Source of the DNA: Phytoseiulus persimilis
Taxonomy: Eukaryota > Arthropoda > Arachnida > Mesostigmata > Phytoseiidae
Direction: 5' to 3'
Length of the DNA stretch: 64,000 bases
NCBI GenBank assembly: GCA_037576195.1
Contig: CM075103.1
Coordinates: 32,572,723-32,636,722, forward strand
Below, one piece after another: positions 1-64,000 of this stretch (position 1 is its first letter; each line of letters starts with the position of its first letter). The position numbers and the translations under genes were made by a program. Below the pieces are notes generated by a model that did not search any database, was not told the DNA's origin, and saw only the letters and a list, made by a program, of their open reading frames with translations.

Positions 1-1792
1 GTATTGGCTTTCATGAACGTCCGACTCTACGATACGGGCATCAACAACATGGCCGCTCTGGAAGATGCTTTGGAAAATATGAGGTTCACGGCAGGCACGT
101 CGCGAGGTAATTCCGTGTCGGATATGATATACGTGAGTGATTTCTGAGTGTCTTCTGCCATTTAATTGTTCCTTTGCTGTGAAGGAATCGAGACGGGGAA
201 TCAAAATGTTTCATCTCTCTAACCTCTGCTGCAATCTATTTTCTCGACAGGAGCCAATGGGGAACAAGATTTTCACGCTATTGAAGCGCCAAGCCTTGAA
301 AAGGCCAGAGTTGTTGGTGCCGGATGCGAGAGAGGGCCTCAAGAGATCGCTTCAGCAGAGGTGAATGTGCTGGATGGAATCCCGTTCCTAATTCCCACAA
401 CCCGACGCATCATACCAATATTTTCAACTTTCGTCGCCGCAGATACGCATTCATTGGCGCTAGGAATATTCTGATGAGCACTGCACTGGAGCTCCATCTC
501 GCTGACCGTCTGGTCCCCGCAGAAGATTTCTTCACGTTCACTCTGATCGCCATGATGGGTCAGAAGAAATGTTTCCTGAAACCAAAAATGGACGTGATGT
601 GAGTAAGGGTGGACAAAGAGCCTGAAGCTCGCCTTGTCCGAGGAGCCGCAGACTCCGACGGTGAACGCAGGTGTAGCCTGCGATTCTCTCTTGGAAGGTG
701 TTCATCCATGATTCCATGGGGAAGTTCGTGGTCTATCCCAGGATCCTTCCTCGAGTGAACCACGGGTGCTCCAGCAAAAATTTCGAAGAGATGTTGATGC
801 TCAGAGAGATGTCTCTGTTCCACAGAATGATGGACTGTTCCTTAGGGTATCACTCTCGCCCTCCTAAGAATATGGACATTTATACTACTGAAGCTCGATC
901 CGCGAAATCAATGATTTCTCTATGAGAATGAGGTTCCCAGTAGTCCTAACGGTTAGGATAGCTCTGCGGTTAGATTCTGCAATTGTGATTTGGTCGAAGT
1001 ACACCAGTGATGGAACACTTCTCAGTTAACAGATATTTGGATCGCCATGGTCGATTTCAGAGACCAGTTTCCGAACTCAGAATGCTCAGCCATCAGTCCC
1101 GATATCGGAGTGATCGCATGAACACTCAGCGAATGAAGATTTCACGAATACAAATATCTGCATATGAGCTGTGGGACAACCGTGGGGTCAGATTCCGCGG
1201 AAAACCTCAATTTCTAATTGTCGAGTTGTGAAACTCCTCATCTCGGCTCTACATCTGCTTAGAGTTCCCTGAGAGAACTGCCCAGAACCCGCTTCCCAGA
1301 ATGATCTCGACGAGCACTGAAAACCCCTCTGTTCTCTTCCACAGAATAACCCGAGTTCAGGCTGGGGGGATCTACAGTAAATATCTGCGGGATGCCCTTG
1401 ATCAGAAGAGCCTGGGCTCGAAAGATAAACGTGAAGTACATGTCCTTCGTTTTGGAGACTTTGGAGCTCATTTCATCGTTCTGACGATAGGAATAATCGC
1501 GTCGACACTCAGTTTCTTCATGCGATATCTCTGCTGCAGAACGAATAAGAAGGAAGAACCTCCTACATCGTTCTGGAATCCGTCTTCCAGGCCTGATTCA
1601 ATCAGACTTATCAAGGAGGAAGAGATTGAAAAACTCAGGAAACGAGGCGTGAAAGAACTTCAATTCTCCAGACTCCGTGGTCGCGGCCGTCTAGCTCACG
1701 CGAGAAGAAACGGCGGTATCGTGAGACTGGGAGGTAATATCTACGGTTCTACGTTCTCACCACCCCGGTTCTCATCGTGCACAATGATATGA
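1..1792 (+). CDS. Ionotropic receptor gene A, 3' portion (5' end outside window)
   Basis: Exons read as <1-132, 251-360, 443-598 and 1345-1792, all joined in frame; every donor is GTGAGT or GTGAAT. The first exon encodes the end of the second membrane segment and the start of the S2 ligand-binding lobe (LAFMNVRLYDTGINNMAAL). The next two exons, 110 and 156 nt, continue S2 (TLLKRQALKRPELLVPDA; AEDFFTFTLIAMMGQKKCF). The last exon holds the end of S2 (ITRVQAGGIYSKYLRDAL), a third membrane segment (HFIVLTIGIIASTLSFFMRY) and a basic cytoplasmic tail. The 132-nt piece is the 3' part of what is a 233-nt exon in genes B and C. Members of this family are ligand-gated cation channels of sensory neurons; the ligand cannot be inferred. 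The tail of about 80 residues is much longer than in gene B. Confidence 0.82.
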
Positions 1793-1842
1793 TCATCGTC
1801 AGGGCCGTGAATTATATTGCGTCAGCGGAAACTGACGAAGCA

Positions 1843-1852
1843 AATAAATAAA
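1843..1852 (+). other. Polyadenylation signal of gene A
   Basis: Two overlapping AATAAA hexamers lie 51-60 bases after the gene A stop codon. Confidence 0.55.
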
Positions 1853-2961
1853 AGTCTAGTCAGGAACGAGGCAACGCGTTTCAATCTTTTGCTTGATGGA
1901 ACATACCCAACACCTGAGTATCAGGTAGGAGGAGATGAACATCAGTCGTTGGACTTCTGAAGAGTTTCGGAGTCCTAACTGAGCATATTGGAAGTCGAGA
2001 ACTTCTCATCGCTCATTCTGGATCGTCAACGACCATCTCTCGCACCGAAAACTAGAGAACTGAGTTGTTTCTCCGTCGATACACTGTTTGCAGCATCTTG
2101 GAGCAACACGGAGGAGTTCAGAAAATCACCTCACGGCAGAAACCAACCTCAGGCAAATTATTAATTTCATCTCCGACATCATGTACTTTCGAGCCCGTGA
2201 GTGACCCACTATCCTTTGGCGAGGACGCGAAGCGCCCGGAGAAACGTGGGTCAAGAGTAAGGGTCGCTGACTCGGACTCGCGAGTCCACGTTCCCGAATC
2301 CACTAGTTCAGGTGAGGGCGCCAAATCTTGTATTCGGAGCCAGAATTATCTCTGGTCATTGCGTGGACAACGTCGTTGTGCTGATTTTTTTGGAGGTATT
2401 TGAGGTTTTTGCGGCCGTCGTGAGCCATGCAGCGTTGAGGCACCGTCGTGTCTGCGAATTTCGAGTGTCCACCCGCCTGCCTGCCAGCCTGCAGTCTCGT
2501 GAGGTGCCGTTCGGCATCTACCGGGAAAGCTGCAGTTGCCACACGAAGAACCATTGTCCGTAGCGCATTCAGTATACCCAGGATGACCAGACACAGTGGG
2601 TTGTTCTGGGAAGCCCATCAAGCATACTGCAACGCTTTCGAACACGTGCACGTCCTACTCCTCGACAAAACAAGTAGGGTGGCGTGTATCGGTGCGGGAC
2701 AATCCATACGATGAACGAAAGATTGAGCAGTATTACCTTGGAAGACTATGAACCCTTCGGCGGGTTGGATATCATTTTCTGTGGAGACTCAGGACACCCC
2801 CCGTCTGTTTGCTACAGATTGATGAACCAGTGAAACGAGGACTGCTCCGATCTGTTCTATGCCAGTCTTCAGGATTCCACCCTCTGCGAACGGTTATGAA
2901 CAGAGGTCCCATATGGCCGGACATTCTTCTTGCGAAAAACGGACATACATATGTCCGACGG
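1853..2961 (+). other. Intergenic stretch, no gene supported
   Basis: Open frames on both strands are short, overlap each other and lack paired splice sites or recognisable motifs. I see no repeat structure here. Confidence 0.4.
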
Positions 2962-3463
2962 TCATCGTGCCTGGAACCGGGCAAGGAGGCTGACATGCGG
3001 ATTTCGGACTTCCTCCAGATAAATTGAGCATGTAGGAGCCTTGAATAAGAACACCTTCGAGCGGACTAGCTTAGGTATCATCACAGGCTCTTCATTCGTC
3101 GAGAAGTAGGTCCGCATAAACTGAATCGATAAGAGCCTCTCCATGTTCGATCGTGACAAACTATGGGTCCTGTCCGGAGGAAGTTTCTCGGACATTGAGG
3201 AGGATGGCTCCACTTCGGAGCGTGACATGCTGGAACACTTCAGGGTCTCTCTCTCTGGCATATTTCCGCAGTCCGCAGTTGATCGGAAGCGGGATTTTTG
3301 TCCCCAGTTTCTTGAGCCGTGTTGCGAAAGGACCTTCGAGAGTTCTCTGAATCCAGCCCAGGATGCCGTCTGTTGCTCCTATTCGGCGATTTCGATTGGA
3401 ACCTTGAGGACCCCCTCGAAAGACGAAAGCCCTCGAAATATGATCGAGTCCATGCGAGATCAA
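2962..3463 (-). pseudogene. IR-like S2 relic on the minus strand
   Basis: Reading the minus strand from about 3463 to 3161 gives a peptide (LRKYARERDPEVFQHVTL then SGAILLNV) that lines up in spacing with the 110-nt S2 exon of the neighbouring receptors (LLKTQIEKDPGLLVMSLDEG). After a pyrimidine-AG acceptor, 3120-2962 gives a second open stretch (FMRTYFSTNEEPVMI, SKVFLFKAP) resembling late S2. The junction between the two has no good donor, no third membrane segment follows, and no TM2 exon was found at higher coordinates. It is best read as a decayed or very divergent IR fragment. The match is by eye over short peptides and could be chance. Confidence 0.25.
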
Positions 3464-3956
3464 CTTGATCTCGAGCTATTAACCGATCCCGAATTCACGA
3501 CAACACGTGGACAAAGATGTATCGATTGTACATTCCGAATCGGCATCCAGGATTGCTCCTGTGTAACACTTATAAGTTATTCCAGCCATCACTACCTCGT
3601 ATTCACTTTCCTAACACAGCTCCAGCCGATCTATGTTTGATGAAATTTCAATGTCGGACGTCGACGTACCAGAGCACTGAAGATGACTTCTCTCACATCC
3701 TCATCGAGAATAAATTGAGAGGGGCTCTGGTGGGAGGTACAGGAGAAATTTCGGATCGAATAATCTTGATGTATGGAGCATTCTTCCCTCTTGAGGGGAT
3801 GGAACACACCCCAGAAAAATCGTTGTCTCGTTTTTCCGCAGGTGTTCCGAAAACCGTTCATCGTAATTTGTAACTGATTTATCCGAAAATATAATCTGCC
3901 TCCCGTTTTCGCGCCCGGAACCCCGGACTTCCGCGCTCCACCAGAGGTTCTTCTGT

Positions 3957-4697
3957 TTCTCTGAAAGCCAGCACCAAAGGTTGAACCGTTCCTGTTTTTC
4001 CGAGAGCCAGCACCAACGGTTGAACCGTTCCCGTTTCTTTGGGAGCCAGCACGAACGGTTGAACCGTTCCTGTTTTCCTGAAAGCCAGCACCAAAGGTTG
4101 AACCGTTCCTGTTTTCCTGAAAGCCAGCACAAAAGGCTGAACTTTTCCTGTTTTCCTGGAAGCCAGCACCAACGGTTGAACCGTTCCCGTTTTTTGTGAG
4201 CCAGCACCAATGGTTGAACCGTTCATGTTTTTCTGAAAGCCAGCACCAAAGGTTGAACCGTTCCTGTTTTTCGAAAAGCCAGCACCACAGGTTGAACCGT
4301 TCCCGTTTTTTGAGCGCCAGCACCAACGGTTGAACCGTTCCTGTTTTTCTGAAAGCCAGCACCAAAGGTTGAACCGTTCCTGTTTTTCCGAAAGCCAGCA
4401 CCACAGGTTGAACCGTTCCCGTTTTTTGAGAGCCAGCACCAACGGTTGAACCGTTCCTGTTTTTCCGGAAGCCAGCACCAGAGGTTGTACCGTTCCTGTT
4501 CTTCTGAAAGCCAGCACCAAAGGTTGGACCGTTACCGTTTTTTGGGAGCCAGCACCAACGGTTGAACCGTTCCTGTTTTTTTGAATACCAGCACCAAAGG
4601 TCGAACCGTTCCTGTTTTATGGAAGCCAGCACAAACGGTTGCACCGTTCCCGATTTTCGGAGCCAGCACCAAAGGTTGAACCGTCCCGGTTTTTTTT
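3957..4697. repeat. 39-bp minisatellite, about 19 units
   Basis: Units follow the pattern CCAGCACCAAMGGTTGAACC GTTCCTGTTTTTCNGAAAG with a period of 39 bp and occasional 38-bp units that break the frame. Each unit contains a near-palindrome, AACGGTTGAACCGTT. Because 39 is a multiple of three and the units lack stops, long low-complexity frames run through on the minus strand (13-residue period, NRNGSTVGAGFQK). These are not credible genes. Confidence 0.9.
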
Positions 4698-5139
4698 TTC
4701 GAGTTGGTCTTGGCTCCTCTGGACGATGTGTTCGAGCCAGACAAGATCTCGATCTGGCGGGGAGAGTTCCCAGCCGTTCAGAGATTGCCCCTCATCCTGC
4801 CGACGAAGAAACGAGGCCTGACTTATCTCTTGCGCCTTGCATCTGGAAGTCGCTCCTGGCTTCGAAGTCGTCTGATTACTTGCAGTGTCTCAGCGAGAAC
4901 ATCCGTCTCGGTCTGGGGCGAGATTCCCCATTGACCGGTTGCGTGATGTCATGGAAAGTCATCATTACACGGTCGTTTTCTCTTAATATCCGTTGTCGTA
5001 GTCCAGATCTCGTGCCTCATCGTTAGATCGAATACACGCGTCGACACGATACTCGACACCTAATGCGGGAACTCCAGCCACAGCAGCTTCTCCGCTCGAG
5101 CGAACATTCGAAAGACTCGTGGCAGGCTTGTGTGCGCCG

Positions 5140-8100
5140 ATGATGCCATGTCCCGTTATATTTCGGGTGATCACTGTTTTGCTGATGTCCAGGTCCGTAG
5201 TTGACGGTGTCCATTTCCGCAATGTTGGCGACCTTTTGAGGAAGGCATCCGTATCGAAGCTCTCTTTGTCGGGTGTACAGTTGCGGTGGATGATACTGTA
5301 TAGCTCGTCGAGAAGCTTCCCTCAAACGATGGTTACTGCTATGAAGGACATGGAATGTGATTACGAAACTCGGACCGTGGAGTCGCTGCTCCATTGGAAC
5401 ACTTCCAGGCAGCTCCCGTACATCGACTACAAAGTGATCGCCTTTGGACTCTCGATGGGAGATTTGCGGCAAGCTCTCAAGATATACGTAAGCTCCGATT
5501 CTCCGAGTGCGTCACTTCCTCGGCAATTGTACTGCTTCATATGTTAGATCGCAACTCTCCTGACGACCAAAACTCTACGAGAATTGCATTAACCGTGAAG
5601 AGAAGAGCTGACACCTTTGTCAAACAAGCGTGCATGAGTACTCGAAGAGGGGACAAGCACCAGTCATTGAACACTTGGTGTCCCATGAGGATACCGAATA
5701 CGGAGCATCTTTTTGCGGTGTTTCCGCCGGCGGATGTTTCATGCATGGGCATATGATACGTGTAACAACTAGCCGGAGAACTTCCCTTCAATCGCGCGTT
5801 ACAAACATTGGAATCGAGACTTCTCGAACGAGTTCCGGGGGCTCTACTGACGAGCAGAATTGGAGAGCTTAATACTTTTCGTGATGTTTCCAGATTCTTC
5901 AGGAAATTGATTCCGAAGTTCTCAGAAGATCTGCGTCTCTCCCTCTCGTTTCCCATGAGGCCCCCGCTCTCCCCACCAAATCGAGATCACGAGCAGTAAT
6001 TAACGAGTGGTACCACTTGTGAGACATTTCATGTTCCGAAATTCCTAATTCTCTCATCAACTGAAGCTTGGGCTCTGAATAATTTGGCCTGCCTGACATT
6101 GAATGCCGCGATAGCCGTCAGCTTCTTTTCTTCAAATGGAACCGTTCGAATTTTCCGCGCTTCTATGAGAACGGCAGTGAAGGTCAACGAATCCCTCTCT
6201 CGATCATAATAGAACAGTTCTCAGAATGAGGAAAATATTTGACCGGGTTGTATCGTTCATTCAAGTTATGCTCAGGCCTCTCATTACGAATATGGGATAT
6301 CTAGAGTTATCACAGGCATTTCCCCTTGTCATTCACACCGCCGTCCAGACCTAATATCGCGAATTTACCTATACCCTCTGCCGACTTCCCGATCTGTCGG
6401 ATGTGTCCGTATCTTCACCCCGAAGGAACGCTGCCCTAGCGGAGGATTGGATGGTTGAGCCCCCACGAGCTCGATTCCACAAGGCATTAATAAATGAGTC
6501 TTGATTGGGTGATCGGAGACCGCGGGGTTCATCAGGTTCAACGTCAAGTGCCAAGCGCTCTGGAGAGATCGCACGCAGGGAAAGGCCTCCGGGAGAAGGA
6601 CGCTTCCTAGGAAGAAAAACTCTGCCGCCCTTGGAATCTTCACGCCTCAGGCTATGGGCTCAAAGAGAACTTCCCTCCTAGAGAAACATTCTGAAAGGAG
6701 CGACGCTGATTACAAGCGGAGCGGAGCCATCTCGACCCTCCGCTGCTGTGACTCAAAGCTCGCTCTGGGGTAGCCCTCCGTGGATGGAACGATCCATCAG
6801 TTTCAGAAGTTTCTCTTCCAATATCTAGATCACTCGGATCTCAGGACCTTATCTCAGAGGGAGCTTTCACATTGGGAATTCTCAGAAGACAGTTTCCCTC
6901 GAGGAAAATTGAGCACTTGAAGGGTAGAAGGTTCGTTAACTGCAATAATTCGACGCAGTTTTCTGGAAGCCCTCCGAGAACTGGCTCAAATTCAGTTTAT
7001 TTGTAAAATGAATCGCCTGCGATATTCTCGGCGCGAGAAGAGTTTAGTCATCATTCTCCTAGATCCAGGCCGCTCTGGAGAGTTATTCGAGCTCCGGAAC
7101 AAACGTGACTGTCTCAGCTGTCTTCCCTACCGGCTCTCGAACTCCGAAGAATTCTCTACCGAGTTGGAAGCGGTACATAGAGACTTTCTCGGTTCCCCGG
7201 CAGCCACTAACATCAGAAGCTGACTCCCAGTGATAAAGATCCGCCAGCCCAACAAGGATCCTTCAGGAACTACCACTACTGATTCAAGTCGAAAACGGGA
7301 AGGAAATACGTATCCCGAAAATTATGCGCACGTGCGGGATCAGAGTCCACGCTAAGAACTTGTCTCGGGCTGACTTCGTCTGCCAGATAAGCAAGCTTCA
7401 TTATTAATTTTTGACCCAAAATCATGACCAGCATCCCTTGTGGTTGCTTCCGGGCCCCGTGATTGCTTATGAACACCCGATATCGGTCTCTCAGACTGAC
7501 AAGACCGATTCCAAACAACTTGAAGGAATCGATCCGCAATATTCCGTCTCCGATTCGAAAATTCCGTTCCGGTGCGTGTGGATCGTCAACTCACTCTGCT
7601 TATTTTCCCAAGTTTGAGGGGCTATCGGAGGAACGGAGACATTCGTGTAAGCTCATTCACGCCGTCTCTCCCAGGAAGGGGACCTCAGGCCCACCGTTCG
7701 CGGGCGAGTACGAATGAAGGAGATAGTCGTTCCGCTACGTTAACAATTGCCGAACATCGGCTCTGAAGTCAAGCTTCTCTATGAGCTTCATCATGAGAAG
7801 ATACACACAAAGATACTCGATCAATCCTGAGGCTGCCTCACAGAAGATGCCCGGACATACAATGTGTCCGTGTCTATCGCCGGTAGTCAGGGACACATAT
7901 TCCAATTCCGCGCCGACACATGAAGATATCAGACTCTTGATGTTAGGAAGTTGGGTATTTGATCATGTTGGCATGAAAACAGATCCTGACAAGCCATCGT
8001 CAACTCTCCCCACAGAATCCATTGAAATACCATGTCGACATATGGTGCACTTTCATACTGCGGAGGAAGGAGCTGCTAGAGAGCTCTATCGAAATCGACT

Positions 8101-11100
8101 TCGATGTCTCTTGTTGCCAAGGCATTCTCATCGCAAAATGGAGAGAAGGACACACCGATCAACATTTAGGTTTACTGGTGAGTGAGTTCGGGATTGCAAG
8201 CCAAACCGGAGAGGTTTATGTGATCGAGGGTGATAATTATCGGAGAAAACTGATTGTCAGGTGTCTGGGCGCCAGTCTCGGTCGCAATACGGCGACCCTG
8301 TCGCGAATCATAGCCTCGAGTTTTTCCTTTCGAGCATTCACCTCCCCAACCATCACACAATACAACATGAATACTCACGCTTGGTGCTGGGCAATGATAC
8401 CTACGCCGAATCCGCTATTACAGAATTTCTCTCGAGAGACCGAGGCTTACAGCTTCGGAGTCGAATTACTAGAAGGCTGCGTCACGATCTGTTGCGAGTG
8501 CGGGATCGTTCGGAAAGAGGAACGAGTCTTCCGCTTGTTTCAACCCGGGGACGTCCCTCTGAAATGGATAGTCGTGCCCGTGAGTCGCGGCCATCGGCGT
8601 ATGCTTCATATTGCTTCCAAATGCCACTTCCATCTTTGGGCCAGTGTGACGCAGAAACGGGAAGCGCCGACGAAGCGTGCCCAGTGTGACGAATGTGTCC
8701 GTATGCTCGATACTCGTCGTGATCAATCCCATGGGCTCCCCGCAGAGCAGCGGCCGTCATGCATATGGTCACGTTCAAGCACACACAAAAACACTTCCAA
8801 TGAGTCGGAGGGTCGCGTGTCGTCCAGATTCCCGTTCGATCGACCCATCCTAATTCCAAACTTCTCATCAGAGGACTCCCCATGTCATGGTTCACAGCTC
8901 ACCTGGAGAGACTATTCGCTACGCTGGGAGCGATTTCCTACTCTTGAGAGACATTTGCAACGGACTGAACACATCGTGAGTCTTTGTCTACAGGAGGTTG
9001 CAGCCGGAGGAAATAGCAATTTGAGGTTTCAAGTTATCCAGATATGTTTTACGCCGTCGTTCGAGAGCGCGCAGCTAGGAGAGCCGCACGGAAACCGTCA
9101 TTCCCAAGGACTCAAAATCCGGAGCATAATGCTGTCCCAACTGCCCATCCTGCAGGTTCGAGCTCCGCTCGCAGCCCGAAGGAGCATACGGCAGTTTTCA
9201 CGCAAACTCAGAAGAATGGGTCGGCATGGTGGGAGATGTCTGGAAAAAGGTCGAGAGAAAGTTTCTCACTCCACACAAACTCCTCCCCTGGACCCCTCAT
9301 AAATGTTTGCCCTCCGTCGATGTTTTCCTCGTTCGTCAATCCTTTCCAGGAGAAGTTATTTTGACGTTTCACATTTTCAGGAGGCGGATTTCGCGATTTC
9401 GGATATTGCATGCACATTTCCCCGGACGGCGGCGACCGATTGTTATCATATCTACGATATTGGGGTGATAACATTCATTGCGAGACGAGCTCTGGAGAAA
9501 AACGCGATGTACACCATGGCGTGGACGTTCGATATTTGGGCGAGTATCATCATGCCGTTTTAGCACATGCATACGTTAGTGTGAGCGGTTCGCAGAATGT
9601 TTTTCGTGAGACTCATTGGCGACTCTCTCCAGGGGAAATTCGTCTCTGTTGTGAGAATTATGTTTCAAACTTTTAGGGATGGTCACTGATATTCCTTTCA
9701 TTCGCTGTGGTATCGATGACCGCTCACCTCGCATCATACCGGAATTCCGCGACAAGAAAGCAGAAACCGGACTATCTACTCATCTTGGCTGTGCTCCTGG
9801 GACAGAGTGAGGCAATCGAGGAGAAATCTACTTCTCAGATTGAACCAGCTGCATTGATTCCACGCGGCTGATCGATCGAGGAAATCGAAGGCTTGTAGAG
9901 AATTCCGGCGACTTCTTCATCTTATTAACAGGTCACGATGGTTACGAAGAAATCACGACCGCCAGCTATCGTATTCTGTTGATGAACTGGCTGATGTTCT
10001 GTTTCCTCTTGGGGAACTCGTTCTCGGGATGCACATTGGCATTCATGAACATTCGAGTTCTCGACGCGGGAGTCACCAACATGGCTGCCCTACGAACGGC
10101 TCTCGAACGGCAGGAGTATACCGCAGGCACCTTACGGGATTCTTCCGTAATAGAAATGATATACGTGAGTGTATTTCTCTCGCAATTTGGGCCAGCAAAT
10201 CGATGAGCTCTGCCTGGTTTCTGCCCGCTGCAACTGTCGCTCTCTCCAACAGGTGCCGTTCGGGAATAAAATACTCACATTGCTGAAAACCCAGATAGAG
10301 AAAGACCCGGGACTGCTGGTCATGAGTTTGGATGAAGGAATCATGCGATCGGCTGAAGAAAGGTGAATTCTGTGGATGAGATTGTAATCCGAATCGCCAC
10401 AGCTCGAAGTCTGTTCAACGCTTCGTCCACTGTAGATACGCATACATCGACACCAGGAGCGCTCTGTTGAGCGCCGCAAGTGGCCTCGGTCTCGCCAATC
10501 GACTGACGCCCGCGGATGATTTCTTCACGATCAGTCTGACTACTGTACACGGCCAAAAGAAATGCCTTCTCAAACCGAAGATCGATTCAATGTGAGTAGA
10601 GGCGGATACACTGTCCACAGTGGACGGATCTATCCAGATGAGCCGATGGTTTACTGACTAAAGTCTCGGATGAGCTCCGAGTCGGGTTCGAATGAATAGC
10701 TCTATGATGGGAACCATAGGCAATCGGGGAGTGGCAACTATTAATATCCGGTGTTGAGCTCGCATACCCGAGTTGGTCTACAGATGTCATCCTCGGACGC
10801 CGGCGTTTCCGAGAGAGGCCCAGGAATCGATTTTGAAACGATCTCGTGCATTCTTTCCCCAAGTCACAGTTTCTCCATTCAGAGAGGGCTTCCACGAGGA
10901 AACCTTGAATAGAAGTTCAAGAGAACCCGAGGAAATCGCGACGGAAACTGAACCTGCATCGAACTGTTCACAGATTGACAAGAGTGCGGGCCGGTGGACT
11001 CTTCAACAAATATCTGCGAGATGCTCTTGGGGGACGCAGTAGATCAATGACTCGCATCCAGAGTAAAGCCCGCATTCTCCGTTTGAAGGATTTCGGTCCT

Positions 11101-11232
11101 CATTTCATAATTCTAGTCCTGGGAAATTCCGCTGCAATTCTATATTTCGGTATAGGATACCTGTGCCAGAGAATGAACAAAAGGAGAGGAGTATTTCACC
11201 ACCGGCAAGCTCATCTGCAGTATTTCCCCTGA
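5140..11232 (+). CDS. Ionotropic receptor gene B, complete (636 aa)
   Basis: Eleven exons: 5140-5487, 8016-8177, 8424-8579, 8872-8975, 9156-9249, 9381-9539, 9677-9806, 9932-10164, 10253-10362, 10436-10591, 10974-11232 (1911 nt, in frame). The start ATG is followed by a hydrophobic signal peptide (MMPCPVIFRVITVLLMS) aligned with gene C. Exons 2-3 give a short extracellular domain with a CCQG and a CECG motif. S1 spans exons 4-6 (YAGSDFLLLRDICNGLN; GAYGSF, WVGMVGDVW; EADFAISDIACTFPRTAATD). The Arg in that last motif sits where ionotropic glutamate receptors bind the ligand carboxylate. Exon 7 carries TM1 (GWSLIFLSFAVVSMTAHLAS) and the pore end LLGQ. Exon 8 carries TM2 (LLGNSFSGCTLAFMNIRVLD), exons 8-11 S2, and exon 11 TM3. 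The intron after exon 6 has a GC donor. An in-frame 177-nt candidate exon (6996-7172) may add 59 residues but has no clear match in gene C. Confidence 0.85.
9540..9676 (+). other. GC-AG intron of gene B
   Basis: The exon must end at TTTGG (9539) to match the 159-nt exon of gene C, which ends at a normal GTGAGT. In gene B the donor reads GCGAGT and the acceptor is TTTTAG. The intron is 137 bp long and phase 0. Confidence 0.65.
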
Positions 11233-11373
11233 GAGAGCTCCTTGTGGTGGACGGAGACGGGCGAACAAAAACCCAGGGCCCCGAAAGATATCGAGTCATG
11301 AGACTCGGCCGTTCAGGTCCATATTGCTACGGAATGCAATTCTCATCCTTGATTGGTCGAGGAACTCACAAGA

Positions 11374-11379
11374 AATAAA
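11374..11379 (+). other. Polyadenylation signal of gene B
   Basis: AATAAA lies about 140 bases after the gene B stop codon. Confidence 0.5.
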
Positions 11380-11544
11380 CTCAGGTATCAATCTCACTGT
11401 CGGTACACAAGCGCTTTCTTAGTCATCCTTTATAATTTCTTCAGGACTCTTTCGACTAGAAGCAACATCTGTTCCGGGTGGGAATGAGATTCTAGATTTA
11501 TTTGAGCTAGTCAGACAAGCTCTCCTCGTTAGCCGAAACTCCAG

Positions 11545-11769
11545 AATCGCTGCATGTACCGAGAGTTGCTTGAAGCAGCGCAATCAATCAGTACATACAA
11601 TGGTCGTTGTCGCTTATCTTGGAAAATACGGGAATGTGTGGCGAAGCCGCACTTCGGGATGATCATGTCCGCCTGTTCCTTCCAACAACGAAACGAGTAC
11701 ATCAAACCCTGGGGCTTCATTCTGATGCGAGAGATTCGAATTCTCAAGAATGCGGGAAGCCAACTTCAG
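11545..11769 (+). pseudogene. Isolated IR-like S2 exon
   Basis: An open 225-nt segment follows an acceptor (AACTCCAG) and reaches a weak donor (CAG|GTCTGC). Its peptide contains HFGMIMSACSFQQRNEYIKP and IRILKNAG, spaced like the end of S2 in the neighbours (DFFTFTLIAMMGQKKCFLKP followed by VQAGG). Here the segment is uninterrupted where genes A-C have an intron. No TM3 exon follows closely, so it is either a relic or part of a divergent receptor running toward 14077. Confidence 0.35.
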
Positions 11770-13906
11770 GTCTGCCGTTGGCTTGAGTACTTAGCGACTT
11801 TCTCCTCTGGATGACTCATCTAGGTAGTCTGCAAGTCGGTGCTCTAATTTCCGATTCACCAGCGAGAGCAAATCAGCTCCTGATGCTGGAAACTGGTCAA
11901 CGCGGCTACGACTTTCGCTGCGCCATCATGCCGGAGGAGCATACTGTCGAGTTTTTTCTGTGCTCCTAACCCTCCACCTCAAGAGCTTTGATCTCGTCAC
12001 ATGATCCTTGTCCCTCCTGGATGGAAGGTTTCCTAACTCCGAGCCTGTGTTCTGGTAAGTTCCTCATTCGATGGTTTCGTGCACTCGATCATTCCAACAT
12101 CGGCTTATAGCGCTCTCTGCGACGTATCTTGAAGAAAACTACACTCGAGCTCCTTGATGTCCTCGACTGTGCCGAGGACAATGCATCACTCTCCAGGTAT
12201 GAGCATCTGTCTATGTATATGAGAAGGCAGCTTGGGAGTTCGACCTCTGTCCCATTTCTCCTCCTTTGCGCAGACCGAAGCCGGCCAGAGTGAGGTTGTA
12301 GGACGAAGACCCGGAGCAGAAAACTACGATTCCTCAAGTGCAGGTTTGGAAAGGCTTGAGAGAAGCTTCGGGCAAAGTCGTTGGTACCATACTTGACATT
12401 GACGTAAACATTCGGCAATCTTTTCTGAGATGATCTCGAAAAGAGATCCATTCCAAGCACGCCGGGCGCAGACGAAACCCGCAGCCTGTTGGAGTCGCCC
12501 TGACAACCGCCGATCACGAATAGTTCTGCTACTCGCCGGGGACGATTTTGGGTGTTGTCTAGAGCTACCCTTTCGTATGGCTCTGGAGATGGATTGGCTT
12601 CCCAGGCTTCAACGCCCAGGCGGGGGAGGATCAGCTTTACTCTCCGGGAGGTTAGTGTCTCCCTCTTGAGCGGGGCACTCATTATTCCATATCGAGGATA
12701 GGATGGCTGGAGGTAATTGACATTGCAAGCTGATGATGATCCACAACAGCCTCCTGTAGAGGCCTTTCAGGAGGTGTGGCCTCGCCCCTCAAAAGGGCTG
12801 TTATGAAAGATATATGCTTTGCAGCTTGTTCTAATGTTCTTGGAACGAGCACTCGTCGGAAGTCCGCGCCTTGAGAGTGTTTTCCGGGAATCTCGGAGTC
12901 GCATGATTCTGTAGAGACGAGGAAGGTTTTAGATTCTCCAGTTCAAGAGTCATTGATTGAGAGACGAGTCGTTCTCCGAGGCAATGCTCGGATCGGAATA
13001 TTTTGCTGGAGTCAGTAGAGATGAGACGTAAGCTCTCGAAAAACCAGCCAACACTATCATTCTTCGGTTCCGAAAGTTCTCCATTCCTGTGGAGCTGGTA
13101 CTGTTCCGGTGATCGTGGAAAAATTCCCGCGATTCGTAACTATCATGCGACGCGTAGTTTATCACACCGCTCACGAGAGCTGTTTCGCGATTTGTGTAGG
13201 CGGAGTGGATCGAGTAATCAGAGAATGACCTCGACTCGCCAGCTCGGCTCCGAAAACTTGTGTGCCTGGATAGGGAGGTCGAGTTTCCGGGACGAATCAG
13301 CTCACTACGTGCTGAATGTTGTCCCAAATTGGCCATTTCGAGATGGTTTTTGAGATGTGACGTTCCAAGATAGGTTGGTGTCCCGGCCAGGTTTTCGGGG
13401 AGACGCATATTTTTCCCCGACAGAGCGTTTTCGTTGTATATTCACATTCACCTGCACTGATTCACCGATGCGGATCCCGCCTCCTTCTAAGCTCTTGATC
13501 ATGAGACCAGGCTCCCGGTGTCAGGGCTGTGGGAAACGCCGAGACTTTGCCAAAACAAGGCCCCTGGTATACAGGAGCTGCAGACAAATATTTGGATTGG
13601 ACTTTGCGTGGCTACCTTCTGCTGGTAAGAAGCATTCCATGACTGAGCAACAAAACCTACCGAAACTGCAGAGGGTTGGAGTCTGGAGTCTCCGATGTAT
13701 CATAACGAGTTCGCGTGGAATTGAAGAAAGAAAGGCTTAAGTTTTCACGCAGACAGAGCTTTCGGAACTGTTTTGTTCGCACTCACAGCAGTAGACTCAT
13801 ACCCAGGACAACGCCTCACGATCCGACGCATTGCCTGCGATCGACTCATGTTCGGAATCTACGATTTCTCGAGGATCTCGATGACATGACACATCTGTGC
13901 TCGCAG
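11770..13906 (+). other. Stretch without a supported gene
   Basis: This lies between two IR-like exons and may be intron or relic sequence. A 197-aa frame on the minus strand (12089-12682) and several frames on the plus strand overlap each other. I could not connect any by splicing or assign any to a family. Confidence 0.35.
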
Positions 13907-14077
13907 GGGGTCAGTGAGATTCTATGGCCGGAAATATCATGCACAGCACGAGATAAAATCTACCTCGTGCTCCCCGGGACGGCTTTAGGGATCCTTCTCG
14001 TCAAGGTCACAGAAAAAACGAGGACTGTGCAAGAGCCACCGGGGGCTGGTTCTGGAGCTAACCTAACTACGAGGTAG
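13907..14077 (+). pseudogene. IR-like terminal exon with a membrane segment
   Basis: A pyrimidine-rich acceptor (CTGTGCTCGCAG) opens a 171-nt frame ending at TAG. The peptide has one hydrophobic segment (KIYLVLPGTALGILLVKV) followed by charged residues (TEKTR) and a short polar tail. Its layout matches the TM3 exon of the local receptors, and its position downstream of the S2-like exon at 11545-11769 fits one divergent receptor gene. There is no strong sequence identity. Confidence 0.28.
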
Positions 14078-14904
14078 AGCTCCAGGATCATGCCAGAACG
14101 CGACCGCGGACTACACCGTCGTGCCCCTCACGATTTCCTCGAAGGGAAGAAACATGGAAAAAATGATTAGACCGAGACGGGATAGACTTTCAGAAGTATG
14201 TACCACGAAGTTTTGCAGGGAAGGAGATGGTTGATCTTTCTGTTGTCCCTCGTCTCCCTAAACAAGCACGGGTTGAGTTTTTCTCCAGGACGGTGAATAC
14301 CTTACATCTATAATGGCTAGCCGGGCGTTGTTTGTCCGAGTGCCACTCATAAGTTTCCTGCTAGGTGGTAGAGCCGCACATTCACGGAAGAGAGTTTGAC
14401 CGCCGGGAACGAGGTGAGCGCGATTGAAAGAATCGATTTCTTGACGGATCTCTTCTTATTAGCTGGATTGAGCTTTAACATCGGACGTCTGCTCCGTTCG
14501 ATGCTCGCCTCTGGCGCCTCTCGTTCGTAGGGTGACGGTGACAATACCGATGCCAGGTACTCGAGCCTCAGTGAGGAGCCACACTATCGGAAACTTGTTC
14601 CGAGAAAACCTTCACACGAGAAGCTCATGTCACGGAGAGTCACTTATGCGAAGATACTTTTTCATGAACAGTGCTTTACACAAAAGTCAGTCTTACGAGA
14701 AGCTTCAAGCGGACGTGCGCATCACACGACTGAGAGACGAACACAGGATACGCGTTCAGTCTCGCACACATTCAGTCACCCAAGAATATGTTGAGTTGAA
14801 GGAACCCTTCAAATGACTTGTGGTGAATAGCCCCAATGGGGATAATCGGAAAATAGGGAAAAACGCCACATTAGACATGTATTTCCGTATTACGGATCAC
14901 GGAA
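14078..14904 (+). other. Intergenic stretch, no gene supported
   Basis: No splice-consistent frames. At 14882-14903 there is a palindromic TTCCGTATTACGGATCACGG motif that recurs in other repeats of the window (near 22860-22920 and 23808-23855). Confidence 0.35.
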
Positions 14905-15130
14905 CAGAGATGGGCGTAATCATAATCATAATTATGACAATGATTAATAATCATAGTCAAAGTGTGATTACGAAAATAATCATACTTTGACTATGAATAT
15001 TATTCACATCTTGATTATGATTATGATTAAAAATCATAGTCAAAGTATGATTATGAATATCCTCATGATTGTGATGACTATATCCATGTATATGATGACT
15101 ATTCTTTTTATTATTGTGATTATTGTTGTT
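14905..15130. repeat. AT-rich imperfect (ATTATG)n block with inverted copies
   Basis: Repeated CATAATCATAAT / ATGATTATGATT motifs alternate in orientation, with CATAGTCAAAGTNTGATTA twice. The first part (14870-14960) is found inverted at about 23560-23660 and in the second copy of the tandem unit, so it belongs to a dispersed element rather than being only simple sequence. Confidence 0.7.
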
Positions 15131-15490
15131 TCTGGTATACTCAAGCACCCGGTGGGAGGATGACACGCACACGAGGTGCGTGCGGGACCGGGGCCCATGG
15201 ACGAGATTCCGGGATCGATCTTGACCGTACTTTTTGAAGTGAAGGGAAGTGATTCCGAGATCGATCTGACCATACTTTTCCGAGTATGGAGGAGTGATTT
15301 CGGGATCGATCTGACCATACTTTTCTGAGTATGGAGGAGTGAATCCGGAACCCATCTTTAACAGCCAGTTGGATTCTGGAGGAAGGCTAGCTCGGATCCC
15401 GGAATCTCGTCAATGGACCCGGGCCCCGCACGCACCTCGTGTGCGTATCATCCTTCCACCGGGTGCTTGAGTATACCAGAAACAACAATA
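15121..15490. repeat. Inverted repeat enclosing 45-bp minisatellite units
   Basis: About 97 bases at 15121-15220 are the reverse complement of 15391-15490 with few mismatches (shared GTGCTTGAGTATACCAGAAA). Between the arms are about three units of the 45-bp minisatellite (GGAGTGATTYCGGGATCGAT, CTGACCATACTTTTC). The right arm leads into TE1, so the structure is two head-to-head copies of the element's 5' end. Confidence 0.8.
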
Positions 15491-15650
15491 ACCACAGGTA
15501 CCACAGCGATAAGTCGCTTCCAAAATCGAGTGCGAAAAAAAAGCTTTCTTCTTGGAGTTTTCAGCGGTTAAACAGTATCTTTTACCGATGAAAACACTTG
15601 TGTGGTGTGTGTTGAAGTGATTCGGCCCGAAAAATCGACAACACAACGGT

Positions 15651-16982
15651 ATGGAAGAAGATATGAGCGAAAGTAGATTCGAAGCTGCCTGCGCCACGTG
15701 CGCTCCACGGGTGGAGGTCCTTGCGGCCGAAGCCGGGCAGTGCTGCGCTCTCGGCAGTCTAGAATCGAAACTGCTCAGTCTCGATGCCCGCTACACATTG
15801 GCTTTTCGAAGCGCAAACGAAAATTCGTTAGAGACCGCTCAACTGTCGAGTAAGCTGGACGAAGCACTGTCAACAGCCGAACAGCTCAGGTTGAGGGTCC
15901 AAGCCCTCGAAGAACAAGTCAAAACTCAACAGACGGAGCTCGAGGCCAGCAAAAAGAAACTTGCTGAGCTTTCTGTTGATGCTGCAGCCCATGGGGTGAC
16001 AACAGCAATCACAGAAATGAATCTCGATCCTTCCCTCAGTGAACGGCAGGCTCGTCTCTCATCTGAATGTATATGCATCCAGGTTGACAAACCCTGCCGG
16101 AAGCTGAGATACGCTCCCGACACTGAACTCGACCTCTACGGAGATCTTGCGGGAGATCGCGTGTTCGACGAGTTCAGACTGAAACAAAATCTGGTTGTTG
16201 CTAACGTGGTCAGCAATACATAACAGTTCCTTAGCGACTTTCCGAACCACACATTCCATATGATGGTTCACGTCGGAGCCCAGGACGTAGCCAACTGTAT
16301 GGTCAGCAGCGTACCTGTCAGCTACGACGATATCGCTGCCTCCATCATCCGCCCACTAGCGGAGTTGAAGGCGAAACACGCCAGAATACTCTCGGTAACG
16401 TGGTGCACGATGATAGAGACACCTAATGCTCATCACATAAGACAAATCAATGAAAAGATCACCTGCTCTGATTGTGTCAGGGGAAGGAGATTGGTAGAGA
16501 TTCTCGATCTTCAAATTATCTCGGACAATCCCTCATGCATCCAACAAAACGGAGCGCCCCCCTCCTACACAGATGCGGGCCTCAAAATTCTGAAAGACTG
16601 GCTCAAAGCGTCAGTCGAGCAGAAGCTTGGAATCAATCCAGAAAAGCTTCCTATGCTTGACGAACTGAGAGCCCAGTTCCTTGAGGAGAGGAGGAAACGA
16701 TTTCAGGCCGATGCGGAAAACCGCAAGACCCTTCTTAAGAGAAAGCAACTTCTGAAGAAGATGGTCGAAGATGCCAAAACAAAAACGGCGCCGTCAAATG
16801 ATGCGTCTCAAAACGTTCGTACTCCGCAGAAAAAGCCTAGAGACGGACAAAAGGACAGATCTGCACCCAAAGAACCGGGGCAGAGACAACAGCATCAAGG
16901 GCGGTCGCAGGAGCAAGCCCCGAAGGACCCCAGCAAACCTGGACCTAGTGGATACTCCGGCAAAAAACGCCACCAGCCCTAA
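15651..16982 (+). pseudogene. TE1 ORF1 (nucleic-acid-binding protein, one internal stop)
   Basis: Frame open from ATG 15651 with TAA at 16221-16223, then open again to 16982. Alignment with TE2 ORF1 shows the stop replaces a single codon, with matching sequence on both sides (DVVSSARQFC in TE2; NVVSNT-stop-QFL here). N-terminal cysteines (CATC, QCC) and a coiled coil come first. A domain with MVHVGAQDV, LSVTWCTMIE and YTDAGLKILKDWL follows, then a basic, glutamine-rich tail. It would act as the element's RNA-binding chaperone. Confidence 0.75.
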
Positions 16983-17070
16983 CAGACCGACAAGACAAGG
17001 CGTCACCCTCCTAAAAGACCTGGAGGTGCCCCGCCGATGTCCTAACAAGACCAAACAGCCAATCCAGCCC

Positions 17071-19850
17071 ATGAGGCGATGCCGCAAGCGTGGACTCCGG
17101 AGCAAAGGAGCACCTTGCGAGACTGTTGCTAATAAACTATGTTTCGTTTCTCCAAATATCAATAGTTCTAAATCTAGCATTGCCAAGTGGGCTGCGCTTG
17201 AAAAAGATGTGCTCATCGACATGAACGTAGACATAATCATGTTATGCGGAACGCGTCTTATAAATGACGAGAAAGCACCACCCATTGAGGGATACAACGT
17301 AATATCCAGCAACCGGCGAGGCCCGACGGGAAAAACTCGAATGGTGGCGTAGCTATCCTATACAGGGAAAACTATGTCGAAGACTGGAACCACAAAGGCA
17401 ATGACTTCATTGACCAAGCAACGTGGATTGGCAGACAACGATGGATATTCATATCCTTCTATATGAAACATGGAACAGTAAGGGAAAACAAGACCCTCAC
17501 CAGATCCATGAGCACACTCATCAAGCAAAAGTGCTCGCCGCTAGATAAGATTATCATAGGTGGTGACGCCAATGCGCATATCCCGTGCCTCGATGGAAAA
17601 TCAAACAGAAGAGGACAGATCTTCGAGGAGTTTTCCATTGAGAACGGACTCGCTATACTAAACCTGACAGAGCGATGCGAAGGCAAATTCACTCGAGGGG
17701 AGTCAGCGATAGACTACTTTCTTGTGAACGGAGCGGCGCTGAGTCAGATAGACTCCATGACCATCGACGAAGACAGGATCATAGCCCTGAGCGATCATAA
17801 TCTTCTGAGAATGGAATGCGCAGCCCAGCAGAGTCATGTACCAAAAATCAAGAAACGGATTCACTCCATGCGTCCGCTTCTCGCTGCGCAAACAGTTGAG
17901 AACCAACTTGAGGCGCACCCAGGTGGCCTTCCACTGGGATATGAAGACTTCAAGGAAAAGATCCTAGGAGCAATCAAAAAATCAACACGCATCCACCGAT
18001 GCGGGCACCGCACACCTATCCTATCTAGGACTCTGGACGGGCTAATCGGATACCGGAGGGAGTGTGGCCGACTCTGGAGTCAGAGGAAACGCCAACTAAA
18101 CTCTGTCGCGAGGAACGGTACCACAGAGCACCGTGAGACCGACAAACATAGCGGCGTTGGAGACCCAACGACGAACACACCACATGTGCGTTCAAGAGAA
18201 CAGAGAGGGCAAACAACACATGCGCCCTCCGAAACACTCAATGACTGCGACGTTGTAGAGGCAGAAATCCGATACCGCGCAGCACAACAGCAAGGTCGCG
18301 AGGAAGTGCAGAGAGAAACAAGGCAACGTGACCACCAAATATGCCTGGATATCCTCAAAGCACCCAAAAACAACAGAGCTAGAAGGCTGTGGCAGTTCCT
18401 GAGCCGAAGTAAATACACTGGACGCCCGTCTGGCACCAGGATCAAAGACCGAAATGGTCTCCTTGTTCCAGACGACGGCTTGACAGCTCACCTAACTGGC
18501 GTAGGAATTGAGCTGCTGGAAGCCAGCAAGACCAACGACCAGAAAGACCCGTGTCGAGGAAGCAGAGATCCCACAGGAATCGTTACAGACCCAGAAGAGG
18601 TCAAGAGAGCGATGAGTACCATCCAAGACCGCACAGGATGTGGCCTCGATGGAATCCCTGCGAAAGTCTTGAAAAATCTGCAGAATGAAGGTGTAAGGCA
18701 AATCACCGAACTATTCAACAGAATGTTTTCCGGAGCCGAAGACATACCAGAGGACTGGAAACAGGGAAGAGTGTCCCTCATAGAAAAAGGAAAATCTAAA
18801 AAGGGACACCTGAACACATACCGACCGGTCACCATCACCCCAGTCCTATACAGACTATTCACCAAGATCTTCACCTCAAAGATCCAAGAGTGGATCGAGA
18901 ATGAACAGATCCTGGGGGAGATGCAGAGCGGCTTCAAACCAGGTAGGCGTGGAGACGACAACATCTTCATACTTACTCCCGCCATAGAGATCGCCAGGGA
19001 AAACAAGCAAGGAATGGTAGCCTGCTTCCTGAACTGCTCAAACGCAAACATGAAAATCACATACGCAAACGCTGTAACCGTGATGACAACTAACACAGTG
19101 AACGAACTGGAGAAAGTCCAGCGCGAGGCAGCGCGAGGGACACTGGGTATACCAGGATGGAAGGTAGCAAACGAATACCTCTCATCGGAGCTGAGCTGGA
19201 GCTCCATCGAAGCAAGGGAAGCCAAAAGTAAGCTCAGGTATTTCGCGAGGATCCGCTCAATGCCGGACTCGAGATGGCCCAAAATGCTACTTGATGCAGT
19301 TGGGCTACAGAAAAACAAAACGAAAGCCTACCTAAGAATGGGAGTTCTCAGAACTAAATTCGATTGCGACGCACTGAAGATCGAACACGACCACGAAAAC
19401 CGAGCACTCCTTGGAGTCTACTACCGGAAGCTATCCGAAAAAGTTAAGACCGTACAGGATAGGGCCTGGGAAGACGGGATGGAAAAGAGGTCCACTCTCG
19501 AGCTGTACCGAGCCCACAAAGAGTCAAGGACCACAACCACCCACATATATGACAATAGTAGAGGATCCTCCCAGCTACCCCTAGCGAGAGCTGGAACCCT
19601 CCCAACAAAATGTCACCATACCATCTTCCAAGCTGCCCCAGACACATTCTGCGACCGATGTGGAGTTCACCCCGAAACAACCGCACACGTAATCTTCGGA
19701 TGCAATGAATTCTACTGCACCAACGAAGACCTCGCAGCTCGCCTCGGCCTAATCAGCGAGCTGAATCATTCATTGGTGAACAAGACTAAGCGACTTCTCG
19801 AAGAATGGGAACGCAACAAGAAAGGATCCGCTGAGCATGCTCGCGCCTGA
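17071..19850 (+). pseudogene. TE1 ORF2 (endonuclease/RT, catalytic core deleted)
   Basis: The N-terminal endonuclease reads PNINSSKSS, then LCGTRL where TE2 has LSETRL, so the catalytic Glu is Gly. A one-base frameshift near 17325-17340 splits the frame. The rest is open from there to 19850, with GGDANAH, AIDYFLVN and SDHNLL. In the reverse transcriptase the fingers are intact (GCGLDGIPAKVLKNL). Motif A reads LNCSNA instead of LDCSRAFD and is followed directly by the segment that in TE2 lies after motif C (ITYANAVTVM). Motifs B and C are gone, in frame. The C-terminal cysteine/histidine motif is kept (CDRCGVHPETTAHVIFGC). Confidence 0.8.
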
Positions 19851-19941
19851 ATTGAAAGGTTGATTTATAAATACAAAAAATCAGATCCAATAAACCATGA
19901 ACCATTAATAATCACAATAATAAAAATAATAGTCATCATAT

Positions 19942-21403
19942 ACAGGGTGATCATCGTAAGTCGGGAATTTTCTTACTCTCTCTTCTTCTGCTCATAAATC
20001 GGTGAAAAATTATCCGATTCTGGATTTTTTTCATTCGATAGCTGGAAGGATGGCGCATCTTTTCCTTCTCGATTTTTGTGAATCGGTAGGAAACTGAATT
20101 TCGCAAATCGGCTCAAAGATTGCCTTTTTTTTTCAAGTTTTCCAAAAAAAACAGTCCGCAAACTTCCGAAGTCGACCGATCGAATTCGTGAGTGTCAAGG
20201 TCGACGCGGGATAGGATGCTGCTCAAACGCCCGGCAACTCCAGATTTCTAGCTCAGGACCTGTGAGGAGGACGAACGATCGTTTCAACCTTGACCTCAAG
20301 ATCGACCTCCTGACAAGATCGCGTCCTCTTTGCATTTTGGCCCTCAACTCCTCGGGGAAGCCGAATTCGGGCAATTTTCCGATGGCAAAAAGCTCTAAGA
20401 TTGGTCCGGACTACCCGACCAGGGTGTTGGCGGGTCGATCCGAGAACTTTTTTTTCCCCCCGAAAATCCCGCCTCCTCAATTTTTCGAAGAAGTTGTCGG
20501 ATCGACCCGTTTACTTCTTCGTCAGGTAGTTTGGACTAATTCAAGAACTTCTCGCCATCGGAAAATTTCCCGAATTCGGCTTCCCTGAGGAGTTGAGGGC
20601 CAAAATGCAAAGAGGACGCGATCTTGTCAGGAGGTCAATCTTGAGGTCAAGGTGGAAACGATCGTTCTTCCTCCTCACAGGTCCTGAGCTAGAAATCTGG
20701 AGTTGCCGGGCGTTTGAGCAGCATCCTATCCTGCGTCGACCTTGACACTTAAGAATTCGATCGGTCGACTTCGGAAGTTTGCCGACTGTTTTTTTTGGAA
20801 AACTTGAAAAAAAAAACGAACGGTTCATCCACGGGTTGAACAGGGGCGCAGAAATGCGAACAACCTAGCGTCAAGCCGGGACACAGACAAAATTCGTCGA
20901 TAAATGAGATGGAAAGTACGGTGGATTGGTTTTGAAACACCTACAAAAAAACGAGAGAGGGGGGGAGTGTCCCAACCTTTCGAGAGGGGAAAATGCTCCA
21001 TTGAGTAAAAATATTGAGATTTCTCATCAATGGCGGTGGCATGTGTCCAAAATTTCTCGAGTGCTTCCGCCCAAAGCCCCCCTCAATTTGTTTTCGACGG
21101 TCCTATCTTCAGTGCTCCGGCGAATGACGGGCTTCCTTTTGCGCGTCGAATGCTACCCCCACGAGTCCGATCCGATAAATATTGACGTTTTTACGATAAC
21201 TTTTAGGAAGACCTCGAAAAAAAAGGAAGGGTCAATTTCAAAACCATCTCCTGACCGGGATTTTTACCGGATCTACCGAAAATGACCGCCTCGATATCCT
21301 CTATCGATCACTGTTTGATTTTTGAAAAAGTTCCAAAAATTGACGAAGTTATGGCCAAAACAAGATCGGGCTCGAAATTCCCGATTAAAAAAAGCCACCC
21401 TGT
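19942..21403. mobile_element. DNA element with ACAGGGTG termini and internal foldback
   Basis: ACAGGGTG at 19942-19949 and its complement CACCCTGT at 21396-21403 are each flanked by ATAT, which could be a target duplication or part of the inverted termini. No transposase frame is visible, so it is non-autonomous. The first 190 bases (19965-20128) recur inverted at 23395-23555, and a diverged relative lies at 53035-53560. The 3' end of this element contains the left breakpoint of the 7686-bp tandem unit, so its last 65 bases also appear at 29025-29089. Confidence 0.6.
20127..20819. repeat. Near-perfect palindrome of about 690 bp
   Basis: The left arm (20127 onward) is the reverse complement of the right arm (ending 20819), centred near 20473. 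Examples are TGTCAAGGTCGACGCGGGAT against ATCCTGCGTCGACCTTGACA, and AGTTGCCGGGCGTTTGAGCA on the right for TGCTCAAACGCCCGGCAACT on the left. Divergence rises toward the centre, which is C/T-rich. It could extrude as a hairpin of about 340 bp. Confidence 0.85.
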
Positions 21404-21454
21404 ATATGGACTGCCGTGCCCCAGGGGGTCGATCACCGACCATCGATTTCTTGG

Positions 21455-21800
21455 AGCGATTGCGGGACCAATCTGACCTTCACTTTTCAAGTCTGGAAGG
21501 GTGATTCCGGGACCGATCTGACCATTACTTTCCGAGGCCTGGAGGGTGATTCCGGGACCGATCTGACCATTACTTCCCAAGTCTGGAGAGGTGATTCCGG
21601 GACTAGACATCATTATACGTAGTACGGCGAATGAATTCTCTTATATGAATTCAAATGTTCGGCAATAGTACGGCAAATGAATTCGGTTATATTCCGGGAC
21701 CAATCTGAACATACTCTTCGGAGTCTGAATTGGTGAGTCCGGGATCGACCTGACCATACTTTTTAGACTCTGAGGAGGTGATTCCGGAGTCCATCTGACC
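21455..21800. repeat. 45-bp minisatellite block (left copy; also 29141-29486)
   Basis: Three to four clean units of GGTGATTCCGGGACCGATCT GACCATTACTTTCCRAGKCT GGAGG, then degenerate units after a short unrelated spacer. Confidence 0.8.
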
Positions 21801-22369
21801 ATAACAGCATGTACCAATCAACCGAATGAGAAGATAGATCCAGAGAAAAGTGTCTCGTGAGCTGGTAGCCGGATAATATAACGATCACAGTGGCCACATG
21901 TGTATTATGCGCTGGCGGTGAAACCGGCATTGCAACCGAGGGCGCAGGCGCGGGATAGAGATCAATAGTGAAAGAGCGATGGCATCCGGGACCAATGTAA
22001 AGCAAGAACGCGACCGGCTAGAAGAGGAAGAGCCTGCAAGAGGGAAACGAATGAAAAAAGCTCGAGAGTAGAAGAGTAGATTTGCTCGCCGACAAGTTGT
22101 GACCGTCCTCAAAACGTCCCTTTCTTCCGCTGCCCTAGCGTCCAAGGTGGACTAAGCATCCAGCCCCCGCTCCCAGTTGTGTCCGAGTGAGTTCGTCTTC
22201 TTACTCCATGAGTCGTAGCTCCTTCGTCACCCAGATCTTAAGACCTCACCTAGTGCGAGCTTAGGCAGACAGCGGAAACCTTCGTTACAGTATTGTCAGA
22301 GAACAGAGGTATAGTCACAATACCGAACGGAGCGAGAATCAGGTATCGACCGCTCTCTGATCCACCTTT

Positions 22370-22790
22370 CGGCTCTCCAGACTCGGCAAAATATTGTCAG
22401 ATTGGTCCTGGAATCAGCCCACCAGACTCAGAAAAGTATGCTCAGATTGGTCCCGGAATCACTCCTCCAGACTCGGAAAAATATGCTCAGGCTGGTGCCG
22501 GAATCACTCCTCCAGACTCAGCAAAATGTTGTCATATGCGTCCTGGAGTCAACCAACCAGACTCAGAAAAGTATGCTCAGATTGGTCCCGGAATCACTCC
22601 TCCAGACTCAGAAAAGTATGCTCAGATTGGTACCGGAACCACTCCTCCAGACTCGGAAGAAGATTGTCAGATTGGTCCCGGAATCACCCCTCCAGACTCG
22701 GAGGAATATTGTCGGATTAGTCCCAGAATCACCCGTCAACACTCGAAAAGTGAAGGTCAGATTGGTGCCGGAATCACCCCCATGTATTCC
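22370..22790. repeat. 45-bp minisatellite block, opposite orientation (also 30056-30476)
   Basis: About nine units reading CAGATTGGTCCCGGAATCAC TCCTCCAGACTCAGAAAAGT ATGCT, the reverse complement of the family at 21455. The lack of stops gives overlapping 180-, 136- and 108-residue frames that I do not consider genes. Confidence 0.85.
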
Positions 22791-22924
22791 AGGAGGAACG
22801 AGGACAAACTGACAGACGAAGCCGATCATAAGTAGTAAGGATCCTCGGGTCCGGGGTACGAAAAATGAACTTCCGTAACGGAGTGGTATGTAAATACGTT
22901 TGACGTACTCCGTACTACGGAAAA

Positions 22925-23195
22925 TGATGTCTATCCGGGACCAATCTGACCATTACTTTCCAAGTCTGGAGGGGTGATCCCGGGACCAATCTGACCTTCA
23001 CATTTCGAGGCTGGAGGGGTGATTCCGGGACCGATCTCACCATTACTTTCCCAGGTCTAAGGGGCGATTCCGGGATCAATCTGACCATTACTTCCCAAGT
23101 CTGGAGGGGTGATTCCGGGACCGATCTGACCATTACTTTCCAAGTCTGGAGGGGTGATTCCGGGACCGATCTGAACATTACTTCACCTACCATCA
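22925..23195. repeat. 45-bp minisatellite block (also 30611-30881)
   Basis: About six units in the same orientation as 21455 (GGGGTGATTCCGGGACCGAT). The block is bounded on the left by the palindromic ACGTACTCCGTACTACGG sequence. Confidence 0.85.
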
Positions 23196-23394
23196 CTTCA
23201 TCGTCATTGACCTATGACAAGACACCAAGATTCACCTTATGAAATTCAACGTGAATTCAAATTTCCCTCGCTCCGTGAAAAATCTTAAAGGCCTCCCGCT
23301 GCGATTTTTTCGTTCCCATTTTTTCGTTCCACTCCCAGTTACACCCCAGTAAACACGCCCGAAGAAAAGCGCATTTCTGCGCTAAAAGAAGGCT

Positions 23395-23660
23395 ATCTTT
23401 GAGCCGATTTGCGAAATTCAGTTTCCTACCGATTCACAAAAATAGAAGAGAAAATGATGCGCCAGCTATCGAATGAAAAAAAAAGTTCAGAATCGGATAA
23501 TTTTTCACCGACTTATGAGCGAAAGAAGAGAGAGTAAGAAAACCCCCGACTTATTTTCGTAATCACACTTTGACTATGATTATCAATCATAGTCATAATC
23601 CTGATTATGATTACACCCATCTCTATCACGGAAATGAAATTACATGAGACATAGATGATG
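23395..23660. repeat. Inverted fragments of the foldback element and AT-rich repeat (also 31081-31346)
   Basis: 23395-23555 is the inverted counterpart of 19965-20128 (shared GCCGATTTGCGAAATTCAGT). It is followed by the inverted counterpart of 14870-14960 (AATCACACTTTGACTATGAT). This is the remains of composite insertions. Confidence 0.75.
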
Positions 23661-23971
23661 TTTCATGCACGGATCATTTCAAATACACCGCTTAGATATT
23701 CGAGCATGCGTTTTCCGGTACCCACGGTTCGCCATGGGAAACACAAACAATATCGCTACATCGAGGACATCTGGGGATGTGAATCTGGGCGGGATAATTT
23801 TTCGTAATCCGGGATTACGGAAAAACATTTCCGTAAGCCGTTATACGGAAAACCATGTCTACACCACATCCGGGGATCTTCGCTAAGAGCCCGCCGTCGA
23901 ATAAACGACTCCGTCAATAGGAGTCGCTTGTTTCAGAATCGATACGGACTTCGACCGTAGCCGATTCTCAC

Positions 23972-25271
23972 GTTCTGCGCCACCCCGCTCCGTTTAGAGC
24001 GGAAAAGTCGCGGTTCAGCGAGGCTTTGAGCTGTGTCTCCCACGAGATCATAACCAGTTCCACCCCAATGTTGTTAAATCGCCAAAAGCATTGGTTGCTT
24101 TGAGACGTGGAATCCCCTGAGAAATAGTTGTGGAACGATGTCATTTCCTGGATGCATTCGGGACTCGGAGTCGTCAGGGACAGCAGCCTGGAATCAATCA
24201 TTCGAAAGCCTTTCAAGCGGGCGATGATGGACCGAAACGGAGGAGACTCACCTCTACGTGAGTTCATATCGCTCTGCAATCACAAGCCTCGATTGATCGG
24301 ATAGTATCGGCACTCGTCTGCAAAGCCCGAACCTCGCAACTTACTGTCGATCGGAAACGCTTTTCGGTGTCATCCATCCAATCCTCGGCGACAATGGATG
24401 TGATGGTATGAACTGTGTGTTGCTCAAGAAGGAATGAAGTCTTAATTTGGTTATTGTGGTCTCGCCTGGCTCCCGCTATAAGCTTTTCATGGAGGTTCTC
24501 ACACGAAATCCCCCGTTCAACGAGGGCTTCTTATCGCTGATGGATAATGTGGCTCTATTCCGATGAGAGCTATCAGATGACCACAGCGCAGGGGAAGCAG
24601 AACCGAGAGAAGTGATAAGTTCGGGATGGATCCCTCGTTGTGATCGACGATGGGTTCTGTGGAAGAGGATTGTGGCAAATGGTAGTACAAATACGTTGCG
24701 ATTCATCCTCTCCGGAAGGCAGCGTCTGTACTTGCGAATGGATGCCGAGCTGAGATGTTCTCAAACCCCGGTCGTGGAAGCCATCATTGATGGCTCGAGG
24801 ATACCCTGAGCAGAGTTGGTTCACAAGATATAGCGGGATAATTGTTGGTAACATATATGAATCGAAATCTGCGGGGCGATCCGTTGCGCTTTCCTCAGAA
24901 CTTCGCGTTGCAGCGTTGAAAAAGTTCTTGCTCCGACCTTACAAGTAGTCGCTGAGCCGTTACAACGAGGACACTGCCGTAATGAAGGGATTCCGAATTT
25001 CTCACGGAACTGCCGGTGGAGCGGAATTCGGGCGGCTTCCTTGAAACCGGCTTGTACAACGACAGCAAGGTCGAACAAGGCGCTATCTATGGGCTCGTTG
25101 CACCGCCTCCGACAATCTGATGTCAGATCAGAAGGTACTATCGGATGGAATGAAGAACCCGTGTTTCGGCAGATAGCGGATAAATATCCATCCGATGACA
25201 ATTCACCGTCTAACTATCGCGAATGCGAGAATCATGAAGTTGCCCGTGGATCGAAAATTGGAGTTCTCACT
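23972..25271 (-). CDS. Unidentified split gene, left copy (partial)
   Basis: Minus-strand exons that keep frame across good splice sites: 25116-24943, 24868-24805, 24656-24503 and 24273-23972, with donors GTAAGG, GTATCC, GTGAGA and GTGAGA. A further open stretch ends at 25271 with a GTGAGA donor (peptide FLVSEKYLGSERA), but its link to the next exon is unresolved. Readable segments include SALFDLAVVVQAGFKEAARI, CPRCNGSATTYFDSYM and FNNIGVELVMISWETQLKAS. I do not recognise the family. The first segments loosely recall the amino-terminal domain of a glutamate-type receptor, which is only a guess. Downstream of 23972 there are only repeats, so the gene appears cut short by insertion. Start, stop and function are unknown. 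Confidence 0.35.
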
Positions 25272-25279
25272 GCCCTCTC

Positions 25280-26817
25280 GGAGCCTAGATATTTTTCACT
25301 GACAAGGAATCGATGTCCTGGATGCCGAGAAACCTCCCCTAGAAATTTCATGATCTTCGTTTTCGGAATGATTACAGAGGGATAGAAAGACGTTATTTCG
25401 GTGCCATATGTCGAGAGCCAAGAGTTGAGGATGGCAGATATCACCTGATGGGACCACAGCAGATACCCATCGGAATCCAAGTCTTCATCGCCCGAAGTCG
25501 GTTCCGAAGTATATTGAAGCCATGATCCACGGGAAACATGGGATATTGTATGAGACATCGGCCTCGACTGTCAAAGTGCTGAAAACGTTATTTTCTCTCA
25601 CATGATAGCACATCGGAGGCTATGGTCGGCTTTGTCGCTCTCGAGTTTCGTCCACATCGTCTGGTTTCCTAACATTTCCCGAATCTATTATACATCCCTA
25701 CAATCCTACCGGCGTTTCTGACTTCATAGCATTCAACTCACGTAACATAACTTCAACCGTCTCCTGATAAGTCTGGAAGGGGAAGCTCGAGAGCCATTCT
25801 CTCTTCTATGCAAACCTGTGGTCTCAGACCAGCGAGCGCATGCGCGCACCGAATCACGATCTTCCGTACGCAACATTGAAGAGCTCATCTTGAAAACCCT
25901 CACACCGCTTGACCCGCGGGAAAGTTTCTCCATAAGCCCGCTGGTAGTTCTGTCAGAACGCAACTGGGTTGAATAGTTAACCTGGTCGTTTCGGGGAGCT
26001 ACAGAAATTCGAAGCAATGGATGCCATAGCAAGCTCTCGTGGTTTAATACATAGTTTAGAGCGTGGAAGCTTCCGCAATCAAATTCCTCATTCGATTTCT
26101 AGCGTGATTCCCAGAGAAGTTATCGTGAATCTCCTGCACATATGATCGCACCAACCGACGGTTTTTTCACGATCTCTCAATATTGTAGTCTTCTCATGAG
26201 TACAAGAATAATCAGATTCCGAGGTCTCCCTTGCGTATTGTGGCTTCGTCACATCCATATACATGAATATGGAATACATAGGTATCATGCTGTTACATCA
26301 TCTGAGATAAGTTGGAAGGTGGAAGTGGCTGATGGAAGTTGGGGAGTCCGGGGCATCAGACTGGATGTCCGCCCCGGGCATCCTCGAAAGTCGGTACGCT
26401 ACTGTTGCACGGCCACAGTTCACTATTTGTTCCGTTTGTTCCGACTTGGATTCGACCCTGGATGGATTTCGGCACACCAGTGTGCCATGGAAGGGGCAAG
26501 AAATCCTCTGGAAACAGCGGGAATGGCTGCATCGACAATTCAACGACTGGAGTAGAATTCAGTACAAAAGCTAGCGCAGGGTCGAGCCTGATCTTGAATC
26601 AGATGAAACCTGACAGGTTCCGAGGCTTCTGACTGTCGCACAGTGCGTACGTAGCTATTTAAGCGGCCCCTGATCTCCCCATGCATTCCAGCTCAGTGGG
26701 AACTCGAGGGAAATATAGTCGTATCCCTATCAGCGCTCGTCGAATCAGAGCTGATTCTGAAAGCCTGAGGCCAATGAGGAAAACACCCACTGATCTCGAG
26801 AAGAGATCACCCGATTT
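25280..26817. other. Part of the tandem unit with no supported gene (also 32966-34503)
   Basis: Frames of 60-137 residues overlap on both strands without paired splice sites. The part next to 26818 may be downstream flank of the gene C terminal exons. Confidence 0.3.
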
Positions 26818-26823
26818 TTTATT
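26818..26823 (-). other. Polyadenylation signal after duplicated gene C exons (also 34504-34509)
   Basis: AATAAA on the minus strand about 310 bases past the stop codon of the gene C terminal exon, present in both copies of the unit. Confidence 0.4.
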
Positions 26824-27130
26824 TCTCAGCCACTCGAAGATCTCCGAGTCGGAGTAGTCATCCTGGGAAGGAGGGTCAAATTGATGGGGAGCATAACCTG
26901 TTGCGATATTCCTGGACTATTATCGAAGTTGTTCTGCGCGGTACCTGTCGATGTCCTCGACAAGTCCTCGACGGACACGCTCCTCGACATTGCATACCGG
27001 CCGGAGCTCCCTCCGAAATTCACGGAACGGTCTCCATTGTATCAGATTTTCCGACTTCATCCTCGATTCAATCAGCCTTCTCGAATATCGGCCCTCGATC
27101 ATGACGACCTGTATCTGCACAAACTCGTTG

Positions 27131-27942
27131 TTACAATCGATGTACCGTGATCTCCCTCTTCCTTCGTGCGATTTTCACCTCATCGAAGCAAAGAATCAAC
27201 AGGAAACATGTCGTGGATACGCCGATTCCAGAGAAGTAAATCATGAAGTGCGCATGGAAATCTCTCAAATGGAGGACGCGTCCTCTGTGCAGCCTCTGAA
27301 CCTCTGGTCCGTCGCCCCCGAGAGCACTTTTCAGATATTTCTCGAAAAGTCCCGATGCCACGATGTGTCCTAAGCTGCGAGAGAATTCACGAGATCTCAG
27401 TGCTGTGCTCCACAAGGAGAGTGCGGATGAAGAGAACTTGACGTTCAGCCAGCAACTCGAGGTTATACCCATATCTCCGCACTGCATAGATATCCGTAAT
27501 GTCGTTGTGAAGTGCTGATTTACATTTTGTTGATTTTTGGCTTCAAGTAGCATTTCTTCTGGAAAGCGAACGCGGTCCCAACGATCGTGAAGAAATCGTC
27601 CGCTGCTTGTAGTTCATTGGCGACATGAAATTCCAATGCGCCCCTTATCAGAGAGGTTTTGCTGTCGACATAGGCATATCTGAAACAAAGCACCGGGACA
27701 TGCATGGGGAATCCATCTTCGTTGAGTCATCTCCGTGAATCAGCAGGTCATTTCAGTTAGATTCGTGCCGAGTGGAGTAAGATCACCACAAGAACCTCTC
27801 GAATTAATAAGAATGGCTCCAACGATATTTACTTCTCTGTGGCTGATTTCCTGATACCTTGCTCCAAGTCTCCAACAACCAGCTCTGGTTTCCGCTCAAT
27901 GAGATCTTTAAGCAACGCGAAAGCCTTGCTATCTAGCGGCTC
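27131..27942 (-). pseudogene. Orphan second set of gene C terminal exons
   Basis: Exons 27942-27833 (110 nt), 27679-27524 (156 nt) and 27374-27131 (244 nt) duplicate gene C exons 9-11, including S2 and TM3 (AHFMIYFSGIGVSTTCFLLI). They have intact splice sites and stop codon but no upstream exons of their own. They lie downstream of gene C's own terminal exons on the same strand, so they could in principle serve as alternative 3' exons, though the protein would be the same. More likely they are unused. Confidence 0.8.
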
Positions 27943-29024
27943 CTGAAACATCCAAGCACGGCACTGAGCGAAATGACTTCCGGTGTGCATGTCGAGGGGT
28001 CAGGGCCAAGTACCGTCACGCTTTCGTTCCCGAAAGTGGTAGAAGTTCTTCGAACGCTATGGTAGCATCTTGGAGTGGAATTTTCACCCGTTCGATCCTC
28101 CGATAGAGGGCTCTCGTACTTATGCGGAGCGGTTTCCCAGCTGATCGGGAGCGAAATTATTGGGGTCGAGCTTGGAAAGGGCGTCTGCGTGCATCACGAT
28201 GCGTCGAAGCATGATTGGCCTTTGTGCATCGATCGAAAAGATCCACCGTGAATTGAAGTGGCCCCATTGGTTCCCGCCTCGCAGTAGCGTAGCGAGGCAG
28301 GAGGCGGTCCGCTCCGGGCATCAGGTCGCTAGGGGCATCAGAATGCCTCCGGAATTTCTCCGGAATCCTCAGAATGGGGGCGAAGTCCGATCGTTGGATC
28401 TGATTTTTCACCCTCTCGACGAACCATCATCTATTTTTCGTCCTCCTTCCTGTTCGACGTTCAGTCTATTTCGTTTTTGTCTCGGATCAGAGATCGAGCC
28501 AACGAAGTTGACAAACCTCGCTGTCCTAACTATCGAGTTGTTCATCACGGATGAGTTCAACTTCGAGGAGTCAATAGAAGATTCGCAGCTCCAGAAGCGA
28601 GGCAAATAACCCTCCAAGAATAGGTAATCCAGTTTCTCATATAATATTCTGGTTGCCCGCATTTGGGTCAGCTCGCGCAAGTTGTCTCCATTCCTCTGAA
28701 GATCTCCATTCCAGATGATCATATTTTATATTTGAGGTTGTCAAAAAACACAGTTAGTACGAATCAAACGCATTCATCTCCTCGGACGTTAAAAAAAAAG
28801 AGGACGGGGCATCAAGGCCGCCCCGGGCATCATGAAGGCTCGCTATGCCACTGGTTCCTCGTTCAAAACCATGACTGGTGCCTGCAGAGCTTCGTCACCT
28901 CTCAAACAAGCAGATCATCCACAGCTGAGAACTCGCGAGACACAGCATACATTCATGCCGCAGCAGACTCGCGATCGTATAGGAACACATTGTGTGAATC
29001 GCGGTTCGACATGAAAGGTAGAAA

Positions 29025-32000
29025 ATTGACGAAGTTATGGCCAAAACAAGATCGGGCTCGAAATTCCCGATTAAAAAAAGCCACCCTGTATATGGACTGC
29101 CGTGCCCCAGGGGGTCGATCACCGACCATCGATTTCTTGGAGCGATTGCGGGACCAATCTGACCTTCACTTTTCAAGTCTGGAAGGGTGATTCCGGGACC
29201 GATCTGACCATTACTTTCCGAGGCCTGGAGGGTGATTCCGGGACCGATCTGACCATTACTTCCCAAGTCTGGAGAGGTGATTCCGGGACTAGACATCATT
29301 ATACGTAGTACGGCGAATGAATTCTCTTATATGAATTCAAATGTTCGGCAATAGTACGGCAAATGAATTCGGTTATATTCCGGGACCAATCTGAACATAC
29401 TCTTCGGAGTCTGAATTGGTGAGTCCGGGATCGACCTGACCATACTTTTTAGACTCTGAGGAGGTGATTCCGGAGTCCATCTGACCATAACAGCATGTAC
29501 CAATCAACCGAATGAGAAGATAGATCCAGAGAAAAGTGTCTCGTGAGCTGGTAGCCGGATAATATAACGATCACAGTGGCCACATGTGTATTATGCGCTG
29601 GCGGTGAAACCGGCATTGCAACCGAGGGCGCAGGCGCGGGATAGAGATCAATAGTGAAAGAGCGATGGCATCCGGGACCAATGTAAAGCAAGAACGCGAC
29701 CGGCTAGAAGAGGAAGAGCCTGCAAGAGGGAAACGAATGAAAAAAGCTCGAGAGTAGAAGAGTAGATTTGCTCGCCGACAAGTTGTGACCGTCCTCAAAA
29801 CGTCCCTTTCTTCCGCTGCCCTAGCGTCCAAGGTGGACTAAGCATCCAGCCCCCGCTCCCAGTTGTGTCCGAGTGAGTTCGTCTTCTTACTCCATGAGTC
29901 GTAGCTCCTTCGTCACCCAGATCTTAAGACCTCACCTAGTGCGAGCTTAGGCAGACAGCGGAAACCTTCGTTACAGTATTGTCAGAGAACAGAGGTATAG
30001 TCACAATACCGAACGGAGCGAGAATCAGGTATCGACCGCTCTCTGATCCACCTTTCGGCTCTCCAGACTCGGCAAAATATTGTCAGATTGGTCCTGGAAT
30101 CAGCCCACCAGACTCAGAAAAGTATGCTCAGATTGGTCCCGGAATCACTCCTCCAGACTCGGAAAAATATGCTCAGGCTGGTGCCGGAATCACTCCTCCA
30201 GACTCAGCAAAATGTTGTCATATGCGTCCTGGAGTCAACCAACCAGACTCAGAAAAGTATGCTCAGATTGGTCCCGGAATCACTCCTCCAGACTCAGAAA
30301 AGTATGCTCAGATTGGTACCGGAACCACTCCTCCAGACTCGGAAGAAGATTGTCAGATTGGTCCCGGAATCACCCCTCCAGACTCGGAGGAATATTGTCG
30401 GATTAGTCCCAGAATCACCCGTCAACACTCGAAAAGTGAAGGTCAGATTGGTGCCGGAATCACCCCCATGTATTCCAGGAGGAACGAGGACAAACTGACA
30501 GACGAAGCCGATCATAAGTAGTAAGGATCCTCGGGTCCGGGGTACGAAAAATGAACTTCCGTAACGGAGTGGTATGTAAATACGTTTGACGTACTCCGTA
30601 CTACGGAAAATGATGTCTATCCGGGACCAATCTGACCATTACTTTCCAAGTCTGGAGGGGTGATCCCGGGACCAATCTGACCTTCACATTTCGAGGCTGG
30701 AGGGGTGATTCCGGGACCGATCTCACCATTACTTTCCCAGGTCTAAGGGGCGATTCCGGGATCAATCTGACCATTACTTCCCAAGTCTGGAGGGGTGATT
30801 CCGGGACCGATCTGACCATTACTTTCCAAGTCTGGAGGGGTGATTCCGGGACCGATCTGAACATTACTTCACCTACCATCACTTCATCGTCATTGACCTA
30901 TGACAAGACACCAAGATTCACCTTATGAAATTCAACGTGAATTCAAATTTCCCTCGCTCCGTGAAAAATCTTAAAGGCCTCCCGCTGCGATTTTTTCGTT
31001 CCCATTTTTTCGTTCCACTCCCAGTTACACCCCAGTAAACACGCCCGAAGAAAAGCGCATTTCTGCGCTAAAAGAAGGCTATCTTTGAGCCGATTTGCGA
31101 AATTCAGTTTCCTACCGATTCACAAAAATAGAAGAGAAAATGATGCGCCAGCTATCGAATGAAAAAAAAAGTTCAGAATCGGATAATTTTTCACTGACTT
31201 ATGAGCGAAAGAAGAGAGAGTAAGAAAACCCCCGACTTATTTTCGTAATCACACTTTGACTATGATTATCAATCATAGTCATAATCCTGATTATGATTAC
31301 ACCCATCTCTATCACGGAAATGAAATTACATGAGACATAGATGATGTTTCATGCACGGATCATTTCAAATACACCGCTTAGATATTCGAGCATGCGTTTT
31401 CCGGTACCCACGGTTCGCCATGGGAAACACAAACAATATCGCTACATCGAGGACATCTGGGGATGTGAATCTGGGCGGGATAATTTTTCGTAATCCGGGA
31501 TTACGGAAAAACATTTCCGTAAGCCGTTATACGGAAAACCATGTCTACACCACATCCGGGGATCTTCGCTAAGAGCCCGCCGTCGAATAAACGACTCCGT
31601 CAATAGGAGTCGCTTGTTTCAGAATCGATACGGACTTCGACCGTAGCCGATTCTCACGTTCTGCGCCACCCCGCTCCGTTTAGAGCGGAAAAGTCGCGGT
31701 TCAGCGAGGCTTTGAGCTGTGTCTCCCACGAGATCATAACCAGTTCCACCCCAATGTTGTTAAATCGCCAAAAGCATTGGTTGCTTTGAGACGTGGAATC
31801 CCCTGAGAAATAGTTGTGGAACGATGTCATTTCCTGGATGCATTCGGGACTCGGAGTCGTCAGGGACAGCAGCCTGGAATCAATCATTCGAAAGCCTTTC
31901 AAGCGGGCGATGATGGACCGAAACGGAGGAGACTCACCTCTACGTGAGTTCATATCGCTCTGCAATCACAAGCCTCGATTGATCGGATAGTATCGGCACT

Positions 32001-35000
32001 CGTCTGCAAAGCCCGAACCTCGCAACTTACTGTCGATCGGAAACGCTTTTCGGTGTCATCCATCCAATCCTCGGCGACAATGGATGTGATGGTATGAACT
32101 GTGTGTTGCTCAAGAAGGAATGAAGTCTTAATTTGGTTATTGTGGTCTCGCCTGGCTCCCGCTATAAGCTTTTCATGGAGGTTCTCACACGAAATCCCCC
32201 GTTCAACGAGGGCTTCTTATCGCTGATGGATAATGTGGCTCTATTCCGATGAGAGCTATCAGATGACCACAGCGCAGGGGAAGCAGAACCGAGAGAAGTG
32301 ATAAGTTCGGGATGGATCCCTCGTTGTGATCGACGATGGGTTCTGTGGAAGAGGATTGTGGCAAATGGTAGTACAAATACGTTGCGATTCATCCTCTCCG
32401 GAAGGCAGCGTCTGTACTTGCGAATGGATGCCGAGCTGAGATGTTCTCAAACCCCGGTCGTGGAAGCCATCATTGATGGCTCGAGGATACCCTGAGCAGA
32501 GTTGGTTCACAAGATATAGCGGGATAATTGTTGGTAACATATATGAATCGAAATCTGCGGGGCGATCCGTTGCGCTTTCCTCAGAACTTCGCGTTGCAGC
32601 GTTGAAAAAGTTCTTGCTCCGACCTTACAAGTAGTCGCTGAGCCGTTACAACGAGGACACTGCCGTAATGAAGGGATTCCGAATTTCTCACGGAACTGCC
32701 GGTGGAGCGGAATTCGGGCGGCTTCCTTGAAACCGGCTTGTACAACGACAGCAAGGTCGAACAAGGCGCTATCTATGGGCTCGTTGCACCGCCTCCGACA
32801 ATCTGATGTCAGATCAGAAGGTACTATCGGATGGAATGAAGAACCCGTGTTTCGGCAGATAGCGGATAAATATCCATCCGATGACAATTCACCGTCTAAC
32901 TATCGCGAATGCGAGAATCATGAAGTTGCCCGTGGATCGAAAATTGGAGTTCTCACTGCCCTCTCGGAGCCTAGATATTTTTCACTGACAAGGAATCGAT
33001 GTCCTGGATGCCGAGAAACCTCCCCTAGAAATTTCATGATCTTCGTTTTCGGAATGATTACAGAGGGATAGAAAGACGTTATTTCGGTGCCATATGTCGA
33101 GAGCCAAGAGTTGAGGATGGCAGATATCACCTGATGGGACCACAGCAGATACCCATCGGAATCCAAGTCTTCATCGCCCGAAGTCGGTTCCGAAGTATAT
33201 TGAAGCCATGATCCACGGGAAACATGGGATATTGTATGAGACATCGGCCTCGACTGTCAAAGTGCTGAAAACGTTATTTTCTCTCACATGATAGCACATC
33301 GGAGGCTATGGTCGGCTTTGTCGCTCTCGAGTTTCGTCCACATCGTCTGGTTTCCTAACATTTCCCGAATCTATTATACATCCCTACAATCCTACCGGCG
33401 TTTCTGACTTCATAGCATTCAACTCACGTAACATAACTTCAACCGTCTCCTGATAAGTCTGGAAGGGGAAGCTCGAGAGCCATTCTCTCTTCTATGCAAA
33501 CCTGTGGTCTCAGACCAGCGAGCGCATGCGCGCACCGAATCACGATCTTCCGTACGCAACATTGAAGAGCTCATCTTGAAAACCCTCACACCGCTTGACC
33601 CGCGGGAAAGTTTCTCCATAAGCCCGCTGGTAGTTCTGTCAGAACGCAACTGGGTTGAATAGTTAACCTGGTCGTTTCGGGGAGCTACAGAAATTCGAAG
33701 CAATGGATGCCATAGCAAGCTCTCGTGGTTTAATACATAGTTTAGAGCGTGGAAGCTTCCGCAATCAAATTCCTCATTCGATTTCTAGCGTGATTCCCAG
33801 AGAAGTTATCGTGAATCTCCTGCACATATGATCGCACCAACCGACGGTTTTTTCACGATCTCTCAATATTGTAGTCTTCTCATGAGTACAAGAATAATCA
33901 GATTCCGAGGTCTCCCTTGCGTATTGTGGCTTCGTCACATCCATATACATGAATATGGAATACATAGGTATCATGCTGTTACATCATCTGAGATAAGTTG
34001 GAAGGTGGAAGTGGCTGATGGAAGTTGGGGAGTCCGGGGCATCAGACTGGATGTCCGCCCCGGGCATCCTCGAAAGTCGGTACGCTACTGTTGCACGGCC
34101 ACAGTTCACTATTTGTTCCGTTTGTTCCGACTTGGATTCGACCCTGGATGGATTTCGGCACACCAGTGTGCCATGGAAGGGGCAAGAAATCCTCTGGAAA
34201 CAGCGGGAATGGCTGCATCGACAATTCAACGACTGGAGTAGAATTCAGTACAAAAGCTAGCGCAGGGTCGAGCCTGATCTTGAATCAGATGAAACCTGAC
34301 AGGTTCCGAGGCTTCTGACTGTCGCACAGTGCGTACGTAGCTATTTAAGCGGCCCCTGATCTCCCCATGCATTCCAGCTCAGTGGGAACTCGAGGGAAAT
34401 ATAGTCGTATCCCTATCAGCGCTCGTCGAATCAGAGCTGATTCTGAAAGCCTGAGGCCAATGAGGAAAACACCCACTGATCTCGAGAAGAGATCACCCGA
34501 TTTTTTATTTCTCAGCCACTCGAAGATCTCCGAGTCGGAGTAGTCATCCTGGGAAGGAGGGTCAAATTGATGGGGAGCATAACCTGTTGCGATATTCCTG
34601 GACTATTATCGAAGTTGTTCTGCGCGGTACCTGTCGATGTCCTCGACAAGTCCTCGACGGACACGCTCCTCGACATTGCATACCGGCCGGAGCTCCCTCC
34701 GAAATTCACGGAACGGTCTCCATTGTATCAGATTTTCCGACTTCATCCTCGATTCAATCAGCCTTCTCGAATATCGGCCCTCGATCATGACGACCTGTAT
34801 CTGCACAAACTCGTTGTTACAATCGATGTACCGTGATCTCCCTCTTCCTTCGTGCGATTTTCACCTCATCGAAGCAAAGAATCAACAGGAAACATGTCGT
34901 GGATACGCCGATTCCAGAGAAGTAAATCATGAAGTGCGCATGGAAATCTCTCAAATGGAGGACGCGTCCTCTGTGCAGCCTCTGAACCTCTGGTCCGTCG

Positions 35001-36710
35001 CCCCCGAGAGCACTTTTCAGATATTTCTCGAAAAGTCCCGATGCCACGATGTGTCCTAAGCTGCGAGAGAATTCACGAGATCTCAGTGCTGTGCTCCACA
35101 AGGAGAGTGCGGATGAAGAGAACTTGACGTTCAGCCAGCAACTCGAGGTTATACCCATATCTCCGCACTGCATAGATATCCGTAATGTCGTTGTGAAGTG
35201 CTGATTTACATTTTGTTGATTTTTGGCTTCAAGTAGCATTTCTTCTGGAAAGCGAACGCGGTCCCAACGATCGTGAAGAAATCGTCCGCTGCTTGTAGTT
35301 CATTGGCGACATGAAATTCCAATGCGCCCCTTATCAGAGAGGTTTTGCTGTCGACATAGGCATATCTGAAACAAAGCACCGGGACATGCATGGGGAATCC
35401 ATCTTCGTTGAGTCATCTCCGTGAATCAGCAGGTCATTTCAGTTAGATTCGTGCCGAGTGGAGTAAGATCACCACAAGAACCTCTCGAATTAATAAGAAT
35501 GGCTCCAACGATATTTACTTCTCTGTGGCTGATTTCCTGATACCTTGCTCCAAGTCTCCAACAACCAGCTCTGGTTTCCGCTCAATGAGATCTTTAAGCA
35601 ACGCGAAAGCCTTGCTATCTAGCGGCTCCTGAAACATCCAAGCACGGCACTGAGCGAAATGACTTCCGGTGTGCATGTCGAGGGGTCAGGGCCAAGTACC
35701 GTCACGCTTTCGTTCCCGAAAGTGGTAGAAGTTCTTCGAACGCTATGGTAGCATCTTGGAGTGGAATTTTCACCCGTTCGATCCTCCGATAGAGGGCTCT
35801 CGTACTTATGCGGAGCGGTTTCCCAGCTGATCGGGAGCGAAATTATTGGGGTCGAGCTTGGAAAGGGCGTCTGCGTGCATCACGATGCGTCGAAGCATGA
35901 TTGGCCTTTGTGCATCGATCGAAAAGATCCACCGTGAATTGAAGTGGCCCCATTGGTTCCCGCCTCGCAGTAGCGTAGCGAGGCAGGAGGCGGTCCGCTC
36001 CGGGCATCAGGTCGCTAGGGGCATCAGAATGCCTCCGGAATTTCTCCGGAATCCTCAGAATGGGGGCGAAGTCCGATCGTTGGATCTGATTTTTCACCCT
36101 CTCGACGAACCATCATCTATTTTTCGTCCTCCTTCCTGTTCGACGTTCAGTCTATTTCGTTTTTGTCTCGGATCAGAGATCGAGCCAACGAAGTTGACAA
36201 ACCTCGCTGTCCTAACTATCGAGTTGTTCATCACGGATGAGTTCAACTTCGAGGAGTCAATAGAAGATTCGCAGCTCCAGAAGCGAGGCAAATAACCCTC
36301 CAAGAATAGGTAATCCAGTTTCTCATATAATATTCTGGTTGCCCGCATTTGGGTCAGCTCGCGCAAGTTGTCTCCATTCCTCTGAAGATCTCCATTCCAG
36401 ATGATCATATTTTATATTTGAGGTTGTCAAAAAACACAGTTAGTACGAATCAAACGCATTCATCTCCTCGGACGTTAAAAAAAAAGAGGACGGGGCATCA
36501 AGGCCGCCCCGGGCATCATGAAGGCTCGCTATGCCACTGGTTCCTCGTTCAAAACCATGACTGGTGCCTGCAGAGCTTCGTCACCTCTCAAACAAGCAGA
36601 TCATCCACAGCTGAGAACTCGCGAGACACAGCATACATTCATGCCGCAGCAGACTCGCGATCGTATAGGAACACATTGTGTGAATCGCGGTTCGACATGA
36701 AAGGTAGAAA
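29025..36710. repeat. Tandem unit, right copy (7686 bp)
   Basis: Head-to-tail second copy. Identity is lost after GGTAGAAA at 36710. I noticed one substitution against the left copy, C at 23509 versus T at 31195; other differences may have escaped an eye comparison. Such similarity means a very recent duplication or a doubled segment in the assembly. Confidence 0.95.
31658..32957 (-). CDS. Unidentified split gene, right copy (partial)
   Basis: Same exons as the left copy at +7686: 32802-32629, 32554-32491, 32342-32189 and 31959-31658, plus the open stretch ending at 32957. I saw no difference between the copies in the exons. Confidence 0.33.
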
Positions 36711-39700
36711 GTTGTTCAGATAGAGTCTCATGCGGCGTGCACGGAGGAGGTCCAACGGCGCTCTTTGGAGACCTGATGAACCACTCACGTCTATCATAGC
36801 CAGCCAGGCACTATTTTCCAGGGTGCCGCCAGTTATCGTTCCGCTCTCGAGGGCCGCTTCCAATGCAACGACGCTGTCCAGCCCTTCTTCGTAGCTCCGA
36901 ACGTTCATGAAAGCAAGCAGACATCCCGAAAACGAATTCGCAACCAAGAAACCGTAGATCACCCAATTAAGCAAAAGAATACGGTAACTGGCTGTCCTGT
37001 ATTGCCGGTAGCCGTCGTGAGCTGTTGAGGGTAGAAAAAATTGGAGGTTGTCCAAACAGATAATGAAGTTCACCACAACGTAGCTGAGACCCTGGGACCG
37101 AATCGATGTCGGGCGGCGCTTTCGATTCTCTTACTTTGCCTCAGAAAGAGTGCCAGTATCAGTAGATAGTCTGGAGCTTGTTTCTTTCTCGAGGAGTCAG
37201 GATTCAGTGCTGTGACGAGATGAACGGTCGCACTTGCTATCACTATGGAAAGACCTATGAGACACCAGCCCTGGAATTGCACGACAGTTATTTGTTCAGA
37301 AGGTACCCGATGGCTTTGGGGTCCAATGGGAACGCATCGCATGACGAATTACTCGCGGGAGGAAGCGGGAATGAAGAGCGGTGAAACTCGACTCTTGTTC
37401 CGAACAGGGGCTGCGACACCTACACGACGAATGTTCCAAGGGGGATTTTCACTCGGAATCGGGAGAAAAAATCGTGTTTTCTGTTTGTGGCATGGGTAGA
37501 TGCAGGACAGGCTCCTCTGGCATCCAGAACTAACTGCACCTCGATATCTGTTCTAGTTTTCCAGATATCCACCGTTCATTTCAAATTATCTGGACATTCT
37601 ATTAGAGGTCATGTGAAGCTGACAAGCGGGGCTTTGATGTCCACTTCATCAGGCAAGGAAACCGTTCTTGAACCGCCGAAACAAAAAAAGCATCCACGTT
37701 TTCGAAATCACCCGCGTCAACGAACTCCTGTTGCTAGTGGAATGCGTTCATTCTTTGAGCCAACAGTGTACAGTGTACACCGCGCGCGCAGGGTCGTTCT
37801 CTATCGTGAAAAAATGGGCCACGGTTGTTCGTCCAGGGACTCCAATCCCGGGAGCGAATCAGTTCTCAGCTCAACACCGCGGCCAACGAAACGGCCCGAT
37901 AGCCAAGCGCGAGATCTTCACTGCTCTCAATCTGAAACAGGGAAGAACTTCGATCGATGGCTCCAACAGTCGGATTCAAAAGTTTTCTCCGGCTCGGATT
38001 CCGAAAGTTCCAGTTCATTTGCGAAAGAGATTCAATGAGTTCATTTTGAAACATGATTGAAGACTCCACCTGGTTTCGGGGCTGAAACCAGGAGGCGTCG
38101 AAATAGGCCAGACAGGGCGGAAAGCTCTGATCAAATCAGGTCCACCCTTTCCCTGATTTCCACTCTTGGGAGTCATCGATATCAATGCGGTTTGTTTTAA
38201 TTTGTTGCTGTTGTACGTGGCTCTTCGTTGAACTAGAAACAGAGGAATCGCAGTTGTTCTCTTGGTCCTCATCTTCCTCATCATTCTCGGAGATTTGATC
38301 CAGCTCGGAGCCCAAGAGTCTCAGTTCATCTCCGACAGAATATCATTTCCTCCATTTCAAGCTGGTTTCTCTAGCTGGTTCTGGTGCCGAGAAATGGTGT
38401 CAAAACCAGGAGGCATCGAAAAAGGCCCAACGGGGCAGAAAACTTTGCTCAAATCAGGTCCACCGTTTCCCTGATTTGTCCTCGGTTCCGATTCGTTGCC
38501 GATGAATGTGGCTCTCAGATGAACTAGATTCATAGGAATCGGAGATGTTCTCTTGGAGTACATCACTAGCGAACGAATTTTTTTTTTCCTCGCATCGTCC
38601 TCATCAACTCCAAAAACTTTCCCCAGCTGGGATCCCGATAGTTCTAGTTCATCTCCGAGAGAATTTGACCGCCTCAATTTTAAAGGAAGAATGAAGTGTC
38701 TAGCGGGTTCTTGCGCCGAGGAAGCGGGTGGAAACCACAAGACATGGCGAGCCCTCACTCCTACGGTCTTCAACTTCGAGGCTCGTTTTGTCGGAATCGT
38801 ATTCCGGCCCATTTCCGATCATCATTTCCCTGATATCTACACGCCAGGTGCAGCGATTTTGATGCTCTCTTCTTCAATGTAGCTCATGCACGTGGGAGTA
38901 AAGTGAACTAGAATGATAGCAAACGCGAGCGGGGTCTCGGAACAATTCGTCATCGACCAAAAGTTGATTTTTTCAGTAAGTTAATCTCGAGTTTTCTTAT
39001 GGTACTTGGGACCGGATTTCTATCGATCTAGTTCAATATGAGGGTCACGAAATTATCTACTATTCCAAGAAAGAAACAGCTCTCTGCCTCATCCCGGCGA
39101 GGAACAACTAGGGCAAAACCGCGAAATCCAGATTCTCTTCTCGCAAGAGGAGAAAACGGAGTTACGTCTCAATTTTTTTTTCGTGAGTAGCTTGGAGCCT
39201 CCTCCACTCGGAGGTCACTCACGTTAGATTCTAGCTGAAACAGGAGAACAGATACAGACCGCGGGAGCAGGTATTCTTGTTGAGTGAACATCCCCCTTAG
39301 AGGAGCAGGTTTGCAGACCGGTGAGAAGAAGCGGAGTTGGGGCGAATGAGGTTCAAATCGTTCCACTCACCAAAGTGTCGAACGCCCATGCGAAAAGATT
39401 CAGGGAGCTCTTCTCATGCGGTCCGCGCGCGATGAAAGATATCACTTCGATGTAGAATATGTTGGAAAAGTCGGTTATAGCGCTCCGCGGGTAGGTGCAC
39501 GACAGTTCCGTGAACGCTATATCTGCCTCCTTCGGGTAACGGGAGAACTCAGATCAGTGGAGGGAAGAGATCGTCCTGGGATGTTTGGCAGCCCCACGAG
39601 GAAAATGACAGGCGAATCTCAACGTCGAGATTCCAAAATGAACTGACCTTCGCCCAGACGTCTGCGATCATGCCGACCCAATGTTTCGTGGTGGAGTTGA

Positions 39701-42700
39701 AGCTGCCGTAAGAATTCTCAGGTTGCGGAACGAGTTCGTAGCTGCGAAGTCAAAGTGGATAACAGTCAGCATGTAAAGACGCAGCTGTCCTGGTCGAGGA
39801 ACATCTGCTAGCGAGCTCTTATCCTCTAATTCCGAGAACAGGGATACGCCTCAAATCCTGACCTGCAATCCTGCAGGGTCTCCAATTTCTCCTCCTGAAA
39901 CGTCACTCAAAGAGAGCTAGATGACATCTTTGCTCTGGAGGCTGCCTCGAGTAGCTTGCGAATTGGGAATCGGCATCGACCTCGCCAGAATTTAATTGGC
40001 CATATCGGAGGAGGTACATGGTTCCGCAAATTGATACTAGATACTTTCATTCTGAGCCAGTGGCTCCCATTCTCTTCCAGGCCGTCTGAAGAACGCGTCC
40101 AAAAGACAGTGTCATTCATGATTGGAATTCACTGAGGTCCGAGCACTACCATGAAGTGGAAAGGTCAACGTTGCGCGAGAATCCTGACCTTTGGCGGGCT
40201 CATTATGCTCAACGAGAGTGAATGAATGTGATTTCAAGTCTCCCTTAGGCCCCCGAAAACCCGCTGTGGCTCGCGTTGGAGTATCACCGCTCCAGACTTC
40301 CACGAGCTTAGTGGAATTCCCCCTGCTTTTCGTCATGAGCCCCGTCTACTCAAGCCCCAGTCTGAAACGAAGATGGGAATACTTACGAGGAGTTCAGGCC
40401 GCTGGTCACGTCCATCAGTAGATCATATTCTGTTCCACTGAACGGCTGAGAATTGTCGGGCAAGGTGTTGGCTTTGAAATGCGGAAGTCTCTGGGGACCG
40501 ATTCGATCATGAGTCTCGAATTTCTCATTGAGTTCTGACGCAAACGGCTCCAAGTCCCCGTCAATGGCAGTGATGCGCTTCTCAGTCGAGTCAAGTCAGT
40601 CGAACTTCAACCTTTCCTTGAAGTATGAAACTCTGAATCACTCACCGCTACATACGTCCACCGGACGGGAACCTCGCCCAATTGAAATAAACCGAATTCC
40701 CCCTCGCGTTCGCGGACGAGCCCACATTCGCTGCACACGGCGATGTAGTCGTTCAGTAACTCGACCTCGAACCGATAAGACTCCATCTCTCGCGAAAGTC
40801 CCTGAAATAGCCAGAGGAGAGTCGCGTAAAATGGATCTCGATGGAGCTGTGAAGCTCCTTCTTCAAATCAAGGCTATCTCAACTTTCGTCATTATTCCAT
40901 TCCTGTTGGAGGACGAATGGAACCAGTTTCTGGGTTGCAATATTCTGGTCCAGCTGCAATATCACCCAACAGATACAATGCTGCGGGAGCTATGGGTGGC
41001 TTCATGTATCCACCAGTACCCGCGCCGACTGCTATAAATCACTGAGCTCCTTCGGAACGAAAGGGAGCTCTCTCCCCGCTGCTGGAGCTCGCTCAATCCT
41101 GTTATCGAAGGGTCTCTATGAGACTATCCATACCAAATCTTGAGAGCGCGCGGAGAAAGAAGCAGATGAACATCCCAATTGTTCCGAGCAACTCTCTGCG
41201 CCCCCACATGGGACGATGTTCCTACTCACCTTTAGAGGGTAATGATCTTCGACTGGGCCGCTCATCCAATCTCCGAAGATGAAGCCTTGACAGCAACTTA
41301 TGTTATAATCCATGTCGATCAAGTCGACCGACTTCTCGAGATCTCGGAACAAAAAATTGCACCAGATGTCAACGTGGAATTTCAGGGGGGTCTGCAAAGA
41401 ACAACTTCTGAGCATGATACACTATTTTAGTATAAACACGGAACGGAACGAGGGGTCACTATTGATCTCAGAAGATTCGGCCTCTATGTGTCGCAATTTT
41501 TCGCTGGGAGCGATGGGGGGGGGCGGGATAGTGTGTGCTCAGCTCCGGCGCCTTCGACTCGCAGACTGTGTTTTGGCGCAGTTAACTGTCTTTTTCAGTT
41601 TGGTACTGCGGTTTCTGCAGCAGTTTTACGTCATGTCCTCGGGGGTGGAGGCTGATATAAAAGGGTGTCGTTCGATGGGGAGCGTGGAACCATCGGTGAG
41701 GTTTTTAGAGAATCAACAAGTCATGTCGGAGCTCCACAAGACCGCAGTTCAACAGCAGTGACGTCTCATCAACGTGAAATTGTTAGGGTAGTCTCTAGAG
41801 GATGGGGCATCCTGTTCAAACTGTTCATCGTCCTTATCCATTTGACATGCCTACATTGGATACATCGGCGCCGACACGCGAAACAATAATGGACCGCTCC
41901 TCTCAGCTCTCCGGCGATCGGCTCCGGAGTCAAAGTTCAGCGGGCGGTTGCAGATCGAGACCGCCTTGAATCTAGCCTGCTGCATCTTTGACTTGCCTGC
42001 AGCTCAGAGAGATTTGCTTCTCATAATGACGGAGCTGGGACTCACTGTGGGACGGAACTCCGTATGGAGGAATCGGAGGGGAATACCTCAAGAAATAAAC
42101 ACTGCACCGTAGGAGTTGGACACGCGACACTCGAGTTCGGATAGGGAAATGGCCTTGAATACGGCCTAGAAATAGGTTACGGACCGGTGAGTCGATCCAT
42201 TTACTCCTGGAGAAAATAATGCTGAATCAAAACTTCAAAAGCATTCATCTCTAAACCGTATTCTTGCCACTGTGTGACGAATGTGGACCAAATCTCACCA
42301 CACAGTCGTCATCGCTTGCTTTGTGAGCGCAGCTCAGACTACGCCCTTCGGTCTGAACCTCGATATCGAAAATCAGAAATCTCTTGGTGCGCCATGGTTC
42401 AGATCGAGAATCCCCGGTCGAACGATATGGAGAAAACACTGATTTACTTTCTGCGACACTCGTTCTGGTCCGATCACTTTGTCAGTGGGTCAGACCGAAG
42501 ACCTTTTATGCGAAGAAAACCCACATACAGCTTCCTTCTTTCCAGACGCCTCCTTCGACCGACACTCGTCGAGAAATGTTTTTTCCAGTGGGATCGGAGG
42601 ATCAAGCAAGAGAAATCTACTCCCAAAAATCGATGAATTGAAGCTGATGAATTGTGCTCAGAAACACAAATTACGAGACCAATATGAATGACTCCGTTTC

Positions 42701-43285
42701 TCTCGAAGAAAATAACAAGGATCGGCATTGAATGACCAGCAGGCCCGCTTCACTTCAGATGACTAGTGGTGAATAGGGTTTGCAAAAGCCCGCATTTTCC
42801 GGACCACAAGCCCGCGGTCCTGAGGCAGCACTTGCGGGCTCACGCGGGCTTGCGGTCCTGAGTGTAAGGGCTCCCGCTGACCCCTAGTCGTGAATAAATA
42901 GATTTCCCGATTAGACCAAAACGACCACACTTACGTATATCCTGAGAGCTCGTCGCAAGTCACCGATCGACAGTCCCACCGCAATCATCTTATAGTCCAC
43001 GTATGGCATTATATCCAGAGTGTTCCACTGCTCCAGTGACTCTATAGTTCGAGCTTCATAAGTACACTCAAGGGTTTTCACAGCCGTCAACACCGCTTGA
43101 GGTAGCAGGGCTCTCGAACTCAGCAGAATCATCCATCGGAAAAAAGAATCGGCGGAAGACTTCTCCGACGAGCAAGCTTCATTGAGTAAATCACCAACGT
43201 TTAGGTAGCGCGCACCATTAGCCGCGAAGTTGAACACCGTAATCGTTGAAGCCACGAACGAGTAGAACACACCGGGTCTCAGCAT
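34817..43285 (-). CDS. Ionotropic receptor gene C, complete (648 aa)
   Basis: Minus-strand exons: 43285-42935, 41391-41230, 40801-40646, 40071-39926 (5' edge tentative), 39741-39648, 39529-39371, 37270-37135, 37021-36789, 35628-35519, 35365-35210, 35060-34817 (1947 nt, in frame). A signal peptide (MLRPGVFYSFVASTITVFNF) is followed by an extracellular domain with ISCCQG and CSECG motifs. S1 follows (HVPPPIWPIKFW; YELVPQPENSYGSF; EADIAFTELSCTYPRSAITD), keeping the ligand-carboxylate Arg of glutamate receptors. Then come TM1 (GWCLIGLSIVIASATVHLVT), pore end LFLRQ, TM2 (LVANSFSGCLLAFMNVRSYE), S2 and TM3. The last three exons lie in the right copy of the tandem unit and are repeated in the left copy. 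Exon sizes mirror gene B. It is likely a chemosensory cation channel subunit. Confidence 0.85.
38072..38720. repeat. Tandem repeat of about 317 bp in a gene C intron
   Basis: Two consecutive copies start near 38085 and 38402 (shared CAAATCAGGTCCACC and TTTCCCTGATTT; AACCAGGAGGCRTCGAAA). Partial copies occur before (37970-38040) and after, sharing TTCATCTCCGASAGAATTT-like ends. Copies differ by roughly a tenth to a fifth, so the array is old. It lies in the 2.1-kb intron 39370-37271. Confidence 0.75.
42764..42893. repeat. Small GC-rich inverted element with flanking direct repeats
   Basis: CTAGTGGTGAATAG at 42764 and CTAGTCGTGAATAA near 42880 flank about 100 bases rich in AAGCCCGC and its complement (CAAGCCCGCGGTCCTGAG; GCGGGCTTGCGGTCCTGAG). 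A similar TTGTGGTGAATAGCCCC occurs at 14818. It looks like a miniature inverted-repeat element in a gene C intron. Confidence 0.5.
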
Positions 43286-43289
43286 AGTC

Positions 43290-44150
43290 GACTCGGATCC
43301 ATAATGAATGCGGTTCTCCACCGAGTACTGGTTCTTCGTTCGTTTTTGCTCCGATTGGGACTTTGGTAGGAGCTCCCACTCGGAACGCGCTCCCTGCAAA
43401 TTCAACGGTGTTCAAAGACCTAAAATCCGCAGAAGTGGTAGTCACTGACACTTCCTATCTTGGCATTGATTTGAAATTTGACAGAGGGACCTTCGCTCGA
43501 CGCACGAGAATAGCTACATAGTAATTCAGACCAACACATATTTACTGTTGGGGAGAACCGTGGGGACCCTGAGCAAGCTCAACGGGACAGCGTCCCTCAA
43601 TATGTGGCGATGCGGAGCTGCGACGCCCGACTGACAGCTACAATTGAGTATGAATAGACGGTTCCAGGCTAGGAACATCATGGGGACTCTTGCCAATCAT
43701 AGTGGCAATACTTCGATTTCATCGATTCTCAGTGCGACGCCCTCCGAATCATCAAAGTGGTTACATTCCACGCAAGATTGAGCGGGTAAAGAAGGAATAT
43801 CAGTTTTCGAAGAGCTCAACGCGCCTTTCGCAAGACTCATCACGAGATTGGAGAGTCAAGAATGGCATGTCATCTGTTCATGAGCTTCGGAACATCGGAA
43901 TCGCGCACGATACAACAGAGATTTCATCACAACATGGAGTCATCGAATGAGATGAAATTCGGCCAAGACAAGCTGATTTCTGTTTCATCAGAAATGAGCT
44001 GCGGGAGTGCGGGAACAGTGGCGATGGCTTGCGGAACGCAGAACCATGGCACTTCGGTCAGACCCGGGGAGCCACTAAAAACGAACGAAGCATACTCGCT
44101 CTGCACACCGGGAAATTTTGAATATCAAATAGAACATAATAAAGAATTGA
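43290..44150. other. Stretch upstream of gene C and of the small gene
   Basis: It lies between two divergently transcribed genes and may hold both promoters. No clear TATA box or other site was recognised. A 120-aa plus frame (43862-44224) runs into the small gene in another frame. Confidence 0.3.
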
Positions 44151-44513
44151 ATGGATATCTTAAAGATCCTGAAAACATGCAGGCTGTGCGAGGATCCGCA
44201 GAATCAAGACCTCAACTTCATTGATCTGTCGGCCTCGAAGAATTCCCGGGCTCAGATCATGTTATACTGCGACGAGCTGGCCAGAGCAAGATCTCTCGCT
44301 CCCAATTGCAGAAAGGTGAGCTTGGAGTGAGCCCGGCAGCGAGTTCAGTCGCGATTCGCTTTCCTTCGATCAAAGTTCGAGCTTTTTCAGATTACTGCGC
44401 CACGTTGCCATCCTCTGCATTCAGATCTCGGAATCGAGCCCTTGCGAAGCTCTAGTGAGACCTATTCTTGTGGACGTTGCGGGTCCCTCCTGATCTATGA
44501 AGTCAGAGTTTAA
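44151..44513 (+). CDS. Small cysteine-rich two-exon gene (95 aa)
   Basis: Exon 44151-44315 starts at ATG and ends in phase 0 at a GTGAGC donor. The intron 44316-44390 is 75 bp and ends in a strong acceptor (GAGCTTTTTCAG). Exon 44391-44513 ends at TAA. The protein begins MDILKILKTCRLCEDPQNQD and carries CxxC pairs near both ends (CRLC; CGRCG), with further Cys and His between (YCDEL, NCRK, RCHPLH), so it probably binds zinc. The CRLC start recalls the zinc-finger-associated domain of arthropod transcription factors, but the spacing does not fit well and no C2H2 fingers follow. The next sequence is a foldback element, so the gene may be truncated. Function unknown. Confidence 0.4.
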
Positions 44514-45164
44514 CGGAAAACTGTCTCTGAGGGGTCGTTCTCGGAGGTGACTCTCTGAAGCTCGGTGCGTGAACCCTGGAATTTCGCGGATCAAGAACCC
44601 CAAAGGAGGCAATGAAGATTCCGGACGTATGAAAGGGTCTGGGGGATAACTGGGGGCTTCGTGTCCAAAGTCACGGATTTTGATGATATTAACGGAGGAT
44701 GATCCTTAGGCCGAGCTGAGCTCCCCGCCCTATATTCAGCCCTCGCAGACTTCTCGTTGTCTCAAAACAAGGGGAATGAAGTGCCAAAAAATAAACTAAA
44801 AATGTTAATTCCTCGAGAACCATTGATGCTACTGCGACGAGCTTTTTTTTTTCTGGAAAGCTCTCGACGCGGGTCCTCCTCTGACGTAGTCAGATTGAAA
44901 TTCAGACGGCTTCTTACATGACTTTGTGCTCGGAAATAGCCTTTCCCGTGGTCGCGCCACCCTGTTATATGTCTCAAAATGTAGCTCTTTGGCCCCCCTG
45001 CACACTGCGAAATTATAACCGAGATCGGAGTGGTACTTCATACTAAAATCGGTCAAAGTAACATGTCGACCAGACTCGTAGGCTCTCGTGGACTTCTCCG
45101 AAGACTCTCGTGGACACTCCTGAATGGTCGCCTGGACACTCGTGGATACTCTTCGACCCCGGAA

Positions 45165-46878
45165 TCACCTACCAAGACCCTAGAAAGTATGTTCAGATCG
45201 ATCCCAGAATCACTTTAATAGACCACCAAAAGTATAGTCAGATCGACCTAGGAGTCGCCTCCATAGACCCTCAAAAGTATGGTCAGATCGACCTGGGAAT
45301 CACCTCCGTAGACCCTCAAAAGTATGGTCAGATCGACCTGGGAATCACCTCCATAGACCCTCGAAAGTATGGTCAGATCGACCTGGGGCTCACCTCCTTA
45401 GACCCTCAAAAGTATGGTCGGGTCAACCCAGGAATCGCCTCCATAGGCCCCCAAAAGTATGGTCAGGTCAACCTAGGAATCACCTCCATAGACCCTCAAA
45501 AGTATAGTCAGATCGACCTGGGAATCACCTCCGTAGACCCTCAAAAGTATGGTCAGATCGACCTGGGAATCACCTCCGTAGACCCTCAAAAGTATGGTCA
45601 GATCGACCTGGGAATCACCTCCGTAGACCCTCAAAAGTATGGTCAGATCGACCTGGGAATCACCTCCGTAGACCCTCAAAAGTATGGTCAGATCGACCTG
45701 GGAATCACCTCCGTAGACCCTCGAAAGTATGGTCAGATCGACCTGGGAATCACCTCCGTAGACCCTCAAAAGTATGGTCAGATCGACCTGGGAATCACCT
45801 CCGTAGACCCTCAGAAGTATGGTCAGATCGACCTGGGAATCACCTCCGTAGACCCTCAAAAGTATGGTCAGATCGACCTGGGAATCACCTCCGTAGACCC
45901 TCAAAAGTATGGTCAGATCGACCTGGGAATCACCTCCGTAGACCCTCAAAAGTATGGTCAGATCGACCTGGGAATCACCTCCGTAGACCCTCAAAAGTAT
46001 GGTCAGATCGACCTGGGAATCACCTCCGTAGACCCTCAAAAGTATGGTCAGATCGACCTGGGAATCACCTCCGTAGACCCTCAAAAGTATGGTCAGATCG
46101 ACCTGGGAATCACCTCCGTAGACCCTCAAAAGTATGGTCAGATCGACCTGGGAATCACCTCCGTAGACCCTCAAAAGTATGGTCAGGTCAACCTAGGAAT
46201 CACCTCCATGGACCCCAAAAGTATGGTCAGGTCAACCTAGGAATCACCTCCATGGACCCCAAAAGTATGGTCAGGTCAACCTAGGAATCATCTCCGTAGA
46301 CCCTCAAAAGTATGGTCAGATCGACCTGGGAATCACCTCCGTAGACCCTCAAAAGTATGGTCAGATCGACCTGGGAATCACCTCCGTAGACCCTCGAAAG
46401 TATGGTCAGATCGACCTGGGAATCACCTCCGTAGACCCTCAAAAGTATGGTCAGATCGACCTGGGAATCACCTCCGTAGACCCTCAGAAGTATGGTCAGA
46501 TCGACCTGGGAATCACCTCCGTAGACCCTCAAAAGTATGGTCAGATCGACCTGGGAATCACCTCCGTAGACCCTCAAAAGTATGGTCAGATCGACCTGGG
46601 AATCACCTCCGTAGACCCTCAAAAGTATGGTCAGATCGATCTGGGAATCACCTCCGTAGACCCTCAAAAGTATGGTCAGATCGACCTGGGAATCACCTCC
46701 GTAGACCCTCAAAAGTATGGTCAGATCGACCTGGGAATCACCTCCGTAGACCCTCAAAAGTATGGTCAGATCGACCTGGGAATCACCTCCGTAGACCCTC
46801 AAAAGTATGGTCAGATCGACCTGGGAATCACCTCCGTAGACCCTCAAAAGTATGGTCAGGTCAACCTAGGAATCGCCT
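45165..46878. repeat. 45-bp minisatellite array with higher-order repeat
   Basis: Unit GGTCAGATCGACCTGGGAAT CACCTCCGTAGACCCTCAAA AGTAT, highly uniform. Variant units (TCGAAAGTAT, TCAGAAGTAT) recur 673 bases apart, showing that a block of 15 units was copied as a whole; two 44-bp units near 46200-46270 mark the seam. Open frames of 376 residues (plus, 15-residue period) and 233 and 188 residues (minus) are by-products of a stop-free unit whose length is a multiple of three. Confidence 0.95.
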
Positions 46879-46923
46879 ACATTTTTTTTTTGTGAGGTGT
46901 GGGAGAAATGCGTTTACGCATCT

Positions 46924-46955
46924 CCGTATACCCCCATACTTTTGGGGGTATACGG
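46924..46955. repeat. Perfect hairpin at the foldback centre
   Basis: CCGTATACCCCC, an 8-base loop ATACTTTT, then GGGGGTATACGG. The hairpin is where the minisatellite switches orientation. Confidence 0.85.
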
Positions 46956-47775
46956 AGGTGATTCACAGGTCGATCTGACCATACTTTTGAGGGTCTACGG
47001 AGGTGATTCCTAGGTTGACCTGACCATACTTTTGGGGGTCTACGGAGATGATTCCTAGGTTGACCTGACCATACTTTTGGGGTCCATGGAGGTGATTCCT
47101 AGGTTGATCTGACCATACTTTTGAGGGTCTATGGAGGCGATTCCTAGGTCGACCTGACCATACTTTTGAGGGTCTATGGAGGTGATACCCAGGTCGATCT
47201 GACCATACTTTTGAGGGTCTATGGAGGTGATTCCTAGGTCGACCTGACCATACCTTTTAGGGTCTTGGTAGGTGATTCCGGGGTCGGAGAGTATCCACGA
47301 GTGTCCAGGCGACCATTCAGGAGTGTCCCCGAGAGTTTCCGGAGAAGTCCACGAGAGCCTACGAGTCTGGCCGACATGTTACTTTTACCGATTTGAGTAT
47401 GAAGTACCACTCCGATCTCGGTGATACTTTCGCAGTGTGCAGGGGGGGGGGGGGGGCAAAGAGCTACATTTTGAGACATATTACAGGGTGGCGCGACCAC
47501 GGGAAAGGCTACTTCCGAGCACAAAGTCATGGAAGAAGCCGTTCGATCTGACTACGTCAGAGGAGGGCCCTCGTCGAGAGCTTTCCAGAAAAAAAAAGCT
47601 CAGCGCAGTAGCATCACTTTTTTCTGGCACTTTCTTTCCCTTGTTTTAAGACAACGAAAAGTCCGCGAGGGCTGAATTTAGCGCGGAGAGCTCAGCTCGG
47701 CCTAAGGATCATCCTCCGTAAATATCATCAAAATCCGTGACTTTGGACACGAAATCCCCAAACCCTTTACGCTGA

Positions 47776-50700
47776 ACTTTCCTGGGAAGACTCGCAACTT
47801 GTTTTGTGAGGAACGTCTCCCGCTGTCCATTCTCTCCTTACCGCTGAACTTCTGACCTCCTCTCCTGATACATCTGTATCTCGAGCATAGTCTTCCTCTC
47901 ATTCAGCCGCTGGTGATCCACTCTAACGCGAGAACTTGCATCCAGCTGACAGTTGCGTTGCACACTCCAGTTATCGACCGATCGCACCGTTGTTCCCTGA
48001 TTGCAAGTTTCGGATTCGAGAAGAATACTCGAATGCAGATCCGGTGTTCGGATTGAGTCTTTAGTTAGACAGAATTTAGCAAATCGGATCAGATGTGAGA
48101 TGAGGAAAACATCCTGAGAACGAACACGGGGGAATAATTTGTGGGATAGATCTGCCGCATCCTAGTCGATTCACATAAGGCTCTCCGCAGGATTGAATTC
48201 AAATATAATCCACTGCCGTCTCGTTCTTTTGGAGTCCGATCGCTCTTCGGCGAATGATGTCAGCTTCGCGTGTCTTGAATTTCATTGAGAGGTACATGAG
48301 TGGGAAAGCCAGTGAATCGATAACGACTTCCAGCTGACATCATTCGAAGCACGAAATTCGTCCCGAGTATGTTCTCTGCTCCCCGAAGTCGGGATTTCCT
48401 CTCTCAGGCCGCGGCCTTAGAGTATCGGGGTTGCTTCGATCGATCGATTGAAGGCCGAGTTTGCAGTCAACATCGGACAATCCGTGATTCTTCTCTAGCA
48501 ACTTCGGTCCGTCGCTGAGGGCAAACAGCAACTTTTGTCCCAGATTTGATTGCAACGCCTCGGATCAATGTTTGCCTCTCGATGACGTTCGAAGCTCCAA
48601 CGACGCAGCGTTGCCAAGGGCTCTGGTAGTTCCTGGAAGTTGTCACCGGAGAATGGAGAATCCGCTGCCTCCCGAGAATCTCGACGAGACTTTGATAGCG
48701 ACACGCGCGGAACCCTGCTCGTTGACGAACGGAGGGCAAGAATCCGAGCGCAACGGCTTCCGACAACATCGTGCACGCGCACATGCAATGGCCCTAGCAA
48801 TATATGGTATTCCGCTCTGAGCACGGGCGCCCGAAACCTCATCGGACATCGAAGAAGCTCAACGAGATTCAACGGTTTCGACCGTTTGGGACTTCTTGGA
48901 ACGAACATTCTGCATCGCTCTCCAAAGTAGATAGTCCATCAATCTCCCGAGCTTGTACGATTGAAGTTGTCGGTGAGTTCAGCTGACTTCGATCAGACGC
49001 AGGGCAGGGAATTCGTTTCCATCATCCACTCGAATATACTTCCGGGAGGTGCATGCAGAAGCGGCGAACGCTCGCATTCGCATCATCATCTGGGTCTCAC
49101 TTTCTAACGCCATGTTTTTTGAGCTTTGTGGATCCGGCGGATGTCCGCGCGATATTGTCAGGGTAAGACTCGGAAGCTTCCGAAAACTCGAACCGACCAA
49201 ACCAAGGCTCCTTCATGCCGAGTAGGACGCCCTTAATCCTTTAGGAAGGAATCGTTCACGAATCCCCGACCGCTAGCCGAGAATATCAAACGACAGAGAA
49301 GCTGGCATTATCTCAGCCGACGTGGAGCCGAGTCCGACGGAATCCGCTGGGACAACTCAACATTGAAGTGAAAGATTCAGGGATGGCTTCCTCATGTTCA
49401 GTTGTTTATGGGTCACCACACACCATTAACTAGAACCATCAGTGTAACCCAAAGCTTTTTGCGGCTCTGTCGGCGGTGAAAGCTCCAACGATGAGACGAG
49501 TCGGCTCCTCCAGGACCGTCCGGCGACATTAATGAAATCCTTTTCCCTCGTTGTGAGTTTGTTTCATCAAGCCCCTTGTTTCTTCTATAACAGTCAGGCG
49601 CAGCAGCTCAACCAACCTCTTTCAGCGTGCTACACGTTCTCCAGCGGATTGAGCGGGCCTGGATCTGAAATCTCGGTGGAGTTCAAAGTGAATAATAGAG
49701 AGCCGTAGAGAGGGGTATACGAAACTTGGCGAGTTTCGAGAGAGGAGTATTCGTGCCACTTGCGGAGCAAGTTTCAACGGCTTCGTGAGAAGTCGGAAAT
49801 ATCGATTGTAGGGATTCGCAATTCAACATGGATGAGAGGACATTCAATTATATTATCTGCATTTCGTTCCGTGAGAGGCTCACGTCAGCAACTCAGAGCT
49901 CTTCGTAGGGAACGTTGCATTCAGGAACCAGAGCCTCATTAACTTCGCAAACCAGGGACCATGCCTCCGTCCTTCCTGGCATTTCGAGAGCACACGGGAT
50001 TTACGTGAAGATGGAGTGAGCCAATGACGAGGAGACGTAACGAAACATTATCGAATCGCCGAAAACATTCCGAATGAGTGGTCTCGATATTCGGTGTCGA
50101 AACTTTCCGTGCTGGGAACTTCCGTCGATAGGCCGATTGATACACGAAATCCGAGCCGTCGATGCTGCATGGTGTACAGAGTCGTGGGAGGAATCCGAGC
50201 TGCGGCTAGAGCTCCCGTGTCTCGGAGGTCATTCGAGCTGTGTCCACGTTCGCTGGGCTCGATTTCAGCATCAACAACATGAGCGAAGGCCGACGCGAAC
50301 CCGGTTCGGATTCCATCACGAAAGAGGGCCCAACAAGTTGCTCGGCAGCCATTGTGGGGAACCCTGTCTCTATCAGGCTCTCTCGCTCATTCTCTCCGTG
50401 TGGAGCGACTATTTCTCGAGCTCGTGAAACCTGGCTCCTGTGGCTATTTCCGATTTCCCTCTGTTCATCTCGGTTTGACCTGGATAGACAGATCACCGCC
50501 GCCGCCGCCAAAGTCTGGAGAGATGTGCGGAGCTCCGGGGCGAGGGCGCCAAACGAGCTAGTTTTTGGAATCCTCTCGCTGTGTGCACAGGCTTGTATGA
50601 TACAATGGCGAGGCGAATCAGGCTTCCAGCCCCGCACAGCAGGGCTTATGTGGCTCCCGTCTCCATCCTCTCCTGCATCGATTCGAAACTTGTCGTTGAA

Positions 50701-52558
50701 ATCAGAACTGCATGTTCTCCCGTGTGCCCGCAAGAGCAGCGAGAATCAAATATATTGTATTTTTCCCTTCGGGAAGCAGCTGTTCCACGTCCATGTTCAA
50801 CCCAGCCAGCCGACCACTCAACCGACGCGGCGAACAACGCAGGAGCAGGTGGGCGGGGAGGCAAGCTGTTTTCTTGGCATCACGGTTCTGTCGAGCTTCG
50901 TAGCCGTTATATTGTTTTGACCGCCTATTGCGCATCGACGTCGCCCACCCACTCGAACGAATCACCACTCGGGTGTGTTCAGGGGTAAATGAAGTATGAA
51001 GGGACAGAGGTATTTTCGCGCTGCCTTCCCTGAATCGGCGAACGAGGCCCTCTGTGAGTGCACCGTTTCAGTCGGAATCGTCCGCAGTCTCGTAGTGTCG
51101 TATTCTCTCCACCGTGTTGAGGAGCTCCCAATAGATCGCTCTCTCCGTCCCTCCACATGAGTTTGTTGTTCCTCTCCTTCTGGATTCTAGTTCCCTCTGA
51201 GGAACGGTAATTCCTCCATCTCGATATTCTTCCCTCGGACTCCGAAATCCTCCTCACGTCTGTCTCTCCATCGCCGCAATGTTTTCCTGTCCAACACGAA
51301 CCAGTTCTCTCCCGTCCTCCATCGTGACCTGGAATCTCCATTTCCTCCGCGTCGGGAGCTCCCGCTATCGCTGCTTTGCCGTCGTCTCTTATCCCACTCT
51401 CACGCCTCATCTCCTTCCCTTCACTCTCTGTTCAGCTACTGTATTTGAGATTATTCCCGTTTTATTACCTCGTCTCGGCTTTATTACTCTCTTTTCACTC
51501 CGTTTTATTTCTCCTCTGTTTCGAAAGTTATTCGCTCTGTCCGAACCTCCCTGTTCTAGCGTCGGAGACAACGGCACAGCGGTCGACCGAGGTGTCCAAC
51601 GTGACTCCAACTGTGCATCGGCGCGCCATGGCGCTCAGAAAAGGCCAATACTTTGGTCGTCCGGTGCACGACCCGTGGTTGCGGTCGGGAACCCCCTGGC
51701 GGTGCCGTCCACGGAAAGAGGGAGGAACACGCCAGTCTCGTAAACCATCGTGGAACATAGCTCGTTCCAGGCGATGCCATACACGTTCCCGAGCTTTCAA
51801 ATGGCTGCTCGGCAACTCCCAGATTGCCCCCCGACTCCACGCTACCGAGCTCCGGAGCCAGCTTCGGAGAGAGCGCGAAAAGGAATGAGGAGGAGGTAGG
51901 GGTGACGTGAGCCTTGTATGAGGTACGTTCTCAATAACGCCCTGAGTAATCAAACAGCTGCCGGCTAGATATGCGATCTGTCGCTGATATTGCAACGTTG
52001 TTGAGCGCCGGCTGTTAAGAGCTCGCATGTGCAGACATGCGCAGACAGCCGCGCAGTCGTTAAAGGACTCAGCAAACTGAGAGGTCAATGTGAGGTGCTC
52101 CCGCACACAACGCGCTGTGACCAATAGCTGTGTTCGTCGGCCCCTACATCCCTCATGCCTCGGATTCAGCTCACGAATGGGTGGACCGAGCGAGTCGGAA
52201 AACCTCCCAGTCCTACCGATTCCATCATTCCCATAAACAGACCGGATGGGAAGCTGCACAATGCAGCCGCAATATGCCGAGATTTCTCTGAAGAACCAGG
52301 CGGGTAACCTCGGCCGCCGTATATATTCCGAATGATCGATTGTCTCTATTGAAATCACGGTCATCCTATGGCTACTGGCAAAATGCGAGCGCCTGCTCTT
52401 GCCGTACACATGTATGCTGAACTGGTACTTTCCAACAGCCTAGCACCCCCTCGGGTAATCGAAAAGACTAGCCCCGCTAATTTACGAACTCGCGGCCGAA
52501 CTCAGTCAGCTCCCGACCAACCTTGTCCCCGGCATTCTCACAGGAGCTGTTCCACCGA
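47776..52558. other. Long stretch without a supported gene
   Basis: Many overlapping frames on both strands, none with a family motif or a chain of splice sites I trust. The longest are 226 aa (+, 50240-50920) and 293 aa (-, 52409-51528). In 51260-51560 the plus strand is strongly pyrimidine-rich. CpG-rich sequence around 50200-52300 may reduce stop codons and lengthen random frames; a promoter region or an unrecognised gene cannot be excluded. Confidence 0.3.
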
Positions 52559-52979
52559 GATGATCCTGGGTCGAGAATTCGAGACATTGACCTACCGTTT
52601 CCTCTTCATACTCGATGAGCTCGCCGAGAAAAAATCTCGTACGATCGGAGTGGATTCGAACATCCAGCAGAAAGTCCGGCGATATCTATCGAACGGAGAG
52701 GAGTTTGGAGCTCATTTTCGGAACTGCTCAATATCTTCTGTAATATCCTACGATTCTCGTCTCTTGAGATATGCTTCCGGATTGCGACTCACAACCAAAG
52801 AGTTCGTTCCTGAGCCATCCACCAACTCATGGGCATTACTAGCGGAATCGGTCTTGAGAAGTCTCTTGTGTTCCGCACTGGACGCTCTTGGATTGTGTGA
52901 CCAAATGATAGGTCGCACCGTTTTCCGGACAAAAATGACCGGAAACTCGGTTAGGTTGGCGGTGAAATTCGTTCCCTGA
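52559..52979 (+). pseudogene. IR-like S1/TM1 fragment in one open frame
   Basis: From ATG 52559 an open frame of 140 codons ends at TGA 52979. Its order of features resembles receptor S1: REFETLTYRFLFILDEL, then NGEEFGAHFRNCSI and YDSRLLRYASGLRLTTKEF, then a semi-hydrophobic stretch WALLAESVLRSLLCSALDAL where TM1 would be. Genes B-D have introns inside this region, so this would be an intron-less divergent relative or a processed relic. No TM2, S2 or TM3 was found before the repeat at 53035. The resemblance is weak. Confidence 0.28.
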
Positions 52980-53034
52980 CTATGTGCCCTACTACAGTGA
53001 CTGAACGAAGCTTGAGCGAAAAGCAATACAATTT

Positions 53035-53560
53035 CGTTCGTTCATAAATCGGATGAATATTCTTCCCTCCTTCCGATTGCTCCGAACCCAGGGCTCGATT
53101 CTGAAGGACTCCGATCATCGAGGCCTGGATTTCTTTTCCAGATGACAGCTGAAAAGGTGGCGGATATTTCTTTTCTCTGCTCGCGCCAATCAATCGAGCG
53201 GCTGCGAAGATACACATTACTTTATTGCTTCAAGGAACTGATTTTAGTAGCTGAGAAACTCCTGAACTCAACCTATCGAGTTCATTTTGGTTCCATCGGA
53301 TGCGTGGAAGGATGGCAAAGATCGGTGCAGAGCTCGACATCGGTGGACGATCTCATCAAACTGACAAAAATCGCCGATTTCCCGACAAAATGTCATCCTC
53401 GATGCCTTTCGTATTTCCTCAAGGAAGCCGGATTCGAAAAAAATTCCCATGGCAAAGAGCCCTTCTATCGGTCCGAGTCACCAGACCATGGGGTTCCTGG
53501 ATGGATCCGACCACTTTTTTTTCCGCCCGGAAATCGAGGTCCTTAACCGAGTAATGAACA
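53035..53560. repeat. Diverged copy of the foldback-element family
   Basis: Two segments match the 19942-21403 element in the same order. GTTCATAAATCGGATGAA and CTGGATTTCTTTTCCAGA-type sequence corresponds to 19990-20070. CTCAAGGAAGCCGGATTCGA through CGACCACTTTTTTTTCCGCC corresponds to 20345-20470. The palindrome's second arm is not seen, so this is a half element or an older relative. Confidence 0.55.
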
Positions 53561-55170
53561 AAAAAAGAGGGTTAAGAAAGTTCCCGAGTCACGATTTCCG
53601 AGCGGACTCGCTCGACAGCAGGTATTGCGAATTTTCGAGATTCGGATACGACTCTTCTCCTCCCAACGGATCGCACCGTATTTTCATGAATATGCATTCC
53701 GACCATGTCGACCGAACTGCTTTCATTCGACGGGAGAATCCAACAGGCCAAGAACCGTACCGAGCGAGACCGATTTTTCTGGCTGGTCTCTGTCGATCAG
53801 CTCGGACAGCTCGGTCTCTGGAGATGACTGCAGTTCGCCGAATGTATACTTTTTTCCCGTTCGTTGAGTGATATACGTTTGAGTTCGAAAGAGGTCGATT
53901 GATTTTGTGCGGAGTCCAAAATTTTCATTTTCAGCTCGTTCCTATAGTTATCTGCCGATGGCCTTCTTTGTCAGGCAAAAACAAAAGGAATCAGAGCCTG
54001 GACGTGAGTATGCCAAGGAATAGTAAACCGGGAGAACGGAGAAAAAGGAAATGGGATATTCTGATTTCCCCAGGGATGCTCGGTGAGTGACGGCTCGGAT
54101 TATACGCTGCCATGTATCTGGCGGATTTCCCACTCATCAACAAAACCCTCTCGTCGGTCTCCCAGCGCGTATGAGCGTTGGTAAGAATGATAATATCGGC
54201 TCCTCTTCAGAAGACGTATTCGAACCTCCAGGTCGAGTCTCTCAGGGCGGTTCGAGACGAATGTTGTCAATGTATCGCTTCTTTCGGCTCACCTCGACAC
54301 AGGATCGACTATTCGCTAGCATATATTCGGAGTCGTCACAGCTGAGTGATTATCGGATATGTCGAACGTGAGGCGTTCGAGCCTTTCGTTGTTGAGCACG
54401 CGTTCAATCACCCATTGGAGAACCCGGAGGACATTGAAAAGTTTTCTACACGAACGAAGTCTTCCGAGAGCCGCCTATCACGGAGAGCTTCGATTGAAAG
54501 CATTTAACTTGGGGATCACTTGATTCGAATGTAGAGACTTCAACGTTCCAAGCCGAGTGTCCTCTGCCAGAGTGAACAAAATGCCAGGCGTTGCGAGGAA
54601 GTCCCCGTCAATTGGCCCCGCGGAGTACCGGCGGCAACTGCGGCGCAATCGTGACCAATTCCGAGTCGAACTAAATTCTCCACCTTAAGGAGACCGATGG
54701 GGGCGGCAGCCCAGCATGTCCGTTCTACAGCCATAGCTGCCTGAAACGAAGTTCACGAGCTCGTCGAATCGTTCCGATGATGAAAATTCTCACCTAGCGG
54801 TCATCCTGACTGAACTATGGAGGCTCAGTCAATTAGAGTCCATCCAGTTCCGAATCGAGATACTTTCCAGTGCCCCTCTTGTGACCGTTCGCTGGGTGAA
54901 ACGAAAACACGGCCTCATGTGAGGAAAATAGAGACAGTCCGAAAACCCAGGCTCAAGGCTGGGTTGTTCTGGCTAGAAACATCATCTTCCGGGCCCGAGT
55001 CGGCCGAGTGCCTGAACACGGCCTGAACAGCGAGGAACTAATGCTCCACATAGGTAAGCCAGCGGCCGGAGAAGAGATCTGAACGCTACGCTGAGAGTAA
55101 GTCAGGCCTGTAATATGAAAAACGTGTCTTTCCAGGAAGGACCCGTCCTGCGTACTGAGGAACTCTCATC
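53561..55170. other. Stretch without a supported gene
   Basis: Short frames with some splice-like signals (GTGAGT at about 54003 and GTGAGTGA at about 54082), but no chain of exons or family match. It may contain remaining exons of a receptor related to the fragment at 52559. Confidence 0.3.
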
Positions 55171-55438
55171 GATCAAGGATGTCTTGGTTTGACAAGGTTG
55201 CTTGTTCCCCAGCCACACAGGTGGGATGGGGCCGAGGACGAGGAGCCGAACGGGAGGGAATAAGGCACAGGAAGAGGTTACCACGTGTGGTACCAGGAGG
55301 CGGCCACGTTTTTGTTCGTGAACAAAAAAGTGGATTTTTCTGGTTTTACCGGGCTCAAAAAGCACCTTGTGACGTGTAAAACAGTGGATAGTGTCTGTGG
55401 GAAGAGTTCGCAAGCACACGAACATCCACCGTCTGGGT

Positions 55439-57004
55439 ATGTTAGACGACACAGGCTTGTCAGACCAGGCCTACGCTTCAGGCATTCATGCCTGTGACAA
55501 ATGCGCTGCAATCGCCACAGCCCTGGCGGCAGAAGTGGGACAGTGTTGCGTCATAGGCAACCTGAATGCAAAGCTGGAGGCCTGGGAAAACAAATACCTG
55601 GCGGTCTTCACGACGGCCAATGAAAAGGCAGTGGAGAATGTCCAACTCAGAACGGACCTAGACGAAGCACAGTCGAGGGTCGAGGATCTTGAGTTGAAAC
55701 TCCAGGCTCATGAGGAACAGGCTGCCAACCTCAAAGCACAAATCGAGCTTGACAAAAAGAAAATTGCCGAGCTTTCTGTCGAAACCGCAGCACAAGGTAT
55801 GACAGTTGCGATTTCTGAGATCGCACTTGATGAAGTGCTTGAGGCGCGTAGACACAAACTATCCAAAGTATGCGCGCTAGTATACACGGATCGAGCTTGC
55901 AGAAAGCTACGGTATTCTGCAGCCTCGCAGCCAGAGCTTGACCTGTACAGAAACCTTGCGGGGGACTATGTATTCGGCGAGTTCAAAGTAAAGCAGGAAA
56001 TGCTCGTCGCTGACGTGGTCAGCAGTGCGAGACAATTCTGTATCGACTTCCCCGACCACAAAGCTCATGTTTTTGTGCATATAGGAGCCAGTGATATTGA
56101 AAAGTACCTCGATAATGCGACTCCCGTCGGGTTTGAAGACGTGGCGAGTGCAATCGTTAAACCACTAGCCGAGCTGAAAGCCCAGGAGGCTAACATACTC
56201 TCGGTGACGTGGTGCACCATGATTGAACTAGCCGATGGGCACCACTTCAGGCAGATCAACAGGTTGATCACTGAATCTGCGGAAGTCAAATCGCTGAGAC
56301 AGATAGAAGTTCTCGACTTGAGAATGATTTCGGCGAATAAGAATTGTGTCCAGGGTGACGTTAAGATCGCCGCCTACTCCGAAGCTGGACTCAAAATTCT
56401 CTTCGACTGGCTCAAGAGCTCCATCATGACGAAGCTCGGAATGAACTCCGAAACGCTTCCTCAGTTGGAAACTCACAGGGCGCTGTTCGAAGAGGAGAGC
56501 AAGCAGCAGGAAGAGAAAAGGTGTGCCAGGCGGAGAGAGCTCCTGAAAAGGAAGCGCATCCTTAAACAAGCGATACGCCAGGCACAGAACACGAATCTGG
56601 CCTGCGACGATTCGAACACGGAGGATGAGATGGCCGGGCCTAGTAATACCGGTGATACTCGGAATCTGACGGGACAGGACAGAGCCGACAAACGAAGCTC
56701 ACAAGTTGTTCCGCAACGAAATCCGCAGGGTGCGGCTAGTGGGTGGAAAGGCACCAAATCATCGGAGCCATCCAGGAAACCCCACGGTAATCGGGGCCAA
56801 CAGAGGTCCCCCGCACATGCCAAGCCAAACACGTCCAGGGATCATCCCAACACACAGGGACCCCGCGGACATCTGGAACCAAGCGCGGCTGAGAAACGCC
56901 CCCGATCTCGGGTGATCGACACACCGACAAAACCCAGTGATGGCGGGCCCTCGACCTCGACTGCGCCGAGTAAAGGCTCTTACCATGCAAAGCGGAGGCT
57001 TTAA
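55439..57004 (+). CDS. TE2 ORF1 protein (521 aa)
   Basis: The frame is open from 55391, but the first ATG is at 55439. N-terminal cysteines (HACDKC, GQCC) are followed by a coiled coil (about residues 60-115; LRTDLDEAQSRVEDLELKLQ). A globular domain at about 150-330 has HVFVHIGASDI, LSVTWCTMIE and YSEAGLKILFDWL, spaced like the blocks of SGNH-fold esterases found in CR1-type ORF1 proteins. The usual catalytic residues (Ser of block I, Asp-x-x-His of block V) are not evident. A basic, proline/serine-rich tail follows. Its expected role is RNA binding and chaperoning during retrotransposition. The end overlaps ORF2 in another frame. Confidence 0.85.
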   Translation: MLDDTGLSDQAYASGIHACDKCAAIATALAAEVGQCCVIGNLNAKLEAWENKYLAVFTTANEKAVENVQLRTDLDEAQSRVEDLELKLQAHEEQAANLKAQIELDKKKIAELSVETAAQGMTVAISEIALDEVLEARRHKLSKVCALVYTDRACRKLRYSAASQPELDLYRNLAGDYVFGEFKVKQEMLVADVVSSARQFCIDFPDHKAHVFVHIGASDIEKYLDNATPVGFEDVASAIVKPLAELKAQEANILSVTWCTMIELADGHHFRQINRLITESAEVKSLRQIEVLDLRMISANKNCVQGDVKIAAYSEAGLKILFDWLKSSIMTKLGMNSETLPQLETHRALFEEESKQQEEKRCARRRELLKRKRILKQAIRQAQNTNLACDDSNTEDEMAGPSNTGDTRNLTGQDRADKRSSQVVPQRNPQGAASGWKGTKSSEPSRKPHGNRGQQRSPAHAKPNTSRDHPNTQGPRGHLEPSAAEKRPRSRVIDTPTKPSDGGPSTSTAPSKGSYHAKRRL

Positions 57005-60000
57005 CGTGAGTTACCCGGGCCATCCATCAAGACGACAGCGGTTCCGTGGAAACCGACGCACTGGTGGTACATGTGAAACAAGAACTGTCAATAAATTGCG
57101 TATATCATCTCTTAATATAAATGGCACTAAATCTAGTATAGCCAAATGGGCTTCTATAGAGAGTGATATTCTTCATGAACGTGATGTGGACGTCTTGCTG
57201 CTCAGCGAGACAAGACTCATGAATGAGGAGGGAGTTCCGAGCATTGACGGCTACTGTGCAGTAAACTGCAACCGCCGAGGATCCTCTGGAAGGAAATCAA
57301 ATGGTGGAGTAGCAATAATGTTCAGGAATACCTTCGACTCCGACTCGGTGTCGAAGGGTGATGACTATGTGACGCAAAAAATATGGCTCGGGGGAAAAAG
57401 ATGGGTATTCAATTCCTTCTACATGAAACATGGGACCGTCAGAGAGAACACATCGTTCTTAAGGTCGCTCACCATGTTTATTAAAACTGAGTGCTGTGCA
57501 ACAGACTGCATCGTACTAGGAGGCGACGCCAATGCACATCTGGCTGAGCTTGATGGAACGAGCGACAGGAGAGGACTGCTCTTGGAAACATTCTGTCGCG
57601 ATAACGCGCTCACGATACTTAATCTCACAGACCTATGCGAAGGAAAATGCACTAGAGGTCGGTCATGTATTGATTACTTTATTGTGAATAGCGCAGCACT
57701 TGGAATGGTTGAGAGCATGACCATTGATGAAGATAGGGAAATCGCCCTGAGCGATCATAACCTTCTCGAACTAGTCTGCTCGCGCACGAAGAACTGTGTG
57801 CAACCACGAAGAGCGCGAAAAACGTTGACGAACTACCTGAAAGCTGCCGAACTGATTGACCAGGATCTGACCACGAGTTCGAAGCGACTTGAAACGTATG
57901 CGGACTTCAAAGCTAGTATCCAGGCAGCAATGAGGGAATCAACGAAAACCGTCAAACACTCTCACATGGCCTTGGTTAGTTCACGAAAAATCAGTGAACT
58001 GACGAAGACTCGAAAAGAGCTTTGCAGAGAGTGGAGAAAGATTCGGATGGCGAATCAAAACATCAACAGAGAGCGTGGTACGTTAAGCACCACAAACAGT
58101 CGTGCCTTCCGCTGTGCTAACGGAATAGACGACTCTGGGAACAGGTCTCCTAGACATGTCCCTCCTGATGAGAGGGAAGCCGAACGGAGATACCGCGCCG
58201 CCCAGCGGCAAGTACGGGAAGAAGTGCACAAAGAGATCAAAGCGAGAGATCGCAGAATCTGTGAGGCGATCCTCAGTGCACCAAGACGAAACAGAGCGAG
58301 ACTGATGTGGCGTTACATAAATCGCATGAAAAGGTCGGACTCGAAACCAGCGAAAGTCGTGGGAAATGATGGAGCCATTGTCCCAAATGAAAGATTAGGT
58401 GAACACCTCACTGCAACGGCCCAGAACCTTCTGGTAGCCAGCACAGAGGGTGATACTGAATCAAGTCCCAGAAAATCCGCTGCCTGCCGCAGAGGTGGAC
58501 AAACAGACATCTCCATTGAGACGACTGAGACTATAGAGATGCTGGGGAAAATCAATGGACGCACTGGTTGCGGACTCGATGATATCCCTGCTAGCATCTT
58601 GAAAAAATTGGGAGAGAAGGGAGTCACCATCCTGACAGACCTGCTAAATAGAATCTTCTCAGGGGAAGAAGAGATCCCAAACGATTGGAAAGAAGGAAAA
58701 GTCACCCTCGTGAGTAAGGATTCGTCCAAGAAAGGACATCTCGACACCTTCAGACCGATAACTATCACTCCGGTTCTATATCGACTATTCACGAAAATAC
58801 TCGCAACGAGGATTCAGAAGTGGATAGAGGACAGAGGGATACTTGGTGAAATCCAGAATGGATTCAGACCGGGAAGGCGTGGAGATGACAATCTGTTCAT
58901 TATCACGTCAGCCATAGAACTGTCTAGGAAAAAGAAGCAAGGCCTGATTGCCTGCTTCCTCGATTGCTCGCGAGCGTTCGACAAAATCGACAGAGTCAAA
59001 CTGTGGAAAGTACTGTCTGATGTTGGAATGAATCCAACGTGGATAGACCTGCTGAGGCGATTATACATAGACAACAAAATAAAGCTTGTCTATGATGGAA
59101 CCGACTCAGACTGGTTGTACACAACTGAAGGTGTGAAACAAGGCTGTCCGCTCAGCAGTATATTATTTTCCATATATATCTCAGAACTAGGAAATCGCCT
59201 GATAAAAACCGGGATCGGTTTTGAAATTTGGAGGAAGGGCGACTTCTGGAACGTAACTGAAAAGAGGTACACCAATGTACCAGGTCTGCTCTTCGCCGAT
59301 GATCTAGTGCTCATGGCAAGAAACGCCGCAGACATTCAAAAGCTCCTACAGGTCGCATCTAAATTTGGGGATGAAATGAAACTGCATTTCAATCCGAAGA
59401 AGAGTGCCATCTTGATCTTTTCTCGGCACCAGGTTGGCGACTGCACAGGACTGAAAGTTCAAGGTGAGCCGATACCGGTGGCTGAGGAATACAAATACTT
59501 GGGAATAACATTATGTGATGGAACAAACTATCTCAAGAAACAGGAAGATATTTGGATCAACACATCCAAAAAAGCCCTGAACCAGATGCACGCTCAGGTA
59601 CTCTGGAGCTCTAGCAAATTTGAGCTGTCGAAGACATTCTGGAAAGCAGTGGCTGTTCCCAAACTAACTTATGCTAATTCAGTCACGGTGATGACTAAGA
59701 AGACAAGCGACGAGTTAGAGAAGACCCAACGGCGCGCAGCGCGATGGGCACTCGGCATCACAGGGTGGAATGTTGCCAACGAATTCCTTGAGTCCGAACT
59801 CAACTGGTCATCCTTCGAAGCGCGGGAGGCCAAGAGTAAACTCAAGTATTTTGCTCGAATCAGTTGCATGGCAGCCACTCGCTGGCCGAGAATGATACTG
59901 GACATGCTGAAAGCGCAAAACATTGATACAAAAGCCTGTGCACGGGTGGAAGAGCTCAAAGTCAAGTTCAGATGCGACACATTGCAAATAGAACGAGATG

Positions 60001-60458
60001 AGACTGGAAGAGCACTCCTCGGCATCTATAATCGTTTACTGAACGAAAAGATCAAAGCCACACAGGACAACGACTGGGTAAACGGGATGGCTAGTAAATC
60101 TTCACTCGAATTGTACCGAATGCACAAGGAGTCGAGAACAGCTGCCGTACACATATACGACAATAGTAGGGGGTCCGCACTCCTGGCACTTGCCAGAGCT
60201 GGAGGTCTCCCTACGAAGGAGTATCGGTCCCGTTTCTCCGCCAACCCGGAACCGACTTGCAGCAGATGTGGCATCAGCGAGGAAACACTAGGACATGTGA
60301 TATTCCAATGTAACGATGCACACCACACGACGGAGGACCTCCTAACCAACTTGGGACTGAACAGTGAGATGAATCGATTCGCCGTGGAAGCAACAAAACG
60401 ACTCCTCGAGAAATGGGAGCGTGAGAACATAGGATCCGCTGAGCTTGCTCGCGCCTGA
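56985..60458 (+). CDS. TE2 ORF2: AP endonuclease and reverse transcriptase
   Basis: The frame opens before 56937. ATG 56985 overlaps the ORF1 stop by 20 bases, the most economical start, though an upstream ATG at 56937 is possible. Counting from 56937, the endonuclease has SLNING (about 58), LSETRL with catalytic Glu (89), GGDANAHL (195), CIDYFIVN (244) and SDHNLL (271). The reverse transcriptase has GFRPGRRGDDNLF (640), motif A LDCSRAFDKID (673), motif B VKQGCPLSS (732), motif C FADD (786) and YLGITL (854). A terminal C-x2-C-x8-H-x4-C motif (about 1107; CSRCGISEETLGHVIFQC) is typical of this class. No RNase H domain is seen. It nicks target DNA and copies the element RNA in place. Confidence 0.93.
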   Translation: MQSGGFNVSYPGHPSRRQRFRGNRRTGGTCETRTVNKLRISSLNINGTKSSIAKWASIESDILHERDVDVLLLSETRLMNEEGVPSIDGYCAVNCNRRGSSGRKSNGGVAIMFRNTFDSDSVSKGDDYVTQKIWLGGKRWVFNSFYMKHGTVRENTSFLRSLTMFIKTECCATDCIVLGGDANAHLAELDGTSDRRGLLLETFCRDNALTILNLTDLCEGKCTRGRSCIDYFIVNSAALGMVESMTIDEDREIALSDHNLLELVCSRTKNCVQPRRARKTLTNYLKAAELIDQDLTTSSKRLETYADFKASIQAAMRESTKTVKHSHMALVSSRKISELTKTRKELCREWRKIRMANQNINRERGTLSTTNSRAFRCANGIDDSGNRSPRHVPPDEREAERRYRAAQRQVREEVHKEIKARDRRICEAILSAPRRNRARLMWRYINRMKRSDSKPAKVVGNDGAIVPNERLGEHLTATAQNLLVASTEGDTESSPRKSAACRRGGQTDISIETTETIEMLGKINGRTGCGLDDIPASILKKLGEKGVTILTDLLNRIFSGEEEIPNDWKEGKVTLVSKDSSKKGHLDTFRPITITPVLYRLFTKILATRIQKWIEDRGILGEIQNGFRPGRRGDDNLFIITSAIELSRKKKQGLIACFLDCSRAFDKIDRVKLWKVLSDVGMNPTWIDLLRRLYIDNKIKLVYDGTDSDWLYTTEGVKQGCPLSSILFSIYISELGNRLIKTGIGFEIWRKGDFWNVTEKRYTNVPGLLFADDLVLMARNAADIQKLLQVASKFGDEMKLHFNPKKSAILIFSRHQVGDCTGLKVQGEPIPVAEEYKYLGITLCDGTNYLKKQEDIWINTSKKALNQMHAQVLWSSSKFELSKTFWKAVAVPKLTYANSVTVMTKKTSDELEKTQRRAARWALGITGWNVANEFLESELNWSSFEAREAKSKLKYFARISCMAATRWPRMILDMLKAQNIDTKACARVEELKVKFRCDTLQIERDETGRALLGIYNRLLNEKIKATQDNDWVNGMASKSSLELYRMHKESRTAAVHIYDNSRGSALLALARAGGLPTKEYRSRFSANPEPTCSRCGISEETLGHVIFQCNDAHHTTEDLLTNLGLNSEMNRFAVEATKRLLEKWERENIGSAELARA

Positions 60459-60539
60459 AGTGAAAGGCTGATGTGCTTATATATTATGCTATGTACACAC
60501 ACAGATCCAAATAAAACCATAACCATAACCATAAGGTTC

Positions 60540-63279
60540 CTGAACCACGGACTGGTATTCATTTGGAGAGCTCTCAAAGCTCACTGGCACGGGAAGACTC
60601 GATCAGCGTAGCACTACTCGGTCCGTCGAATTCTCCGTTTGAGGGGATGGAATGTAACTGAGAAATCTTCGGGCAAGGTCCATCATTGACTGGTGGAAAT
60701 TGCCCACGACTGGCAGCGAGTGGACGCGTCCCATCGGGAGAGGTGTTGCGATATAACTGACGAAGATACGTGAACCAGATCGAATCATCATGAGGCGTTC
60801 AGCTTGACAGTTTGCGACTATGACACAGCGTCGAACAGTGACCGATGCGGGGGGGGTGCAGGGGTTGGCGGGGGTGCTTTGGCGTTTGAGTCCTCGGCCT
60901 CTACGGCCCGCGCTCCTAATGAACGAGTAGCAGGACGGCATCCAACCTCAGTTATATTGAGCATGGAGCATGGCCTGAGATACGACCGAGTTCCGAGTAA
61001 CATGATGCAATGGGAAGGCGAGAAGAATGCTGTGCTGCGGAGTTTTGGCGATTTTGAGGTATTCAGGCAGGATGATGCGATGGAGAGGCACGCAATGGGT
61101 GGTGGGAAAGGCATTCCGGGCTTGGCGCACTGGAAGCGAGCCAACGAAAAGATTAACTCGCCATTGAACATTGAGGTTCGCGTTCAGGGCAGGGGCGAGT
61201 CGCATGGGTATCGAGGTAGAGATCCGAAATTTTCAATCAGTTCCTCGATGACGGGGGGGAGGGGGGTTGGAGTCTTGATCGGGTGGAGCGCGGCGCTAGA
61301 AATTCATCGAGGCCACCCAGAGCATCAAAAACTTCGACCGATGGAACGGAAGCGCCCCGGAGGCACCGTCGTGATGTTCCAATTAAAGCTATCGTCCTCT
61401 GAGGTTCCTGACTCAGGATTGAGTTCACTGCTGGGAAAGTTTTTGCACTGATAATGCTTTTTTGCAGGATAGCTTCTTTGTGAGGGAGTGATCGATGGCT
61501 TGCTTGCGGAGCTCAATTCCCCATCGGGTCCGAGGCGACGCTTTATTTTATCAGTGAGCACGCGCTACTTGCCTCGGGTGCGTGGTTTCTACCCAGAAGA
61601 CTCTCTGAGAGACTGCGCCACGAAAACCGGTTCAAAACGAAAAACCATCCGAGGCTTTGGAAATAACTGTTTTCCGTTCCTTCGTGCGGCAAACTCGGGA
61701 GGAATGCTATCATGTCAATCAGGAGATGCGAAAACGTCGAAATGTGTTCATGGCTTGTATTTATGGTGGTCACCTGGATCGGACTCGCTGAGAGGGTTGA
61801 TCCATTCATACAAGGGGCCATGGGAAGAGTGTTCAAAAATCCAACGCTCCAGTCAAAACGGTTTCCTGGGTAGCTATTTGAGGAGCCCCGTGATTATCCC
61901 AAGATACATTCACCCGTTACATAAATAGCGCTCCGCTCTCATATGATCGAAGCCAATGGACCCCCATCGAAGAGTCGGGTTAAAAATGAGCGTCCGCCTT
62001 GGCTGAATTCCAAGCTAATAGAGCGAGTTACACCAATACGAAATGAATCATTGCAATCGGTAAGACTTTATTTCAGTTCGTTCAATGAAAGCGCGGGAGA
62101 TTCGAGCCCAGAAGTCGCTAATCGGTGCTCGATTCGTGCTGAAAAATTGGCTCAAATCTGGCGAACACAATAACATCTCGCAGAACCATTACGTGTCCTT
62201 TCCGCTATCCACAGGACTCAGCGATGCGAAGTTTCTCAATGCTGCCTCCATTGCACCCAATGATTAGAAACATGTTGTGATGAGTTTCCGAACCGCGGTG
62301 CAGCTTACGACGGCGAATTTCCAGATCAGATGTCTCTGAGGAGGTCCCATTGCGCGAGTTCTCGTCTGGTGCCCGCTCGATAGGTGTGTTGGAGTTTCAT
62401 AGTGGCAAACGGTGGAGCGTTCACTTGCTCCCATGAACACTACCCCTTTCTGTTGCTTTCGTTTTCAGAGCTACTCTTCCTGGAGCGGTGAGACGATCGG
62501 TCTTTGTCTTAAGGTTTTGGAAGAAGCTATCGATCGTACCGCCATGGTCTGATCGAGGAGTCTCGCTCAGTTCCAGAAGCTCCGCTCTAGCGAGCCCGTG
62601 ACGTCCACCAAGCTTCTGGCCGAATCAGTGCACAGAGATGAGCGCGCAGGAGCAAACCACGCTCGTCCCTGACGAAGTGAAGAACTTCCATTTCCGCGTC
62701 ACCATGGTCAAGGTTCGCCCTAGGTTCATTAATGTCCGCCATATCGCTCTTGTCCCGTACCTGGATGGTGGAGGCGAGGATGTACTCCATCCGTGTTCCT
62801 CCTTCTGGAGTGGAGCTCCATCGACGAGACAGGCAAGGGGGCAACGAACATCCTGCGATTGTATGGCTTTTCATGGTCATTGCTGAACTCGCAACCTTCC
62901 GAGTTCCTGAGATCTGACACGGTCTCTGGTCCTGAAATGGTTTTCCATCGCTATGGAAGTATTCCCGAGACCCTCTCAGACACACAGACATATACATAGA
63001 CACCCGAAGACATTGAGATCGGGAGCTGCAACCCCCTCAATATCGCGCCCAAGGAGTCGGCGCAGGACCGAACCACTGAGAGGGATCGTGAGTATCATTC
63101 GTAGTTGAGGCGATAGCGAAGGTGTGAGGCTGCCTTACTTAGGTGATGGCTGACTGCTGGAGGAATCAAAGAAACGCCGCCCTGGGAAGTTTTGCACAAT
63201 CTGCTCACTCTCGCCCCTAGTTACTGATTTTTCCTGAATATCTGCGATTCATTCTAGCGGTTCCCTATTCGGGTTACAG
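60540..63279. other. Stretch upstream of gene D, exons unresolved
   Basis: By comparison with genes B and C, the signal peptide and two extracellular exons of gene D should lie here or further upstream, but I could not identify them. A 215-aa frame (60804-61451, +) is glycine-rich and crosses two G-runs (about 60846-60870 and 61250-61266). A GTGAGTATC donor near 63088 may end an exon. Confidence 0.3.
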
Positions 63280-64000
63280 TGGCGTCCCTACACCGACCTG
63301 TTTGACGTGCCGGGAGGAAGACCAAAGCTGCAAGGTCCGATGGGTAATATCGTGGAAAGCGTTGTTACGCGCTACAATTTCTCGTGAGTCCAAATGACAG
63401 AATTCGTTGATGACAAACGGACAGCTCAGAGACACTCTGAAGCTAACTCCTCCATAGTTTCTTGTATGGCTCGATTTGCCCTGTTGTAAAACCTCACTAG
63501 AGATTAGCATGGTTCGGATCTGAGTCCGTTTTCATGGATGACGGGGTCTCGGTTTTCGGTCGACTTATCGGTTAAGAGTCGCAACTGAAGACACGCGAAG
63601 CTTTCTGGATGATGAAGGGATCACCATGCGCGGAGGAGAAGTTGGTTCTCTGTGCGCGAACTACAGAAGAACCTTCGAGCTATTACCAAGTATTTCATCA
63701 TTTCTTTAGGTATGAAATTATGTCGCCAGAAGACGGATCATGGGGGATGATTTACGAGAACGACACCGCGACCGGAATGATCGGAATGCTCTTGCGGAAC
63801 GTTTGTACAGCCTCGCTATCATATTTTTGTGCAGGAAATTCTGATCGGATCCAATCGAGCATTTTCCTCACTCCCCTCTCCCGCAGGAGTCCGACTGGGC
63901 TTCGAATCCGTTTGGACACAACCCGGAGAGGTTCCGCTTGCTAACATTGACATCGGAATTCAAAGTCCAGCACCTGAGTATTTTGGCTGGACGCACTTTC
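63280..64000 (+). CDS. Ionotropic receptor gene D, S1 exons (3' end outside window)
   Basis: Three exons in frame. 63280-63383 (104 nt, same size as gene B exon 4; donor GTGAGT) encodes WRPYTDLFDVPGGRPKLQGP and VVTRYNF. 63710-63800 (91 nt) encodes YEIMSPEDGSWGMIYEND and TGMIGMLLRN. 63887 onward encodes ESDWASNPFGHNPERFRLLT and runs off the window. These are the S1 lobe: the PEDGSWG and GMIGML motifs and the start of the Glu-x-Asp exon match genes B (PEGAYG, GMVGDV, EAD) and C. The exon phases agree as well. The donor of the second exon (GTTTGT) is weak. Earlier exons were not found. Confidence 0.75.

Follow-up and report, generated by a model that had tools for sequence, protein, structure and literature searches.

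Two near-identical 7.7-kb copies that join a receptor intron to a foldback arm in Phytoseiulus persimilis: a probable, very recent tandem duplication

When two neighbouring copies of several kilobases are almost letter-perfect, it has to be asked whether the animal carries both, or whether the assembly wrote one of them twice. The question was raised by a stretch of 64,000 nucleotides of Phytoseiulus persimilis DNA (the window), for which a first-pass annotation had claimed a 7.7-kb head-to-tail duplication at an offset of 7686 with one substitution, C23509/T31195. Self-comparison of the window confirmed this claim. Copy 1 (21339–29024) and copy 2 (29025–36710) were adjacent, lay head to tail and measured 7,686 bp each, with a single mismatch (C23509 versus T31195) and zero indels. 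The offset of 7,686 was kept from 21336 through 29024. Repeated 40-base words numbered 7,595 at this offset and 95 at the runner-up offset in the window, so the identity over the 7,686-bp unit is far above chance. Each unit holds 30 homopolymers of at least five bases, yet no indel separated the copies, and the four minisatellite arrays inside the unit were fully identical. The identity extended right up to the breakpoint at either end, with no diverged margin. We infer that the sequenced animal or strain carries a real tandem duplication of very recent date, at a probability of roughly 0.68.

The interior of the unit (23500–29024) matched full-length at two places only in the 181-Mb genome, and these were the two copies. 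The remaining 49 of the 51 listed matches belonged to two short dispersed repeats (about 25737–26407 and 28275–28858). The best 40 of 760 candidates were scored in this search; the counts are thus lower bounds and short relatives may be absent from the list, while any extra copy that was long and nearly identical should have ranked top. The 125 bases preceding the 29024/29025 junction were present at two genome locations, and the 401 bases spanning the right breakpoint had a single full-length occurrence, 135 of them being found a second time in copy 1. A dispersed segmental duplication was rejected, as the genome searches gave no third copy. Searches with the interior, right-flank and pre-junction sequences also found no contig with the one-unit arrangement elsewhere.

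Inside the unit, 163 bp (24937–25099) were 90% identical in DNA to C2 at 33.70 Mb. This relative was found via a protein search and had been missed by the interior DNA search. As the likeness of this open frame to its relative amounts to 163 bp of 90% identical DNA, the frame is not clearly a gene. A second gene within the unit was rejected, because the eight unit or junction frames among the ten given to Pfam had no match; the query covered part of the unit's open frames, and short exons could let a gene escape it. In the surroundings, the 40 kb left of the window held no direct repeat of at least 500 bases except one 723-base pair (73% alike), which extends into the window. Two 20-kb stretches, from C1 and C2, held no direct repeats at E 1e-10, a sample too small for a rate. 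The C1 stretch contains one isolated N.

The left breakpoint was examined by comparison with relatives of the elements around it. Position 21336 falls within a solo arm (21116–21405) of a dispersed foldback, or inverted-repeat, element, which confirms the earlier placement of this breakpoint in a foldback element. All five fetched foldback relatives (L022–L026) had both arms in inverted order; at this locus one arm was present and a second was not found. The arm stands in a composite transposon with 45-bp minisatellites (19951–23553) and inverted ends at 19957–20131 and 23384–23553. The left breakpoint cuts this transposon, and copy 2 repeats the part to the right of the cut. The transposon is therefore continuous over 21338, through the left flank and copy 1, and truncated in copy 2.

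Six transposon relatives (L003–L008) were fetched with about 1.5 kb on each side of the match, and were 92.5–96.2% alike over the longest match; the best of them, L003, reached 98% over 1,138 bases in a separate search. All six matched window 20807–21120 plus a stretch from 21402 on, with the right-hand match of L008 starting at about 21503. Between the two matched stretches, each of the six carried a 455-bp segment. The segment taken from L007 was 93.6–97.8% identical to the other five relatives. It was absent at window 21120–21402, where the solo foldback arm stands instead, and its sole window match was a weak one at 3384–3526. One relative of the six (L006) matched the leftmost part of the transposon (19951–20553), which makes the outer limits of the element approximate. 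Within the transposon, 20125–20815 forms a 691-bp palindrome that is 88% like its own reverse complement. Other repeats were seen in the window as well. A long 45-bp minisatellite at 45153–47286, with about 38 units followed by about 8 inverse ones at 46934–47286, is foldback-like and similar in kind to the arrays of the composite transposon. At 3953–4694, a 39-bp unit is repeated in tandem about 19 times. In an 853-residue open frame (17289–19850, + strand), an endonuclease match exceeded the cut-off and one to reverse transcriptase fell just short of it, which points to a LINE-type retroelement.

The right breakpoint had been placed in a receptor intron, and a homology-based gene model supports this placement. 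The longest open splice combination tried ran on the − strand through 37348–37135, 37021–36789, 35649–35519, 35365–35210 and 35060–34817 in one frame; the exons are predicted and their boundaries approximate. The first of these (37135–37348) was judged by eye to cover the M1 region and the second (36789–37021) the M3 region; both are present once, and the 5' end of the gene may lie beyond the model. The right breakpoint, 36710, would lie in the intron between exons 2 and 3, 79 bp past exon 2. The last three exons (34817–35649, − strand) belong to copy 2 and are predicted to be in frame with the upstream exons. An identical set of three stands orphaned in copy 1 (27131–27963, − strand), where the upstream exons are missing. 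The five model exons are united only via the right flank and copy 2. The predicted translation matched the ligand-gated channel family PF00060 with an E-value of 1.1e-6 (29.0 bits; curated cut-off 30.8). Its best PDB match was a delta-2 glutamate receptor, which was weak (E 0.01), and 13 of the 16 PDB rows up to E 1 were glutamate receptors, the other three being a tRNA ligase.

A search with one receptor exon gave 12 matches, and separate searches matched further exons of the gene. Of the 12, eight, including the gene's own place, were on C3 at 32.51–32.61 Mb and four elsewhere. The seven other rows of the C3 cluster were on the + strand, opposite to the duplicated gene (− strand). Further ionotropic-receptor-like sequence of this cluster (C3 32.51–32.61 Mb) lies at window 1–607 and 9662–11124 (+ strand).

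The anatomy of the two breakpoints also gives the direction of the event. The transposon reads on only over the left breakpoint and the receptor gene only over the right one; the join at 29024/29025, which connects the receptor intron to the foldback arm (29005–29044), is therefore the new one. A 30-base pattern across it was found once in the 181-Mb genome. The three junction contexts agree with a single direct duplication in which the orientation is kept and one novel junction is formed. The join has no inserted bases and three shared bases, AAA, which occur at 21336–21338, 29022–29024 and 36708–36710. Where 3–4 bases of A microhomology had been claimed, the three stand and the fourth does not. 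By chance, at least three shared bases occurred in 5.3% of 200,000 random position pairs in the window (P 0.053), so AAA alone is weak evidence. It is compatible with microhomology-mediated repair or template switching and is no proof of either.

Homology of a longer kind was absent. When the 500 bp flanking each breakpoint on both sides were compared, the best match was an 11-base word (E 0.34). The flanks thus have no usable homology, which disfavours recombination between repeats, and non-allelic homologous recombination was rejected because it would need long direct homology between the breakpoints. The duplication had also been called repeat-associated. This description is half right: a repeat arm holds one breakpoint, but the other is in DNA found nowhere else, the flanks are unlike, and the repeat was not a recombination substrate. 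A one-sided breakpoint in a repeat can be a coincidence. It is very improbable that the foldback arm caused the break, through a hairpin or cruciform cut at the stem, and that the three duplicated exons make up a spare 3' cassette, as a first step of exon shuffling in the receptor family.

If the tandem duplication is real, a break or replication error would have joined the receptor intron (36710) to the interior of the foldback arm (21339). These points would have lain 7.7 kb apart before the event, and at most three bases of homology would have been used. The probable route is either end-joining, with sister chromatids or homologues as partners, or template switching in replication. Such an event would leave a complete receptor 3' region, made of the right flank and copy 2, a continuous composite transposon, made of the left flank and copy 1, and in addition an orphan trio of 3' receptor exons with a truncated transposon.

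The single substitution was used to estimate the age. C23509 to T31195 is a CpG-to-TpG transition in copy 2. The two other repeat copies that could be aligned here (window 19957–20045 and L006) both have C at this site, so C is the older state. With mutation rates of 1e-8 to 2.8e-9, one difference corresponds to about 6,500 to 23,000 generations, with 95% limits of about 165 to 129,000 generations; limits as wide as these make only the word 'recent' safe. The same lone difference would also suit an older duplication whose copies were kept alike through gene conversion, for which tandem copies are good partners. Conversion is, however, expected to leave diverged margins, and here the identity reaches the exact breakpoints at both ends. 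Together with the four unchanged minisatellite arrays, this favours recency over homogenisation, and we hold long-term conversion to be highly improbable. The C/T site could otherwise mark units of an array that is longer than two in the animal and was collapsed to two in the assembly. Nothing in the sequence requires extra units, and a collapsed array is extremely improbable.

An assembly artefact is the more serious competitor to a real tandem duplication, though we regard it as unlikely. One unit would have been written twice, whether from two haplotypes (heterotype), from reads of a single haplotype (homotype) or because of a chimeric read. The nearly perfect identity of the copies speaks for this. 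Two haplotypes of an inbred stock could likewise differ at one site in 7.7 kb, and zero indels can also mean a common consensus behind both copies. According to the excerpt of PMC9516828, between 0.3 and 15.9% of the assemblies under study were affected by false duplications, whose marks are a gap separating the copies, discordant pairs, low depth and k-mers of one-copy frequency. Here, neither the window nor the 104 kb joined around it contained an N or a gap between the copies, a mark that is common in false duplications and not obligatory. The continuous join, the clean junction between two features, each of which continues a single time, and the failure to find another contig with one unit all weigh against an artefact, and none of them is decisive. 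The first-pass annotation had offered a very recent, repeat-associated duplication or an assembly error. It had read the anatomy correctly, and we keep both of its options, with the link to a repeat holding for one breakpoint of two.

The real duplication that we prefer would most likely be silent or neutral. In the gene model, the right flank and copy 2 keep one complete receptor 3' region in frame. Copy 1 has no upstream exons and the receptor reads the exons of copy 2, so the predicted effect is silent. As the exons of both copies are identical, a transcript splicing to the copy 1 set instead would specify the same residues. The event belongs to an ordinary class, namely a known type of tandem duplication with microhomology, or possibly an assembly error, and the general picture of how duplications originate is unchanged. 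If real, the locus presents a tandem duplication nearly at its birth, with base-exact breakpoints and with related receptor genes clustered nearby. It also calls for caution in gene counts, where an annotation pipeline may list an extra partial receptor.

Several known systems can be compared with this locus. The Foldback elements of Drosophila have inverted arms with short tandem repeats and are companions of rearrangements. In contrast to these, the arm here has no counterpart at the other breakpoint, and so it did not serve as a homology substrate. The false heterotype and homotype duplications in the excerpt of PMC9516828 are alike in that near-identical copies of gene parts lie next to each other; here the join has no gap or N. 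The segregating tandem duplications of Drosophila yakuba and D. simulans, as excerpted from PMC4503668 and PMC5460883, are likewise recent, head-to-tail and often capture parts of genes. In the excerpt of PMC5460883, 1004 duplications captured 1306 genes or gene fragments, and 66 were whole-gene duplications. Compared with the cases in these excerpts, the P. persimilis fragment, known from one assembly, comprises a 3' end that lacks the upstream exons, and is neither a chimera nor a 5' end. The junction itself can be set beside the Drosophila copy-number breakpoints in the excerpt of PMC4056370, where 35% were blunt and homologous recombination was negligible. Although the median sizes there are tens of bases, far under 7.7 kb, and the comparison concerns a single event in another genome, the P. 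persimilis junction has the simple end and the at least two shared bases of the microhomology class, which comprises 41% of the 644 breakpoints in that excerpt.
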